Source: Desulfotignum sp. (GTDB lineage Bacteria > Desulfobacterota > Desulfobacteria > Desulfobacterales > Desulfobacteraceae). From it: a stretch of DNA of 47,453 nt. The notes beneath the pieces were generated by a model. It searched no databases and was not told where the DNA came from. It saw only the letters and a list, made by a program, of their open reading frames with translations. The stretch spans positions 1 to 47,453 of the forward strand of contig JAABSB010000005.1 of the NCBI GenBank assembly GCA_011390615.1, read 5' to 3'. The position numbers were made by a program, and so were the translations under genes. Shown piece after piece: positions 1 through 47,453 of this stretch. Within the stretch, counting starts at the first letter, position 1. Every line of letters starts with the position of its first letter.

Positions 1-136
1 GGGCCACAAACACCCAGAACAGGACAATGACCAGTCCCACCATGGCAATTTTGGAACTGAGCAGGATGACGAACATATCCTTGAGCCGCACTTTTTTGGT
101 TTTTTCAATATTCTTGGTTTCAACTGTTTCAGGCAT
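1..136 (-). CDS. ABC transporter permease, DppC-type (N-terminal part only)
   Basis: The 5' end of a gene that runs off the left edge. About 45 residues are visible: a charged cytoplasmic start (MPETVETKNIEKTKK...) followed by the beginning of a hydrophobic segment, the layout of the N-terminus of DppC/OppC-type permeases. Its ATG overlaps the last 8 bases of the upstream permease gene, so the two are translationally coupled. It should form the second membrane subunit beside the DppB-type protein. The family call rests mainly on this position because no conserved permease motif is visible. Confidence 0.7.
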   Translation of the reverse strand, partial: MPETVETKNIEKTKKVRLKDMFVILLSSKIAMVGLVIVLFWVFVA

Positions 137-1427
137 ACCGTATCCTCGGATTCAAAAAGGTATAGATGATATCGGCCACCAGCTGGGTGCCGACGGCTAC
201 CAGGACCATGATCATGGCGCCTGCTTCCAGGGCGTTGAAATCTTTGTACAACGCTGATTCCAGCAGATAGGCCCCGAGCCCCGGGTACCCGAACACCACC
301 TCCACGATGACGATCCCCCCCAAAAGCCAGTTGACATGGAGCATGATCACGGTGATGGGGGCGATGAGGGCGTTTTTCACCGCATGTTTGAACACCACTT
401 TCTTATAGGGCAGCCCCTTGAGAAATGCGGTGCGGATATAGGGTGATTTCATGACCTCTACCATGGAGGCCCGGGTGATGCGCAGTATATACCCCAGTTC
501 GATGAGGGTGAGGGTAAGCACCGGCAGGATCAGCATCATGGGTTTTTCCCAGGGCGCAGATGTGCCCAGCACCGCCGCACCCGGCAGCCATCCCAGCCAG
601 ACGGAAAAAATCAGGGTCAGAAAAATACCGGTGGCAAACTCCGGCACCACGGAAAACATCATGCCGCCTACCGATAAGAACCGGTCCTTGAGAGATCCTT
701 CCTGGAGCCCGGCAATGAGCCCCAAAAGCAGAGCCAGTGGCATCACAATGACAAAAGCGGTGCCTGCCAGGACCACAGAGTTGCGCAATCGTGTCCACAG
801 GCTTTTGTTCACCGGCCGGCCGGTGCGGAAGGAAATCCCGGGATCCCCCCTGACAAATCCTTTTTTCAATGGGATATAGTCTTTGGGCCCGCCGGAACTT
901 TCCATCCAGCCCTTGCCCATGACAAACACAAACATGGTTTCGGTTTCACCCTTGACCCACCGGACGGCATGGTTCTGACGGTCAATCCCCCAGAATTCCT
1001 GTTTTCCGTCTTCAATGGCCTCCCACCGGCCATTGTCAATGTATTCTGTTTTTTCGCCGTCTTCAGTGATCACAATGGCCACCAGATCATCTCCGTCCAC
1101 TTTCCAGCGGATCAAAGCCCCGTCTTTTCTGACGGCCCACCACTCCTCAAAATCTTCTTCCGTGGTGATTCTTTTCAACGGCATGTTGATTTTTTTTTCA
1201 GCGATCCAGTCATTGCCGGCGATCCAGTGCAGATACCGCACATACATGGGCTGATCCAGGCCGTTCTGCCGGATAAAGGCGGCTTCCTGTTCCGGGGAGA
1301 TAAAGGCCCCCAGCACATTTTTGGCAATATTGCCGGGGGATGATTCAGCAATGACAAAAACCGCCACAGACACCAGGATCATGGTCAGCAGCAGCAGGAA
1401 AAAACGTCGGAGGATAAAGACAATCAT
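129..1427 (-). CDS. ABC transporter permease, DppB-type, with an inserted periplasmic domain
   Basis: Inner-membrane subunit of a peptide/nickel-type (family 5) ABC importer. Residues 1-30 form the first membrane helix (MIVFILRRFFLLLL...), followed by the usual DppB region with a GLDQPMYVRYLHWI segment. From about residue 210 the standard multi-helix permease core follows, including the EAA-type loop near 'GLPYKKVVFKHAVKNALIAP'. Length is 432 residues, against about 310-340 for most DppB proteins. The extra length is a polar, Trp- and Gly-rich block at about residues 75-200, between helix 1 and helix 2, which should lie on the periplasmic side. It follows the binding protein gene by 72 bases and overlaps the next permease. 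Confidence 0.88.
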   Translation of the reverse strand: MIVFILRRFFLLLLTMILVSVAVFVIAESSPGNIAKNVLGAFISPEQEAAFIRQNGLDQPMYVRYLHWIAGNDWIAEKKINMPLKRITTEEDFEEWWAVRKDGALIRWKVDGDDLVAIVITEDGEKTEYIDNGRWEAIEDGKQEFWGIDRQNHAVRWVKGETETMFVFVMGKGWMESSGGPKDYIPLKKGFVRGDPGISFRTGRPVNKSLWTRLRNSVVLAGTAFVIVMPLALLLGLIAGLQEGSLKDRFLSVGGMMFSVVPEFATGIFLTLIFSVWLGWLPGAAVLGTSAPWEKPMMLILPVLTLTLIELGYILRITRASMVEVMKSPYIRTAFLKGLPYKKVVFKHAVKNALIAPITVIMLHVNWLLGGIVIVEVVFGYPGLGAYLLESALYKDFNALEAGAMIMVLVAVGTQLVADIIYTFLNPRIRYA

Positions 1428-1499
1428 AAAAATCCCTGTTCCTTTGTTTAAGGGGCCCGCACGCTGGATTTTTCAGGTGCGGGCCGCACAGGTTTTTAT

Positions 1500-3143
1500 T
1501 TACGCGAAGGACACATCATTGAACAGCATAAAACCATTGGGATGCCCTTCTAAGCCCTTGACATTGCTTCTGGAAACCATCCAGACAGCCCGCCAGTAAC
1601 CAATGCCGATGGAGCCCCTGTCATACTGGATTTTCTGGAGTTTGCAGAACAGTTTTCTGCGCTCCTCCACATCCAGGGTGCCGTTGGCTTTTTCCAGGAT
1701 TTCGGAGAACTCCTCATCCACCCACCGGGTTTCATTCCAGGCCACGGGTTTGCCGTCTGTGTCAGCCTTGTAGGCCAGGTTCAGGACCATGGTGCCCAGG
1801 GGACGGTGGGTCCAGGGGGTGATGCCGAAGTCCACTTCCGTCCATTTTTCCCAGTACTGGCTGTTGGGCATGGTCTGCAGGTTGATTTTGAATCCGCCGG
1901 GAATGGCGTCCTGTTTGAGGATTTCCGCATACCGTACCACATCCGGCCATCCGGAACCAACCGCCAGGTTGACTTCCAGGCCGTTGGGATACCCGGCCTC
2001 TGCCAGCAGTTTTTTTGCTCCTTCAGGATCATAGGGCGGGATGGGCATTTCGCAGTATTCAGGGTGCAGCTGGTAGACGTGAAAATCCTGTCCTTCCAGA
2101 CCCTGTCCCATATAGGCCAGTGCCAGAATTTTTTCATGGTTGTGGCATTTTCTCATGGCCAGACGGACCTTTTCATTGTCCCAGGGTTTGAGATCCACCC
2201 GCATGCGCAGTACCCGGGCAGATGCGGTGGGGGCCGCCAGAATGCTGATTTCAGGGTCATCCTTGAGGGCCCGGAAAATGTCGGTGCCGCCGATGTCGGA
2301 CAGGTCAATGAAATCGATGTCTTTGCTCTTGATGGCAGAAATCATGGGGGCGGTTTCAGTACCCATGTCAAGGAAATGCATCTCGTCCAGGTATGGCAGG
2401 GGTTTGCCATCTGCCCCTTTCTGCCAGTAGTCGGAGCGGGCCTTGACAACTGCCAGTTCGCCTTCCCGGTAGGTTTCCAGGGTGTAGGGACCGGTGCCAT
2501 GGGGGGCTTTGAGGAAATCCCCTTCAAAGGTCTTGTGGTTGAGCACCTGGGCCGGATACTGGAAAAGGTCTTCGGGGATCGAGATGGAGGGAACCGTCAG
2601 GTGCAGTTTGATCTGATAGTCATTGACCTTTTCAATATTGTTGGCACTCAGATATCCCCCCACCAGGCCTTTCATGGAGGAGCCCACACTCTCATCCAGC
2701 CACTGGTTGAAGGTGAAGACCACATCATCTGCGGTAAAGGTATCTCCGTTGTTGAATTTGACACCTTTTCTCATGTTCAGTGTCCAGGTTTTCAGGTCGT
2801 CACTGGCATCCCAGCTTTCCAAAAGATAGGGATGGGTGATGTTTTTGCCGTCGGTCAGGGTCAGGTATTCTGCCACCTGGCGGGTGACGTTGGATGCAGC
2901 GATCCAGGAATAGGTGGCGGGATGGGCAATTTTCTGAAGCGCTGTGGCAACCCGCAGGGTACCGCCGCGTTTGACGCTGCCGGCAAAGGCTTTACTTGTC
3001 CAGGAAAGCCCTGCCATCTGGGTGGCTGTGAAAGCAGATACCCCCAAGAGGGTGGAATACCGCAAAAATTCCCTTCTGGAAAGTTTGCCTTTTTCCATGT
3101 CACTTTTCATGTCATGTACTGCCGGATGAATTCTTTTTTTCAT
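1500..3143 (-). CDS. ABC transporter substrate-binding protein, family 5 (Tat-exported)
   Basis: Periplasmic solute receptor of the peptide/nickel/opine class (SBP_bac_5), 547 residues. The N-terminus carries a twin-arginine signal ([11 protein letters not shown] then a hydrophobic stretch ending near SKAFAG), so it is exported folded by Tat. The mature part starts [14 protein letters not shown] and has the family features '[27 protein letters not shown]' in pieces and 'GTGPYTLE'. The ATG at 3143 is chosen because GGAGG lies 6 bases upstream; a longer frame begins at 3188 without a good site. It sits between an MttB-type methyltransferase and two permeases, so its ligand is more likely a methylated amine or related compound than a peptide. 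That is inference. Confidence 0.9.
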
Positions 3144-3273
3144 GCTTGCCTCCTTTTTTTTCTTGAATGATACCGAATTTTCATACAAACCACTGGCCTG
3201 TGAAGTCTGTATGGTTATTACATGCCCTCCTTTTTAATGCAATTTTTTTTACTATTTTTTTAAAAAAGTAGTT

Positions 3274-4743
3274 TTATCCTTTTTCCAGTCTGGCCAGGAT
3301 TTCTCGTTCACCTTCGGTTTTGAGCCGCTCCAGTTCCGCTGTCACCTTGTCGCTCAAAGGATCCGGCTTGTGGGTTTCCATGATAGACCGGATCTCTTCC
3401 TGGACCCGCTGGTCCATGGTGGGGCGGCCGGCAGTTTTCCAGGCATCGATGGTCTGGCGGTTGAGCAGTTTTGACACCGACAATTCCTGTTTGAAATGGT
3501 CCAGGGTATGTTTTTGGGTGATAAAGTGGCCACCGGGACCCACATCTTCCAAGATCTGCCGGGCCAGGGTTTCCTTTGTCACGGTAATCCCTTCCACAAA
3601 CCGCTTGGTCATGCCCACAATTTCATTGCCCATCACCAGCTGTTCCAGGGAACAGGCCATGCCCGAGGCCATGTACCCCACATCATGGATGAGGTTCAAC
3701 CCGGACAGTCCCTGGGCCAGGATGGAAAAGGTGCCTTCCAGGCCGGCCTGTGCATCCAGGATCTTGGCATCTGTGGCACCGGCCAGGCCCCAGGTGGGCA
3801 GTTCAAAGGATTTGGCTATTTCCGCCTGGGCCGCAATCCCCAGGCTGTTTTCCGGCGCCCCCATGGTCATGAGCGCGGTTTTCATGTCCAGTATCCCCAC
3901 ATTACCGCTCATGGCCACCGGACAACCGGTTTTTCGCAGCTGGGCAATGGTGATGTGAACCAGGGCTTCGGCCGTGATCTGCACCAGCATGCCGGCCAGG
4001 GTGACCGGGCCTGTGGCACCGGCAGATACGGTGGAACCGGGCAGCTGGGGCATGAACCGGTCTGCGGCTATGAGAATCCGGTCCACCACGTCATCCGGAA
4101 AAAACAACGGCGCAATGGCTTCCGGATAAAGTATGAGAAACGGTTTTTCCCGCAGTCTGTCCTGGCCCCCGGCGATCACGGCGGCCATTTCATACACATA
4201 CTCACATCCCAAAGGCGAGTACCCGATAAAGGCGGCCGGCTTGGTGGTGTTGGCGAACATGGCCGGAATTTCATGCACTTCTGCAGCTGCGCCCGGCACA
4301 TCCTGGGAAGAGCCCATGGGCATGACAAAGTCGATGTGGGCGCAGGCATCCGCCACTTTTGCGCCCAGGGCGATATCCTTTATGCTGGTGGGCCGGATAT
4401 CTCCGGTGAAAGGGTCCCGGTGGTTGGGGCTGGCCGTGGAGGTGCCGTAGTGGCTTTTCTCCCCTTCCACCTCCAGGGCCCGCCTGCCGTTTCTGTCATA
4501 AATGGTCCAGCCTTTGGGTGCGGTGGTCAAACACCCCTGGACAATGTACCTGGGGATCTTGATGCGGTCGTCCTTTACCCATGCCCCGGCCTGGGCCATC
4601 ATTTTGTGAACCTGGCTGTGCCGGCATTTAAACCCCACTTTTTCAATAATATCAAAAGCAGCCTGTTTGATTTCCCAGATCTGGTCGTCGGTGAGTATCC
4701 GCATGCCCACAGAGCGGCTTTTGGTGCTGGATGACTGAATCAC
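3274..4743 (-). CDS. MttB-family (trimethylamine methyltransferase-like) methyltransferase 1
   Basis: Member of the MttB/MtgB superfamily, which transfers a methyl group from a quaternary or tertiary amine to a corrinoid protein. The 489-residue frame has no in-frame amber codon, so it is a non-pyrrolysine member like glycine betaine methyltransferase MtgB. Family landmarks are the N-terminal LTDDQIWEIKQAAFDIIEKVG, the central 'SAGATGPVTLAGMLVQ' and the C-terminal 'VGPGGHFITQKHTLDHF'. GTG at 4743 is preferred because AAGGA lies 6 bases upstream; TTG at 4758 is the longest option but has no ribosome site. It starts 18 bases after the aldehyde oxidoreductase gene and precedes an importer operon. 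Substrate unknown; the partner corrinoid protein is not in the window. Confidence 0.88.
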   Translation of the reverse strand: MIQSSSTKSRSVGMRILTDDQIWEIKQAAFDIIEKVGFKCRHSQVHKMMAQAGAWVKDDRIKIPRYIVQGCLTTAPKGWTIYDRNGRRALEVEGEKSHYGTSTASPNHRDPFTGDIRPTSIKDIALGAKVADACAHIDFVMPMGSSQDVPGAAAEVHEIPAMFANTTKPAAFIGYSPLGCEYVYEMAAVIAGGQDRLREKPFLILYPEAIAPLFFPDDVVDRILIAADRFMPQLPGSTVSAGATGPVTLAGMLVQITAEALVHITIAQLRKTGCPVAMSGNVGILDMKTALMTMGAPENSLGIAAQAEIAKSFELPTWGLAGATDAKILDAQAGLEGTFSILAQGLSGLNLIHDVGYMASGMACSLEQLVMGNEIVGMTKRFVEGITVTKETLARQILEDVGPGGHFITQKHTLDHFKQELSVSKLLNRQTIDAWKTAGRPTMDQRVQEEIRSIMETHKPDPLSDKVTAELERLKTEGEREILARLEKG

Positions 4744-4761
4744 GTGCTTTCCTTTCAAAAA

Positions 4762-6708
4762 TTATGGTATTTGCATTTGCATTTTATGGTTACTGTTTTT
4801 CAGTTCCGGGGGTTTCCCGTTTGTATCCCAGCCCATGGCCTGGTAAAATTCCGCCAGCATACCGGTCAATGCTTTTCTGGTGAGCCCGTCCGGCAACGCT
4901 TTGCCGGAAAAGAACCTGTCCGGCAGCTGGTCCACCAGGGGCAGGACGGAATGGCGCAGGTTGAAGAGCCTTTCCATGGCCGCAATTTTCTCTCCAGCTC
5001 CCGTCAGACCGTCTCGGGAAAAACCTGTTTCCGCCAGTGCGTTCACAAGAGAAATTTCCGGTTCCAGATTGAATGACTTGAGCAGAGACAATACCGGCAC
5101 CTTGCACAGCCCCAGGCAGTCCACCAGGATATTGGTCACCACGGCCTTTTTGATCAGCCATCCCTTGGCCTGGGTAGCATGGATATCCACTGCCAGGGCG
5201 GTGCCGAATTCTTTGATGGCGGCTTCTTTTGTCCAGCTGTATTCCAGAGAGGCATAGACATTGTTGTAATCCCCGCCCCTGCTGGAGACTGCATATCCCA
5301 ATGCGGTCCCCATGATGGCACCAGGATGGTAGGCGGTCAGCTCCAGGCCTTTGACATGGGCGGCACAGGCTGCTGCTTCGGCCCCGATCTGATCAGCCGC
5401 ATGCCTGACACCGCCGGCCAGAAGCCGGCCCAGTTCCGTGGTGCGGGTTGCTATCCGGTGAATAAGGGTTTCCATGGTGCGGGCATTGCCCCAGGACAAA
5501 TCCAGATCTTTTTTGAGATGTTCCGGCATCAGGTTTTTTTCATCCAGGTCCATGGCAAAGGCGATTACCGATGCCGTGGACGTGGTGTCCAGCCCCACAC
5601 GGTTGCACAGGTTGTCCAGCCGGACAATGGCAGCCAGATCTGTAAGCCCGCATTTGGGACCAAAGTTTATCATTGGTTCAAACTCCGGCCGGGTGGATAT
5701 ATCACCGGGTCTGGCAGGGTCCATCACAAGCTCTGCCTTGCACTGGACCGGGCATTTGAAACAGCCCGAGGTTCCGGCACGTTTCTCTGCCAGTTTCCTG
5801 CCGTCGATGGCACTGACATCTGTCATGCCGATCTCATTATAGTTTTTCGCCCCCATGATGCCGAAATCATTGGCCCATTGGAGGTATCCGGCACCGCCGT
5901 ATCTGGAAAAAAAGGAAAATTCCGAAGCATTCCGCACCAGGGCGGCATAGGTTTTCACCGCCTGTTTTTTTTGGGGGGTATCTGCCGGCAGGTGTTTGTG
6001 ACTGCCTTTGGCAATAACGATGGCTTTGATGTTTTTGGCACCCATGACAGCCCCCATGCCGGTGCGGCCTGCAGCATGGTCTTTTTCCGTCATGATGGCG
6101 GCAAACCTGACCTGGTTTTCCCCGGCAGGGCCGATGGCCAGAATGCGTGTTTTTTCATGGCGGTGTATCTGTCTGATCCGGCCCTGGACCGCAGCCGTGT
6201 CCAGGCCCCACAGATCCCTGGCAGACACAAGCCTTGCACCGCCTTCATGAACATATAGATAGACCGGTTCGGCAGCGGCACCGGTCACCACAATGGCGGC
6301 AAGGTTGCAGGACCGCAGCCAGGCCCCGGTATATCCGCCGATATTGGAACTGCCAAGAATCCCGGTGAGGGGGGACAGGGCATTGATATGGAGTCTGGCC
6401 CCGCAGGGGGCCGCAGATCCGGTGAGAAGCCCGGTGGAAAAAAGCAGTATGTTGTCCGGTCCCAGAGGGTCTGTCCCCGGTTTCAGGTGGTGATACAGAA
6501 ACCATGCATTGAATCCCCTGCCGCCTATAAAATCGGCAGCAGCATCAGGGTAGGTTTCACACCTGCATTCCCCCTTTGTCAGATCTACCTGTAAAATATT
6601 TCCCAACCGGTTTGATGGCTGCATGGATTTTATTGAATGATTTTCATTACACCCCATTGCTGATAAACCGCCTGTTGCTGCTGTATCCATAAGGTAAATA
6701 ATTACCAT
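4762..6708 (-). CDS. Aldehyde:ferredoxin oxidoreductase family protein (tungsten/molybdenum pterin)
   Basis: AOR-family enzyme, expected to oxidise an aldehyde to its acid with ferredoxin as acceptor in the cytoplasm, using a W- or Mo-bis-pterin and one [4Fe-4S] cluster. The cluster ligands are visible as C316-x2-C319-x3-C323 and a distal C535 (LGLCK). The N-terminal domain has 'GGRGFNAWFLYHHL' and 'AIGPAGENQVRFAAI', and the 'GRTGMGAVMGAKNIKAI' motif is intact. Conserved AOR sequence begins only near residue 32, so the true start may be an internal ATG (6690, 6657 or 6624); none has a strong ribosome site. It heads the operon with MttB1 and the importer, which suggests that the methylated substrate carries or yields an aldehyde. 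That is inference. Confidence 0.9.
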   Translation of the reverse strand: MVIIYLMDTAATGGLSAMGCNENHSIKSMQPSNRLGNILQVDLTKGECRCETYPDAAADFIGGRGFNAWFLYHHLKPGTDPLGPDNILLFSTGLLTGSAAPCGARLHINALSPLTGILGSSNIGGYTGAWLRSCNLAAIVVTGAAAEPVYLYVHEGGARLVSARDLWGLDTAAVQGRIRQIHRHEKTRILAIGPAGENQVRFAAIMTEKDHAAGRTGMGAVMGAKNIKAIVIAKGSHKHLPADTPQKKQAVKTYAALVRNASEFSFFSRYGGAGYLQWANDFGIMGAKNYNEIGMTDVSAIDGRKLAEKRAGTSGCFKCPVQCKAELVMDPARPGDISTRPEFEPMINFGPKCGLTDLAAIVRLDNLCNRVGLDTTSTASVIAFAMDLDEKNLMPEHLKKDLDLSWGNARTMETLIHRIATRTTELGRLLAGGVRHAADQIGAEAAACAAHVKGLELTAYHPGAIMGTALGYAVSSRGGDYNNVYASLEYSWTKEAAIKEFGTALAVDIHATQAKGWLIKKAVVTNILVDCLGLCKVPVLSLLKSFNLEPEISLVNALAETGFSRDGLTGAGEKIAAMERLFNLRHSVLPLVDQLPDRFFSGKALPDGLTRKALTGMLAEFYQAMGWDTNGKPPELKNSNHKMQMQIP

Positions 6709-6716
6709 AGTATGGT
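6693..6716. promoter_or_regulatory. Two overlapping palindromes at the head of the AOR-MttB operon
   Basis: GGTAA-ATAA-TTACC (6693-6706) overlaps ACCATA-G-TATGGT (6704-6716). They cover the longest possible AOR start codon and lie in the 161-base gap facing glpD. Overlapping dyads at this place are a plausible operator for a dimeric repressor. No cognate regulator is evident. Confidence 0.3.
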
Positions 6717-6869
6717 TTTGGGATCAAATCCTAATTTGCTGCATCCGGATTTTACACCAAAAAAACTTGTTTCTGAAAAATAATCATCATAATATGAAAC
6801 CCAAAGTACTATGAGATCCACAGGGCAAATCAGTAAAAATATCTTGTTATCCGGAACCAGGAGATATGT

Positions 6870-8459
6870 ATGAACCGTGAACAAGCCATCCAGGATTTGG
6901 AAAACCATGCAGGCTACTGGGATATTATCGTCATCGGCGGCGGGGCCACCGGCCTGGGGGTGGGCGTGGATGCCGCATCCCGGGGTTGTAAAACCCTGCT
7001 TTTAGAACAGCACGATTTTTCCAAGGGAACCTCCAGCCGGTCAACCAAGCTGGTGCACGGCGGGGTCAGGTATCTGCGCCAGGGCAACATCTCCCTTGTT
7101 CTCGAAGCCCTCCATGAGCGGGGCCTTCTCATACGCAACGCCCCGCATCTGGTCAGCAACCAGGCCTTTATCGTTCCCAATTATGAGTGGTGGGACGGGC
7201 CGTTTTACGGGGCCGGCATGAAGGTATATGATATGCTGGCAGGAAAGCTGGGGCTGGGGCCGTCCAGACACCTGTCTAAAAAAGAAACCCTGAAACGGAT
7301 ACCCACTCTGGAACCGCAGAAGCTGCGGGGCGGGGTGGTCTATTACGACGGCCAGTTTGATGATGCCCGCCTGGCTGTAAACCTGGCCCAGACCATGGTG
7401 GATCACGGTGGTACGCCTGTCAATTATATGCAGGTCACCGAATTTACCAGGGCCGGTGAGATGATTGACGGGGTTATTGCCACAGACATGGAAACCGGCA
7501 GATCTTTTCAGATGCATGCCCGGGTGGTGGTGAACGCCACCGGGGTTTTCACCGACAGCATTCTGCAGATGGAAAATCCCGAAGCAAAGCCCATCATATC
7601 CGTCAGTCAGGGGGTCCACCTGGTGCTGGACAAGGAGTTTCTGCCCGGAGAATCCGCCATCATGGTTCCCCAGACGGCCGACGGGCGGGTGCTGTTTGTG
7701 GTGCCCTGGCATGACAAAGCTGTGGTGGGAACAACTGATACGCCGGTGTCAAATATCAGCCTGGAACCGTCCCCCTTAAAAGAAGAGATCGACTTCATTC
7801 TGGAACATGCCGCCATTTATCTGTCCAAAGATCCGGAACCAAAGGATGTCAAGAGTGTGTTTGCCGGGCTGCGGCCCCTGGTGGATACCGGCAGCAGTGA
7901 CAATACCGCTGCCATTTCCCGAGACCATTTTCTGGTGGTTTCAGAATCAGGCCTGGTGACCATCACCGGCGGCAAATGGACCACTTATAGAAAAATGGCG
8001 GAAGACACCGTTAACCAAGCCATGCTGGTGGCAGGTCTGGATGAACGGGAGTGCGTAACAAAAAAATTGCGCATCCACGGGTGGCTCAAAAATTTTGATA
8101 AAAATGATGCCCTGCATTATTACGGATCAGATGCCATCCACATCAAAAAACTGATCAAAGAGAATGCCGGGCTGGGGGAAAGACTGCATGCAGATCTGCC
8201 TTATATCAAGGCTGAGGTGATCTGGTCCGTGCGCAGGGAGATGGCCAGAACAGTGGAGGATTTTTTGGCCCGCCGCAGCCGTGCCCTGGTGCTGGATGCC
8301 CGGGCCGCTATGGATATGGCACCGGATGTGGCGCATCTTATGGCCCGGGAACTGGGATATGATGACACCTGGGCGGACCATCAGGTTTCTGCTTTTGCCG
8401 ATCTGGCAGGCAGGTATCTGATCGGCGGTTCTGTGTGTAAAGACAAAGGGCGGTCATGA
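6870..8459 (+). CDS. glpD: Glycerol-3-phosphate dehydrogenase (FAD-dependent)
   Basis: Oxidises sn-glycerol 3-phosphate to dihydroxyacetone phosphate at the inner membrane and passes electrons to quinone. The 529-residue length fits GlpD. The Rossmann FAD motif 'DIIVIGGGATGLGVGVDAA' is at residues 19-37, followed by the family block 'SKGTSSRSTKLVHGGVRYL'. The C-terminal part contains 'SGLVTITGGKWTTYRKMAED', typical of GlpD. AGGAG lies 7 bases before the ATG. No glpK or glpF is nearby. The stop overlaps the ATG of the next gene by 4 bases, an unexpected coupling to a FapA-like protein. Confidence 0.95.
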   Translation: MNREQAIQDLENHAGYWDIIVIGGGATGLGVGVDAASRGCKTLLLEQHDFSKGTSSRSTKLVHGGVRYLRQGNISLVLEALHERGLLIRNAPHLVSNQAFIVPNYEWWDGPFYGAGMKVYDMLAGKLGLGPSRHLSKKETLKRIPTLEPQKLRGGVVYYDGQFDDARLAVNLAQTMVDHGGTPVNYMQVTEFTRAGEMIDGVIATDMETGRSFQMHARVVVNATGVFTDSILQMENPEAKPIISVSQGVHLVLDKEFLPGESAIMVPQTADGRVLFVVPWHDKAVVGTTDTPVSNISLEPSPLKEEIDFILEHAAIYLSKDPEPKDVKSVFAGLRPLVDTGSSDNTAAISRDHFLVVSESGLVTITGGKWTTYRKMAEDTVNQAMLVAGLDERECVTKKLRIHGWLKNFDKNDALHYYGSDAIHIKKLIKENAGLGERLHADLPYIKAEVIWSVRREMARTVEDFLARRSRALVLDARAAMDMAPDVAHLMARELGYDDTWADHQVSAFADLAGRYLIGGSVCKDKGRS

Positions 8460-10648
8460 CGATTTTACTGGTGGACAATGATGCTGCAGCAAACCTGGTT
8501 CTGGCAGATATGCTTCACAAAAAAGGGTATGCCGGTCTCCGGGCATCTGATGCAACACAGGCCCTGTCTCTGGTAAAACAACATGAAATCCGCGTTGTTG
8601 TCTACAATCAAAAGGCATCCGGCACAGCCGGCCTTGATTTTTGCAGCAGCATCCGCAGTCTGAAAAAAGACCATTATATCTATTTTATAATGGTTACCCC
8701 AAAGGATAATAAAACAGAAAAAATAAAAGGCCTTGCACAGGGTATTGATGCCTTCATGGCAGCACCTGTGGATCATGAAAAACTCACTGCACTGGTGCAG
8801 GTGGGCATGCGGATATCAGGGTTTTCCATGCCAAAACCACTGAAAAAGGATCTTTCCAGAAAACCAGATTTTTCAGCATACGATATTCCCTTTGCCAGAA
8901 TCGCACTCGAGAAACATTTTGTCACAAAAGAGCAGCTGGCAAAAGCGTTTTCATCCCAGAAAAAAGAGCAGCTGGCCGGCGGCAGAAATTCTGGTCCCAA
9001 AACCGGTGGTACCCGGTTTCCCAAAAAAACGGCTGACATTCTTGTGGCCCAGGGAGCGATAACAGAAGAACAGCGGGACATGATCCGCCGTGAAATGGAA
9101 AAAGACCGGGATATTGTTTCTGAAACGCCGCAACAGCCGGACATTTCAGGCCACCCCCCGGAACAGGCAGATATTTCTGGCCAATCCCCTTTTCAGGTGC
9201 AGATCTCCAACGACAGGCTGGAGGCCCGGCTTGTTGTAAAAAATGCATTTCTGGACCGCATCACCCCGGATGCCATAGCAAAGGCCCTGGCAAAAGAGAA
9301 TATCCAGTTCAAGTTGACGGATCTTGAAAAACAGATCACCACCCTGAAAACAGCCCTCAAGGAAACCGTTTCATTTGTTGCTGCCAGGGGCCGGCCCCCT
9401 GTACCGGGTACAGATGCCTTTATTTCTTATCATTTTGACACAAACTATTTAAAGCCCGGGAAAATTGATGCTGCGGGCAGGATGGATTACAGGGAACGCG
9501 GAAGCATACCCAAAGTTGCGGCCGGGGATCTGCTGGCAACCAAAATTCCCATGAAAACAGGAGAACCGGGCATAGATATTTATAACACCCCTATCCCTGC
9601 GCCGGAAACAAAAGATGTCGTGCTTCAGTGCGGACAGGGGGCACATCTGTCTGAAGACGGCATGAAAGTGCATGCCCAGATAGATGGCCAGCCCCATGTG
9701 GCTGTGGGCGGAGCAGTTTGCGTTTTTGCAGAACTGACCATTGACGGGGATGTGAATTTTACCACCGGAAATATCGATTTTGATGGGAATGTGATTGTCA
9801 AGGGCACCGTCATGAACGGGTTTACCGTAAGATGCGGGCATCTTTTTGCAAAAGAAATCAGCGGGGCCGCTATTTTCGCATTAGGTGATGTTGTTGTTTC
9901 CGAGGGCATCAGCAACGCAGATATCAAGACGGAAGGTAATGTAAAAGCCCGCTTTGTTACCGGTTCCAACATAAAATCATTCGGCAGCGTTATGGTTGAC
10001 AAAGAGGTCATTGATTCAAAAATCCGTTCCAGTGCAAAGTTTTTATCAGAACGGTGCACCATCATTTCTTCTTTCGTCTCTGCGAAAACAGGGGTGTCTG
10101 CCAGGCAGATCGGCACGGATGTCTCTGCTGCCTGCCGTATTCATGCCGGCATGGATGAAAATGTAAAAAAACGAATCCAGGCCTTTGACCATGCCATTAA
10201 CGATAAAAAAAAGATCCTGGAAACCGTCCAGAAACGGTATGAAAAACAATCAAAAAAACAAAGGGAGATCCACCAAAAAATTTTTGAGCTGGCCCAGAAT
10301 CAGGAGCGTCTGGCATCAGATACAGGGGCTGCGAACGCCCTGGCCAGGGAACTGGACCTGTATTTCAGGGATCAGGAAATACTCGAAGAGCAGATTGCAC
10401 AGGATCTTTCTGCTATTGAAGCCTTAATAGCGGAGATTGAAACCATTGGTGGAGAAAAAGAAGCCATACTGCAATGGTCCAAAGAAGAAAAAGGAGACCC
10501 GGTTGTCACGGTCAGCGGTGCCATCACCCAGGGAACAAAATTGTTCGGGATACATACATCTTATTTCCCCATTGAAACCATCCGCAACGTCACCATAAGA
10601 GAAATAAAACATCCTGAAACCGATACCTGGCAGATGGTGATTCAGTAA
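8456..10648 (+). CDS. FapA (DUF342) family protein with N-terminal pseudo-receiver domain
   Basis: A 730-residue multidomain protein. Residues 1-120 fold like a response-regulator receiver (MTILLVDNDAAANLVL...), but the phosphate-accepting Asp is Asn51 and the conserved Lys near the end is missing, so it should not be phosphorylated. A middle region (about 145-225) has two short 'FVTKEQLAKA' and 'ITEEQRDMI' helices like those before PilB/GspE ATPases. From about residue 300 comes the DUF342/FapA beta-helix with repeated Gly-Asp/Asn turns (IDGDVNFTTGNIDFDGNVIVKG), then a coiled coil (about 575-655) and the conserved C-terminal 'VSGAITQGTKLFGIHT'. FapA proteins are polymerising or polarity factors; the role here is unknown. 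Confidence 0.88.
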   Translation: MTILLVDNDAAANLVLADMLHKKGYAGLRASDATQALSLVKQHEIRVVVYNQKASGTAGLDFCSSIRSLKKDHYIYFIMVTPKDNKTEKIKGLAQGIDAFMAAPVDHEKLTALVQVGMRISGFSMPKPLKKDLSRKPDFSAYDIPFARIALEKHFVTKEQLAKAFSSQKKEQLAGGRNSGPKTGGTRFPKKTADILVAQGAITEEQRDMIRREMEKDRDIVSETPQQPDISGHPPEQADISGQSPFQVQISNDRLEARLVVKNAFLDRITPDAIAKALAKENIQFKLTDLEKQITTLKTALKETVSFVAARGRPPVPGTDAFISYHFDTNYLKPGKIDAAGRMDYRERGSIPKVAAGDLLATKIPMKTGEPGIDIYNTPIPAPETKDVVLQCGQGAHLSEDGMKVHAQIDGQPHVAVGGAVCVFAELTIDGDVNFTTGNIDFDGNVIVKGTVMNGFTVRCGHLFAKEISGAAIFALGDVVVSEGISNADIKTEGNVKARFVTGSNIKSFGSVMVDKEVIDSKIRSSAKFLSERCTIISSFVSAKTGVSARQIGTDVSAACRIHAGMDENVKKRIQAFDHAINDKKKILETVQKRYEKQSKKQREIHQKIFELAQNQERLASDTGAANALARELDLYFRDQEILEEQIAQDLSAIEALIAEIETIGGEKEAILQWSKEEKGDPVVTVSGAITQGTKLFGIHTSYFPIETIRNVTIREIKHPETDTWQMVIQ

Positions 10649-10712
10649 ATAGGAATCCACCGGCCGACGGGATTTGCCTGTTATCTGCCTGAGACTATAC
10701 GAGGTCTGAACA

Positions 10713-12020
10713 ATGAACCGGATTGATTTGAAAAAGCACAATAAAAAAAATGAAAGGGCGGATCAGGATCTTATCACACGCAAGGCAGATCTTCGGCGCA
10801 CACAGGAAAAACTGGAGCGGCTGAAAGAAAATTTTGCCCGGGCGTTTCAAGCCTGCCCGGCGGCACTGGCCATCACCAGCATGGCCGATGGAAAATTTTT
10901 GGAAATAAATATGGCATATATCCAGATTATGGGATATGAACCGCAAGAAACTTTGGGCCGCACCACTGCTGAAATGAATATTTATGTCAACCCCCGGGAG
11001 CGGAAACTTCTGATGCAGCAATTGCAGGACCAGGGATGTGTTCGGGACTACGAGTTACAGGTGCGAAATAAATCAGGTGACATCCGGACCCTGCTGGTGA
11101 GCATGGAACCTATCGCCTATGGTATAGAACCAACACTGATTTGGGCATTTGTCGATCTCACGGAAAAAAATCAGGTGGCAGCTGAATTGCGCAAAAGTAG
11201 AGAAAGAATGGCGTTTGCCCTTGAAACAAGCGGCATCGGAACCTGGGAGCTTGATCTGATTGACCGCACCGCCCAGCATCGTTCCTTGCTGCATGACAGA
11301 ATTTTTGGTTATGATGCGCTGCTTTCTGAATGGACATATGACATTTTCCTCGAACATGTTCATCCTGAAGACCGCAGCCTTGTGGATGATGCATTCAAAA
11401 ATGCGGTTGATGCCGGCAGGGACTGGCGGTTCGAGTGCAGAATTTACCGTGCGGATGGCCGTCTCCGCTGGATTTGGGCTGCAGGAAGACACAGCGTTGA
11501 TGAATCCGGCGTTATACGAAAGATATCCGGCATTGTTCAGGACATTACCGAATACAAACAGACAGAGGTTTTACTGAAACAGAAGACAACTGAACTGGAA
11601 GATATCAACACGGCATTGAACGTCATGCTCAAAAAAAGGGAGCAGGACAACCAGATGCTCGAAGAAACACTTAGGCAAAAGATGGCTTCCAGTTATGAAT
11701 CTTTGATACTGCCTCTGTTGAGTAATTTCAGGAACAGTGTATCCGGAAAAAACCAACTGATTATGATGGATATGCTGGAAAAAAATCTGGCAGATGTTTT
11801 TTCTTCTTTTGCACACAAATTGTCAGATCCATTGATGAACCTGACCCCTGCTGAGATCCAGATCGCTGCAATGATAAAACAGGGAATGACAAATAAACAA
11901 ATCGCCCAGACCCTTCACAATTCCGTAAGAACCATAGATGTGCATCGCGCCAGTATCCGCAGAAAGCTGCAGATTAAAAACAAAAAAATCAATTTGCGGG
12001 CCTATCTCTTGAACCTGTAA
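10713..12020 (+). CDS. PAS-PAS sensor with LuxR-type HTH domain
   Basis: A 435-residue soluble signalling protein. A short coiled coil (1-40) leads into PAS domain 1 (about 42-150, FARAFQACPAALAITSM ... LVSMEPIAYG), PAS domain 2 (about 165-285, ending in a PAC motif 'RKISGIVQDITEYKQ'), another coiled coil (about 285-330) and a C-terminal GerE/LuxR helix-turn-helix (LTPAEIQIAAMIKQGMTNKQIAQTL). There is no membrane segment and no kinase domain, so signal sensing and DNA binding are on one chain. GAGG precedes the ATG by 8 bases. A lone response regulator follows on the same strand. Confidence 0.9.
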   Translation: MNRIDLKKHNKKNERADQDLITRKADLRRTQEKLERLKENFARAFQACPAALAITSMADGKFLEINMAYIQIMGYEPQETLGRTTAEMNIYVNPRERKLLMQQLQDQGCVRDYELQVRNKSGDIRTLLVSMEPIAYGIEPTLIWAFVDLTEKNQVAAELRKSRERMAFALETSGIGTWELDLIDRTAQHRSLLHDRIFGYDALLSEWTYDIFLEHVHPEDRSLVDDAFKNAVDAGRDWRFECRIYRADGRLRWIWAAGRHSVDESGVIRKISGIVQDITEYKQTEVLLKQKTTELEDINTALNVMLKKREQDNQMLEETLRQKMASSYESLILPLLSNFRNSVSGKNQLIMMDMLEKNLADVFSSFAHKLSDPLMNLTPAEIQIAAMIKQGMTNKQIAQTLHNSVRTIDVHRASIRRKLQIKNKKINLRAYLLNL

Positions 12021-12030
12021 GCCTAAAAAT

Positions 12031-12047
12031 ACTTATTTTATATAAGT
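12031..12047. promoter_or_regulatory. AT-rich dyad upstream of the response regulator gene
   Basis: ACTTAT-TTTAT-ATAAGT lies 11 bases after the PAS-LuxR stop codon and about 90 bases before the response regulator. It could be an operator or part of a promoter, but AT-rich dyads of this length arise easily by chance. Confidence 0.2.
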
Positions 12048-12134
12048 AAAATATACGCTTTTATCAAGCATTCCCCTGAACCCGAATCTATGGTATCTAC
12101 GGCAAAAATTTTTGAAAAAAGAGAGATTTGCCGG

Positions 12135-12521
12135 ATGAAAAATACGCGATCTGTGAAAATCCTTATTATCGATGATGAGCCGGGAATTTTGAGAATGCTC
12201 TCATTTGCATTGTCCAGAAAAGGATATATATCAGAAACGGCTGAAAACGGAACAGATGGTGTTGAAAAATTTTTGTCTGATACGTATCACCTCGTTTTGA
12301 CAGATATGAAAATGCCTGATATGACAGGAGAGCAGGTTTTACACAAACTCAGAAAAATTTTCGGCAATACGGTGCCCATTGTTGGCATGTCCGGCACCCC
12401 CTGGCTGCTTGAAGGCCAATCGTTTGATGCTGTTCTGGAAAAACCGTGTTCCATAAAACATCTAATTGCAGTTGTTGAGGATTTGTTGCCGATTTCGGCC
12501 AAGCGTTCAATAAGATCCTGA
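12135..12521 (+). CDS. Single-domain response regulator
   Basis: A 128-residue CheY-like receiver without an output domain. All catalytic positions are present: the acidic pair in 'ILIIDDEPGIL', the phosphate-accepting Asp in 'LVLTDMKMPDMTG', a Ser in 'GMSGTP' and the Lys in 'AVLEKPCS'. The ATG at 12135 is chosen because the domain starts directly after it; an upstream start at 12090 would add a tail outside the fold. It probably relays phosphate from a histidine kinase. The only kinase sequence nearby is the remnant just downstream. Confidence 0.88.
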   Translation: MKNTRSVKILIIDDEPGILRMLSFALSRKGYISETAENGTDGVEKFLSDTYHLVLTDMKMPDMTGEQVLHKLRKIFGNTVPIVGMSGTPWLLEGQSFDAVLEKPCSIKHLIAVVEDLLPISAKRSIRS

Positions 12522-12637
12522 TACCGGTTTTATGCCTTATTCTCTGTCTGCAAAAAAAAAATTGTGTGACTGTTTGTCAAGATTTCAGGCGTGCAAAAAA
12601 TGCTGATGGCTTCTGCCTGCGCAGCGGATTCGGTTCC

Positions 12638-12754
12638 CTTGCCAATATGTCTCATGAACTGCGGCCCCCGCGCAATGCCATCCTCGGTTTTTCCGCGGTG
12701 CTCAAGGAACAGTATTTCGGCCCCCTGGTCATAAAAGAGGATGGCAATTATTTG
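12638..12754 (+). pseudogene. Histidine kinase remnant (dimerisation/phosphoacceptor helix)
   Basis: Within an 83-codon open frame (12566-12817), 39 residues read like the H-box of a hybrid kinase: 'LANMSHELRPPRNAILGFS' followed by AVLKEQYFGPL. The usual text is HELRTPLNAILGF, so the His is kept but T-P-L has become P-P-R. No ATPase domain, sensor or sensible start codon flanks it, and the rest of the frame has no family resemblance. This is best read as the relic of a deleted kinase gene, perhaps the former partner of the response regulator upstream. It accounts for most of the 324-base gap before the GGDEF gene. Confidence 0.65.
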
Positions 12755-12787
12755 CGTTTGATTGCGATTGCATTTAAAACCGCTGTC

Positions 12788-12816
12788 TGGACTTTTGCCG
12801 TGATACTCTGTATATA
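12788..12816 (+). promoter_or_regulatory. Candidate sigma-70 promoter for the diguanylate cyclase gene
   Basis: TGGACT, a 17-base spacer, then TATATA; transcription would start near 12823, just ahead of the AGGAGGGGG ribosome site. The -10 box is good and the -35 box is only fair. Confidence 0.35.
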
Positions 12817-12845
12817 ACAGTCGAAAAAAAAGGAGGGGGATCTTT

Positions 12846-13997
12846 TTGATTCCGTCGGGCATCGGTGTAAAGGGGAACCGGGAAACCATGGAATTTCAGC
12901 GGCAGAAGCTCAGCAGGCGGGTGCTCAATGACCTGAAGAAACGGTCCACATCAGGGGTGTTTTTTTACATGCTGATCCCGCCGCTGATTTTTTTAACAGA
13001 CAATTTTTTCCAGCGGCACCTGCGCTTCAGCCTTGGTTTTCTGGGGGTATTCTCCTTTATATGCCTGTTCCGGTTGTTACATATGTATGTATCAAAAAAA
13101 ATGCCGAAACAGTATGAACCGGTGAACACCAGTATTTTTATCAGCAGTGTCATGTTGACAGCTCTGTCATGGGGGGTGGGATCTGCCTATTTTCTGCTCC
13201 ACAGCCAGGAACAGACCCTGCAGACCCTTATGCTGATTTGCACGGTGGGGTTTGTTGCAGGCGGGGTGCTGTCTTTTATGCCCCTGCTGTACCTGGCTGT
13301 TGCATATAATGTATTGATGCTGCTGCCGTCGATTGCCGCTGTTTTTGTAAATGGAGATCTTCCCACTCTGGGATTTGCCATGATATTGTATTCCGCATAC
13401 CTGGTTCTGATCACCCTCCGGGGCAATGCCGAGTACTGGAAGGCACTGGAGAATGAAAACCTGCTGGAGGAAAAATCCCGGGAACTGGAAAAAGCCAGCC
13501 GCACCGATGTGTTGACAGGTCTATACAACCGCCGGTATTTTGATGAATTGTTCGAGCTGGAATGGGGACTCTCCAGCCGGAGAAAAACCCCCTTGACCCT
13601 GTTGATCTGTGATATCGATCATTTTAAGCAGGTTAATGATACCTATGGCCACCAGGCAGGGGATGCCTACCTCAAACTCATCAGCAGCCATCTTCAGGGG
13701 GTTTTCCAGCGGGAAACCGATGTGGTGGCACGGTACGGCGGCGAAGAATTTGTGGTACTGCTGCCGGACAGAGATGCAGAACAGACCCGTGACCTTGCAG
13801 AGCGGTTCAGAAAAAATATCGCCGAAGCCGTGCTGGAATACCAGGGGGAAAAAATTCAGGCCACCATCAGCACAGGCATCAGCTCCTGTATCCCGGGATC
13901 TGATATGACCCGCGATGCATTCCTCACCCGGGCGGACAATGTTTTGTATGAAGCCAAAGCGTCAGGGCGCAACAGGACGGTTGTCGACAAACAATAA
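12846..13997 (+). CDS. Membrane-bound diguanylate cyclase (GGDEF)
   Basis: Makes cyclic di-GMP from two GTP at the inner membrane. The N-terminal half (about residues 35-190) holds about six hydrophobic segments that form an uncharacterised membrane sensor. The catalytic domain follows from 'SRTDVLTGLYNRRYF', with the active loop GGEEF at 298-302 and an allosteric I-site RETD at 289-292, five residues earlier, so the enzyme should be active and feedback-inhibited. TTG at 12846 is taken as start because GGAGG lies 9 bases upstream; the first ATG is at 12891. The gene converges on modF with one base between stop codons. Confidence 0.93.
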   Translation: MIPSGIGVKGNRETMEFQRQKLSRRVLNDLKKRSTSGVFFYMLIPPLIFLTDNFFQRHLRFSLGFLGVFSFICLFRLLHMYVSKKMPKQYEPVNTSIFISSVMLTALSWGVGSAYFLLHSQEQTLQTLMLICTVGFVAGGVLSFMPLLYLAVAYNVLMLLPSIAAVFVNGDLPTLGFAMILYSAYLVLITLRGNAEYWKALENENLLEEKSRELEKASRTDVLTGLYNRRYFDELFELEWGLSSRRKTPLTLLICDIDHFKQVNDTYGHQAGDAYLKLISSHLQGVFQRETDVVARYGGEEFVVLLPDRDAEQTRDLAERFRKNIAEAVLEYQGEKIQATISTGISSCIPGSDMTRDAFLTRADNVLYEAKASGRNRTVVDKQ

Positions 13998-13998
13998 A

Positions 13999-15411
13999 TC
14001 AGGAACTGCTTTGCCGGCAAACTCTTTTCATCTGAATATGCTGGCAAAAAAAGCTGCGGAATTCATCTTCCCGGTGGCTGACATAAAGGATGGTCCCCTT
14101 AGCTTCTGCAGCCAGGTCTGCCAGAAAATTCAGTATGGCCGCACGGTTTTGCTCATCCAGCCCCTGGGTGGGTTCGTCCAGCACCAGCAGGCGCGGGGTT
14201 TTGATCAGGGCACGGGCAATAAGGACCAGGCGCTGGTCAGCATGGGCAAGATCCCGGAAAGCAGTTGCTGCCGCCTTTTTCAACCCCAGCCGTTCCAGCC
14301 AGTTGAAGGCCAGCCGTTCCTGAGCCGGTGTGACCTGGCTGTAAAGACCGATGGTGTCAAACAGCCCGGACAGGATACAGGACAGCACACTGCCGGGAAC
14401 CCGGAAATTTCGGTGCAGATCGGAACCCATGATGCCCATGTGCTGCTTTACGTCCCAGATGGATTCGCCTGTTCCCCGCCGGATGCCGAATATGGTTAAA
14501 TCATTGGTATAACAGGCAGGGTGATCACCAGTAATGACCTGGAGCAATGTGGATTTGCCGCTGCCGTTGGGGCCGGTGACAAGGGTGTGGTCTCCTTGGT
14601 TCACCTCCAGGTCCAGGTCCGTAAAAACAGGCAGCCCTCCGTATCCTGCACTGCCCTTGTGCAGCTGGATCAGGCATGCAGGCCCCGGTTTTTCCCGGAC
14701 ACTGTTTTGTGTCCTGTCCAGGTCCTGCACCGTGGCTGTAAAATCAGCAGGGGCCGGGTTGCTGCGGATGATCTGAAGCATCTGCTCTGCAGGCCCCTGG
14801 TCTTTCAGTCTCCCGTTGGCAACGATGGCCAGGTGAGTAATCCAGGAGGGAATATCTGTCTGATTATGGACAAAAAGCAGGAGCTGTATTTTTCGGCTGA
14901 ACAGATGAAACAGGGCCTTGTCCAGTTCTTTGCAGCTCTCATGGTCAAGTCCTTCAAAAGGGGCCTGGATTACCAGGCAGGAGACTCCTTTGGTGATCTG
15001 GGCCAGAATCACCAGTTTTCTGGCCTGGCCTGAAGAGAGCTGGCGATAGCCCTGGTCCAGACAGGCGGTCATATCCATGGCCTGGATCAGTCCGGCATGT
15101 TTTGCCGGGTCTTTCAGAAAATCCCTTGCCAATGTCCCCGGATCCAGGCGGTCCAGAAAATCGGTCTGGTCTTTTTTCAGCTCAGCTTCATATATTTCCT
15201 GCTGGTTTTTAAAAGATACCACCCCCAGCCTTTCCGGCAGCGCCAGGATGTCTGCTGTGACATCCATTTTTTTTTCTGACACAAGACTAAAAAAATCCTC
15301 CATGCCGGACCGGTTGGTTCCCCAGATACACCAGGCCTGGCCGGGAAGGACCTGGAACTGACTGATATACATATTTTTTATTCTGGCATTGATAATTTTC
15401 ATGGGCCCCAT
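13999..15411 (-). CDS. modF: ModF-like protein with two ABC ATPase domains
   Basis: A soluble 470-residue protein with two ABC ATPase domains, as in ModF/PhrA, which is linked to molybdate transport or storage. Domain 1 (about 1-215) keeps a signature (LSSGQARK) but its Walker A reads GTNRSGME at 31-38, lacking the essential Lys, and Walker B has Gln in place of Asp-Glu. Domain 2 (about 255-460) has an intact Walker A (GPNGSGKST, 280-288) and Walker B (LLVLDEPTQGLD), but the signature is degenerate (LAHADQR). Together they could build at most one complete composite ATP site. No modABC genes are in the window. ATG at 15402 is an alternative start. A structured leader lies upstream. Confidence 0.8.
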   Translation of the reverse strand: MGPMKIINARIKNMYISQFQVLPGQAWCIWGTNRSGMEDFFSLVSEKKMDVTADILALPERLGVVSFKNQQEIYEAELKKDQTDFLDRLDPGTLARDFLKDPAKHAGLIQAMDMTACLDQGYRQLSSGQARKLVILAQITKGVSCLVIQAPFEGLDHESCKELDKALFHLFSRKIQLLLFVHNQTDIPSWITHLAIVANGRLKDQGPAEQMLQIIRSNPAPADFTATVQDLDRTQNSVREKPGPACLIQLHKGSAGYGGLPVFTDLDLEVNQGDHTLVTGPNGSGKSTLLQVITGDHPACYTNDLTIFGIRRGTGESIWDVKQHMGIMGSDLHRNFRVPGSVLSCILSGLFDTIGLYSQVTPAQERLAFNWLERLGLKKAAATAFRDLAHADQRLVLIARALIKTPRLLVLDEPTQGLDEQNRAAILNFLADLAAEAKGTILYVSHREDEFRSFFCQHIQMKRVCRQSSS

Positions 15412-15433
15412 TCAACCAGGAACCGGTATGGAT

Positions 15434-15540
15434 GGCAAGGCAAAAACAGCGGACCCCGGGATAATTTCCAGGGTTTTTTGCATGAGACAGTGCATTTCCG
15501 TCCACGCCTGCCCCTGGTGAAGTCCAGCCCTGGGCTGTAC
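15434..15540 (-). ncRNA. Structured leader upstream of modF, possible molybdenum/tungsten cofactor riboswitch
   Basis: Read on the minus strand, this stretch just before modF is rich in paired segments. The arm at 15440-15447 (GCAAAAAC) faces 15473-15481, with an inner CCC/GGG hairpin at 15454-15473. A CAGCCC/GGGCTG dyad lies at about 15525-15537 and a GCGT/ATGC hairpin with an eight-base loop near 15491-15506. Position before a molybdenum-linked gene suggests a Moco/Tuco-type riboswitch. I cannot confirm the conserved core by eye, so this is a candidate only. Confidence 0.3.
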
Positions 15541-15647
15541 CCAATTAAGGGCAACTGGTTGTTTGTAATTTTCTTGATTTCATTGTCTGCTGTGATATTA
15601 CTTTTGCAGGAACTGACCCGGGACACAAGGGAGGCAGAAAATTTGCC

Positions 15648-16253
15648 ATGAAAAGATCCGGCGGAAAACGGATTTATGTGGATATGGATGATGTGATATC
15701 AAAAACCACCGATACCTATGCAGCAATCGTTGCCAGGGAGTTCGGGAAACAGGCCCGGTTTGAGGACCTGTCCTCTTTTGACCTGAAAAAATCCTTCGGC
15801 CTGACAGACAAGGAGTTCTGCTTTTTTTTCGATCTGGTTCATCAGCCTGAGGTGCTTCTGGCATATGAACCGGTGGAAGGCTGCGTATCTGTGCTGTCCA
15901 GGTGGGCCCGGCAGGGGTATCACATCGATATTGTCACCGGTCGGCCCCCTTCCACCAGAGATGCTTCTTTGGCATGGCTGGACAGATATCAGATTCCCTA
16001 TGCTGCATTTATCATGGTGGACAAATACAACCGGGTCGCCAAAGACCTGTCTTCTGTTATCACCAAAGACCAGCTCATGCACAGGCAGTATGATATGGCG
16101 GTGGAGGATTCCCGGGAAATGGCGATTTTTCTGGCCCACGCCATGACCGTGCCCGTGATGCTCTATGACAGGCCCTGGAATGCGCAACCTGTGGACCACA
16201 AAAACGTCAGGCGGGTTTGTTCCTGGCGGGAAATCGATGGGTGTTCTTCTTGA
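15648..16253 (+). CDS. HAD-superfamily hydrolase, 5'(3')-deoxyribonucleotidase-like
   Basis: A 201-residue haloacid dehalogenase-fold protein. Motif I is YVDMDDV (residues 10-16), with the nucleophile and the general acid Asp. Motif II is DIVTGRPPSTRD, with Thr. A Lys follows in the segment with 'VDKYNRVAKDL', and motif IV is VEDSREM. The arrangement and the 'DMDDV' start match NT5C/YorS-like nucleotidases, which remove 5' phosphate from deoxynucleotides. The substrate cannot be fixed from sequence alone. The GGGAGG ribosome site is rather distant (13 bases). It precedes htpX by 74 bases. Confidence 0.75.
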   Translation: MKRSGGKRIYVDMDDVISKTTDTYAAIVAREFGKQARFEDLSSFDLKKSFGLTDKEFCFFFDLVHQPEVLLAYEPVEGCVSVLSRWARQGYHIDIVTGRPPSTRDASLAWLDRYQIPYAAFIMVDKYNRVAKDLSSVITKDQLMHRQYDMAVEDSREMAIFLAHAMTVPVMLYDRPWNAQPVDHKNVRRVCSWREIDGCSS

Positions 16254-16327
16254 TTTCAACCAGACCGGTCTTATTTTTCTGTTGATATCGAAGATAATGC
16301 AAACAAGGAGAATACAAGAGGAGAACC

Positions 16328-17251
16328 ATGGGTAATCATATAAAAACCGTTTTACTGCTCACTGCCATGACCGGGCTTTTTCTGGTGCTGGGGTATGCCC
16401 TTGGCGGCCAGACCGGCATGTTCATCGCATTGGTCATTGCCTTTGCAATGAATTTTTTTTCCTATTGGCAGTCCCACACCATTGTGTTGAAAATGTACCG
16501 GGCCCAGCCGCTGGACCGGTCCCAGGCCCCGGGGCTGTATGAGACCGTGGCACGCCTGGCATCCAGGGCCGGCCTGCCCATGCCGAAAATTTATGTTATT
16601 CCGGAAGATGCACCCAATGCATTTGCCACAGGAAGGGACCCGGAGCACGGTGTGGTGGCCGTCACCCGGGGACTGGTGCGCCTCATGGACCAGGATGAGC
16701 TGGAAGGGGTGCTGGCCCATGAGCTGGGCCATATTAAAAACCGGGATATTCTCATTTCCACCATTGTGGCCACCATGGCGGGGGCTATCATGTTTGTGGC
16801 CTCCATGGCCCGGTTTTCCGCTTTTTTCGGGGGAAGAGACAATGAAGAAGGGGGTCTGGGGTTTGTGGGTGTCATAGCCATGTCCATTCTGGCACCTCTG
16901 GCTGCCATGGTGGTGCAGATGGCGGTCTCCAGATCCAGGGAATACCTGGCAGATGCAACGGCCGCAAGTATTACCGGTCATCCTGAGGGTCTGGCATCAG
17001 CCCTGTCAAAACTGGGTTCCTACACCCGTCACAGCACGGTGGATGCCAATCCGTCCACAGCGCATATGTTCATTGTCAATCCGTTGTCCGGCAGAAAAAT
17101 GGCCAGCCTTTTTTCCACCCACCCGCCTCTGGAGGACCGGATTAAACGCCTTACAGGTGCTGGAAAACCGCCTGCCGGCAGGCAGGACAGCCAAAAAGGC
17201 GGCTCCACCATGACCGAACAGAGCCGGGCGTTCTGGGACTCTTTGTCCTGA
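16328..17251 (+). CDS. htpX: Zinc metalloprotease HtpX (M48B)
   Basis: Inner-membrane protease that degrades misfolded membrane proteins. The 307 residues contain two N-terminal hydrophobic helices (about 7-50), the zinc motif HELGH at 131-135 with 'IKNRDIL' after it, two more hydrophobic segments (about 143-195), and the third-ligand Glu in SRSREYLADA. The end of the family block, 'PLSGRKMASLFSTHPPLEDRI', is present. A good site (AGAGGAGAACC) precedes the ATG. The gene ends 15 bases before a perfect palindrome that may act as terminator. Confidence 0.95.
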   Translation: MGNHIKTVLLLTAMTGLFLVLGYALGGQTGMFIALVIAFAMNFFSYWQSHTIVLKMYRAQPLDRSQAPGLYETVARLASRAGLPMPKIYVIPEDAPNAFATGRDPEHGVVAVTRGLVRLMDQDELEGVLAHELGHIKNRDILISTIVATMAGAIMFVASMARFSAFFGGRDNEEGGLGFVGVIAMSILAPLAAMVVQMAVSRSREYLADATAASITGHPEGLASALSKLGSYTRHSTVDANPSTAHMFIVNPLSGRKMASLFSTHPPLEDRIKRLTGAGKPPAGRQDSQKGGSTMTEQSRAFWDSLS

Positions 17252-17266
17252 TATTCACCATGTGAT

Positions 17267-17292
17267 GGGGTCAGAAGTTAACTTCTGACCCC
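17267..17292. repeat. Perfect 26-base palindrome, short form of a dispersed element (copy 1)
   Basis: Two 13-base arms, GGGGTCAGAAGTT and its complement, meet without a loop. The same GGGGTCAGAAGTTAAC end forms the tips of two longer hairpin elements at 21327-21443 and 24788-24936, so this is probably a collapsed or minimal copy. It follows htpX closely, as the other copies follow asd and the truncated sensor gene. Confidence 0.8.
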
Positions 17293-17335
17293 TGTTTTAC
17301 CATTGCTTTTGTGGCCACCTATAGCTTGACTCCTG

Positions 17336-17364
17336 TCAAATCCCATTCTATGGTAGCGGGCAGA
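17336..17364 (+). promoter_or_regulatory. Candidate sigma-70 promoter for the K+ channel gene
   Basis: TTGACT, a 17-base spacer, then TATGGT, with predicted start of transcription near 17371 and the channel ATG at 17401. The -35 box matches five of six consensus bases and the spacer is optimal. Confidence 0.5.
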
Positions 17365-17400
17365 CAAAAACAGGTATTTCGGATGGTACGGAGGCTGTGA

Positions 17401-18456
17401 ATGAAGCTGTTGAAAAGGATCAAGGGATTCCGGTTGCAGATGCGTACGGAATATCCGTTTGGCTGGTCCATTGTGATGGGGTCTTTTTTCATCCTGCTGG
17501 TAATAACAGCAGGCACATCCGGCTATATGCTGTTAGAGGGATGGAATTTCATCGAGAGTGTGTACATGGTGATCATCACACTTTCCACAGTGGGATTCAT
17601 GGAGGTGCGGCCGTTGTCCGACATCTCACGGGTCATGACCATGCTGGTGATTTTCGGGGGGGTTGGTGCTTTTTTCTATCTGGGGGGATCTCTGGCCCAG
17701 ATGTTTGTGGAGGGGAAATTTCAAAATATTCTCGGGAGGCGCAGGGTGCAGAAAATCATTGATGAACTTACAGATCATTATATTGTCTGCGGATACGGCA
17801 GAATCGGCCGGGTGGTGGCACAGGGAATCAAAAAAGAGGGCTTTGGTGTGGTGGTGATTGAAAAAAACCAGGCAGCCCTGGAAGAGCTGGCCCGGCAGAA
17901 AATGTTGTTCATTGCCGGAGATGCCACAGCAGATGATATTCTGCTTTCCGCTGGTCTAAAAAAAGCCAAATGTCTGATCACGGCCCTGGCAGAAGATGCC
18001 GCCAACGTGTTTGTCACCCTGACCTCCCGGCAGCTGAATCCGGGTATCACCATTGTGGCCCGCACCGACAATGAATCCCATGTGGCCAGGTTGAAGCAGG
18101 CCGGAGCGGAGCGGGTTTTCATGCCCTACAACATCGGGGGGCTGCGCCTGGTCCAGAGCGTTTTGCGGCCCACGGCAACCAGCCTTATGGATCTGGCCAT
18201 CCGGGGAGATATCAACCTGCAGATGGAGGAATTGCCGGTTTCCGCCAATTCCGAGCTAGTGGGAAAACTTGTGAAGGATTCCGGGATACGCCCCCGGTTT
18301 GATATACTGGTGGTGAGTATTAAAAAAGCATCCGGCGACATGGTGTTCAACCCGGGGCCTGAAACGGTCATTGCGGACGGGGATCTGCTCATCGCCCTGG
18401 GAAAGCCGGAAAATCTCCAGAAACTGCAGAAGGTATCGGATCCGGAGGCCTGCTGA
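17401..18456 (+). CDS. Two-helix potassium channel with RCK (TrkA-N/TrkA-C) domain
   Basis: A 351-residue MthK/Kch-like channel. Helix 1 (about 22-46), the pore loop and helix 2 (about 74-98) are followed by an RCK domain with the nucleotide-binding glycines 'HYIVCGYGRIGRVVAQGI' and a TrkA-C domain (about 260-345). The selectivity filter reads T63-V-G-F-M-E, where typical channels have TVGYGD, so the Gly after the aromatic residue is lost and K+ selectivity may be altered. GGAGG lies 6 bases before the ATG. It converges on the DUF3124 gene with a 24-base gap. Confidence 0.88.
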   Translation: MKLLKRIKGFRLQMRTEYPFGWSIVMGSFFILLVITAGTSGYMLLEGWNFIESVYMVIITLSTVGFMEVRPLSDISRVMTMLVIFGGVGAFFYLGGSLAQMFVEGKFQNILGRRRVQKIIDELTDHYIVCGYGRIGRVVAQGIKKEGFGVVVIEKNQAALEELARQKMLFIAGDATADDILLSAGLKKAKCLITALAEDAANVFVTLTSRQLNPGITIVARTDNESHVARLKQAGAERVFMPYNIGGLRLVQSVLRPTATSLMDLAIRGDINLQMEELPVSANSELVGKLVKDSGIRPRFDILVVSIKKASGDMVFNPGPETVIADGDLLIALGKPENLQKLQKVSDPEAC

Positions 18457-18480
18457 CCGACAAAAGGTCCGCAGACCATC

Positions 18481-18972
18481 TTATTTTTCCTTGATCACCT
18501 GCCCCCGTGACGTAAAAGAGATGCCCTGCTGGGTCTGGGCACCGATCATGACGGTTTCAATGATGGGGGGAGATACCGGCTTTTCTGATTCCCATTCCAC
18601 CAGAAAACTGGCCCCTGAGCCCCCGGACTTGTCTGATTCATGGACCACAAACCGGGTGGCAGACATTTTTTCCAGTGTTACAGGCGTGTTGATATATTCC
18701 TCCAGCAGTTTTCCCTGGGAATTGTAATAGGTAGCTTTTTTCACAACCACGGGGTTGTTCAGGTCTGTGTTACGGATACTCAGCGTTACCGCCAGCAGAA
18801 ACGGCCGTTCCCTGTTTCCGATGTAAATATGGGAGTATACCGGCACATAGATAACCTGGCCTTTGGACAGGGAAGTCATTGTCTGGTTATCGGCATTGGA
18901 AGTTCCCATTGCCGTAAAAAAAACGAAAATAATATAAAACAGACAGATGAAAAAATTTTTCCGGAAAGCCAT
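18481..18972 (-). CDS. DUF3124 family exported protein
   Basis: A 163-residue protein of unknown function. The N-terminal segment 'MAFRKNFFICLFYIIFVFF' is a likely signal peptide or anchor, and the mature domain carries the DUF3124 block 'GQVIYVPVYSHIYIGNRER' followed by PFLLAVTLSIRNTDL. It should sit in the periplasm. ATG at 18972 is preferred because AAGGA lies 8 bases upstream; the frame extends to 19053 with no site. It is transcribed alone, divergent from nfo. The 287-base gap between them holds no gene or clear promoter that I could recognise. Confidence 0.78.
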   Translation of the reverse strand: MAFRKNFFICLFYIIFVFFTAMGTSNADNQTMTSLSKGQVIYVPVYSHIYIGNRERPFLLAVTLSIRNTDLNNPVVVKKATYYNSQGKLLEEYINTPVTLEKMSATRFVVHESDKSGGSGASFLVEWESEKPVSPPIIETVMIGAQTQQGISFTSRGQVIKEK

Positions 18973-19259
18973 AGCCAATCCTTTTTTAATAGTGGGTGTT
19001 ACATTTATTTGTAGTATTGCAACTGCACAGGCTGTTGTCAACATGGCTGTCATGGCAATGGTGTGTGATATTTACTGTTAAGCTGCCGATGCCCGTCCCC
19101 TGCAGATGATTTGGTCAATATAGAATACAGCACATCTGCATGTGAATGCCATGATATTTGCGTTGACAGGGGTAGCGTATATGGTGCATTTTGGTTAAAA
19201 ATCTGAAATGCCGTATATATGGGGTTTCAGCAGACTGTTTTGGGTACAGGAAAGAAAAA

Positions 19260-20102
19260 ATGAAATTCATCGGGGCACATGTCAGTATCAGCGGTGGTGC
19301 GGAAAACGCACCGGAAAATGCAGAAAAAATAGGTGCCAGGGCCTTTGCCATGTTCACCAGAAATCAGCGGCGCTGGAAGTCTCCTCCCCTGTCTGCCCAG
19401 ACCATCACCCGGTTCAAAAAACGGTGCAACCATGCCGGCTTTGATCCAAAATATATCCTTCCCCATGACAGTTACCTGATAAACCTTGGACACCCGGAAC
19501 AGGAGGGTCTGGAAAAGTCACGGGATGCTTTTTTTGATGAGATGCAGCGCTGTGAGAAGCTGGGGCTGCAATATCTGAATTTTCATCCGGGCAGCCATTT
19601 GAACAAACTGGCACCTGAACACTGCCTTGACCGCATTGCCCAATCCATTGACCTGGCCTTGGAGCAGACAACCGGGGTTGCGGCCGTCATCGAGAACACC
19701 GCCGGTCAGGGCACCAACCTGGGTTACCGGTTCGAACACCTGGCCCGGATCATTGCACAGGTTAAAGACAACACCCGGGTCGGGGTATGCCTTGATACCT
19801 GTCACCTGCACGGGGCTGGTTATGATATCAGGACCAAAAACGCCTGTGAAAAAACCATGGACACATTTGACAGGGTAGTGGGTATCGGTTTTCTCAAGGC
19901 CATGCACCTGAATGATTCCAAAAAGGATTTCGGAAGCCGGGTGGACCGGCATGAAAGCATCGGCAAAGGGGAACTGGGCATGGCGCCCTTTGACTTCATC
20001 ATGAACGATGACCGGTTTGACGACATGCCCCTGGTGCTGGAGACCCCGGATGATACGGTGTGGCAAAAGGAGATCCGCCTGCTGTATGATCTGATCCGGT
20101 AA
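19260..20102 (+). CDS. nfo: Endonuclease IV (AP endonuclease)
   Basis: Cuts DNA 5' to abasic sites in base excision repair. The 280-residue TIM-barrel protein starts with the typical '[20 protein letters not shown]' and carries the metal-binding stretches HPGSHLNK, '[19 protein letters not shown]', [32 protein letters not shown] with IGKGELG, and 'LVLETPDD'. All three zinc-site clusters are present. The ATG at 19260 follows AGGAAAG at a normal distance; the upstream extension in frame is not conserved. It stands between DUF3124 and asd with 111 bases to the latter. Confidence 0.96.
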
Positions 20103-20213
20103 AAAGAGCGAATTCGGCATTTTTTTATTAATGTGGGAAATTTGGTCTGGCATACGGCCTGAAAAATCAGTATAAAAAACGTTTAATCCATTTTTTTGCA
20201 AAGGGACTGAAAA

Positions 20214-21320
20214 ATGAAAAAAACAGGTATTGTCGGCTGGCGGGGCATGGTGGGCTCGGTGCTCATGGAAAGGATGATGGCGGAAAATGATTTTGCAAAG
20301 ATCACCCCGGTTTTTTTCACCACCTCCCAGACCGGCCAGAAAGCCCCGGATGTTGGCAGGGATGCGCCGGATCTGATTGATGCCCATGATATTGACACCC
20401 TCATGGAAATGGATATCATCATTTCCTGCCAGGGCGGATCCTATACAGAAGCGGTAAGGCCGAAGCTGGCGGATAAAGGCTGGAAAGGCTTTTGGATCGA
20501 TGCCGCATCCACCCTGCGGATGGCTGATGACAGCATCATCGTCCTGGACCCGGTCAACCGCCATGTCATTGAAAAAGCACTGTCCAGCGGCATCAAAAAC
20601 TTCATCGGCGGCAACTGCACTGTGTCTCTGATGCTCATGGCACTGGGCGGACTGTTTGCCCATGACGTGGTGGAATGGCTCACCTCCATGACCTTTCAGG
20701 CCGCCTCTGGTGCAGGGGCCCAGAACATGACCGAACTGGTGGCCCAGATGCGGGCCATCGGAGATGCGGCCGCCCCCATTCTGGACAATCCAGCATCCAC
20801 CATCCTGGACCTGGACAGAAATGTCACAGACACCCTGCGCAGCAGTGAATTTCCCACTGCCAGCTGGGGGGTGCCCCTGGGGGCCAGCCTGATTCCCTGG
20901 ATCGACCGGGCCATGGAAAACGGCCAGACCAGAGAGGAGTGGAAAGGACTGGTGGAAACCAACAAGATCCTGGGCCGGTCCGAAAACCCGGTGCCCATTG
21001 ACGGCCAGTGCGTGCGTATCGGAGCCATGCGGTGTCACAGCCAGGCATTCACCATAAAGCTCAAACAGGATGTGCCCCTGGCAGATATCAACGCCATGCT
21101 GGCCTCCAACAATGAGTGGGTCACCGTGGTGCCCAATACCAGAGAGCAGACCATCACAGATCTGACCCCGGCAGCGGTCACCGGCACCCTGACCGTGCCT
21201 GTGGGCCGGATCCGCAAGATGATCCTGGGCGGAGAATATCTCACCGCCTTTTCCGTGGGAGACCAGCTGCTCTGGGGCGCGGCTGAACCCCTGCGCCGCA
21301 TTCTCAATATCATCTTATAA
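20214..21320 (+). CDS. asd: Aspartate-semialdehyde dehydrogenase
   Basis: Reduces aspartyl phosphate to aspartate semialdehyde with NADPH, the branch point to lysine, threonine, methionine and diaminopimelate. The 368 residues match the gammaproteobacterial-type Asd in length. The cofactor motif '[17 protein letters not shown]' is at 5-21, the catalytic Cys is C135 in GGNCTVS, and the substrate Arg and His sit in '[16 protein letters not shown]'. It ends 6 bases before hairpin element copy 2. Confidence 0.96.
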
Positions 21321-21326
21321 ATGAGT

Positions 21327-21443
21327 GGGGTCAGAAGTTAACTTTTTTACCTTTTTTAGGTATCGGGGGAGGGCTGGGCCTGATATGTTTTTTTTGTGCT
21401 TTGTAAGAAACAAAAAAAGGTAAAAAAGTTAACTTCTGACCCC
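21327..21443. repeat. Hairpin element copy 2 (117 bases, 31-base perfect inverted ends)
   Basis: The left arm 21327-21357 (GGGGTCAGAAGTTAAC then T6-ACC-T6) is perfectly complementary to the right arm 21413-21443. The 55-base centre resembles the centre of copy 3 on its left side (TATCGGG, GAGG, TGG, CCTGATA, then a T-run). It fills nearly the whole space between asd and the KtrB gene, leaving only 9 bases for the ribosome site. It has the look of a non-autonomous MITE/REP-like element and can also act as a two-way terminator. Confidence 0.85.
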
Positions 21444-21452
21444 TGAGGTAAC

Positions 21453-23465
21453 ATGAAATCACGCGCATCCATGCCGCGGATCGGCATAGAAGGTTTCTTG
21501 CTGGCTGTATCGCCTTTGCCGCTGCTCTTTTTATCTGCAAAAAACAATGATATTGGAGATCTGCCCCTTTGGCAGCTGACAATTGCCACGGCAGCCGCTG
21601 TTGCCCTGTTCTTGTGCGCGCTGACGCTGTTCCGCAGCCCCCGTGCCGGCAAACTTCTGGGATTTGCAGCGGCTGCCGGGACCTATGGTGCAGCATTCCC
21701 CCATATCATGGCCAGCCCGTTTTTCGCATTGTCCGGCACGGTTGTGCTGATCAGTATCCTGTTTATGCTGTTTGATTTTCACATTTTTGGGCATACTGCC
21801 CGGAAAACAGATCATGCGGACCGGTGCCTTGAGCGCGCATGGTGGGGATCACTGGCTGTCCCCCTCATTGTTGTGCTGGATATTTTCTTTGACAGTACGC
21901 CTTTATGGGGAGGTTTATATGTCATAGCCATGTCCCTTCTTATCGCGCAAATACTTGTTGCCCACTGGGCGATGGAAAAAAAGTCAGCCTGGTTTTTTTT
22001 AGTGGCGGCAGCCGGTATGATATCTGTTGGTGCGGCCTTGATCTATTCAGCTGCTGAACTGATTCCAGGCATTGCCGCGGCCGTCAGTTTTACAAGCGTG
22101 ATATCTCTGCCCCGCAGCAAAGCAGGCATGGAGACCCAAAAACCCTTCTGGGAAATCTTTCTCAGCCATCCGGCCCGGGTGCTGGTGGTGACATTTCTGG
22201 GGCTGTGTACCATGGGAACCTTGCTGCTGCTGCTTCCGATAGCAGCGGAAAACAGGGCCATCGGATTTGTTGATGCGGCCTTTACTGCGGTGAGCGCGGT
22301 TTGTGTCACCGGGTTGATCGTGCTGGATACTCCCAAAGATTTTACCGGATACGGCCAGTTTTTTATCCTGGTTTTGATCCAGCTGGGGGGGCTGGGCATC
22401 ATGGGCATCACTACTGTTGGGCTGCACGCCATGGGCCGCCGCATCAGTCTCACACATGAACGGGTTCTGGCCTCAATTGCGGATACAAGTCATAAAGATC
22501 TGGTGCATTCGCTTATTACCATTCTTAAATTTACCTTTGCTGCCGAAGGCATGGGGGCGATTCTGCTGACCTTTATTTTTTATACCGCCGGTGATACTGC
22601 TCCCCAGGCTGTGTGGCGGGGTATTTTTACGGCCGTCTCCGCTTTCTGCAACGCCGGTTTTGCCCTCCAGAGTGACAGCCTGATGTCCTGGCACACAACA
22701 CCTGCGGTACTGCATATCGTGGCAGCCCTGATCATTTTCGGGGGCATGGCACCGGCAACCAGCCTGGTGATCCCGGGGTGGCTGGCCGGCAGGCGGGTGC
22801 CTATCCCGGCGCGCATCGCCCTGACAGCCAGTATGGTGCTGCTTTTTCTGGGCACTGTTTTCATTTTGGCCTTTGAATGGGGGGGGCTGCTGGCAGGGCT
22901 GTCAGTTTCAGATAAAATCCAGAATGCATGGTTTCAATCGGTTACTTTGCGCACAGCCGGGTTCAATTCTCTGGATATTGCCGCCATTGCCCACCCCACT
23001 TTTCTGCTCATGCTTGTTTTCATGTTCATCGGCGGGAGCCCGGGCGGGACCGCCGGCGGTATAAAAACAACCACCATCGGTATCCTTGCCATGACCTTTT
23101 TTGCCAATATCACCAACCGCAAAGAGGTGATCCTTCAGAACAGACGGATCAGCGCTGTCACCGTATTCCGGGCTGTTACCATTGTTGCGGCAGGTCTGCT
23201 GCTGTGGTTTGGTGTGGTGCTGATGCTGGAGGTGACCCAGCAGCATATACCGGTCAGAGACCTTATTTTTGAGGCAACCTCGGCCCTGGGTACTGTGGGT
23301 CTTTCCACCGGCGCAACCGGACTTCTGGATGAGATCGGAAAAATTGTTATCATCATTGCCATGTTCTGCGGACGTATCGGTCCTGTGACATTGTTCATGC
23401 TGCTGAGCGATGGACAGAGACCTTCGGTATCCCGGTGTCCGGATGCAAAAATTTTCTTAACATAA
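21453..23465 (+). CDS. TrkH/KtrB-family potassium transporter with long N-terminal membrane extension
   Basis: Membrane subunit of a K+ uptake system, 670 residues. The usual TrkH/KtrB core begins near residue 230 (FWEIFLSHPARVLVV...) and has four pore loops centred on Gly: VCVTGLIVLD, FCNAGFALQ, LRTAGFNSLD and LGTVGLSTGATG. The first 220 residues are an additional bundle of about six to seven hydrophobic segments not found in ordinary KtrB. The next gene is the matching KtrA-type subunit, 14 bases on. The GAGG site lies directly after the element's right end, so the transcript must start inside the element or read through it. Confidence 0.9.
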   Translation: MKSRASMPRIGIEGFLLAVSPLPLLFLSAKNNDIGDLPLWQLTIATAAAVALFLCALTLFRSPRAGKLLGFAAAAGTYGAAFPHIMASPFFALSGTVVLISILFMLFDFHIFGHTARKTDHADRCLERAWWGSLAVPLIVVLDIFFDSTPLWGGLYVIAMSLLIAQILVAHWAMEKKSAWFFLVAAAGMISVGAALIYSAAELIPGIAAAVSFTSVISLPRSKAGMETQKPFWEIFLSHPARVLVVTFLGLCTMGTLLLLLPIAAENRAIGFVDAAFTAVSAVCVTGLIVLDTPKDFTGYGQFFILVLIQLGGLGIMGITTVGLHAMGRRISLTHERVLASIADTSHKDLVHSLITILKFTFAAEGMGAILLTFIFYTAGDTAPQAVWRGIFTAVSAFCNAGFALQSDSLMSWHTTPAVLHIVAALIIFGGMAPATSLVIPGWLAGRRVPIPARIALTASMVLLFLGTVFILAFEWGGLLAGLSVSDKIQNAWFQSVTLRTAGFNSLDIAAIAHPTFLLMLVFMFIGGSPGGTAGGIKTTTIGILAMTFFANITNRKEVILQNRRISAVTVFRAVTIVAAGLLLWFGVVLMLEVTQQHIPVRDLIFEATSALGTVGLSTGATGLLDEIGKIVIIIAMFCGRIGPVTLFMLLSDGQRPSVSRCPDAKIFLT

Positions 23466-23479
23466 AAAGGAACAACAAG

Positions 23480-24139
23480 ATGTCCCAGCAAATTTTGATC
23501 ATCGGACTCGGCCATTTCGGAATGTCCCTTGCCCGGACCCTGTCGGAAAGGGGGGCAGAGGTTCTGGCGGTGGATATCAATAAAAATCTGGTGGAGGAAG
23601 CTGCTGATTTTGTCACCGAAGCCATTGTGCTGGATGCCACCGATGAAGCGGAACTGGCAGGGCTTGAGCCTGGAAAAAGGGATTCTGTCGTTTGTGCTAT
23701 CGGAGATGATTCCAAGGAAGCCTCCATTATCTGTACGGTTCTGCTCAGGCAGATGGGGGCCCCGCTGGTCATATCCCGGGCCAATGACAAAATGCACCAG
23801 AGGATTTTGAAACTGGTGGGGGCCCACCAGATTGTCAATCCTGAACAGGAGTTTGGAAAGCGGTTTGCCAACCGGCTGTTGTACCGGCATGTCATTGCAG
23901 ACACCAATCTGGGCGAAGACCTGCACCTGACAGAGATCTGCATCCAGCCGTCCATGGTAGGCAAAACCCTGATCGATCTTGCATTGCCCAAACGCTTCGG
24001 TATCATGGTGGTGGGCATCAGAAGGGGGCCCCGGGGAAAAATTCACCAGCCTTTGCCAAAGGACCCACTGCAAAAAGATGACAATCTGATCATTGTTTCC
24101 AGTGAATCAGCTATTCCCAAACTGATCAAAGAGGTATAA
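23480..24139 (+). CDS. KtrA/TrkA-type potassium uptake regulatory subunit
   Basis: Cytoplasmic 219-residue ring subunit that gates the TrkH/KtrB channel in response to nucleotides. The RCK N-domain has GLGHFG at 9-14, the Asp at the end of strand 2 (VLAVDINKN) and 'VVCAIGDDSKEASIICTVL'. A TrkA-C domain occupies about 135-219. The ATG at 23480 follows AAGGAAC; the longer frame from 23435 overlaps the transporter gene. It is followed after 2 bases by a membrane sensor-like gene. Confidence 0.93.
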   Translation: MSQQILIIGLGHFGMSLARTLSERGAEVLAVDINKNLVEEAADFVTEAIVLDATDEAELAGLEPGKRDSVVCAIGDDSKEASIICTVLLRQMGAPLVISRANDKMHQRILKLVGAHQIVNPEQEFGKRFANRLLYRHVIADTNLGEDLHLTEICIQPSMVGKTLIDLALPKRFGIMVVGIRRGPRGKIHQPLPKDPLQKDDNLIIVSSESAIPKLIKEV

Positions 24140-24141
24140 GC

Positions 24142-24786
24142 ATGCGGCTTGCACAGACAGTAAGGCTGGGGGCATGGATTCTGATCGGGCTGAACCTGTT
24201 GATGGCATTCGGGTCTATCTGGGTATTCACCCGTATGGCGCCTGCCATAGAGGTGATCATAGAACAGAATGAGCGGTCCCTGCAGGCGTGTGAGACAATG
24301 CTGGCCTCCCTGGCAGTGGCAGACAACCATGAAGCCGATATCACCCGATTGAAAGCATCGTTTGCCGCAGCCTTGGAAAATGCCCAGAATAACATTACGG
24401 AAAAAAAAGAACCGGCCGCACTGGATGCTATCGACCAGGATTATGCCGGGGCATTTAAAGGAGATTATGGGGCAAAGATCCGTACCGTGGATGCTATCCT
24501 TTTGCTGGGTGAGATAAACAGGGAGGCCATGGTGCGGGCTGATCAAAAAGCCCGACAGCTGGGCAATGCCGGTGCCTGGGGGGTGGTTTTCATGGCATCG
24601 GCTGTTTTTTTGACAGGAATGCTTTTCATAAGCGCCCTGAAAAAAAATCTGGTCATGCCCCTGGAAGAGATCGATGCAGTATTAACCGCGCATCAAAGCG
24701 GTGATACCATGAGACGATGCTCCGGCACCCGCCTGCCAAAGGATATTAGGCGGATATTCAACAATGTGAATGCATTTCTTGATTAA
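24142..24786 (+). CDS. Truncated membrane sensor (TM-periplasmic helical domain-TM-HAMP)
   Basis: A 214-residue protein, 2 bases behind the KtrA-type gene and thus probably coupled to it. A first helix (about 9-30), a periplasmic alpha-helical region (31-143), a second helix (about 145-170) and a HAMP-like segment (MPLEEIDAVL ... IRRIFNNVNAFLD) are visible. A receptor kinase or chemoreceptor would continue here, but the stop codon falls at the last base before hairpin element copy 3. It may therefore be a sensor kinase cut short by the element, or a functional output-less protein. No catalytic residues are present. Confidence 0.7.
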   Translation: MRLAQTVRLGAWILIGLNLLMAFGSIWVFTRMAPAIEVIIEQNERSLQACETMLASLAVADNHEADITRLKASFAAALENAQNNITEKKEPAALDAIDQDYAGAFKGDYGAKIRTVDAILLLGEINREAMVRADQKARQLGNAGAWGVVFMASAVFLTGMLFISALKKNLVMPLEEIDAVLTAHQSGDTMRRCSGTRLPKDIRRIFNNVNAFLD

Positions 24787-24787
24787 T

Positions 24788-24936
24788 GGGGTCAGAAGTT
24801 AACTTTTTTACCTTTTTTGTTATCGGGAGGATGGACCTGATAAGCTTTTTTTATTCTAACCTGGAAAACCTAAATCAGGATATTTACTGTGTTTTGGAAA
24901 ATAGAAAAAAAGGTAAAAAAGTTAACTTCTGACCCC
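24788..24936. repeat. Hairpin element copy 3 (149 bases, 31-base perfect inverted ends)
   Basis: Arms 24788-24818 and 24906-24936 are identical to those of copy 2. The centre is 87 bases, longer than in copy 2, but shares TATCGGG, GAGG, TGG, CCTGATA and a T-run. It lies directly after the truncated sensor's stop codon, and its right tip forms the last codons and stop (positions 24922-24924) of the convergent MFS gene. It can fold into a long hairpin with T-runs on both strands and would serve as a two-way terminator. Confidence 0.87.
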
Positions 24937-26214
24937 AACCCTGAGGCAGAGCATCAGGGTGAATGCGATGCAGGCAATACCAATCAATACCAGAAATGCT
25001 GCCGCATAGTTCTGGAACATATCAAATAAAAACCCGGTGACAAAGGGGCCGACAGCACCGCCGGTGGTGCCGGAAAACACCACAATGCCAAACAGGCTGC
25101 CATGGGCCCTGATCCCGAACAATTCAGCCACCATGGGGGAGATGGCTGTGAAAAATCCGCCGTGGGCGATGCCGTACACCATGGCAAAGGTGTACAGTTT
25201 CCATAAGGCATCGGCCCGGGTCAGCCAGGCCAGGGCGGTGAGGAGCAGCACAAAGCAGATGACCATGATGGCCTTGCTGCCGGTTCTGTCAATGAGTATG
25301 CCGCTGGTAAACCGTCCCAGCATGGAGACAGCACCGATGGCGGCCAGCACCCCTGCGGCCCGGTGGGGCGGGATGCCCATGTCCCGGCCATGGGGAACGA
25401 TGTGGATCATGACGCTCATCAGGCAGAACGCCGTCAGCAGGTAGGACAGGCACAGCAGCCACAATTTTGCAGATTTGAGGGCCTGGGAAAAATCCATGCC
25501 TGCGGTCTGCAAAGGCCGGATTCCGGTACAGGCAGCCGCCCCGGCAGGGCCTGCAGCGCCGGCAACAGCTGTCGCATCGGCAGCAGCACCGACAGTAACG
25601 GAAGCGCCGGCACCGGCTCCGTAATATATATCCGGATCCCGGTGAAGGAACTGGGCAATGACCATGAGCAGGACAAAGGCGCTGGCTCCCATAATGATGA
25701 ATGCATTCTGAAATCCTGTCCAGGCAATGAGAAAGCTGGCGATGATGGGAATGGTGAACTGCCCGGCACCGGTGCCCACCTTGACGATACCTGTCATTTT
25801 GCCCCGGTTCAGGCTGTACCAGCGGGTAATGGTGGTCAGGGCAATAACATCCACAGATGACAGGCCGATGCCGAAAATCAGGCCGAAAACCAGATACAGC
25901 TGAAAAAGGGTGGATACCTGGGACATGAGACCAAACCCCAGCCCCAAAAAAACTGCGGCAATGCTCATGAGAAGCCTGGGACCGAACCGGTCGTTGAGCC
26001 GTCCCACCACCATGGCGAACAGGCCGGTGATGAAAAAAGCAGCAGATGATGCCCCGGAAATGGCAGCTCTGGGCCAGTCAAAAAATTCCAGTAGCGGGTT
26101 GAAAAACACCCCGTAGGAGATGTATATGCCCACCCCCACTGCCTGGATACTGAAGCATGCCCCGGTGATAATCCTGCTGTAATCCGCCCGGCGCCGGCGG
26201 AAACCTGTTTTCAT
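24922..26214 (-). CDS. MFS transporter, oxalate/formate antiporter (OFA)-like
   Basis: A 430-residue, 12-helix secondary transporter. The first half shows the MFS loop 2-3 motif as GRLNDRFGPRLLM and helix 5 features (GAGQFTIPIIASFLI); the second half has GILIDRTGSKAIM. The overall style (SYGVFFNPLLEFFDWPRAAIS) resembles the OFA group of carboxylate transporters. The central cytoplasmic loop (about residues 199-232) is an Ala/Gly low-complexity tract. The start overlaps the hydantoinase gene by 4 bases, so it probably carries a substrate or product of that operon. Its last residues (GVRS) and stop codon are encoded by hairpin element copy 3. Confidence 0.85.
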   Translation of the reverse strand: MKTGFRRRRADYSRIITGACFSIQAVGVGIYISYGVFFNPLLEFFDWPRAAISGASSAAFFITGLFAMVVGRLNDRFGPRLLMSIAAVFLGLGFGLMSQVSTLFQLYLVFGLIFGIGLSSVDVIALTTITRWYSLNRGKMTGIVKVGTGAGQFTIPIIASFLIAWTGFQNAFIIMGASAFVLLMVIAQFLHRDPDIYYGAGAGASVTVGAAADATAVAGAAGPAGAAACTGIRPLQTAGMDFSQALKSAKLWLLCLSYLLTAFCLMSVMIHIVPHGRDMGIPPHRAAGVLAAIGAVSMLGRFTSGILIDRTGSKAIMVICFVLLLTALAWLTRADALWKLYTFAMVYGIAHGGFFTAISPMVAELFGIRAHGSLFGIVVFSGTTGGAVGPFVTGFLFDMFQNYAAAFLVLIGIACIAFTLMLCLRVGVRS

Positions 26215-29024
26215 GCAGGGACCGCTTTTCTGATGACCCGGTCGGGCCGCCCGGTGAGGGTGGCCTGGATTATCCGCTCCATGAAAATGGGATCACCGGA
26301 AGCGGTTTTCGGAATCTTGTCGTTGACGGAAAGGGTCACGGACCGGCAGGAGGTGCCTGCGGCCAGACCAAGGTCTCTGACTTTTTTGACCAGGATATCC
26401 CTGGCAAAGGTGTCTGCTTTTGTAAAATCCTGAAACTGCCGGGTGCCGGCAATCCCTTCCACGGTGAAACCGCCCTGCTGTGCCGGCGTGATACGGATCT
26501 GGCGGTGGACCACCACATCCGAGGTGATGGCGCCGATGGCATTGGCCACATCCGCATCTTTTGGTAAAATCGCTTCCGCACCCAGGGCTCGGGCCGCGCC
26601 AGGTAAAAAGAAGGCAATGGGGGCGCCGATGCCGATCACCGGCCGCTTTAGATCAATGCGCACCTGAAATTCATCATTGCCGCCGGCCATGAGATTGTTC
26701 ACCAGGGCCCGGCATACCGGGCAGGATGCCAGATTTTCCGGGTTGATCTCATCATCCAGCTGCCGTTTGAGAAGTTCCAGGGCCAGCAGTCTGGTGCCGG
26801 TCTCAAGGAGCATGGGGATCATGTCCTCAATTTTTTGTCCTGCAAGAAAGGCGATGCATTCGCAGAAGGTTTTGGCTGCCTGATGGTCCCATCTGATGAA
26901 ATTTCCCTGGATATGAAGCAGGTCGGTAAAGGTCAGGCCGCAGCGCTGGATGGCGAATTTTTCCTCCAGCCGGGATAAAAAAAGACCGGATTCGGTGAGT
27001 ACGCCGGTTTTATAAACCAGTTCCTCAATGGAATGGGGCCGTTGGGCCAGAAGGGACATCACCTGTTTTTCCATGGGTTTGCGGTCTGAAAGTCTGGTGG
27101 AACCGGTAAAGGTTAAAAGCTGCATGTTTTTTGTGGAGGAGCAGAACCGGTTCAGATTATGTTTGAGATATTCCAGGGCCTCCTGTAACCCGGACCGGTT
27201 TTTTCCCAGCCAGGCAATGGGGGCCACCCGGCCCGGCCCGATGGAAAATTCGCCCTTTTCAAATGCTATCAGGCTGTCCCCTCCCAGGCCGGCGGTACGG
27301 ATCTCCAGGGCCTGGACATGGGTTCTGCGGCCCCCCACAATGGAGCCGCTTTCATTGAGGCGCACCAGGTTGTCCTTGAGTGCGGCCGTATCAGTGGTGG
27401 TGCCGCCCATATCCACCACCAGGGCATCGGTTTTACCGGTGAGGTGCCGGGCCCCTGCCACGGAAGCGGCCGGACCGGACAAAATGGTTTCCACCGGCCG
27501 TTTTTTTGCCATGGCCGCATCCATGAGGGTGCCGTCCCCCTTGACCACCACAATGGGGGCCTGGATGTTGAACTGGGAAAGGACCTGCTCCAGGTCTGAC
27601 AGCAGATTTTTCAGGCGGGGGATGATTCTGGCATTGAGCATGGCGGTGACAGCCCGGGTCTGGAAATTCAGTGTATCTGACAATTCATGGCCGCAGCTCA
27701 CAAACATCCGGGTGTGGTCCTGGAGTATTTTTTTCACAGCCAGTTCATGGGCCGGGTTGATGGTGCCGGCATACCCGGATACGGCAAAGGCGGTCACTCC
27801 ATGGCTGGCGATCATCTGGTCAGCTATTTTTCTGATCTGGTGCGGGTCTATGTCTAATATTTGCCTGCCTGATATATCCAGTTCCCCCTGGATAACGGTT
27901 TTGGGAGAATAGTCAATGGTCCGGGTCAGGCCCGGTGGTGCCATCAGGAGCATGGCCACGGTCTGGCCTTCATTTTCTACTATGGCATTGGTGGCCAGGG
28001 TGGTGGATAAAGCCACCAGCTCCACTGAAGCCAGCCGGTCCTGGTCCAGCTTTGCCAGGGCGTTTCCAATGCCGATGGTGAAATCCCATTTTGTGGTCAG
28101 TGCTTTGGCCTTGGACAGCGTGATCTGGCTCTTCAGGTCATATACCACAGCATCTGTATAGGTGCCGCCGGCATCAATCCCCAGTCCGGTCCGGATATCA
28201 TCAGCTTCATGGGCAGGTGGTTCATCAGAAGGAATAATACATACAGAGTCCCCGTCCTGATCCTTTGCTGCGGTGTCCCATACCGGGCTGGCAGTTAGGC
28301 CTGCAGTGACGGCATCAAAGGCAATGACATGGCCAGGGGGAACCACAAGCACCCGGGGGGTTGATGCCGTGGTCGTCATCATCTGCCGGAGCAGGCCCTG
28401 GTCTCCTGTGATTCGTTCATACTGCCATCCATATTCTTTTGCCATGTCCTGGGCCATACGTTCATATTTGGGGGCCTGGCCGGACCGGGTTTCAATGAAT
28501 GCGGCCCGCTGGTAATTTTTCTGCCAGGAGTTGAGAAAGGCAAAGGTATGGTCGGCGGTTTTCTGCCCGTGGGAGTTTTTCAGATCCTCATACACCAGCT
28601 GGCGGTTACCGAACCAGGCTTTTTTGCGCCGCTGGGAAACTGGTTCCGCTTTTTCCTCACACCAGCCGGCAGACAGGTAATAGGTGCCGGGAAAGCGTTT
28701 GAACTGCTCCTGGTAGGCCTGGTCCCCGCCCAGAAACAGGGCGATGCAGTCATGCACCCGGGGGATGACCAGGGGGATGTCCCGGGCTGTCAGTCCGATG
28801 GTGCCTTTGCCGCAGACCCCGTATCCGATGATGATCCTGTCTCCGTCCCTGTTGCCGGCAATCCTGTCAATGGCTTCCTGGACCTTTGTATTCAGCTTAT
28901 GGGGATTCTCATGGAGACCGGCCTCCAGGAATGTAAAATCAAACTCCAGGCCTATTTCCCGGGCAATTTCCTTCATATCCCTGGCCAGCACCGCGCAGGC
29001 GATGACATAGATCTTCTTATTCAC
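26211..29024 (-). CDS. DUF1638-hydantoinase/oxoprolinase (HyuA) fusion protein
   Basis: A 937-residue protein with two parts. Residues about 1-250 form a DUF1638 domain (KKIYVIACAVLARDM ... RIIIGYGVCGKGTIGL ... RVHDCIALFLGG). From about residue 280 a HyuA-type ASKHA ATPase follows, with phosphate loops GIDAGGTYTDAV (around D284) and 'VVDMGGTTTDTAAL' and a C-terminal 'GAPIAFFLPGAARALGAEAI'. HyuA enzymes hydrolyse cyclic amides with ATP, while related ASKHA proteins reactivate corrinoid proteins. GTG at 29024 is preferred because AAGGA lies 8 bases upstream; an ATG at 29048 has no site. It lies downstream of MttB2 and the DAO flavoprotein, so a role in methylamine or corrinoid metabolism is likely but inferred. 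Confidence 0.82.
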   Translation of the reverse strand: MNKKIYVIACAVLARDMKEIAREIGLEFDFTFLEAGLHENPHKLNTKVQEAIDRIAGNRDGDRIIIGYGVCGKGTIGLTARDIPLVIPRVHDCIALFLGGDQAYQEQFKRFPGTYYLSAGWCEEKAEPVSQRRKKAWFGNRQLVYEDLKNSHGQKTADHTFAFLNSWQKNYQRAAFIETRSGQAPKYERMAQDMAKEYGWQYERITGDQGLLRQMMTTTASTPRVLVVPPGHVIAFDAVTAGLTASPVWDTAAKDQDGDSVCIIPSDEPPAHEADDIRTGLGIDAGGTYTDAVVYDLKSQITLSKAKALTTKWDFTIGIGNALAKLDQDRLASVELVALSTTLATNAIVENEGQTVAMLLMAPPGLTRTIDYSPKTVIQGELDISGRQILDIDPHQIRKIADQMIASHGVTAFAVSGYAGTINPAHELAVKKILQDHTRMFVSCGHELSDTLNFQTRAVTAMLNARIIPRLKNLLSDLEQVLSQFNIQAPIVVVKGDGTLMDAAMAKKRPVETILSGPAASVAGARHLTGKTDALVVDMGGTTTDTAALKDNLVRLNESGSIVGGRRTHVQALEIRTAGLGGDSLIAFEKGEFSIGPGRVAPIAWLGKNRSGLQEALEYLKHNLNRFCSSTKNMQLLTFTGSTRLSDRKPMEKQVMSLLAQRPHSIEELVYKTGVLTESGLFLSRLEEKFAIQRCGLTFTDLLHIQGNFIRWDHQAAKTFCECIAFLAGQKIEDMIPMLLETGTRLLALELLKRQLDDEINPENLASCPVCRALVNNLMAGGNDEFQVRIDLKRPVIGIGAPIAFFLPGAARALGAEAILPKDADVANAIGAITSDVVVHRQIRITPAQQGGFTVEGIAGTRQFQDFTKADTFARDILVKKVRDLGLAAGTSCRSVTLSVNDKIPKTASGDPIFMERIIQATLTGRPDRVIRKAVPA

Positions 29025-29147
29025 GGTCAGTTTCCTTGGGTTGGGCATTCATATTATTATTAAAATAGGCTTCTCACCAACCCAGTGTCAACTGTTTTTC
29101 ACAGAGCATTTACAGATAATCAGGCGGGATAAACCCGGACGGGGTTC

Positions 29148-30353
29148 CTATTTCAGAAAGGTATCCCCTTTTTCAAAATCCCCTTCCCGGAACCGGGAAT
29201 ACCGCAGGGGATTGTCTGTGTTGTCCATTTTGCCGGTGGCAATGTCTGCCACCCGTTTGCCGGCACCCGGAGACATCATGACCCCGCACCAGTATCCGCA
29301 GTTAACATGAAATCCCTCAATTTCTCCGCAAGGACCGATGACAGGCTTGTCATCCGGGGTGTATACATACTGGCCGGCAGATACGTTGACATCTTCGGCC
29401 TTGAGGTTGTCAGCCACTTTTTCCAGAAACGGGTTGAGCCGGGATACCCGGTGGATTGATTCAGCGGCAAAGTCCCAGTCCGTGGGCAGTTCATCAGCAG
29501 GCGCAGATTCCGGTTCATCCGGGTCCACCCAGGCACAGAGCAGGCCGCCTGCTTCCGGGCGCCAGTACCCGTGGTTCACCAGATCCACGGTAAAAGGGGC
29601 AGCGGCCGGCAGGTCCGGGTGGTCTGTTTTGATATATGCTTTCTGGCGCCGCACTGTACGCAGGGGCATGTCTATGCCAGCCATCTTTCCGATGACCCCG
29701 GCAAAGGGTCCGGCACAGTTGACCACCAGCCGGGTGGAAATGGTGCCTTTATCGGTTTTTACAGCGCATACCCCCTGGCTGTCGGTCTGGATGTCTGTGA
29801 CTTCTGTCTTCATAAAAAACGCGGCATCACCAGCCCCTTTGGCAAATCCATAGGTGGCCTCATGGGTGGACAGCCACCCGTCCCGGATGTTGAAGGTGGC
29901 TCCGAGAGCCTGGGGGGCCAGGAAGGCAAAGCGCTTGTGCAGATCATCCGTGCCGATGTATTCAGCCCCGGGGATGCCAATGGCATGGTATTGGGCCACG
30001 GCCTTTTTCAGATCCGGCAGCTGGGCTTCATCATCAGTGACAAACAGGTATCCCCGCTGGGTCATATGGATGTCAATGCCGGGCAGACCAACAACATCAT
30101 TGAAATTTTCAAACATCTCCACACTGGCAAGGGCCAGGTCAGCCATGGATTTTTCCGTGAACTGGGTGCGGAAACATTCCACGCTGGCAGCAGTGGTCAG
30201 GCTGGACAGGGCATCGCGTTTTTCCACCAGGATGGTTTTCATGCCGGCTTTTGACAGCCAGAAAGCGGTTGCCGATCCCACAATGCCGCCGCCGATAACC
30301 ACGGCGTCAGCTGTGATGGTACCGTATTCCTTTGGTATGGTGATGTGACTCAT
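29148..30353 (-). CDS. DAO-family FAD-dependent oxidoreductase (sarcosine oxidase beta-like)
   Basis: A 401-residue flavoprotein. The FAD motif 'ADAVVIGGGIVGSATAFWL' lies at about 15-33, followed by the DAO-type 'VECFRTQFTEKSM', the strand 'RLVVNCAGPFAGVIG', and the C-terminal FAD closure 'GFHVNCGYWCGVMMSPGAG'. Such enzymes oxidise N-methyl or secondary amino acids (sarcosine, N-methylglycine derivatives). It follows MttB2 by 141 bases with AAGGA before its ATG. It may remove the last methyl in the demethylation series. No signal peptide. Substrate not determinable from sequence. Confidence 0.85.
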   Translation of the reverse strand: MSHITIPKEYGTITADAVVIGGGIVGSATAFWLSKAGMKTILVEKRDALSSLTTAASVECFRTQFTEKSMADLALASVEMFENFNDVVGLPGIDIHMTQRGYLFVTDDEAQLPDLKKAVAQYHAIGIPGAEYIGTDDLHKRFAFLAPQALGATFNIRDGWLSTHEATYGFAKGAGDAAFFMKTEVTDIQTDSQGVCAVKTDKGTISTRLVVNCAGPFAGVIGKMAGIDMPLRTVRRQKAYIKTDHPDLPAAAPFTVDLVNHGYWRPEAGGLLCAWVDPDEPESAPADELPTDWDFAAESIHRVSRLNPFLEKVADNLKAEDVNVSAGQYVYTPDDKPVIGPCGEIEGFHVNCGYWCGVMMSPGAGKRVADIATGKMDNTDNPLRYSRFREGDFEKGDTFLK

Positions 30354-30392
30354 GATGGTTTTCCTTATGTATGTGTATCATATTTTTTTTAT

Positions 30393-30426
30393 ATGAAAGT
30401 TTTAAGTTTTAAGCTAATACTTTCAT
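30393..30426. repeat. Inverted repeat in the MttB2-DAO gap
   Basis: ATGAAAGT (30393-30400) and ACTTTCAT (30419-30426) flank an 18-base AT-rich loop with a doubled GTTTTAA. In the minus-strand transcript it would form a hairpin about 40 bases before the DAO start codon, possibly an mRNA processing or stability element. Confidence 0.35.
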
Positions 30427-30494
30427 CCTCTGTTGTGGTTTCTCAGGCCATGACTGTTATTATCAGGGGCTTGCAGAAAAGAGTTTCTTATTTT

Positions 30495-31913
30495 CTATTT
30501 GTTGCGGACAGCTTCCATGTATCTGTCCAGGTCCCTGCGGATGGCGGGGTCCATGTCAGGGGGTTCAAAGTTATCCAGGATCTCTTTGTATTTGGCATTG
30601 GCCTGCTGTTCCATGGAAAGACTGCCCTTTGCGGTCCAGGCATCAAAATTGCGGCGTTCCTCCATAAGCGGTGCATACAGTTCTGATCTGAAATATTGAA
30701 ATGTGTGGCGATTAGTCAGATATTCTCCGCCAGGTCCCACCTGGTCGATCACATCCAGGGCCAGTTTTTCCGGGATGATCTCTTCCCCTTTTTTTATGCG
30801 GCGGCACATGCCCATCATTTCCGCATCGATCATGAATTTTTCATAGGACGCGGTCATATACCCTTCCAGAATGCCGGCGGCATGCAGCACAAAATTGATC
30901 CCGCTCAAACAAGCCATCTGCAGGCTCATCATGGATTCAAACCCGGCCTGGGAATCCACCATTTTGGCATCGGTCAGGGCCCCGCCGCCCCGGGAGGGCA
31001 GGTTGTAGAACCGTCCCATCTGGGCGGTGGCTGCAGTGTTCACCGCCATTTCAGGGGCACCGATGCTCAGGGTGCCGTAATGCATGGCCGTAGCAGAGGA
31101 GGATCCGGCAAAGATCACCGGTGCCCCTTCTCTCACCAGCTGGGCCAGGCAGATGCCGGCCAGTACTTCTGCATTCTGGACCACCAGGGTGCCTTCCATG
31201 GTCACCGGCGTGGTGGCACCGGCAATGGACAGAGAAGAGATCAGCTGGGGCATGCCGGCTGCGGCATAGGCCATGATGCCGGCGCACATTTTGTCATCAA
31301 ACCCCAGGGGGGTCAGGCTGGTGAGAATGCTCACAAAGGGCGGTTTTTTTGCCATTTCCTCTCTTCCCCCGAACAACATGGCTGCCATATCCAGCGTCTG
31401 CACCGCATCAGGTCCGCCTGTGCCGGCTCCCATGAAAGGCTTGTCAGACAGGACCATGGCAGCATAAATACGTTCCGCATTGCGTATTTCAACAGGGATA
31501 TCATTGGGTTCCACCATCATGCCGCCGGTGATGTCAAAATAGGGGATGGCACAGGCCAGTTTGGCAAAGTTTTCAAAATCCTTCAGGGTGCCGAACCGCC
31601 GGCCATGTTCCATGCAATTGACAAACGGCGATCCATAGCAGGGCATGAATGCGATATTGTCTCCGCCAATAACCACATTTTTTTCCGGATTTCTGGCATA
31701 AAGGGTGAATTGGGACGGGGCTTTTTTTATCTGTTCCTCCACAAATTTTTTCGTAAAATACACCCGCACCCCGTCCACTTTGCACCCTGCTTTTTTAAAC
31801 AGGTCCAGGGCAGGTGCGTATTTAAAATGCATACCGGTCTTTTCCAGCACAGCCATGGTGGCTGCATGGATTCTTTCTGTTTCCTGTGAAGAGAAATATT
31901 CAAAAAACCCCAT
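30495..31913 (-). CDS. MttB-family methyltransferase 2 (betaine/quaternary amine:corrinoid type)
   Basis: A 472-residue member of the MttB superfamily, again without an amber codon. Landmarks are the N-terminal 'SSQETERIHAATMAVLEKTG', the central 'SSLSIAGATTPVTMEGTLVV', GALTDAKMVDSQAGFESMMSL and C-terminal 'VGPGGEYLTNRHTFQYFRSE'. It is distinct from MttB1 upstream, so the two are not recent duplicates. AAGGA lies 6 bases before the ATG. It heads a leftward operon with a good sigma-54 promoter about 140 bases upstream, opposite a sigma-54 activator. The neighbouring dimethylglycine dehydrogenase-like gene and BCCT transporter suggest glycine betaine or a similar substrate. Confidence 0.9.
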   Translation of the reverse strand: MGFFEYFSSQETERIHAATMAVLEKTGMHFKYAPALDLFKKAGCKVDGVRVYFTKKFVEEQIKKAPSQFTLYARNPEKNVVIGGDNIAFMPCYGSPFVNCMEHGRRFGTLKDFENFAKLACAIPYFDITGGMMVEPNDIPVEIRNAERIYAAMVLSDKPFMGAGTGGPDAVQTLDMAAMLFGGREEMAKKPPFVSILTSLTPLGFDDKMCAGIMAYAAAGMPQLISSLSIAGATTPVTMEGTLVVQNAEVLAGICLAQLVREGAPVIFAGSSSATAMHYGTLSIGAPEMAVNTAATAQMGRFYNLPSRGGGALTDAKMVDSQAGFESMMSLQMACLSGINFVLHAAGILEGYMTASYEKFMIDAEMMGMCRRIKKGEEIIPEKLALDVIDQVGPGGEYLTNRHTFQYFRSELYAPLMEERRNFDAWTAKGSLSMEQQANAKYKEILDNFEPPDMDPAIRRDLDRYMEAVRNK

Positions 31914-31944
31914 GATATATCCTTATTCAGTTAAAAGGTTATGA

Positions 31945-31964
31945 TGCCGGAACATTTTCTGGCA
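31945..31964. promoter_or_regulatory. Imperfect dyad in the leader of the MttB2 operon
   Basis: TGCCGGAA-CATT-TTCTGGCA has one mismatch between arms and lies between the MttB2 start codon and its sigma-54 promoter. The TTCTGG half matches half-sites found near the other sigma-54 promoter. It may be an activator or repressor site. Confidence 0.35.
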
Positions 31965-31999
31965 CAATTTTTCATTGGCGGTATATCCACGTGATATAA

Positions 32000-32028
32000 T
32001 CCAGAAATGCAAGCAACATGTTCCAGAA
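32000..32028. promoter_or_regulatory. Direct repeat TCCAGAA x2, spaced 22 bases
   Basis: TCCAGAA occurs at 32000-32006 and 32022-32028, two helical turns apart. The same heptamer forms the arms of the dyad at 33904-33924, ahead of the other sigma-54 promoter. It is a candidate binding site for the activator encoded between the two places. Confidence 0.35.
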
Positions 32029-32051
32029 TATATAGTATATAGCATATCGCT

Positions 32052-32068
32052 AGCATATTTCATGCCAG
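32052..32068 (-). promoter_or_regulatory. Sigma-54 (-24/-12) promoter of the MttB2 operon
   Basis: Minus-strand CTGGCATG-AAAT-ATGCT fits the consensus YTGGCACG-N4-TTGCW at 11 of 13 defined bases, with the invariant GG and GC separated by exactly 10 bases. Transcription would start near 32040, about 127 bases before MttB2. It lies in the 391-base gap shared with the divergent sigma-54 activator gene. Confidence 0.7.
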
Positions 32069-32263
32069 ATCATGAAATGAACCGGCAGACACCCGGTGAC
32101 CACCCGGGAACCGTCTCTTTGGGGGGATGGATCCGCTATTTTCAGGGCTTTCGGCACGGCGTATTTGTGCTGCTGCACCGAAAAAAATCAAAATTTTTTT
32201 ATATCTCTTGCTTTTTTGGGAAAATTCATGCATCCAGGAATGACAGGATGAGATAAAACAAAA

Positions 32264-32287
32264 AAAAATCAAAAAAATTTGATTTTT
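32264..32287. promoter_or_regulatory. Perfect AT-rich dyad just upstream of the activator gene
   Basis: AAAAATCAAA-AAAA-TTTGATTTTT ends 17 bases before the activator ATG. A related AATCAAAATTTTTT run lies near 32187. It could be an autoregulatory operator or a bent-DNA segment. Confidence 0.35.
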
Positions 32288-32304
32288 ACTGGTAAAAAGC
32301 ATTT

Positions 32305-33741
32305 ATGGACCGTATCAATTTCGAAGATATCGACATTTACAGTGTGCTGTCTTCCATGCATGAAGGGGTGGTGATTGCAGATATCTCCGGAAAAGTCATA
32401 TTTTTCAACAATACCCAGGGCCAGATTGATGATGTTGCCCCCAAGGATGCCATCGGCAAAAAAATTCTGGATATCTACCAGCTGGGGGATGATACCAGCC
32501 CCATCATGCGCTGCCTCATCAGCGGGGCACCCATCATCAATGAAACCCTGGTATACCGGACAAGGCTGGGACGGGTATGCAATATTCTGTTCAGCGTATT
32601 TCCCCTTTACAAAAACGGGAACCTCATCGGGGCCATCAATTTTTCCAAGGAATACCAGCTCCTTGAACAGGTGATTCTGTCACAGTCATCTTCTGCCGGT
32701 TCTGTGCAGAAAAAGTCCTTGAACGGCACCCGGTTTTCCTTTAAGGATATTATTGCATCCGATCCCGAGATGCGCAATGCCATCCGCATCGCCAGAATGT
32801 CTGCCGGCTCACCGTCCCCCATCATGATCTCCGGGGAGACCGGCACGGGAAAGGAATTGTTTGCCCAGTCCATACACAACCACAGCCCGAGAAAGAAAAA
32901 ACCCTTTATCCCGGTCAACTGCGCCGCCATTCCTGAAAACCTGCTGGAGGGCATATTGTTCGGCACCTCCAGGGGATCATTTACCGGTGCCATTGACAAG
33001 CCGGGCCTGTTTGAGCAGGCCAACGGCGGGACCATTTTTCTGGATGAACTGGATGCCATGCCCCTGACCCTCCAGGCCAAACTGCTCCGGGTGATCCAGG
33101 AAAAAAAGGTGAGAAAACTGGGATCACTCAAGGAGATAGACCTGGATGTAAAAATACTGTCGTCTGTGGGGCAGCCGCCGTTGAAAATTATCCGGAACGG
33201 CGCCCTTCGCATGGATCTTTTTTACCGCATGGGGGTGGTGTCCGTTCTGCTGCCCCCTCTGCGGGAGCGTAAAGGGGAGCTGGACACATTGATCCGGTAC
33301 TTTATCGTAAAATACAACCAGGCCCTGAATGAAAATGTGAAAACCATCTCTCCCAGGGTGGCACATCTGTTTGCCGGTTATGACTGGCCGGGAAATGTCA
33401 GGGAACTTGAGCATATCATTGAAGCATCCATGAATATGGTGGGCGGGACAAGTGTTATACGCCTGGCCCACCTGCCGCCCCACATTTTCAGTTTCGCCGG
33501 AAAGGAAAGACTCCAGACGGGTTCTGCCGGGCACAACAACAAAGAAATTTTCAAAAAAAGCAGCCTGCTGGAGACCCAGGCATCCAATGAAATGGAAATG
33601 ATCATGGACGCCCTGGCCCGGTACAGGGGAAATGCTGCCCGGGCAGCCAGACACCTGGGTATTTCTCCCCAGTCTTTTCATTACAAGCTGAAAAAATATG
33701 GCATTAACCGAAAAGCGTTTGTTTCCCGGGAGCCTGTGTAA
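32305..33741 (+). CDS. PAS-containing sigma-54-dependent transcriptional activator
   Basis: A 478-residue enhancer-binding protein. A PAS domain (about 8-125, SSMHEGVVIADISGKVIFFNN) senses the signal. The AAA+ domain (about 145-380) has Walker A GETGTGKE at 177-184, Walker B 'GGTIFLDELDAM', the sigma-54 contact loop as GSFTGA at 224-229 (usual GAFTGA), and the 'DWPGNVRELEHII' sensor region. A Fis-type HTH closes the protein ('NAARAARHLGISPQSFHYKL'). The architecture is that of RocR-like regulators of amino acid use. Both flanking operons have -24/-12 promoters, so it very probably controls MttB2 and the ABC-dehydrogenase-ETF operon. Confidence 0.92.
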   Translation: MDRINFEDIDIYSVLSSMHEGVVIADISGKVIFFNNTQGQIDDVAPKDAIGKKILDIYQLGDDTSPIMRCLISGAPIINETLVYRTRLGRVCNILFSVFPLYKNGNLIGAINFSKEYQLLEQVILSQSSSAGSVQKKSLNGTRFSFKDIIASDPEMRNAIRIARMSAGSPSPIMISGETGTGKELFAQSIHNHSPRKKKPFIPVNCAAIPENLLEGILFGTSRGSFTGAIDKPGLFEQANGGTIFLDELDAMPLTLQAKLLRVIQEKKVRKLGSLKEIDLDVKILSSVGQPPLKIIRNGALRMDLFYRMGVVSVLLPPLRERKGELDTLIRYFIVKYNQALNENVKTISPRVAHLFAGYDWPGNVRELEHIIEASMNMVGGTSVIRLAHLPPHIFSFAGKERLQTGSAGHNNKEIFKKSSLLETQASNEMEMIMDALARYRGNAARAARHLGISPQSFHYKLKKYGINRKAFVSREPV

Positions 33742-33843
33742 AAGTGTAAAAAAAATTTACAGTAAAACGCAAAATTTTTTAATTTTTTTTTGCCGGACAC
33801 AAAGAGCGTATTTCAGGGTCGAATTTTATTTTTATGGGGATTT

Positions 33844-33888
33844 CATTAAAATTTTATCAGAAATGTCAATGTTTCTCAAATTTTAATG
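33844..33888. repeat. Inverted CATTAAAATTT repeat upstream of the ABC operon
   Basis: CATTAAAATTT (33844-33854) is matched by its complement at 33878-33888. A third, direct copy (CATTAAAATTTT) lies at 33991-34002, just before the GGAGG of the binding protein gene. The repeats flank the sigma-54 promoter and may bind a second regulator or IHF-like protein. Confidence 0.35.
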
Positions 33889-33903
33889 CCCAAAATCACG
33901 GTT

Positions 33904-33924
33904 TGTTCTGGAAAATCCAGAACA
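33904..33924. promoter_or_regulatory. Perfect dyad next to the sigma-54 promoter of the ABC operon
   Basis: TGTTCTGGA-AAA-TCCAGAACA, with 9-base perfect arms, ends 3 bases before the -24 box. The TCCAGAA half also occurs twice in the divergent control region at 32000-32028. Activator sites usually lie further upstream, so this could instead be a repressor or modulator site. Confidence 0.5.
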
Positions 33925-33927
33925 GAG

Positions 33928-33944
33928 TTGGTACATAAAGTGCA
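33928..33944 (+). promoter_or_regulatory. Sigma-54 (-24/-12) promoter of the ABC transporter-dehydrogenase-ETF operon
   Basis: TTGGTACA-TAAA-GTGCA matches YTGGCACG-N4-TTGCW at 10 of 13 defined bases and keeps GG-N10-GC. Predicted start of transcription is near 33955, about 60 bases before the binding protein ATG. The sigma-54 activator gene lies directly upstream. Confidence 0.65.
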
Positions 33945-34014
33945 TGACAATAAGGGATGTTGGTAAGGAATGTCCCACACAGGCACGTAACATTAAAATT
34001 TTGGAGGAAGACTT

Positions 34015-35274
34015 ATGGGTACGAAGAAGATTCAATTGGTTATCGCGTGTTTTATGGCAGTTTTGTTGTTGGCAGGCGGCCAGGCATTTGCTGCTGATAA
34101 AGTCCTGAAAGTAGGGGTGCTGGGACCTTTTACCGGCCCTTCTGCCCAGAACGGTAAGGAATTTCAGGCTTCTGTCGAAATGGCCATGGAGGCTATTGAT
34201 TCCACCGTTGGTGATTACAAGATTGAAGTAGTCTGGGTGGATTCTCAATCAGACCCTGCAAAGGCGGCAAGTGCCTATGCTGAAGCAGTGGAAGGCAAGG
34301 GTATCCAGGCCGGGGTATTGAACTGGCACTCTTCGGTTGCTGTTTCAGTTATGGATGTGGCTGCCCAGTACAAGGTACCCCATATGTTCGGTTTCGGTGC
34401 CTCTGAAGTGGTGAATGAAAAATGGCAGGCTGATCCGGAAAAATACTCCTATTGGGGAGGAAAAGGATGGCCTGTACCTGCAAAACTTGAAGGAAACTAT
34501 ATTGAATGCATCAACCAGGTCATTGAAAGCGGTACCTGGAAGCCCAAAAAGAAGCTGGCAGCCATATATGGTGAAGATACTGATTGGGGCCGCAGTGCTG
34601 GTGGTGCTTATAAACAGGCATTGCTTGACAGTGGATGGGAAATTTATGCTGAAGAATATTTTCCCATTACACAGACCGATTTTTATCCCCTTCTTGCAAA
34701 ATTTAAAAGTGCCGGCGTAGAGCTGCTTGCCGGTACATCCACAGCCGCCCCTTCCTTGACCGCTTTTGTGAAGCAACATGCAGAAGTGGGGAACAAAGGT
34801 GTCCTTATTGCCTCCGGCCTGGGATGGATTGGTGACTGGTATAAAATGACCGGTCCGGGATCTGATTATGTGCTGGATTCCATTCCCCAGCTGACCACTG
34901 CTGAAGCCAAGCAATGGGCAAAAGATGTCAAGGCCAAATATGGATTCAACCCCAGCCCCTCCTCCGGCGGTCTTTCCTATGACGGCATCCGGATGTTCAT
35001 CAAGATTCTTGAAAGAACCAATGAACTGCACGGCAAGCTTGACAAGGAAACCATCCACAAGACCATGCTGGATGAAGTCAATACCGGCAAACTCACCTAT
35101 GGCAAAAAAGACGGTGCCATCATCATGAACGAATACAAATATACCCCGGAAACCATGCCTGACATGGTGGTGGGGCCTGAAGCCTATTTTTTCCCCATCC
35201 TCCAGTACAAAAAAGGCAAAGGATACATTATCTTTCCTGAGGACTGGAAACAAAAAGACTTTGAAAAAAAGTAG
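34015..35274 (+). CDS. Branched-chain-type ABC transporter substrate-binding protein
   Basis: Periplasmic receptor of the LivJ/Peripla_BP_6 class, 419 residues. A signal peptide (MGTKKIQLVIACFMAVLLLA, cleavage after AFA near 26) precedes a mature part that opens 'KVLKVGVLGPFTGPSAQNGK', the family's ligand-cleft loop. It is first in an operon of ATPases, permeases, an FAD-GcvT dehydrogenase and ETF, so its ligand is likely an N-methylated amino acid or betaine instead of leucine. That is inference. GGAGG lies 7 bases before the ATG. A hairpin after the gene may raise its level relative to the other subunits. Confidence 0.92.
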   Translation: MGTKKIQLVIACFMAVLLLAGGQAFAADKVLKVGVLGPFTGPSAQNGKEFQASVEMAMEAIDSTVGDYKIEVVWVDSQSDPAKAASAYAEAVEGKGIQAGVLNWHSSVAVSVMDVAAQYKVPHMFGFGASEVVNEKWQADPEKYSYWGGKGWPVPAKLEGNYIECINQVIESGTWKPKKKLAAIYGEDTDWGRSAGGAYKQALLDSGWEIYAEEYFPITQTDFYPLLAKFKSAGVELLAGTSTAAPSLTAFVKQHAEVGNKGVLIASGLGWIGDWYKMTGPGSDYVLDSIPQLTTAEAKQWAKDVKAKYGFNPSPSSGGLSYDGIRMFIKILERTNELHGKLDKETIHKTMLDEVNTGKLTYGKKDGAIIMNEYKYTPETMPDMVVGPEAYFFPILQYKKGKGYIIFPEDWKQKDFEKK

Positions 35275-35290
35275 GATGATATGAGCCTGG

Positions 35291-35326
35291 AACAGAGGAT
35301 TGAGAAAATTTTTTCAATCCTCTGTT
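35291..35326 (+). terminator. Hairpin between binding protein and ATPase genes (attenuator or mRNA-stabilising)
   Basis: AACAGAGGATTGA (35291-35303) pairs with TCAATCCTCTGTT (35314-35326), and the A/T bases between can extend the stem. No long T-run follows, so partial termination or protection of the upstream message is more likely than a full stop. This is a usual arrangement for binding-protein genes. Confidence 0.55.
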
Positions 35327-35360
35327 TGTTTAAACGCCACGTGAAAAGGAAAATAAAACT

Positions 35361-36089
35361 GTGATTGTATTGGAAACCCAGAACCTGACCAAAAAATTTG
35401 GCGGACTGACAGCCGTGAATGCCGTCTCCATGACAATCAACCAGGGAGATATCGTCGGATTGATCGGTCCCAACGGGGCCGGAAAAACAACACTTATTAA
35501 TGCGATTTCAGGACTGAATCCCCCCACATCCGGGACGGTTAAGATGTTCGGCAAAGAGACAACCGGCCTGGCACCTGAGAAAATGTGCCGGCTGGGCCTG
35601 TCCCGGACCTTCCAGATCCCCAGCCCGTTTCCCAAAATGACAGCCATTGAAAGTGTGATGACAGCCACCATATTCGGTAATGCTGCTGGAAAAGTGGCTG
35701 ACCCGGTGGCCCATTCCAGAGAAATGCTCAAGTTTGTGGAATTTCCCATGGAAGAAACCGTTGTGGCGGAGCAGTTGAACACCGTACAGCTCAAACGCCT
35801 GGACCTGGCCAGGGCCCTGGCTTCCAGTCCAAAGCTTTTGTTCATGGATGAAATGGCATCCGGGCTGAGTGAAGGCGAACTCAAGGATATCATGAGAATT
35901 ATTCATAAAATCAGCAAAAAAAACATCTCCATTCTCATGATCGAACATATCATGCAGTTGATCATGGCTGTCTGCAATCGGCTTCTTTGCATTCAGTTCG
36001 GCACAAAGATTGCTGAGGGATCCACCCAGGAAGTGGCCAATGATCCCAATGTGACAAGGGCATACCTCGGTGATGAAGCAGACAAATAA
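35361..36089 (+). CDS. Branched-chain-type ABC transporter ATPase (LivG-like)
   Basis: A 242-residue cytoplasmic ATPase. Walker A is GPNGAGKTT (37-45), the Q-loop lies near SRTFQIPSPF and Walker B near LLFMDE. The signature is degenerate: LNTVQLKR at 139-146, where LivG proteins normally have LPYGDQRR or LSGGQ-like text, and Walker B is followed by MASGL in place of P-A-A-G-L. ATP hydrolysis at the composite site that uses this signature may be impaired. GTG at 35361 follows AAGGA. The pair LivG/LivF precedes the permeases, an order different from the common livHMGF. Confidence 0.88.
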   Translation: MIVLETQNLTKKFGGLTAVNAVSMTINQGDIVGLIGPNGAGKTTLINAISGLNPPTSGTVKMFGKETTGLAPEKMCRLGLSRTFQIPSPFPKMTAIESVMTATIFGNAAGKVADPVAHSREMLKFVEFPMEETVVAEQLNTVQLKRLDLARALASSPKLLFMDEMASGLSEGELKDIMRIIHKISKKNISILMIEHIMQLIMAVCNRLLCIQFGTKIAEGSTQEVANDPNVTRAYLGDEADK

Positions 36090-36117
36090 TGGTAATTGAA
36101 AAATCAATGGAGATCAT

Positions 36118-36825
36118 ATGCTGTTAGAAGTCAAAAATCTGAATGCCGGATACGGATACCTGCAGATATTGCGGGATGTTTCACTGCATATCGACAAAGG
36201 GGAGTATGTGGGGATTGTCGGCCCCAACGGTGCCGGGAAAAGTACCACCATGAAAACCATAGCCGGACTGCTTTCCCCCATGAGCGGCAAGGTGGTCTTC
36301 AATGGAGAGGATATCACAGGACTGTCAGCTTCGGCTGTAGCAAAAAAGGGTATTTCCTTTGTATCTGAAGAGATGAACCTGTTTGTCAACATGTCGGTGC
36401 AGGAAAATCTGTATATGGGGGCCTATACCATTAAAGAAAAAAGCCTGCAGAATGAACGTCTGGCTTTTGTGTTTGAGCTGTTTCCCCGGCTGGCGGAAAG
36501 AAGAAAACAGCTGGCAGGCACCATGTCCGGCGGGGAGCGTAAAATGCTGGCCATCGGCCGGGGCATGATGTCCAATCCATCTTTGATGCTGGTTGACGAG
36601 CCCTCTTTCGGACTGGCACCCCAGCTGACCACCAGTGTATTTGCATCTTTGGAGGTGTTGATAAAAAACGGGGTGACGATTCTGCTGGTGGAACAGAATG
36701 TGACCAAAACGCTTGCTGTAACAGGTCGTGGTTATGTCCTGGAAAACGGTAAAATCGGTCTGGAAGGCAAGAGTACGGATCTGGCTGAAGACAGTTATGT
36801 GAAAAAGGTGTTCCTGGGTGTTTAA
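36118..36825 (+). CDS. Branched-chain-type ABC transporter ATPase (LivF-like)
   Basis: A 235-residue ATPase with intact motifs: Walker A GPNGAGKST (35-43), signature MSGGERKMLAIGR and Walker B LMLVDEPSFGLAP, then the His-loop replaced by the usual LivF-type Gln in 'LLVEQNVTKTL'. It pairs with the LivG-like subunit whose signature is altered. GGAGAT lies shortly before the ATG, and the gap to the upstream ATPase gene is 28 bases. Confidence 0.93.
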   Translation: MLLEVKNLNAGYGYLQILRDVSLHIDKGEYVGIVGPNGAGKSTTMKTIAGLLSPMSGKVVFNGEDITGLSASAVAKKGISFVSEEMNLFVNMSVQENLYMGAYTIKEKSLQNERLAFVFELFPRLAERRKQLAGTMSGGERKMLAIGRGMMSNPSLMLVDEPSFGLAPQLTTSVFASLEVLIKNGVTILLVEQNVTKTLAVTGRGYVLENGKIGLEGKSTDLAEDSYVKKVFLGV

Positions 36826-36848
36826 TCAGACTTTGGAGAAATAGATTC

Positions 36849-37877
36849 ATGTCAAAAAATTATATGTCACATATACTGCCCTGGCTCAAAACAGCCCCGG
36901 GTATGTCCATTGCCATCAGCATTGTAGTGGCTGTAGCTGCCACGATTGATGCAGGTCCTTATTTGTTGGTGAACATGGTTGTTACCGGTGGAATGCTGGC
37001 CCTGGTGGCCACCGGCCTGACCCTGATGCTGGGGGTTTTGAACATTCCCATGTTTGCCCACGGCGAGTATTTTATGATAGGCTCTCTCATTGCTTATTAC
37101 ATATTTACCCCTATCAGTGAATTCATTCTTGAACACCCGGAATCCTGGCTGGTCACTTTTGGTCCTTTTATTGCCATTATCGGCGCCCTTGTGGGGGGCG
37201 CCATCGCCGGTGCCATATCTGAAAAACTGGTTTTCGGACCGTTGCGCCGCCGTTCCACAGACAACTGGGTCATGAACTCTTTTCTGCTCACAGTGGGATT
37301 GAGCGTGCTGCTCATCAACCTGCACCAGCTCATATTCGGGGCTGATTTTAAAGGCATTGTGGGATACTGGCAGGGTATGCCGATTTCCATTGCTGATGTG
37401 TATGTCTCGAAAGACCGGGTCATGGCCTTTATTATATCAGCCGTGATTGTGGCACTGTTTTATCTGTTCATGACCTATACCCGCACCGGCATGGCCATCC
37501 GGGCTGTTTCCCAGGATATTACCGGGGCTGAGATTGTGGGTATTGATATTGAAAAAATTGTACTGCTTACCATAGCTCTGGCCTGTGCACTGGCAGGGGT
37601 GGCAGGGGGCAGCCTGTTGTTCATGTATCCATCCTATCCCACAGTGGGGTTGGAGCCCCTTTATATGGCCTGGTTTGTGGTCATTCTTTCGGGTCTGGGC
37701 AATATTTTAGGAGCAGTGACAGGGGCCTTTATAGTAGCACTGCTCAAGGTCATCACAATGGAATATGTGGGAGCGGGTTGGGATTTTGTCGTACCATCGG
37801 CATTGATCATGTTTATCCTGATTTTTAAACCCAGCGGGATCTTCGGGTCGGACGTCCGCGGTGTTCTTGATAAATAG
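36849..37877 (+). CDS. Branched-chain-type ABC transporter permease (LivH-like)
   Basis: Inner-membrane subunit, 342 residues, with about eight hydrophobic helices. LivH features are 'VATGLTLMLGVLNIPMFAHGEYFMIG' in parts near residues 50-75 and the C-terminal 'YMAWFVVILSGLGNILGAVTGA' followed by IVALL. The EAA-like loop 'GMAIRAVSQDITGAEIVGID' lies near 215. It starts 23 bases after the LivF-like gene. Confidence 0.92.
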   Translation: MSKNYMSHILPWLKTAPGMSIAISIVVAVAATIDAGPYLLVNMVVTGGMLALVATGLTLMLGVLNIPMFAHGEYFMIGSLIAYYIFTPISEFILEHPESWLVTFGPFIAIIGALVGGAIAGAISEKLVFGPLRRRSTDNWVMNSFLLTVGLSVLLINLHQLIFGADFKGIVGYWQGMPISIADVYVSKDRVMAFIISAVIVALFYLFMTYTRTGMAIRAVSQDITGAEIVGIDIEKIVLLTIALACALAGVAGGSLLFMYPSYPTVGLEPLYMAWFVVILSGLGNILGAVTGAFIVALLKVITMEYVGAGWDFVVPSALIMFILIFKPSGIFGSDVRGVLDK

Positions 37878-37900
37878 GCGCTTGATACATAGGAGACAGT

Positions 37901-38929
37901 ATGGATACGATAAAAAATGAGCTTCAAATGAATTCCTTTGACAGGGTGCTGGACAAGCTGTGCCTGACCCCCATCGGTCTTGCCGGCCTGATACTGCTGC
38001 TTATACTGCCTTTTATTCCACCGTTTAACCAGGAATATATACTCAGGTGGCTGATCTACTGCGGGTTTATTGCAGCCATGAGTGTGGGATTTGATTTCAC
38101 AGCCGGATATATCAACATTGTCAATTTCGGGTACATGGCAGTGGCAGGCACCGGTGGCTACACATCCGCCCTGCTGGTTATCAATGCCGGGCTGTCCCCG
38201 TGGATCGCCATGGTGGCCGGGGGTGTTTCTTCTGCGATTTTGGGGCTGGTCATCGGCATGATATCCCTGCGGCTGCGGGGTATTTTTGCTGCCTGCCTGT
38301 CCTGGTTTTTCGGTCTGGCCGTCATGGGACTCGCCGTTAAAATGGTCTGGCTGACCAGAGGACCTCTGGGTCTGAGAGTTCCGCGCCTTTTTGAGACGGA
38401 ATCCAATTTTCCGTTTTATTTTTTGATCATCATCCTGGTATATCTTACCTATCTGATCTGCAAATGGGTGGTAAGATCAAAGATGGGACTGGCATTCCAG
38501 GCCATCGGCCAGAACATGGATGCCGCCAGAACATCCGGTATTGATCCGGTATTCTACAGGGTATTCAATTTCACCATGTCATGCGCCATTGCAGGGGTGC
38601 TGGGCGGATTTTACGCCCATTTTTACGGGATTCTGACCCCGGATATGATGCATACATCCAAGACCGTGGAAGTGCTGGCAGTGGCGTATATAGGGGGCAG
38701 GGGAAGCCTGTGGGGCGGGGCGGTTGTTGCCTTTCCCTTTATTTTTCTCATGGAAATTGTCCGGTCTACCCTGTCCAATCTGCCCGGGCTGAACCTGGTG
38801 ATTTATGCTTTGGTGCTTATCCTGGTGATGATCTATTATCCGGGCGGGTTCTCATATTTTTATGATACCCATATCCGGCAGCCCAAAAACAGGGCATTGC
38901 GGTATTTTTTAAATGGTAGAGACGTGTAA
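37901..38929 (+). CDS. Branched-chain-type ABC transporter permease (LivM-like)
   Basis: Second membrane subunit, 342 residues. Typical LivM stretches are 'FDFTAGYINIVNFGYMAVAG', 'GLAFQAIGQNMDAARTSGID' (EAA loop) and the C-terminal 'VAYIGGRGSLWGGAVVAFPF'. AGGAGA precedes the ATG. The dehydrogenase gene follows after 24 bases, so uptake and oxidation are encoded as one unit. Confidence 0.92.
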   Translation: MDTIKNELQMNSFDRVLDKLCLTPIGLAGLILLLILPFIPPFNQEYILRWLIYCGFIAAMSVGFDFTAGYINIVNFGYMAVAGTGGYTSALLVINAGLSPWIAMVAGGVSSAILGLVIGMISLRLRGIFAACLSWFFGLAVMGLAVKMVWLTRGPLGLRVPRLFETESNFPFYFLIIILVYLTYLICKWVVRSKMGLAFQAIGQNMDAARTSGIDPVFYRVFNFTMSCAIAGVLGGFYAHFYGILTPDMMHTSKTVEVLAVAYIGGRGSLWGGAVVAFPFIFLMEIVRSTLSNLPGLNLVIYALVLILVMIYYPGGFSYFYDTHIRQPKNRALRYFLNGRDV

Positions 38930-38953
38930 AAATTAAAAAAGAGAGGTAAAATC

Positions 38954-41374
38954 ATGAAAACCACTGCAAGAGCGGTTGTAATCGGTGGCGGCGTCATCGG
39001 CGTCAGTGTGGCCTATCACCTGGCAAAATATGGATGGAAAGATGATGTTGTTCTTCTGGAAAAACATGAGCTGACATCCGGATCCACCTGGATGGCGGCA
39101 GGGAATGTGTCTTTTTTCCATTCCAACTATTACGGTACCCAGGTGAACAAAAAGAGTATCGAGATCTATAAGGGCCTGGAAAAAGAGACCGGTCAGCCTG
39201 TCGGGTGGCACACTACCGGCTCCATCCGGACGGCGGACAATCCGGGGCGTATGGATGAACTGGGATATGCCTATTCCATGAACCGCTGCCTTGGCCTGGA
39301 TGTGTCCTATGTCACACCGGAAGAGATCGGGAAAATGCATCCCTTTATACAGACGGACGGGCTCCTGGGGGGTCTGTACTGGCCGGATGACGGGGATGTT
39401 GACCCCAACTCCCTGACCCAGGCAATGGCCAAGGGCGCCCGGAAACTCGGGGTGGAGTTCAACCTTCACACCATGGTCACGGGCATCTATCAGAAATCCA
39501 GTGGCGAATGGGTGGTGCAGACCGATAAAGGCGAAATCACCTGTGAAAACGTGGTGAACGCCGCCGGCCTGTGGGCGCCGGAAGTGGCGCGGATGGTTGG
39601 ACTGGAGATTCCCTCCATTTCCATTGCCCACACCCATATTCTTTATGAATCAATTCAGTCGATTGCGGACCGGGATACCTACCTGCCCCTGATGCGTGAT
39701 CCGGACAAATCCATTTACCTGCGCCAGGAAATGGATTCCCTGATACTGGGCCTGTATGAAGCCAATGGCCAGCAGTGGTACAAGAACGGTGTACCCTGGG
39801 ATTATGCCCAGGAAGAACTGAACCCGGATTTTGACAACATTTCCGACTGTATCGAAGGCGGTATCGAACGCTTCCCCATCCTGGGTGAAACCGGTTTTAA
39901 ACATGTTACCGCCGGTCCTATTACCTATACCCCCAACGGCGATCCCCTGGTGGGCCCGGCAGCACCGCTGAAAAACTTCTATAATGCCTGCGGTTACAGC
40001 TTCGGCATCACCCAGGCAGGCGGCATCGGCCACTACCTGGCCGGGTGGATGATGAACGGCGAGCCTGAAATCGATCTGTGGCCAATGGATTCCCGGCGCT
40101 ACGGCTCCTATGCCAACTGGGCGTATAATACGGAAAAAATTGCCGACACCTATCCCAGGCTTTATTCCACCATTTATCCCAATGAGTTCCGGGATGCAGC
40201 CCGCCCCAACCGCACCTCCCCCATTTATGAATACCAGAAGCAGGCCAATGCGGTGTTCGGGGATTACTACGGATGGGAATGCCCCAACTATTTTCCGCCC
40301 AAAGGCGAAGATGAATACGAAGAACCCTCCTGGAGACGCTCCAATGCCTTCAAGCACGTGGGCGCTGAATGTAAACACGTCATGGAAAAAGTGGGCATCA
40401 TTGATCTGACCCGGTTTGCCAAAACAAAAATATCCGGACCCGGCGCCAAAGACTGGCTCAACAAGATGACCTGCCAGAAGGTGCCGGAAAAAGATGGCCG
40501 CATTGCCCTGAGCCCCATGCTGGACCATAACGGAAATTTCAAGACCGATATGACCGTGAGCCGTATCAATGAAAATGAGTTTTTCTGTGTTACGGCCTCT
40601 GTGGGCAAAAAGCACGACCAGCACTGGATGATCGAAAACCTGCCCGAAGATGGATCGGTGTGTATGGAAGACATCACCTACCAGATGGGATGCCTTGTTC
40701 TGGTAGGTCCCAAATCCCGCGAAGTTCTGGCCAAGGTGGCCTATGATGATGTTTCCAATGAAGCCTTCAAGTTCGGTACCTCACAGGAGATTTACGTGGG
40801 CCGGACCAAATGCCGGGTCAACCGCATGAACTATGTGGGTGAACTGGGATTTGAGATCTTTCATCCCGTTCAGCACCAGATCACCTTGTACCATGATCTC
40901 ATGAATGCCGGCGCAGACTTTGACATCCGGCTTATCGGTATGCACGCCATGGATTCCATGCGTCTGGAAAAAGGATACCTGGCCTGGAAGAGTGAAATGA
41001 ACGTTCACCATACACCGCTGGAAACAAATGTGGCCTGGACCGTAAAAATGGACAAGGAGTTCAACGGGAAAAAAGGCATTGAAAAACAGAAAAAAGAGGG
41101 GATCCCCCAGAAACTGGTTTGCCTGGTGGTGGATGCCACAGATTCAGACCCCTTCGGATATAACCCGATTTTCCATGGAGAGGAACGTATCGGCATGACA
41201 TCTTCCGGTGGATACGGCCACCGGGTTGAAAAGAGTATCGCCATGGGGTATGTTAAAACGCAGTTTGCGGAAATTGGCACCAAGATGGATGTGGAGATCC
41301 TGGGACGTAAGCGCAGTGCCCGGGTTGTGGCCATGCCCCTGTATGATCCTAAAAACGAAAAAATGAAGAGCTAA
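38954..41374 (+). CDS. Dimethylglycine/sarcosine dehydrogenase-like FAD-GcvT fusion
   Basis: An 806-residue two-part enzyme. The N-terminal DAO domain (about 1-370) has the FAD motif 'AVVIGGGVIGVSVAYHL' and the family sequence GSTWMAAGNVSFFHSN. In mitochondrial dimethylglycine dehydrogenase the matching WHAAG His binds FAD covalently; here it is Met47, so FAD is probably held non-covalently. The C-terminal part (about 430-800) is a GcvT/aminomethyltransferase domain with 'NYVGELGFEIFHPVQHQITL' and SARVVAMPLYDP, which passes the released methyl to tetrahydrofolate. EtfB and EtfA follow directly and should take the electrons. It has no signal peptide, so it acts in the cytoplasm. Exact N-methyl substrate uncertain. 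Confidence 0.9.
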   Translation: MKTTARAVVIGGGVIGVSVAYHLAKYGWKDDVVLLEKHELTSGSTWMAAGNVSFFHSNYYGTQVNKKSIEIYKGLEKETGQPVGWHTTGSIRTADNPGRMDELGYAYSMNRCLGLDVSYVTPEEIGKMHPFIQTDGLLGGLYWPDDGDVDPNSLTQAMAKGARKLGVEFNLHTMVTGIYQKSSGEWVVQTDKGEITCENVVNAAGLWAPEVARMVGLEIPSISIAHTHILYESIQSIADRDTYLPLMRDPDKSIYLRQEMDSLILGLYEANGQQWYKNGVPWDYAQEELNPDFDNISDCIEGGIERFPILGETGFKHVTAGPITYTPNGDPLVGPAAPLKNFYNACGYSFGITQAGGIGHYLAGWMMNGEPEIDLWPMDSRRYGSYANWAYNTEKIADTYPRLYSTIYPNEFRDAARPNRTSPIYEYQKQANAVFGDYYGWECPNYFPPKGEDEYEEPSWRRSNAFKHVGAECKHVMEKVGIIDLTRFAKTKISGPGAKDWLNKMTCQKVPEKDGRIALSPMLDHNGNFKTDMTVSRINENEFFCVTASVGKKHDQHWMIENLPEDGSVCMEDITYQMGCLVLVGPKSREVLAKVAYDDVSNEAFKFGTSQEIYVGRTKCRVNRMNYVGELGFEIFHPVQHQITLYHDLMNAGADFDIRLIGMHAMDSMRLEKGYLAWKSEMNVHHTPLETNVAWTVKMDKEFNGKKGIEKQKKEGIPQKLVCLVVDATDSDPFGYNPIFHGEERIGMTSSGGYGHRVEKSIAMGYVKTQFAEIGTKMDVEILGRKRSARVVAMPLYDPKNEKMKS

Positions 41375-41397
41375 CATCGATAGTTTGAGGTTAAAAT

Positions 41398-42168
41398 ATG
41401 AAAATCTGTGTATGTGTAAAACATGTGCCGGACACGGCAGCGACCATCAAGATTGACGGAGAAACCGGATTCAAGGATTCGGAAATCAAGTTTGTTGTCA
41501 ACCCCTATGATGAATATGGGGTGGAAGAAGCTGTCAGTCTGAAGGAAAAAAACGGCGGTGAAGTGGTCATTGTTACTGTGGGAAAAGCCGAAGCTGCCGC
41601 CACCATCCGGTCTGCCCTGGCCATGGGTGCTGACCGGGCCATTCTGGTGACAACAGACAGCCAGTTTCTGGATGCCTCCCTTACGGCCAAAGCATTAAAG
41701 GCGGCCATGGAAAAGGACGGACTGCCGGATCTGATATTCACCGGCAAAGGGTCTGTGGATACCGAAAGCTTCCAGACCCAGTACCGCCTGGCCCATTCCC
41801 TTGGCATACCTGTGGTGAACGAGGTGAGCACCCTGTCTGTGGACGGCAAAAAAGCGGTTGCTGAACTGGAAGTGGGCGGCGGGGACAAACAGGTCATTGA
41901 GATGGGCCTGCCCTGCGTCATCGGGGCCACAAAAGGGTTGAATGAACCCAGGTACCCCAAATTTCCGGACATCATGAAGGCCAAGAAAAAGAAAATTGAC
42001 GAAATGACCCTTTCAGATCTTGGCATTGATGCATCTGCTCCGGGTGTGACCCTGGAAAAACTGGAGCCTGTGCCTGAAAGAACCGGTGCAAAAATGATTG
42101 AAGGATCAGTGGAAGAACAGGTGACCGAACTTATCCGGATCCTGAAACAAGATGAAAAGGTTTTATAA
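41398..42168 (+). CDS. etfB: Electron transfer flavoprotein beta subunit
   Basis: A 256-residue EtfB. It begins 'MKICVCVKHVPDTAATIKID' and has 'VVNPYDEYGVEEAVSLKEK', the AMP-binding-type 'ALAMGADRAILVT' and the recognition-loop region 'EMGLPCVIGATKGLNEPRYP'. It starts 23 bases after the dehydrogenase and should accept electrons from it. No ETF:quinone oxidoreductase gene is visible in the window. Confidence 0.96.
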   Translation: MKICVCVKHVPDTAATIKIDGETGFKDSEIKFVVNPYDEYGVEEAVSLKEKNGGEVVIVTVGKAEAAATIRSALAMGADRAILVTTDSQFLDASLTAKALKAAMEKDGLPDLIFTGKGSVDTESFQTQYRLAHSLGIPVVNEVSTLSVDGKKAVAELEVGGGDKQVIEMGLPCVIGATKGLNEPRYPKFPDIMKAKKKKIDEMTLSDLGIDASAPGVTLEKLEPVPERTGAKMIEGSVEEQVTELIRILKQDEKVL

Positions 42169-42186
42169 AATAAGGAGATAGATGTT

Positions 42187-43122
42187 ATGGCCAGTACTGG
42201 CATATTGATTGAAACTGAAAACGGTGCGGTCAAGGAAACCTCCCTGGGAGTGATGACAGCTGCAGCCGGTCAGGAAATAATCGCTTTGGTTGTGGATGCA
42301 GATCCGGCAGGCCTCAAGGACAAGCTGGCGGAATATGGTGCAGCCAAAATCGTGAAACTGACGGCTGCAGACAAGGATGTGTCAGCCAGCCCTGACCTTG
42401 CAGCCCATGCCCTGGCTGCGGCAGTGGAAAAATACGGCCTTACAGCCCTTCTGGGTACCGCATCCTCCACAGGAAAAGACCTGTTTGCCCGCCTTGCAGC
42501 CATCATGGACCAGCCAATGGTGTCCGACTGTGTGGCCCTGGATATTGCGGCCAAAACAGCAAAAAAATCCCATTTTTCCGGGAAAACCTTTGCCACCCTG
42601 AAAGTGGATGCCCAAGTTTTTCTGGCAACGGTGCGGCCCAATGCCATTGAGGCCAAGGCATCTGCAGGTGCCGGTGAGATTGAGGCGTTCTCGGCCGATG
42701 TGACCGATCCCGGACTGCTCACCATTAAGGAAGTGAAAAAAGGTGATGCCGGCAAGATAGATCTCACGGAAGCCCCGGTCATTATCACCGGCGGCCGTGC
42801 CATCAAGGCAGCGGAGAACTATAAGATGCTGGAAGACTGTGCCGCCAAGATGGGGGCTGCAGTGGGTGCTTCACGGGCTGCGGTGGATGCCGGGTATGCC
42901 CCGCATTCCATGCAGGTGGGCCAGACCGGTAAAACCGTATCCCCCAGGCTGTACATCGCCTGCGGGGTTTCCGGTGCTGTTCAGCATTTTGCCGGCATGA
43001 AAACCTCCAAGGTGATTGTGGCCATCAATGAAGACAAGGATGCGCCCATTTTTGCCAAGTGTGATTACGGGATTGTGGGAGACATTTTTGATGTGGTCCC
43101 TGTATTGACTGAAAAATTATAA
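42187..43122 (+). CDS. etfA: Electron transfer flavoprotein alpha subunit
   Basis: A 311-residue EtfA, the FAD-carrying partner of EtfB. The C-terminal FAD domain is intact: '[20 protein letters not shown]', [26 protein letters not shown] in pieces, '[17 protein letters not shown]' and '[20 protein letters not shown]'. AAGGAG precedes the ATG. It is last in the operon and ends 8 bases before a strong terminator. Confidence 0.96.
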
Positions 43123-43130
43123 CCCGAAAA

Positions 43131-43174
43131 AGGATCCGGGGTTGGCAGCAGTCAGGCCCGGGTCCTGTTTTTTT
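43131..43174 (+). terminator. Rho-independent terminator after etfA
   Basis: AGGATCCGGG (43131-43140) pairs with CCCGGGTCCT (43157-43166), with one G-U pair, and is followed by G and seven T (43168-43174). It closes the sigma-54-driven ABC-dehydrogenase-ETF operon. Confidence 0.88.
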
Positions 43175-43266
43175 CAGGTACCCAAATTTTTATCTGAGCC
43201 TGCGGGACACTGGCACACCTTGGTCCCCGGGAAGACAGGCTGGATGGACAAAAGGTGGAAATTGCA

Positions 43267-43683
43267 ATGAACAAACCAAAAAAGGGGACCATGATGAAAA
43301 TACTTGTTGCCTATGACAAAAACACCTCTACGTCAAAAGTACTGGACAAGGCCATGAAAAGGGCCAAGGAATCCAATGCCTATGTATATCTGATCAGAAC
43401 CTGTGATCCGGACACAAAGGAACGGGAGATCCAGGAACTGGAGCACAGACTGAATGAGATTCGCAATGAAGTGTTCAAAAAACACAAGATTGAAAGTGAA
43501 ACCCATATTTTGATCCGGGGGTTGACCCCTGGTGAGGATATTGTCCAATTTGCCTATGAAAAAGATGTGGACGAAATTATCATTGGAATCAAAAAGCGGT
43601 CCAAGGTGGAAAAACTGGTATTCGGGTCAACAGCCCAGTACATCATACTGGAGGCCCATTGCCCGGTGCTGACTGTGAAATAA
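43267..43683 (+). CDS. Universal stress protein (UspA family)
   Basis: A 138-residue single-domain Usp. It contains MKILVAYDKNTSTSKVLDKA and the nucleotide-binding type C-terminus 'IIIGIKKRSKVEKLVFGSTA' with AQYIILEAHCPVLTVK. Three start codons are possible: GTG 43255, ATG 43267 (AAGGTGG upstream) and ATG 43294 (AAGGGG upstream), the last matching the usual Usp N-terminus. It lies beyond the etfA terminator and so needs its own promoter. Confidence 0.88.
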   Translation: MNKPKKGTMMKILVAYDKNTSTSKVLDKAMKRAKESNAYVYLIRTCDPDTKEREIQELEHRLNEIRNEVFKKHKIESETHILIRGLTPGEDIVQFAYEKDVDEIIIGIKKRSKVEKLVFGSTAQYIILEAHCPVLTVK

Positions 43684-43724
43684 CCGGCGTTCTGCCCATA
43701 TTTCTGTAATGTAAGGATCCAGGG

Positions 43725-45830
43725 ATGAAAAATATCACACTCAGGTACAAGATACTGCTGGGCGCATTATTGCTCGTGGTGACTGTGAGTGCGGCCATCA
43801 CCACCGTTGTTTCTGTGCTTGTAATCCAGCAGAACAAGGACAGTGTCCGCATGTCCCTGGATAAATCAGTATCCGTTATCCAGGAGCAGATTGTCGAACG
43901 CCGGCAAGCATTTGCAGCATCCATGCAGCACATGGCTGCAGCCAACAAGCTTGGGGAGGATGTAAAATTTCTCATGGAATTTGCAGACAGCGATCTTTCC
44001 ATGACAGGCAATTCTTTTGCCACCATCGGCAAGGCCATCACCAATACCGGGATCATTGAAAAACTGTTCAGTGTAAGGGTGTACAGCACGGAAGGAGATC
44101 TGATCTGTTTTTTTGAAAAAACAGCAGACCAAAAACATGTCATGGGGTTTGTGCACCAGACAGATTTTCATTTCCGGTCCTTTGGGCCGGAAGACACCTA
44201 TGACCAGATAAAGATGGTTCAGGCCCCGGCTGTGCAGGGAGTTTCCCTTTCATCTGCCTATACAGGGGCGGTGCCGACCGATGTGACTTCCGGTTTCACC
44301 ATTGACGGGGGCCAGATCAGCATCGAAACCCTTGTACCGGTCCATGCCAATGTGTACAGCCGGGAACTGGAAAAAAGTGTGCCCAGACAATTTGGGTTTG
44401 TCCGGGCGGTGATGCAGCTGGAACAGGGGTTTGTGGACCGGATGGGCCGGATTACCGGCATGCAGATAAATTTTTTTACCGATGAGGGGTTTGCAGCCGG
44501 CCATCTGGAACAGTATCAAAACGCAGATCTCAAAGAGATTCCCGGAACCGCTGATCCGGGATGGGAAATACAGAACCAGGTATCGTACTTTTCTGAGATC
44601 ATCCTGGACAACACCCGGTACTACCAGTCCCTGCTGCCTTTTTATGAGAATATGAACAGAATCGGCAGCCTGGCTGTCCTGCAGTCCGATGCAATCGTCA
44701 AGGCCAATGCCCGGCAGATGATTTTCATGATCAGTCTGGTGGCCCTTGCCTGTGTCGTTCTGGTAATTCCTGTGGCATGGATCGTTTCCGCCCGTGTGGT
44801 GAATCCGTTGATCCGCATTGTGGAAAAACTCAAGGACATTGCCGAAGGAGAAGGGGATCTGACCACGCGGCTGGAGGTCACCTCGAAAGATGAAGTGGGC
44901 CAGGTGGCCCAGTGGTTCAATACCTTTATCAATAAAATTCATGCCCTGATCCAGGATGTGGCAAAAAATGCAGACACATTGAACCGGAACTCCACCACCC
45001 TCAAAGAACTGTCCGAGACCATGGCATCCGGTGCTGAACAGACATCAGACCGGGCCGATTCCGTATCAGCGGCCAGCGAAGAGATGAACGTGTCCATGAC
45101 CTCTGTGGCTGCGGCCATGGAACAGTCTGCCGCCAGCATGTCTTCCATTTCAGATGCCACAGCAGAAATGACCCGCACCATTACCCATGTCTCTGAAAAT
45201 ACTGCACAGGCCCGGCAGATTACAGACCAGGTGGTGGAAAAAACCAGAGATGCATCCAACCAGATTGGCGAGCTGGGTACGGCAGCAGATGAGATCGGCC
45301 AGGTGGTGGAAACCATCACCGATATTTCCGGACAGGTCAACCTGCTGGCCCTGAACGCCACCATTGAAGCCGCCAGGGCCGGCGAGGCTGGCAGGGGATT
45401 TGCCGTTGTGGCCAATGAGATCAAGGGGCTGGCATCCCAGACCGCCACTGCCAGCCATGATATCAAGGAAAAGGTTGTCAATATCAGAAATTCCACTGAA
45501 AAGACGGTATCCCAGATAGATGAGGTTTCCCAGGTGGTGAACCGGGTCAATGAGATCGTGCAGGTCATTGCCGGGGCAGTGGAAGAGCAGTCGACATTCA
45601 CCCGTAACATGTCTGAAAACATCCTTCAGGTTTCTGAAGGCATTGAGAAAATCAACACCAATATTTCCCAGAGTACATCAGTATCTGCAGAAATCGCCCA
45701 GGACATCACAGGTGTTACTGCGGCTGCCCGGGAAATGAGCAAAAACTCCACTGCTGTGGATACCCGGTCCAAAGAGTTGTCGGATCTGGCACAAACCCTC
45801 ATGACCCTGGTTAAAAAATTCAGGATTTGA
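43725..45830 (+). CDS. Methyl-accepting chemotaxis protein
   Basis: A 701-residue transmembrane chemoreceptor. Helix 1 spans about 10-33. A periplasmic ligand domain (about 34-325) of Cache-like layout follows, then helix 2 (about 333-357), a HAMP domain (358-410) and a long signalling coiled coil with the conserved tip '[20 protein letters not shown]'. The protein has no obvious CheR-binding pentapeptide at its end. It lies between the amine island and a BCCT transporter, so it could mediate taxis to a betaine-like ligand; that is inference. AAGGAT lies upstream of the ATG. Confidence 0.93.
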
Positions 45831-45851
45831 TGCAGTTGTATCATGAATATA

Positions 45852-45882
45852 ACAGGCCCCCCCTGTCCGGCTGGCTTGCCGG
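45852..45882 (+). terminator. Two small hairpins after the chemoreceptor gene
   Basis: ACAGG-CCCCC-CCTGT (45852-45866) is followed at once by CCGGC-TGGCTT-GCCGG (45867-45882). No clear T-run follows, so termination would be weak or Rho-assisted. Confidence 0.3.
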
Positions 45883-45932
45883 GGTGGGAAATTTTAAAAC
45901 CCGTTAATTCAAAGGAAAAAGGAGTTGTTTTT

Positions 45933-46113
45933 ATGAAAGACAGGTTTGATACAGATTATCAGGTGGGACAGGACAATCTAAAAAAATGGGGCATGGATGT
46001 CTATCCTGTTTTTTTTTGTTGTGGCTTCCCTCGTCGTCGTTAGTATTATTCTAACTTTGTGGAATCCGGTAGAAGCCAAAAAGGTGTTTGACTGGTCAAA
46101 TCATGGACCATAG
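45933..46113 (+). pseudogene. Decayed N-terminus of a BCCT transporter (frameshift in a T-run)
   Basis: A good ribosome site (AAAAAGGAG) and ATG begin 'MKDRFDTDYQVGQDNLKKWG', the usual pre-TM1 region of BCCT betaine/choline carriers. The frame then breaks at a run of nine T (46009-46017), giving a stop at 46041. With eight T the text goes on as PVFFVVASLVVVSIILTLWNPVEAKKVFDW, a plausible BCCT helix 1, before a TAG at 46111. The next gene has its own complete helix 1, so this is a leftover of a second carrier and not a missing start of that gene. A homopolymer sequencing error could explain the frameshift but not the early stop. Confidence 0.65.
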
Positions 46114-46146
46114 AAAATTTTGACTTATTAAAAGGAGGATTTAACC

Positions 46147-47453
46147 TTGGAGAATAATAGTAAAAGTAGTGCAAAGATGACTTTTTGGATTGCACTTGTA
46201 GTAATGATTCCATTTGTATTTTTTGGCGTTTCCGCACCCGAATCATTCGGTAAAGCTGCTGATGCAGTATTCAAATACATGAAGGAAGCATGGGGCTGGA
46301 CTTTTATCATGGGCGCCAGCATTTTCCTTTTCCTGACTGTGTTTTTACTGCTCAGCCCTGTAGGTGAAATCAGGCTGGGTGGAGATGATGAAAGACCGGG
46401 ATACTCCAATTTGGCCTGGTTCGCTATGCTTTTTAGCTGCGGTATGGGTATTGGTCTGCTTTTCTGGGGTGTTTCCGAACCGATCTGGCACTATATGTGG
46501 CCGCCTCACGGTGAAGCAAAAACTGCTGGGACAGTGCACCTGGCCATGCAGTACGCTTTCTTCCACTGGGGGTTTCATCCCTGGGCTATTTATGCGGTAG
46601 TTGCCGCTTCCCTGGCTTATTTTTCTTATCGTAAGGGATTACCGATGCTGCTTAGTTCCTGCCTTGAGCCGATCCTCGGCCGTAAGGGCATTGAGGGCCC
46701 CTGGGGGATGCTGATTAATATAATCGGTGTTTTTGCCACCCTCTTTGGCCTGGCGACTTCTCTCGGTCTTGGCGCCATGCAGATTGGCGCCGGCCTGCAA
46801 GAGTTGTTCGGCTTTACAAGTGGCCCGGCATTGTGGGTGGCCATCGTTATAATAACCTCGATTATAGCGCTTATCTCCACATCAACTGGTATTGACCGCG
46901 GTATTAAGTATCTCAGCCAGATCAATATTGTAGTTGCCGTGTTGTTAATGCTGCTGGTATTTATTGTCGGTCCAACACTGTTCATTCTTAACCTGTTAAC
47001 CCAGGCGACCGGTGATTACCTGCAGAACATTATCCAGATGTCCTTTGGTCTTGATGCTGCAGGCGCCGGCACAGAAGGCTGGTATAATGCCTGGACCGTT
47101 TTTTACTGGGCATGGTGGATCGCCTGGGCTCCCTTTGTCGGGACTTTTATTGCCCGTGTATCACGCGGACGCACCATCCGTAACTTTATTGTCGGGGTTA
47201 TGCTTGTCCCGGTGGCAGTAAGCATGGTCTGGTTTGCTGTCTTTGGCGGTTCTGCCCTGTACCAGACTGTTTTTGAAGGTAATGAAGCAATTATGGCAGC
47301 TGTCAATAAAGATTCTGCCCTGGGTTTCTTTGCGGCACTGCAGGGATTCCCGTTATCAGGCCTGCTGGTTGCTGTGGCGATGTTCTCGGTTGCGGTATTT
47401 TTCATTACATCCTCCGACTCGGGAACCTATGTTAACGGCATGTTAACCTCTGG
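46147..47453 (+). CDS. BCCT-family betaine/choline/carnitine transporter (3' end cut)
   Basis: Sodium- or proton-coupled uptake carrier for quaternary ammonium compounds; 435 codons are visible and the frame is open to the window end. It shows 'LAWFAMLFSCGMGIGLLFW', where the GMGIG motif is typical of Na+-coupled betaine carriers, and the family signature 'WTVFYWAWWIAWAPFVGTF' with IARVSRGRTIRNF. Near the end is 'ITSSDSGTYVNGMLTS', another conserved block. TTG at 46147 is the start because GGAGG lies 8 bases upstream. It is 33 bases beyond the decayed copy. It fits the amine-use theme of the neighbouring operons. Confidence 0.92.
   Translation, partial: MENNSKSSAKMTFWIALVVMIPFVFFGVSAPESFGKAADAVFKYMKEAWGWTFIMGASIFLFLTVFLLLSPVGEIRLGGDDERPGYSNLAWFAMLFSCGMGIGLLFWGVSEPIWHYMWPPHGEAKTAGTVHLAMQYAFFHWGFHPWAIYAVVAASLAYFSYRKGLPMLLSSCLEPILGRKGIEGPWGMLINIIGVFATLFGLATSLGLGAMQIGAGLQELFGFTSGPALWVAIVIITSIIALISTSTGIDRGIKYLSQINIVVAVLLMLLVFIVGPTLFILNLLTQATGDYLQNIIQMSFGLDAAGAGTEGWYNAWTVFYWAWWIAWAPFVGTFIARVSRGRTIRNFIVGVMLVPVAVSMVWFAVFGGSALYQTVFEGNEAIMAAVNKDSALGFFAALQGFPLSGLLVAVAMFSVAVFFITSSDSGTYVNGMLTS

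Follow-up and report, generated by a model that had tools for sequence, protein, structure and literature searches.

How the breakdown of methylated amines is switched on in sulfate-reducing bacteria is the question raised by a gene cluster of Desulfotignum sp. In marine sediment, betaine is among the common osmolytes (PMC6716910), and no paper on the switching-on of betaine breakdown in sulfate reducers was found in the literature searched. The window analysed here, a stretch of 47,453 nucleotides (contig JAABSB010000005.1 of GenBank assembly GCA_011390615.1), holds a single sigma-54 activator gene between two outward-facing rows of genes. A first-pass annotation of the same DNA had proposed that two -24/-12 promoters, one on each side of this gene, join amine demethylation and amine oxidation into one regulon, with the heptamer TCCAGAA as the common binding site. 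We asked which parts of this proposal are borne out by the relatives of the locus.

Materials and Methods

The window is part of G000, a metagenome assembly of 3.02 Mb in 222 contigs that is 83% complete. Genome contigs were scanned for the activator, which gave at least 78 loci, and it was also searched in 59 genomes, its own genome among them. Among the loci listed, the nearest named ones are in Desulfotignum assemblies, with activator identities of up to 96%. The upstream promoter was counted in 27 ortholog loci with upstream DNA (L032 and L036 are without it) and the downstream promoter in 28 regions, L030 being left out as a contig end cuts the region. L102 was left out as a duplicate of L028, as were the duplicates L089-L107 except L097; L099 was also kept in the set of 94 activators used for the comparison of recognition helices. 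L034 and L066, which have 54-55% identity and different neighbours, were left out of the ortholog counts; a sigma-54 site lies upstream in L034 and none in L066. An apparent upstream site in L014 falls inside the oxidoreductase gene and was scored as a miss.

Control regions were scanned for dyads, which were scored against dinucleotide shuffles. The dyad scan, the test for A-tract dyads and the dyad counts used 24 upstream and 28 downstream regions, and one further comparison set held 26 upstream and 28 downstream regions. Published papers are cited for those parts of their text that were available.

Results

Gene content of the locus

The genes on both sides of the activator are the following.

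24922-26214, minus strand: MFS transporter of the leftward row (Pfam MFS_1), in the same place in L012, L018 and L065
26211-29048, minus strand: fusion of DUF1638 with a hydantoinase/oxoprolinase-like part (Pfam), present in several relatives
29148-30353, minus strand: FAD amine oxidoreductase of the DAO family, weakly sarcosine-oxidase-like, with all NCBIfam scores below cut-off
30495-31913, minus strand: MttB-superfamily methyltransferase (MttB2; Pfam), no in-frame TAG
32305-33741, plus strand: activator with PAS, AAA+ sigma-54 activator and Fis-type HTH domains (Pfam), recognition helix SPQSFHYK
34015-35274, plus strand: periplasmic substrate-binding protein of the branched-chain amino acid type
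35361-38929, plus strand: two ABC ATPases and two permeases
38954-41374, plus strand: dimethylglycine dehydrogenase-like enzyme (DAO, FAO_M, GCV_T and GCV_T_C domains)
41398-43122, plus strand: electron transfer flavoprotein (ETF) beta and alpha (Pfam)

One ATPase and one permease were assigned by domain scan, the other two ABC genes by sequence and conserved order. The closest solved relative of MttB2 is the glycine betaine methyltransferase (9yce, 497.8 bits; 2qne, 497.6 bits), with an alignment spanning residues 7-466 of 472, and by this similarity MttB2 would act on glycine betaine or another quaternary amine like it. The dehydrogenase-like enzyme matches 4pab with 623 bits over nearly the full length. 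Taken together, the encoded enzymes suggest a route from betaine through dimethylglycine and sarcosine to glycine. The likeness to the glycine betaine methyltransferase does not extend to its partners, as neither a corrinoid protein nor a methyl acceptor enzyme was found in the cluster, and a search of the assembly with PF02607 gave three matches, none of them in C168. Contig C200 of the same assembly has its own sigma-54 site, at 5192, and an activator paralogous to the present one, together with a BCCT transporter, a second MttB, a corrinoid protein, a pterin-binding enzyme and then a further sigma-54 activator gene. The betaine route may thus be served jointly by two related sigma-54 activators. 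Among the loci listed, the gene layout persists, though with some losses, as far as activators of about 60% identity: L014 has neither methyltransferase nor transporter, and the dehydrogenase directly follows the activator in L014, L020, L027, L029 and L031. One of the loci with this layout, L028, belongs to Desulfospira joergensenii DSM 10085, which is in culture.

The only regulator between the two promoters is the PAS-sigma54 activator that the first-pass annotation had recognized. Its AAA+ domain (PF00158, 195.5 bits) carries the Walker A sequence GETGTGKE, the Fis-type HTH matches PF02954 with 50.6 bits, and the loop reads GSFTGA instead of GAFTGA, as in 17 of 38 activators with an SPQ helix. 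AAA+ domain, Walker A, loop and HTH together are those of a bacterial sigma-54 activator, and a single RpoN gene was detected in the assembly. The best NCBIfam match is PrdR, the activator of proline reductase, but the score of 337.5 bits is below the cut-off of 795 and this identity was therefore rejected; no proline reductase genes were seen at the activator locus.

Two conserved outward promoters

Two -24/-12 sites point outward from the activator reading frame.

32052-32068, minus strand: promoter before the methyltransferase, CTGGCATG-N4-ATGCT, full site CTGGCATGAAATATGCT, GG-N10-GC
33928-33944, plus strand: promoter before the transporter-dehydrogenase-ETF genes, TTGGTACA-N4-GTGCA, full site TTGGTACATAAAGTGCA, GG-N10-GC

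Letters, coordinates and spacing agree with those first annotated. The window holds three occurrences of the pattern YTGGYAY-N6-TGCW where 0.83 would be expected, and 3 of 100 shuffles reach this number; since it is not rare in the window, the pattern alone is weak evidence. In the whole assembly it occurs 70 times, compared with four occurrences of a reversed control pattern. What makes the two sites convincing is their conservation across relatives, which the first reading had predicted for loci of the same layout. Among the loci listed, the left promoter was found at the same position and in the same orientation in 24 of the 27 upstream regions of orthologs, and the right promoter in all 28 downstream regions. 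No methyltransferase adjoins the activator in the three loci without the left promoter (L014, L020 and L029), and L023, which has the promoter, stops short of the methyltransferase. The left promoter reads GGCA in 24 of 24 orthologs and the right one GGTA, a departure from the consensus, in 25 of 28 (GGCA in L027, L031 and L035), which sets the two promoters stably apart. Thus, both sites have the sequence features of sigma-54 promoters, namely GG-N10-GC, the TGGCAY/TGCW context and conservation.

Candidate operators

TCCAGAA and its inverse TTCTGGA are indeed present at 32000, 32022, 33906 and 33916, but were rejected as a common operator: the window holds 26 copies, and the motif is lost in most relatives, whose two control regions contain it only in L011, L012, L013, L015, L020 and L036 and at shifting places. 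Two of the copies, at 32000 and 32022, fall on the downstream side of the predicted start site, and the other two, at 33906 and 33916, abut the -24 box, neither of which is a usual position for an enhancer. The search of relatives suggested along with the motif hence found the layout kept and TCCAGAA not conserved, and the one-regulon reading draws its support from the conserved promoters and from a type of dyad that occurs on both sides.

This A/T-rich dyad, RTMAA-N5/6-TTKAY, is a better candidate operator than TCCAGAA. The scan returned ATAAA-N6-TTTAT and ATCAA-N6-TTGAT upstream, and GTAAA-N5-TTTAC plus TTTAC-N1-GTAAA downstream, so that the dyads of the two sides differ in the outer base and by one base in spacing.

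32187-32202, no strand: upstream dyad 1, ATCAAAATTTTTTTAT, with its centre roughly 126 bp upstream from the -24 box
32268-32283, no strand: upstream dyad 2, ATCAAAAAAATTTGAT, 81 bp from dyad 1 and just before the activator start
33745-33767, no strand: downstream dyad with a third half-site, TGTAAAAAAAATTTACAGTAAAA, TGT-N11-ACA, right after the activator stop

Counted in the same sequences on which the dyads were defined, at least one dyad is present in 24 of 24 upstream regions having the promoter and two are present in 18 of these, with a spacing of 72-86 bp, mostly 80-84, or about eight helical turns. Outside the counted regions, the ortholog loci (431,844 bases in total) contain the strict form only twice, both times in the upstream regions of the left-out loci L014 and L102. 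The N5/6 form was chosen after the fact, as an earlier shared form with N6/7 (26 of 27 upstream regions; background 22 in 371,662 bases) fits none of the 28 downstream regions. A half-site of the ACAGTAA type is present in 25 of 28 downstream regions and the full TGT-N10/11-ACA dyad in 19. The downstream element is missing in L027, L033 and L035, though the downstream promoter is kept; given that one site serves both promoters in Bacillus thuringiensis, such a loss need not mean that control is lost. All four relatives searched have a single copy of the 23-base downstream composite without mismatches, and it lies at this locus; with two mismatches the composite occurs at four further places, compared with ten for the reversed control. 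Genome-wide, a loose N6 dyad shows no enrichment over the reversed control (57 and 69 occurrences, respectively), which rules out defining the regulon by the dyad alone. No Rfam family was found in the window at gathering score.

A second sigma-54 site with a dyad pair of the ATCAAA type was observed at C100:17102, before a TIM-barrel gene, and was checked in 16 loci, 14 of them with the peptide of the gene (8 weaker matches were left out). Promoter and dyad are present in eight loci (L168-L174 and L183, with one dyad only in L170), L179 has the promoter and one weaker dyad, L178 the promoter alone, and L175, L176, L177 and L180 have neither. The gene adjoins an SPQLLHYK activator in G014 and was for this reason left out of the regulon.

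Recognition helix and dyad type

The type of dyad goes along with the recognition helix of the adjoining activator. In a sample of 94 distinct activators, collected by similarity, a type A dyad lies on the flank of 33 of 38 activators with an SPQ helix, of 2 of 34 with the helix SRQL(L/F)HYK and of 5 of 22 with other helices (L133, L144, L153, L155 and L157), while TGAAA..TTTCA is found near 12 of 34 SRQL(L/F)HYK activators and near none of the 38 SPQ and 22 other ones. The SPQ cases are not independent, as most belong to one clade. Among diverged SPQ activators (43-55% identity), five of ten have type A on the flank (L034, L038, L062, L138 and L158, as opposed to L051, L066, L148, L151 and L199), and in L138 the exact dyad 2 of the window lies about 100 bp before a sigma-54 site. 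SPQ paralogs may read the same dyads as the activator studied here. An MttB-family match lies within 6 kb of 59 of the 94 activators, a sample chosen by similarity.

Discussion

We consider it likely that one PAS sigma-54 activator drives both outward promoters via the dyads, and with them betaine demethylation as well as dimethylglycine and sarcosine oxidation. The activator would respond to a signal, probably betaine, dimethylglycine or a product, bind the RTMAA-N5/6-TTKAY dyads flanking its own gene and drive RNA polymerase-sigma-54 at the two promoters. The predicted left operon would provide a corrinoid-dependent MttB-type enzyme for the first demethylation of glycine betaine or a similar quaternary amine, and would also supply the FAD amine oxidoreductase, whereas the predicted right operon would import a substrate and oxidise dimethylglycine via ETF. 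Corrinoid protein and methyl acceptor enzyme would be supplied from elsewhere, for example from C200 of the same genome. Since the upstream dyads straddle the start region of the activator gene, self-repression is plausible.

It is also conceivable, although rather unlikely in our view, that the upstream dyads serve the activator's own promoter, by self-regulation or as an UP-like A/T element before the -35 box, with the downstream element as the only true enhancer and the divergent promoter driven from afar or by another activator. Dyad 1 is located just before a CTTGC motif, a possible -35 box of the activator, and dyad 2 just before the start codon; L029 retains the pair of upstream dyads but shows neither a divergent promoter nor a methyltransferase, and SoxR of B. 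thuringiensis inhibits its own expression (PMC4941409). However, the spacing of the dyads is steadier relative to the promoters than relative to the activator gene. For upstream dyad 1, the standard deviation is 7.8 to the divergent promoter versus 20.2 to the activator start (n = 18), and the downstream element lies at a median of 170 bp from the -24 box (range 151-180, sd 5.8, n = 25) and at 17-307 bp from the activator stop (sd 56, n = 25). Exact A-tract dyads, with outer letters ignored, point in the same direction: upstream they occur in 16 of 24 orthologs (shuffles 1.7) as opposed to 1 of 19 paralogs (shuffles 0.5), in which a sigma-54 site was seen downstream only, and the downstream counts are 19 of 28 orthologs (shuffles 2.5) and 5 of 19 paralogs (shuffles 1.4).

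An even lower probability is given to two activators, the present one for one operon and a paralog encoded elsewhere for the other. Such a division would fit the slightly unlike dyad forms (ATMAA-N6 and GTMAA-N5) and the many related activators, with 14 matches at E <= 1e-60 in the own genome, but this is the sole activator gene between both promoters, in an arrangement kept across genera, and the dyads ATAAAATATATTTTAC and GTAAAAATAATTTTAC adjoin at one SPQ activator (L062), which suggests that one helix reads both outer bases. A role of the A/T dyads as terminators or RNA hairpins, which would leave the sigma-54 sites alone to matter, is highly improbable: the downstream element of the window directly follows the stop codon and is followed by T-rich DNA, yet in L037, the clearest case of a kept distance, it lies about 300 bp past the activator stop and still 171-174 bp from the promoter, and the third positions of the upstream dyads do not match up as base pairs (A-G 15, A-T 14, C-G 7, C-T 6).

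Beyond the control of both promoters by one activator, which we prefer, a wider reading is offered tentatively, as possible rather than probable. A family of PAS sigma-54 activators in Desulfobacteraceae, told apart by their helices and matching A/T dyads, might divide the anaerobic breakdown of betaine into modules, with the two-promoter activator running the methyltransferase and dimethylglycine oxidation and a paralog running uptake, the second MttB and the shared corrinoid protein; the entire route of sulfate reducers from betaine to glycine would then be under sigma-54 control by a helix-to-site code. The conserved promoters and dyads provide testable sites and allow regulon prediction in uncultured relatives, and the paralogous activators form a natural series for studying how a Fis-type helix picks its site.

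Comparison with known systems

Sigma-54 control of such a system had at first been taken as undescribed. This does not hold for related systems, for which it has been published; what stands is that the pairing of such a system with a dimethylglycine dehydrogenase/ETF operon in Desulfobacteraceae was not found in the literature searched. Nor was sigma-54 control of an MttB plus dimethylglycine dehydrogenase system in sulfate reducers found in the literature searched, which lacks most subscription papers. The amine terms sought are absent from the available main text on the sigma-54 regulome of D. vulgaris (PMC4641369), and nothing on sigma-54 was found in the available part of PMC12155760. A survey counts MttB among the groups of sigma-54 targets in Clostridia (PMC12316311). 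Genes for later demethylation lie near mtgBCD in marine Alpha-, Gamma- and Deltaproteobacteria (PMC12478193), and a methyltransferase gene cluster of strain DCMF has no regulators or transporters nearby, as far as described in the available text (PMC9768040).

In Eubacterium limosum, MtcB and MtyB are divergent from RocR-like regulators (PMC8604678), and this arrangement of an MttB-superfamily gene and a RocR-like regulator of the Fis family resembles the one described here. Unlike MttB2, however, they adjoin an MFS transporter, and sigma-54 sites were not found mentioned in the available text. Fifteen activator groups of Clostridiales, PrdR included, use TGT-N10-12-ACA (PMC6615313); the Fis-type HTH and the downstream TGT-N11-ACA dyad fit this type, whereas the upstream dyads are without TGT/ACA. 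Sigma-54-type promoters and activators have also been reported for the betaine cluster (58 kb) of Sporomusa sphaeroides KIAC, the betaine methyltransferase and trimethylamine methyltransferase genes of which are activated under betaine (PMC12456013). This organism is an acetogen that combines demethylation with glycine/betaine reductase, and neither a dimethylglycine dehydrogenase/ETF pairing nor an activator binding site was found in the available part of the report.

In the sox locus of B. thuringiensis HD73, sigma-54 and SoxR control divergent and downstream sarcosine transcripts (PMC4941409), and by comparison of layout alone the locus studied here fits this two-promoter type. Both have an activator gene with a divergent (soxB) and a downstream (soxC) sigma-54 promoter, an A/T-rich inverted repeat as the binding site, here a putative one, and N-methyl amine oxidation as the function controlled, which in our case is predicted. 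The SoxR locus has one binding site for both promoters and a sarcosine oxidase, in contrast to the separate dyads near each promoter and the combination of MttB with dimethylglycine dehydrogenase found here, and the self-inhibition known for SoxR is only plausible for our activator. The general scheme is thus already known from other bacteria, and what is new is the lineage, the enzyme pairing and the candidate operator.

The sigma-54 contact loop of the activator encoded at 32305-33741 (+) of the window reads GSFTGA rather than GAFTGA, and the same loop was found in 17 of the 38 activators with an SPQ-type recognition helix, the window's own activator being among those counted.

Elsewhere in the window's metagenome assembly, a TIM-barrel (AP_endonuc_2) gene is preceded by a sigma-54 site of its own (G000:C100:16122-17054 and 17102-17252, corresponding to L120:5120-6260), as it is at locus L163. 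This site is accompanied by two dyads of the ATCAAA..TTTGAT type, spaced 31-32 bp apart, and promoter and dyad were conserved in 8/11 of the same-genus loci examined. In another genome, G014, an activator with the helix SPQLLHYK adjoins the TIM-barrel gene.

The L014 lineage lacks both the methyltransferase and the transporter, as well as the start of the oxidoreductase, and retains the activator together with the right-hand promoter and the genes for the dehydrogenase and ETF. Past the ETF genes, the Desulfobacula-like loci L027, L041, L054, L057 and L058 carry a convergent second MttB together with a paralogous activator.

Further MttB homologs are encoded in the genome of the window. An MttB-family frame with a single in-frame TAG (G000:C190:42934-44088, locus L006) is possibly a pyrrolysine MttB, and a second homolog lies within the window in a leftward-pointing gene row:

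129-6708, leftward: second MttB homolog, aldehyde ferredoxin oxidoreductase, family-5 solute-binding protein and permease
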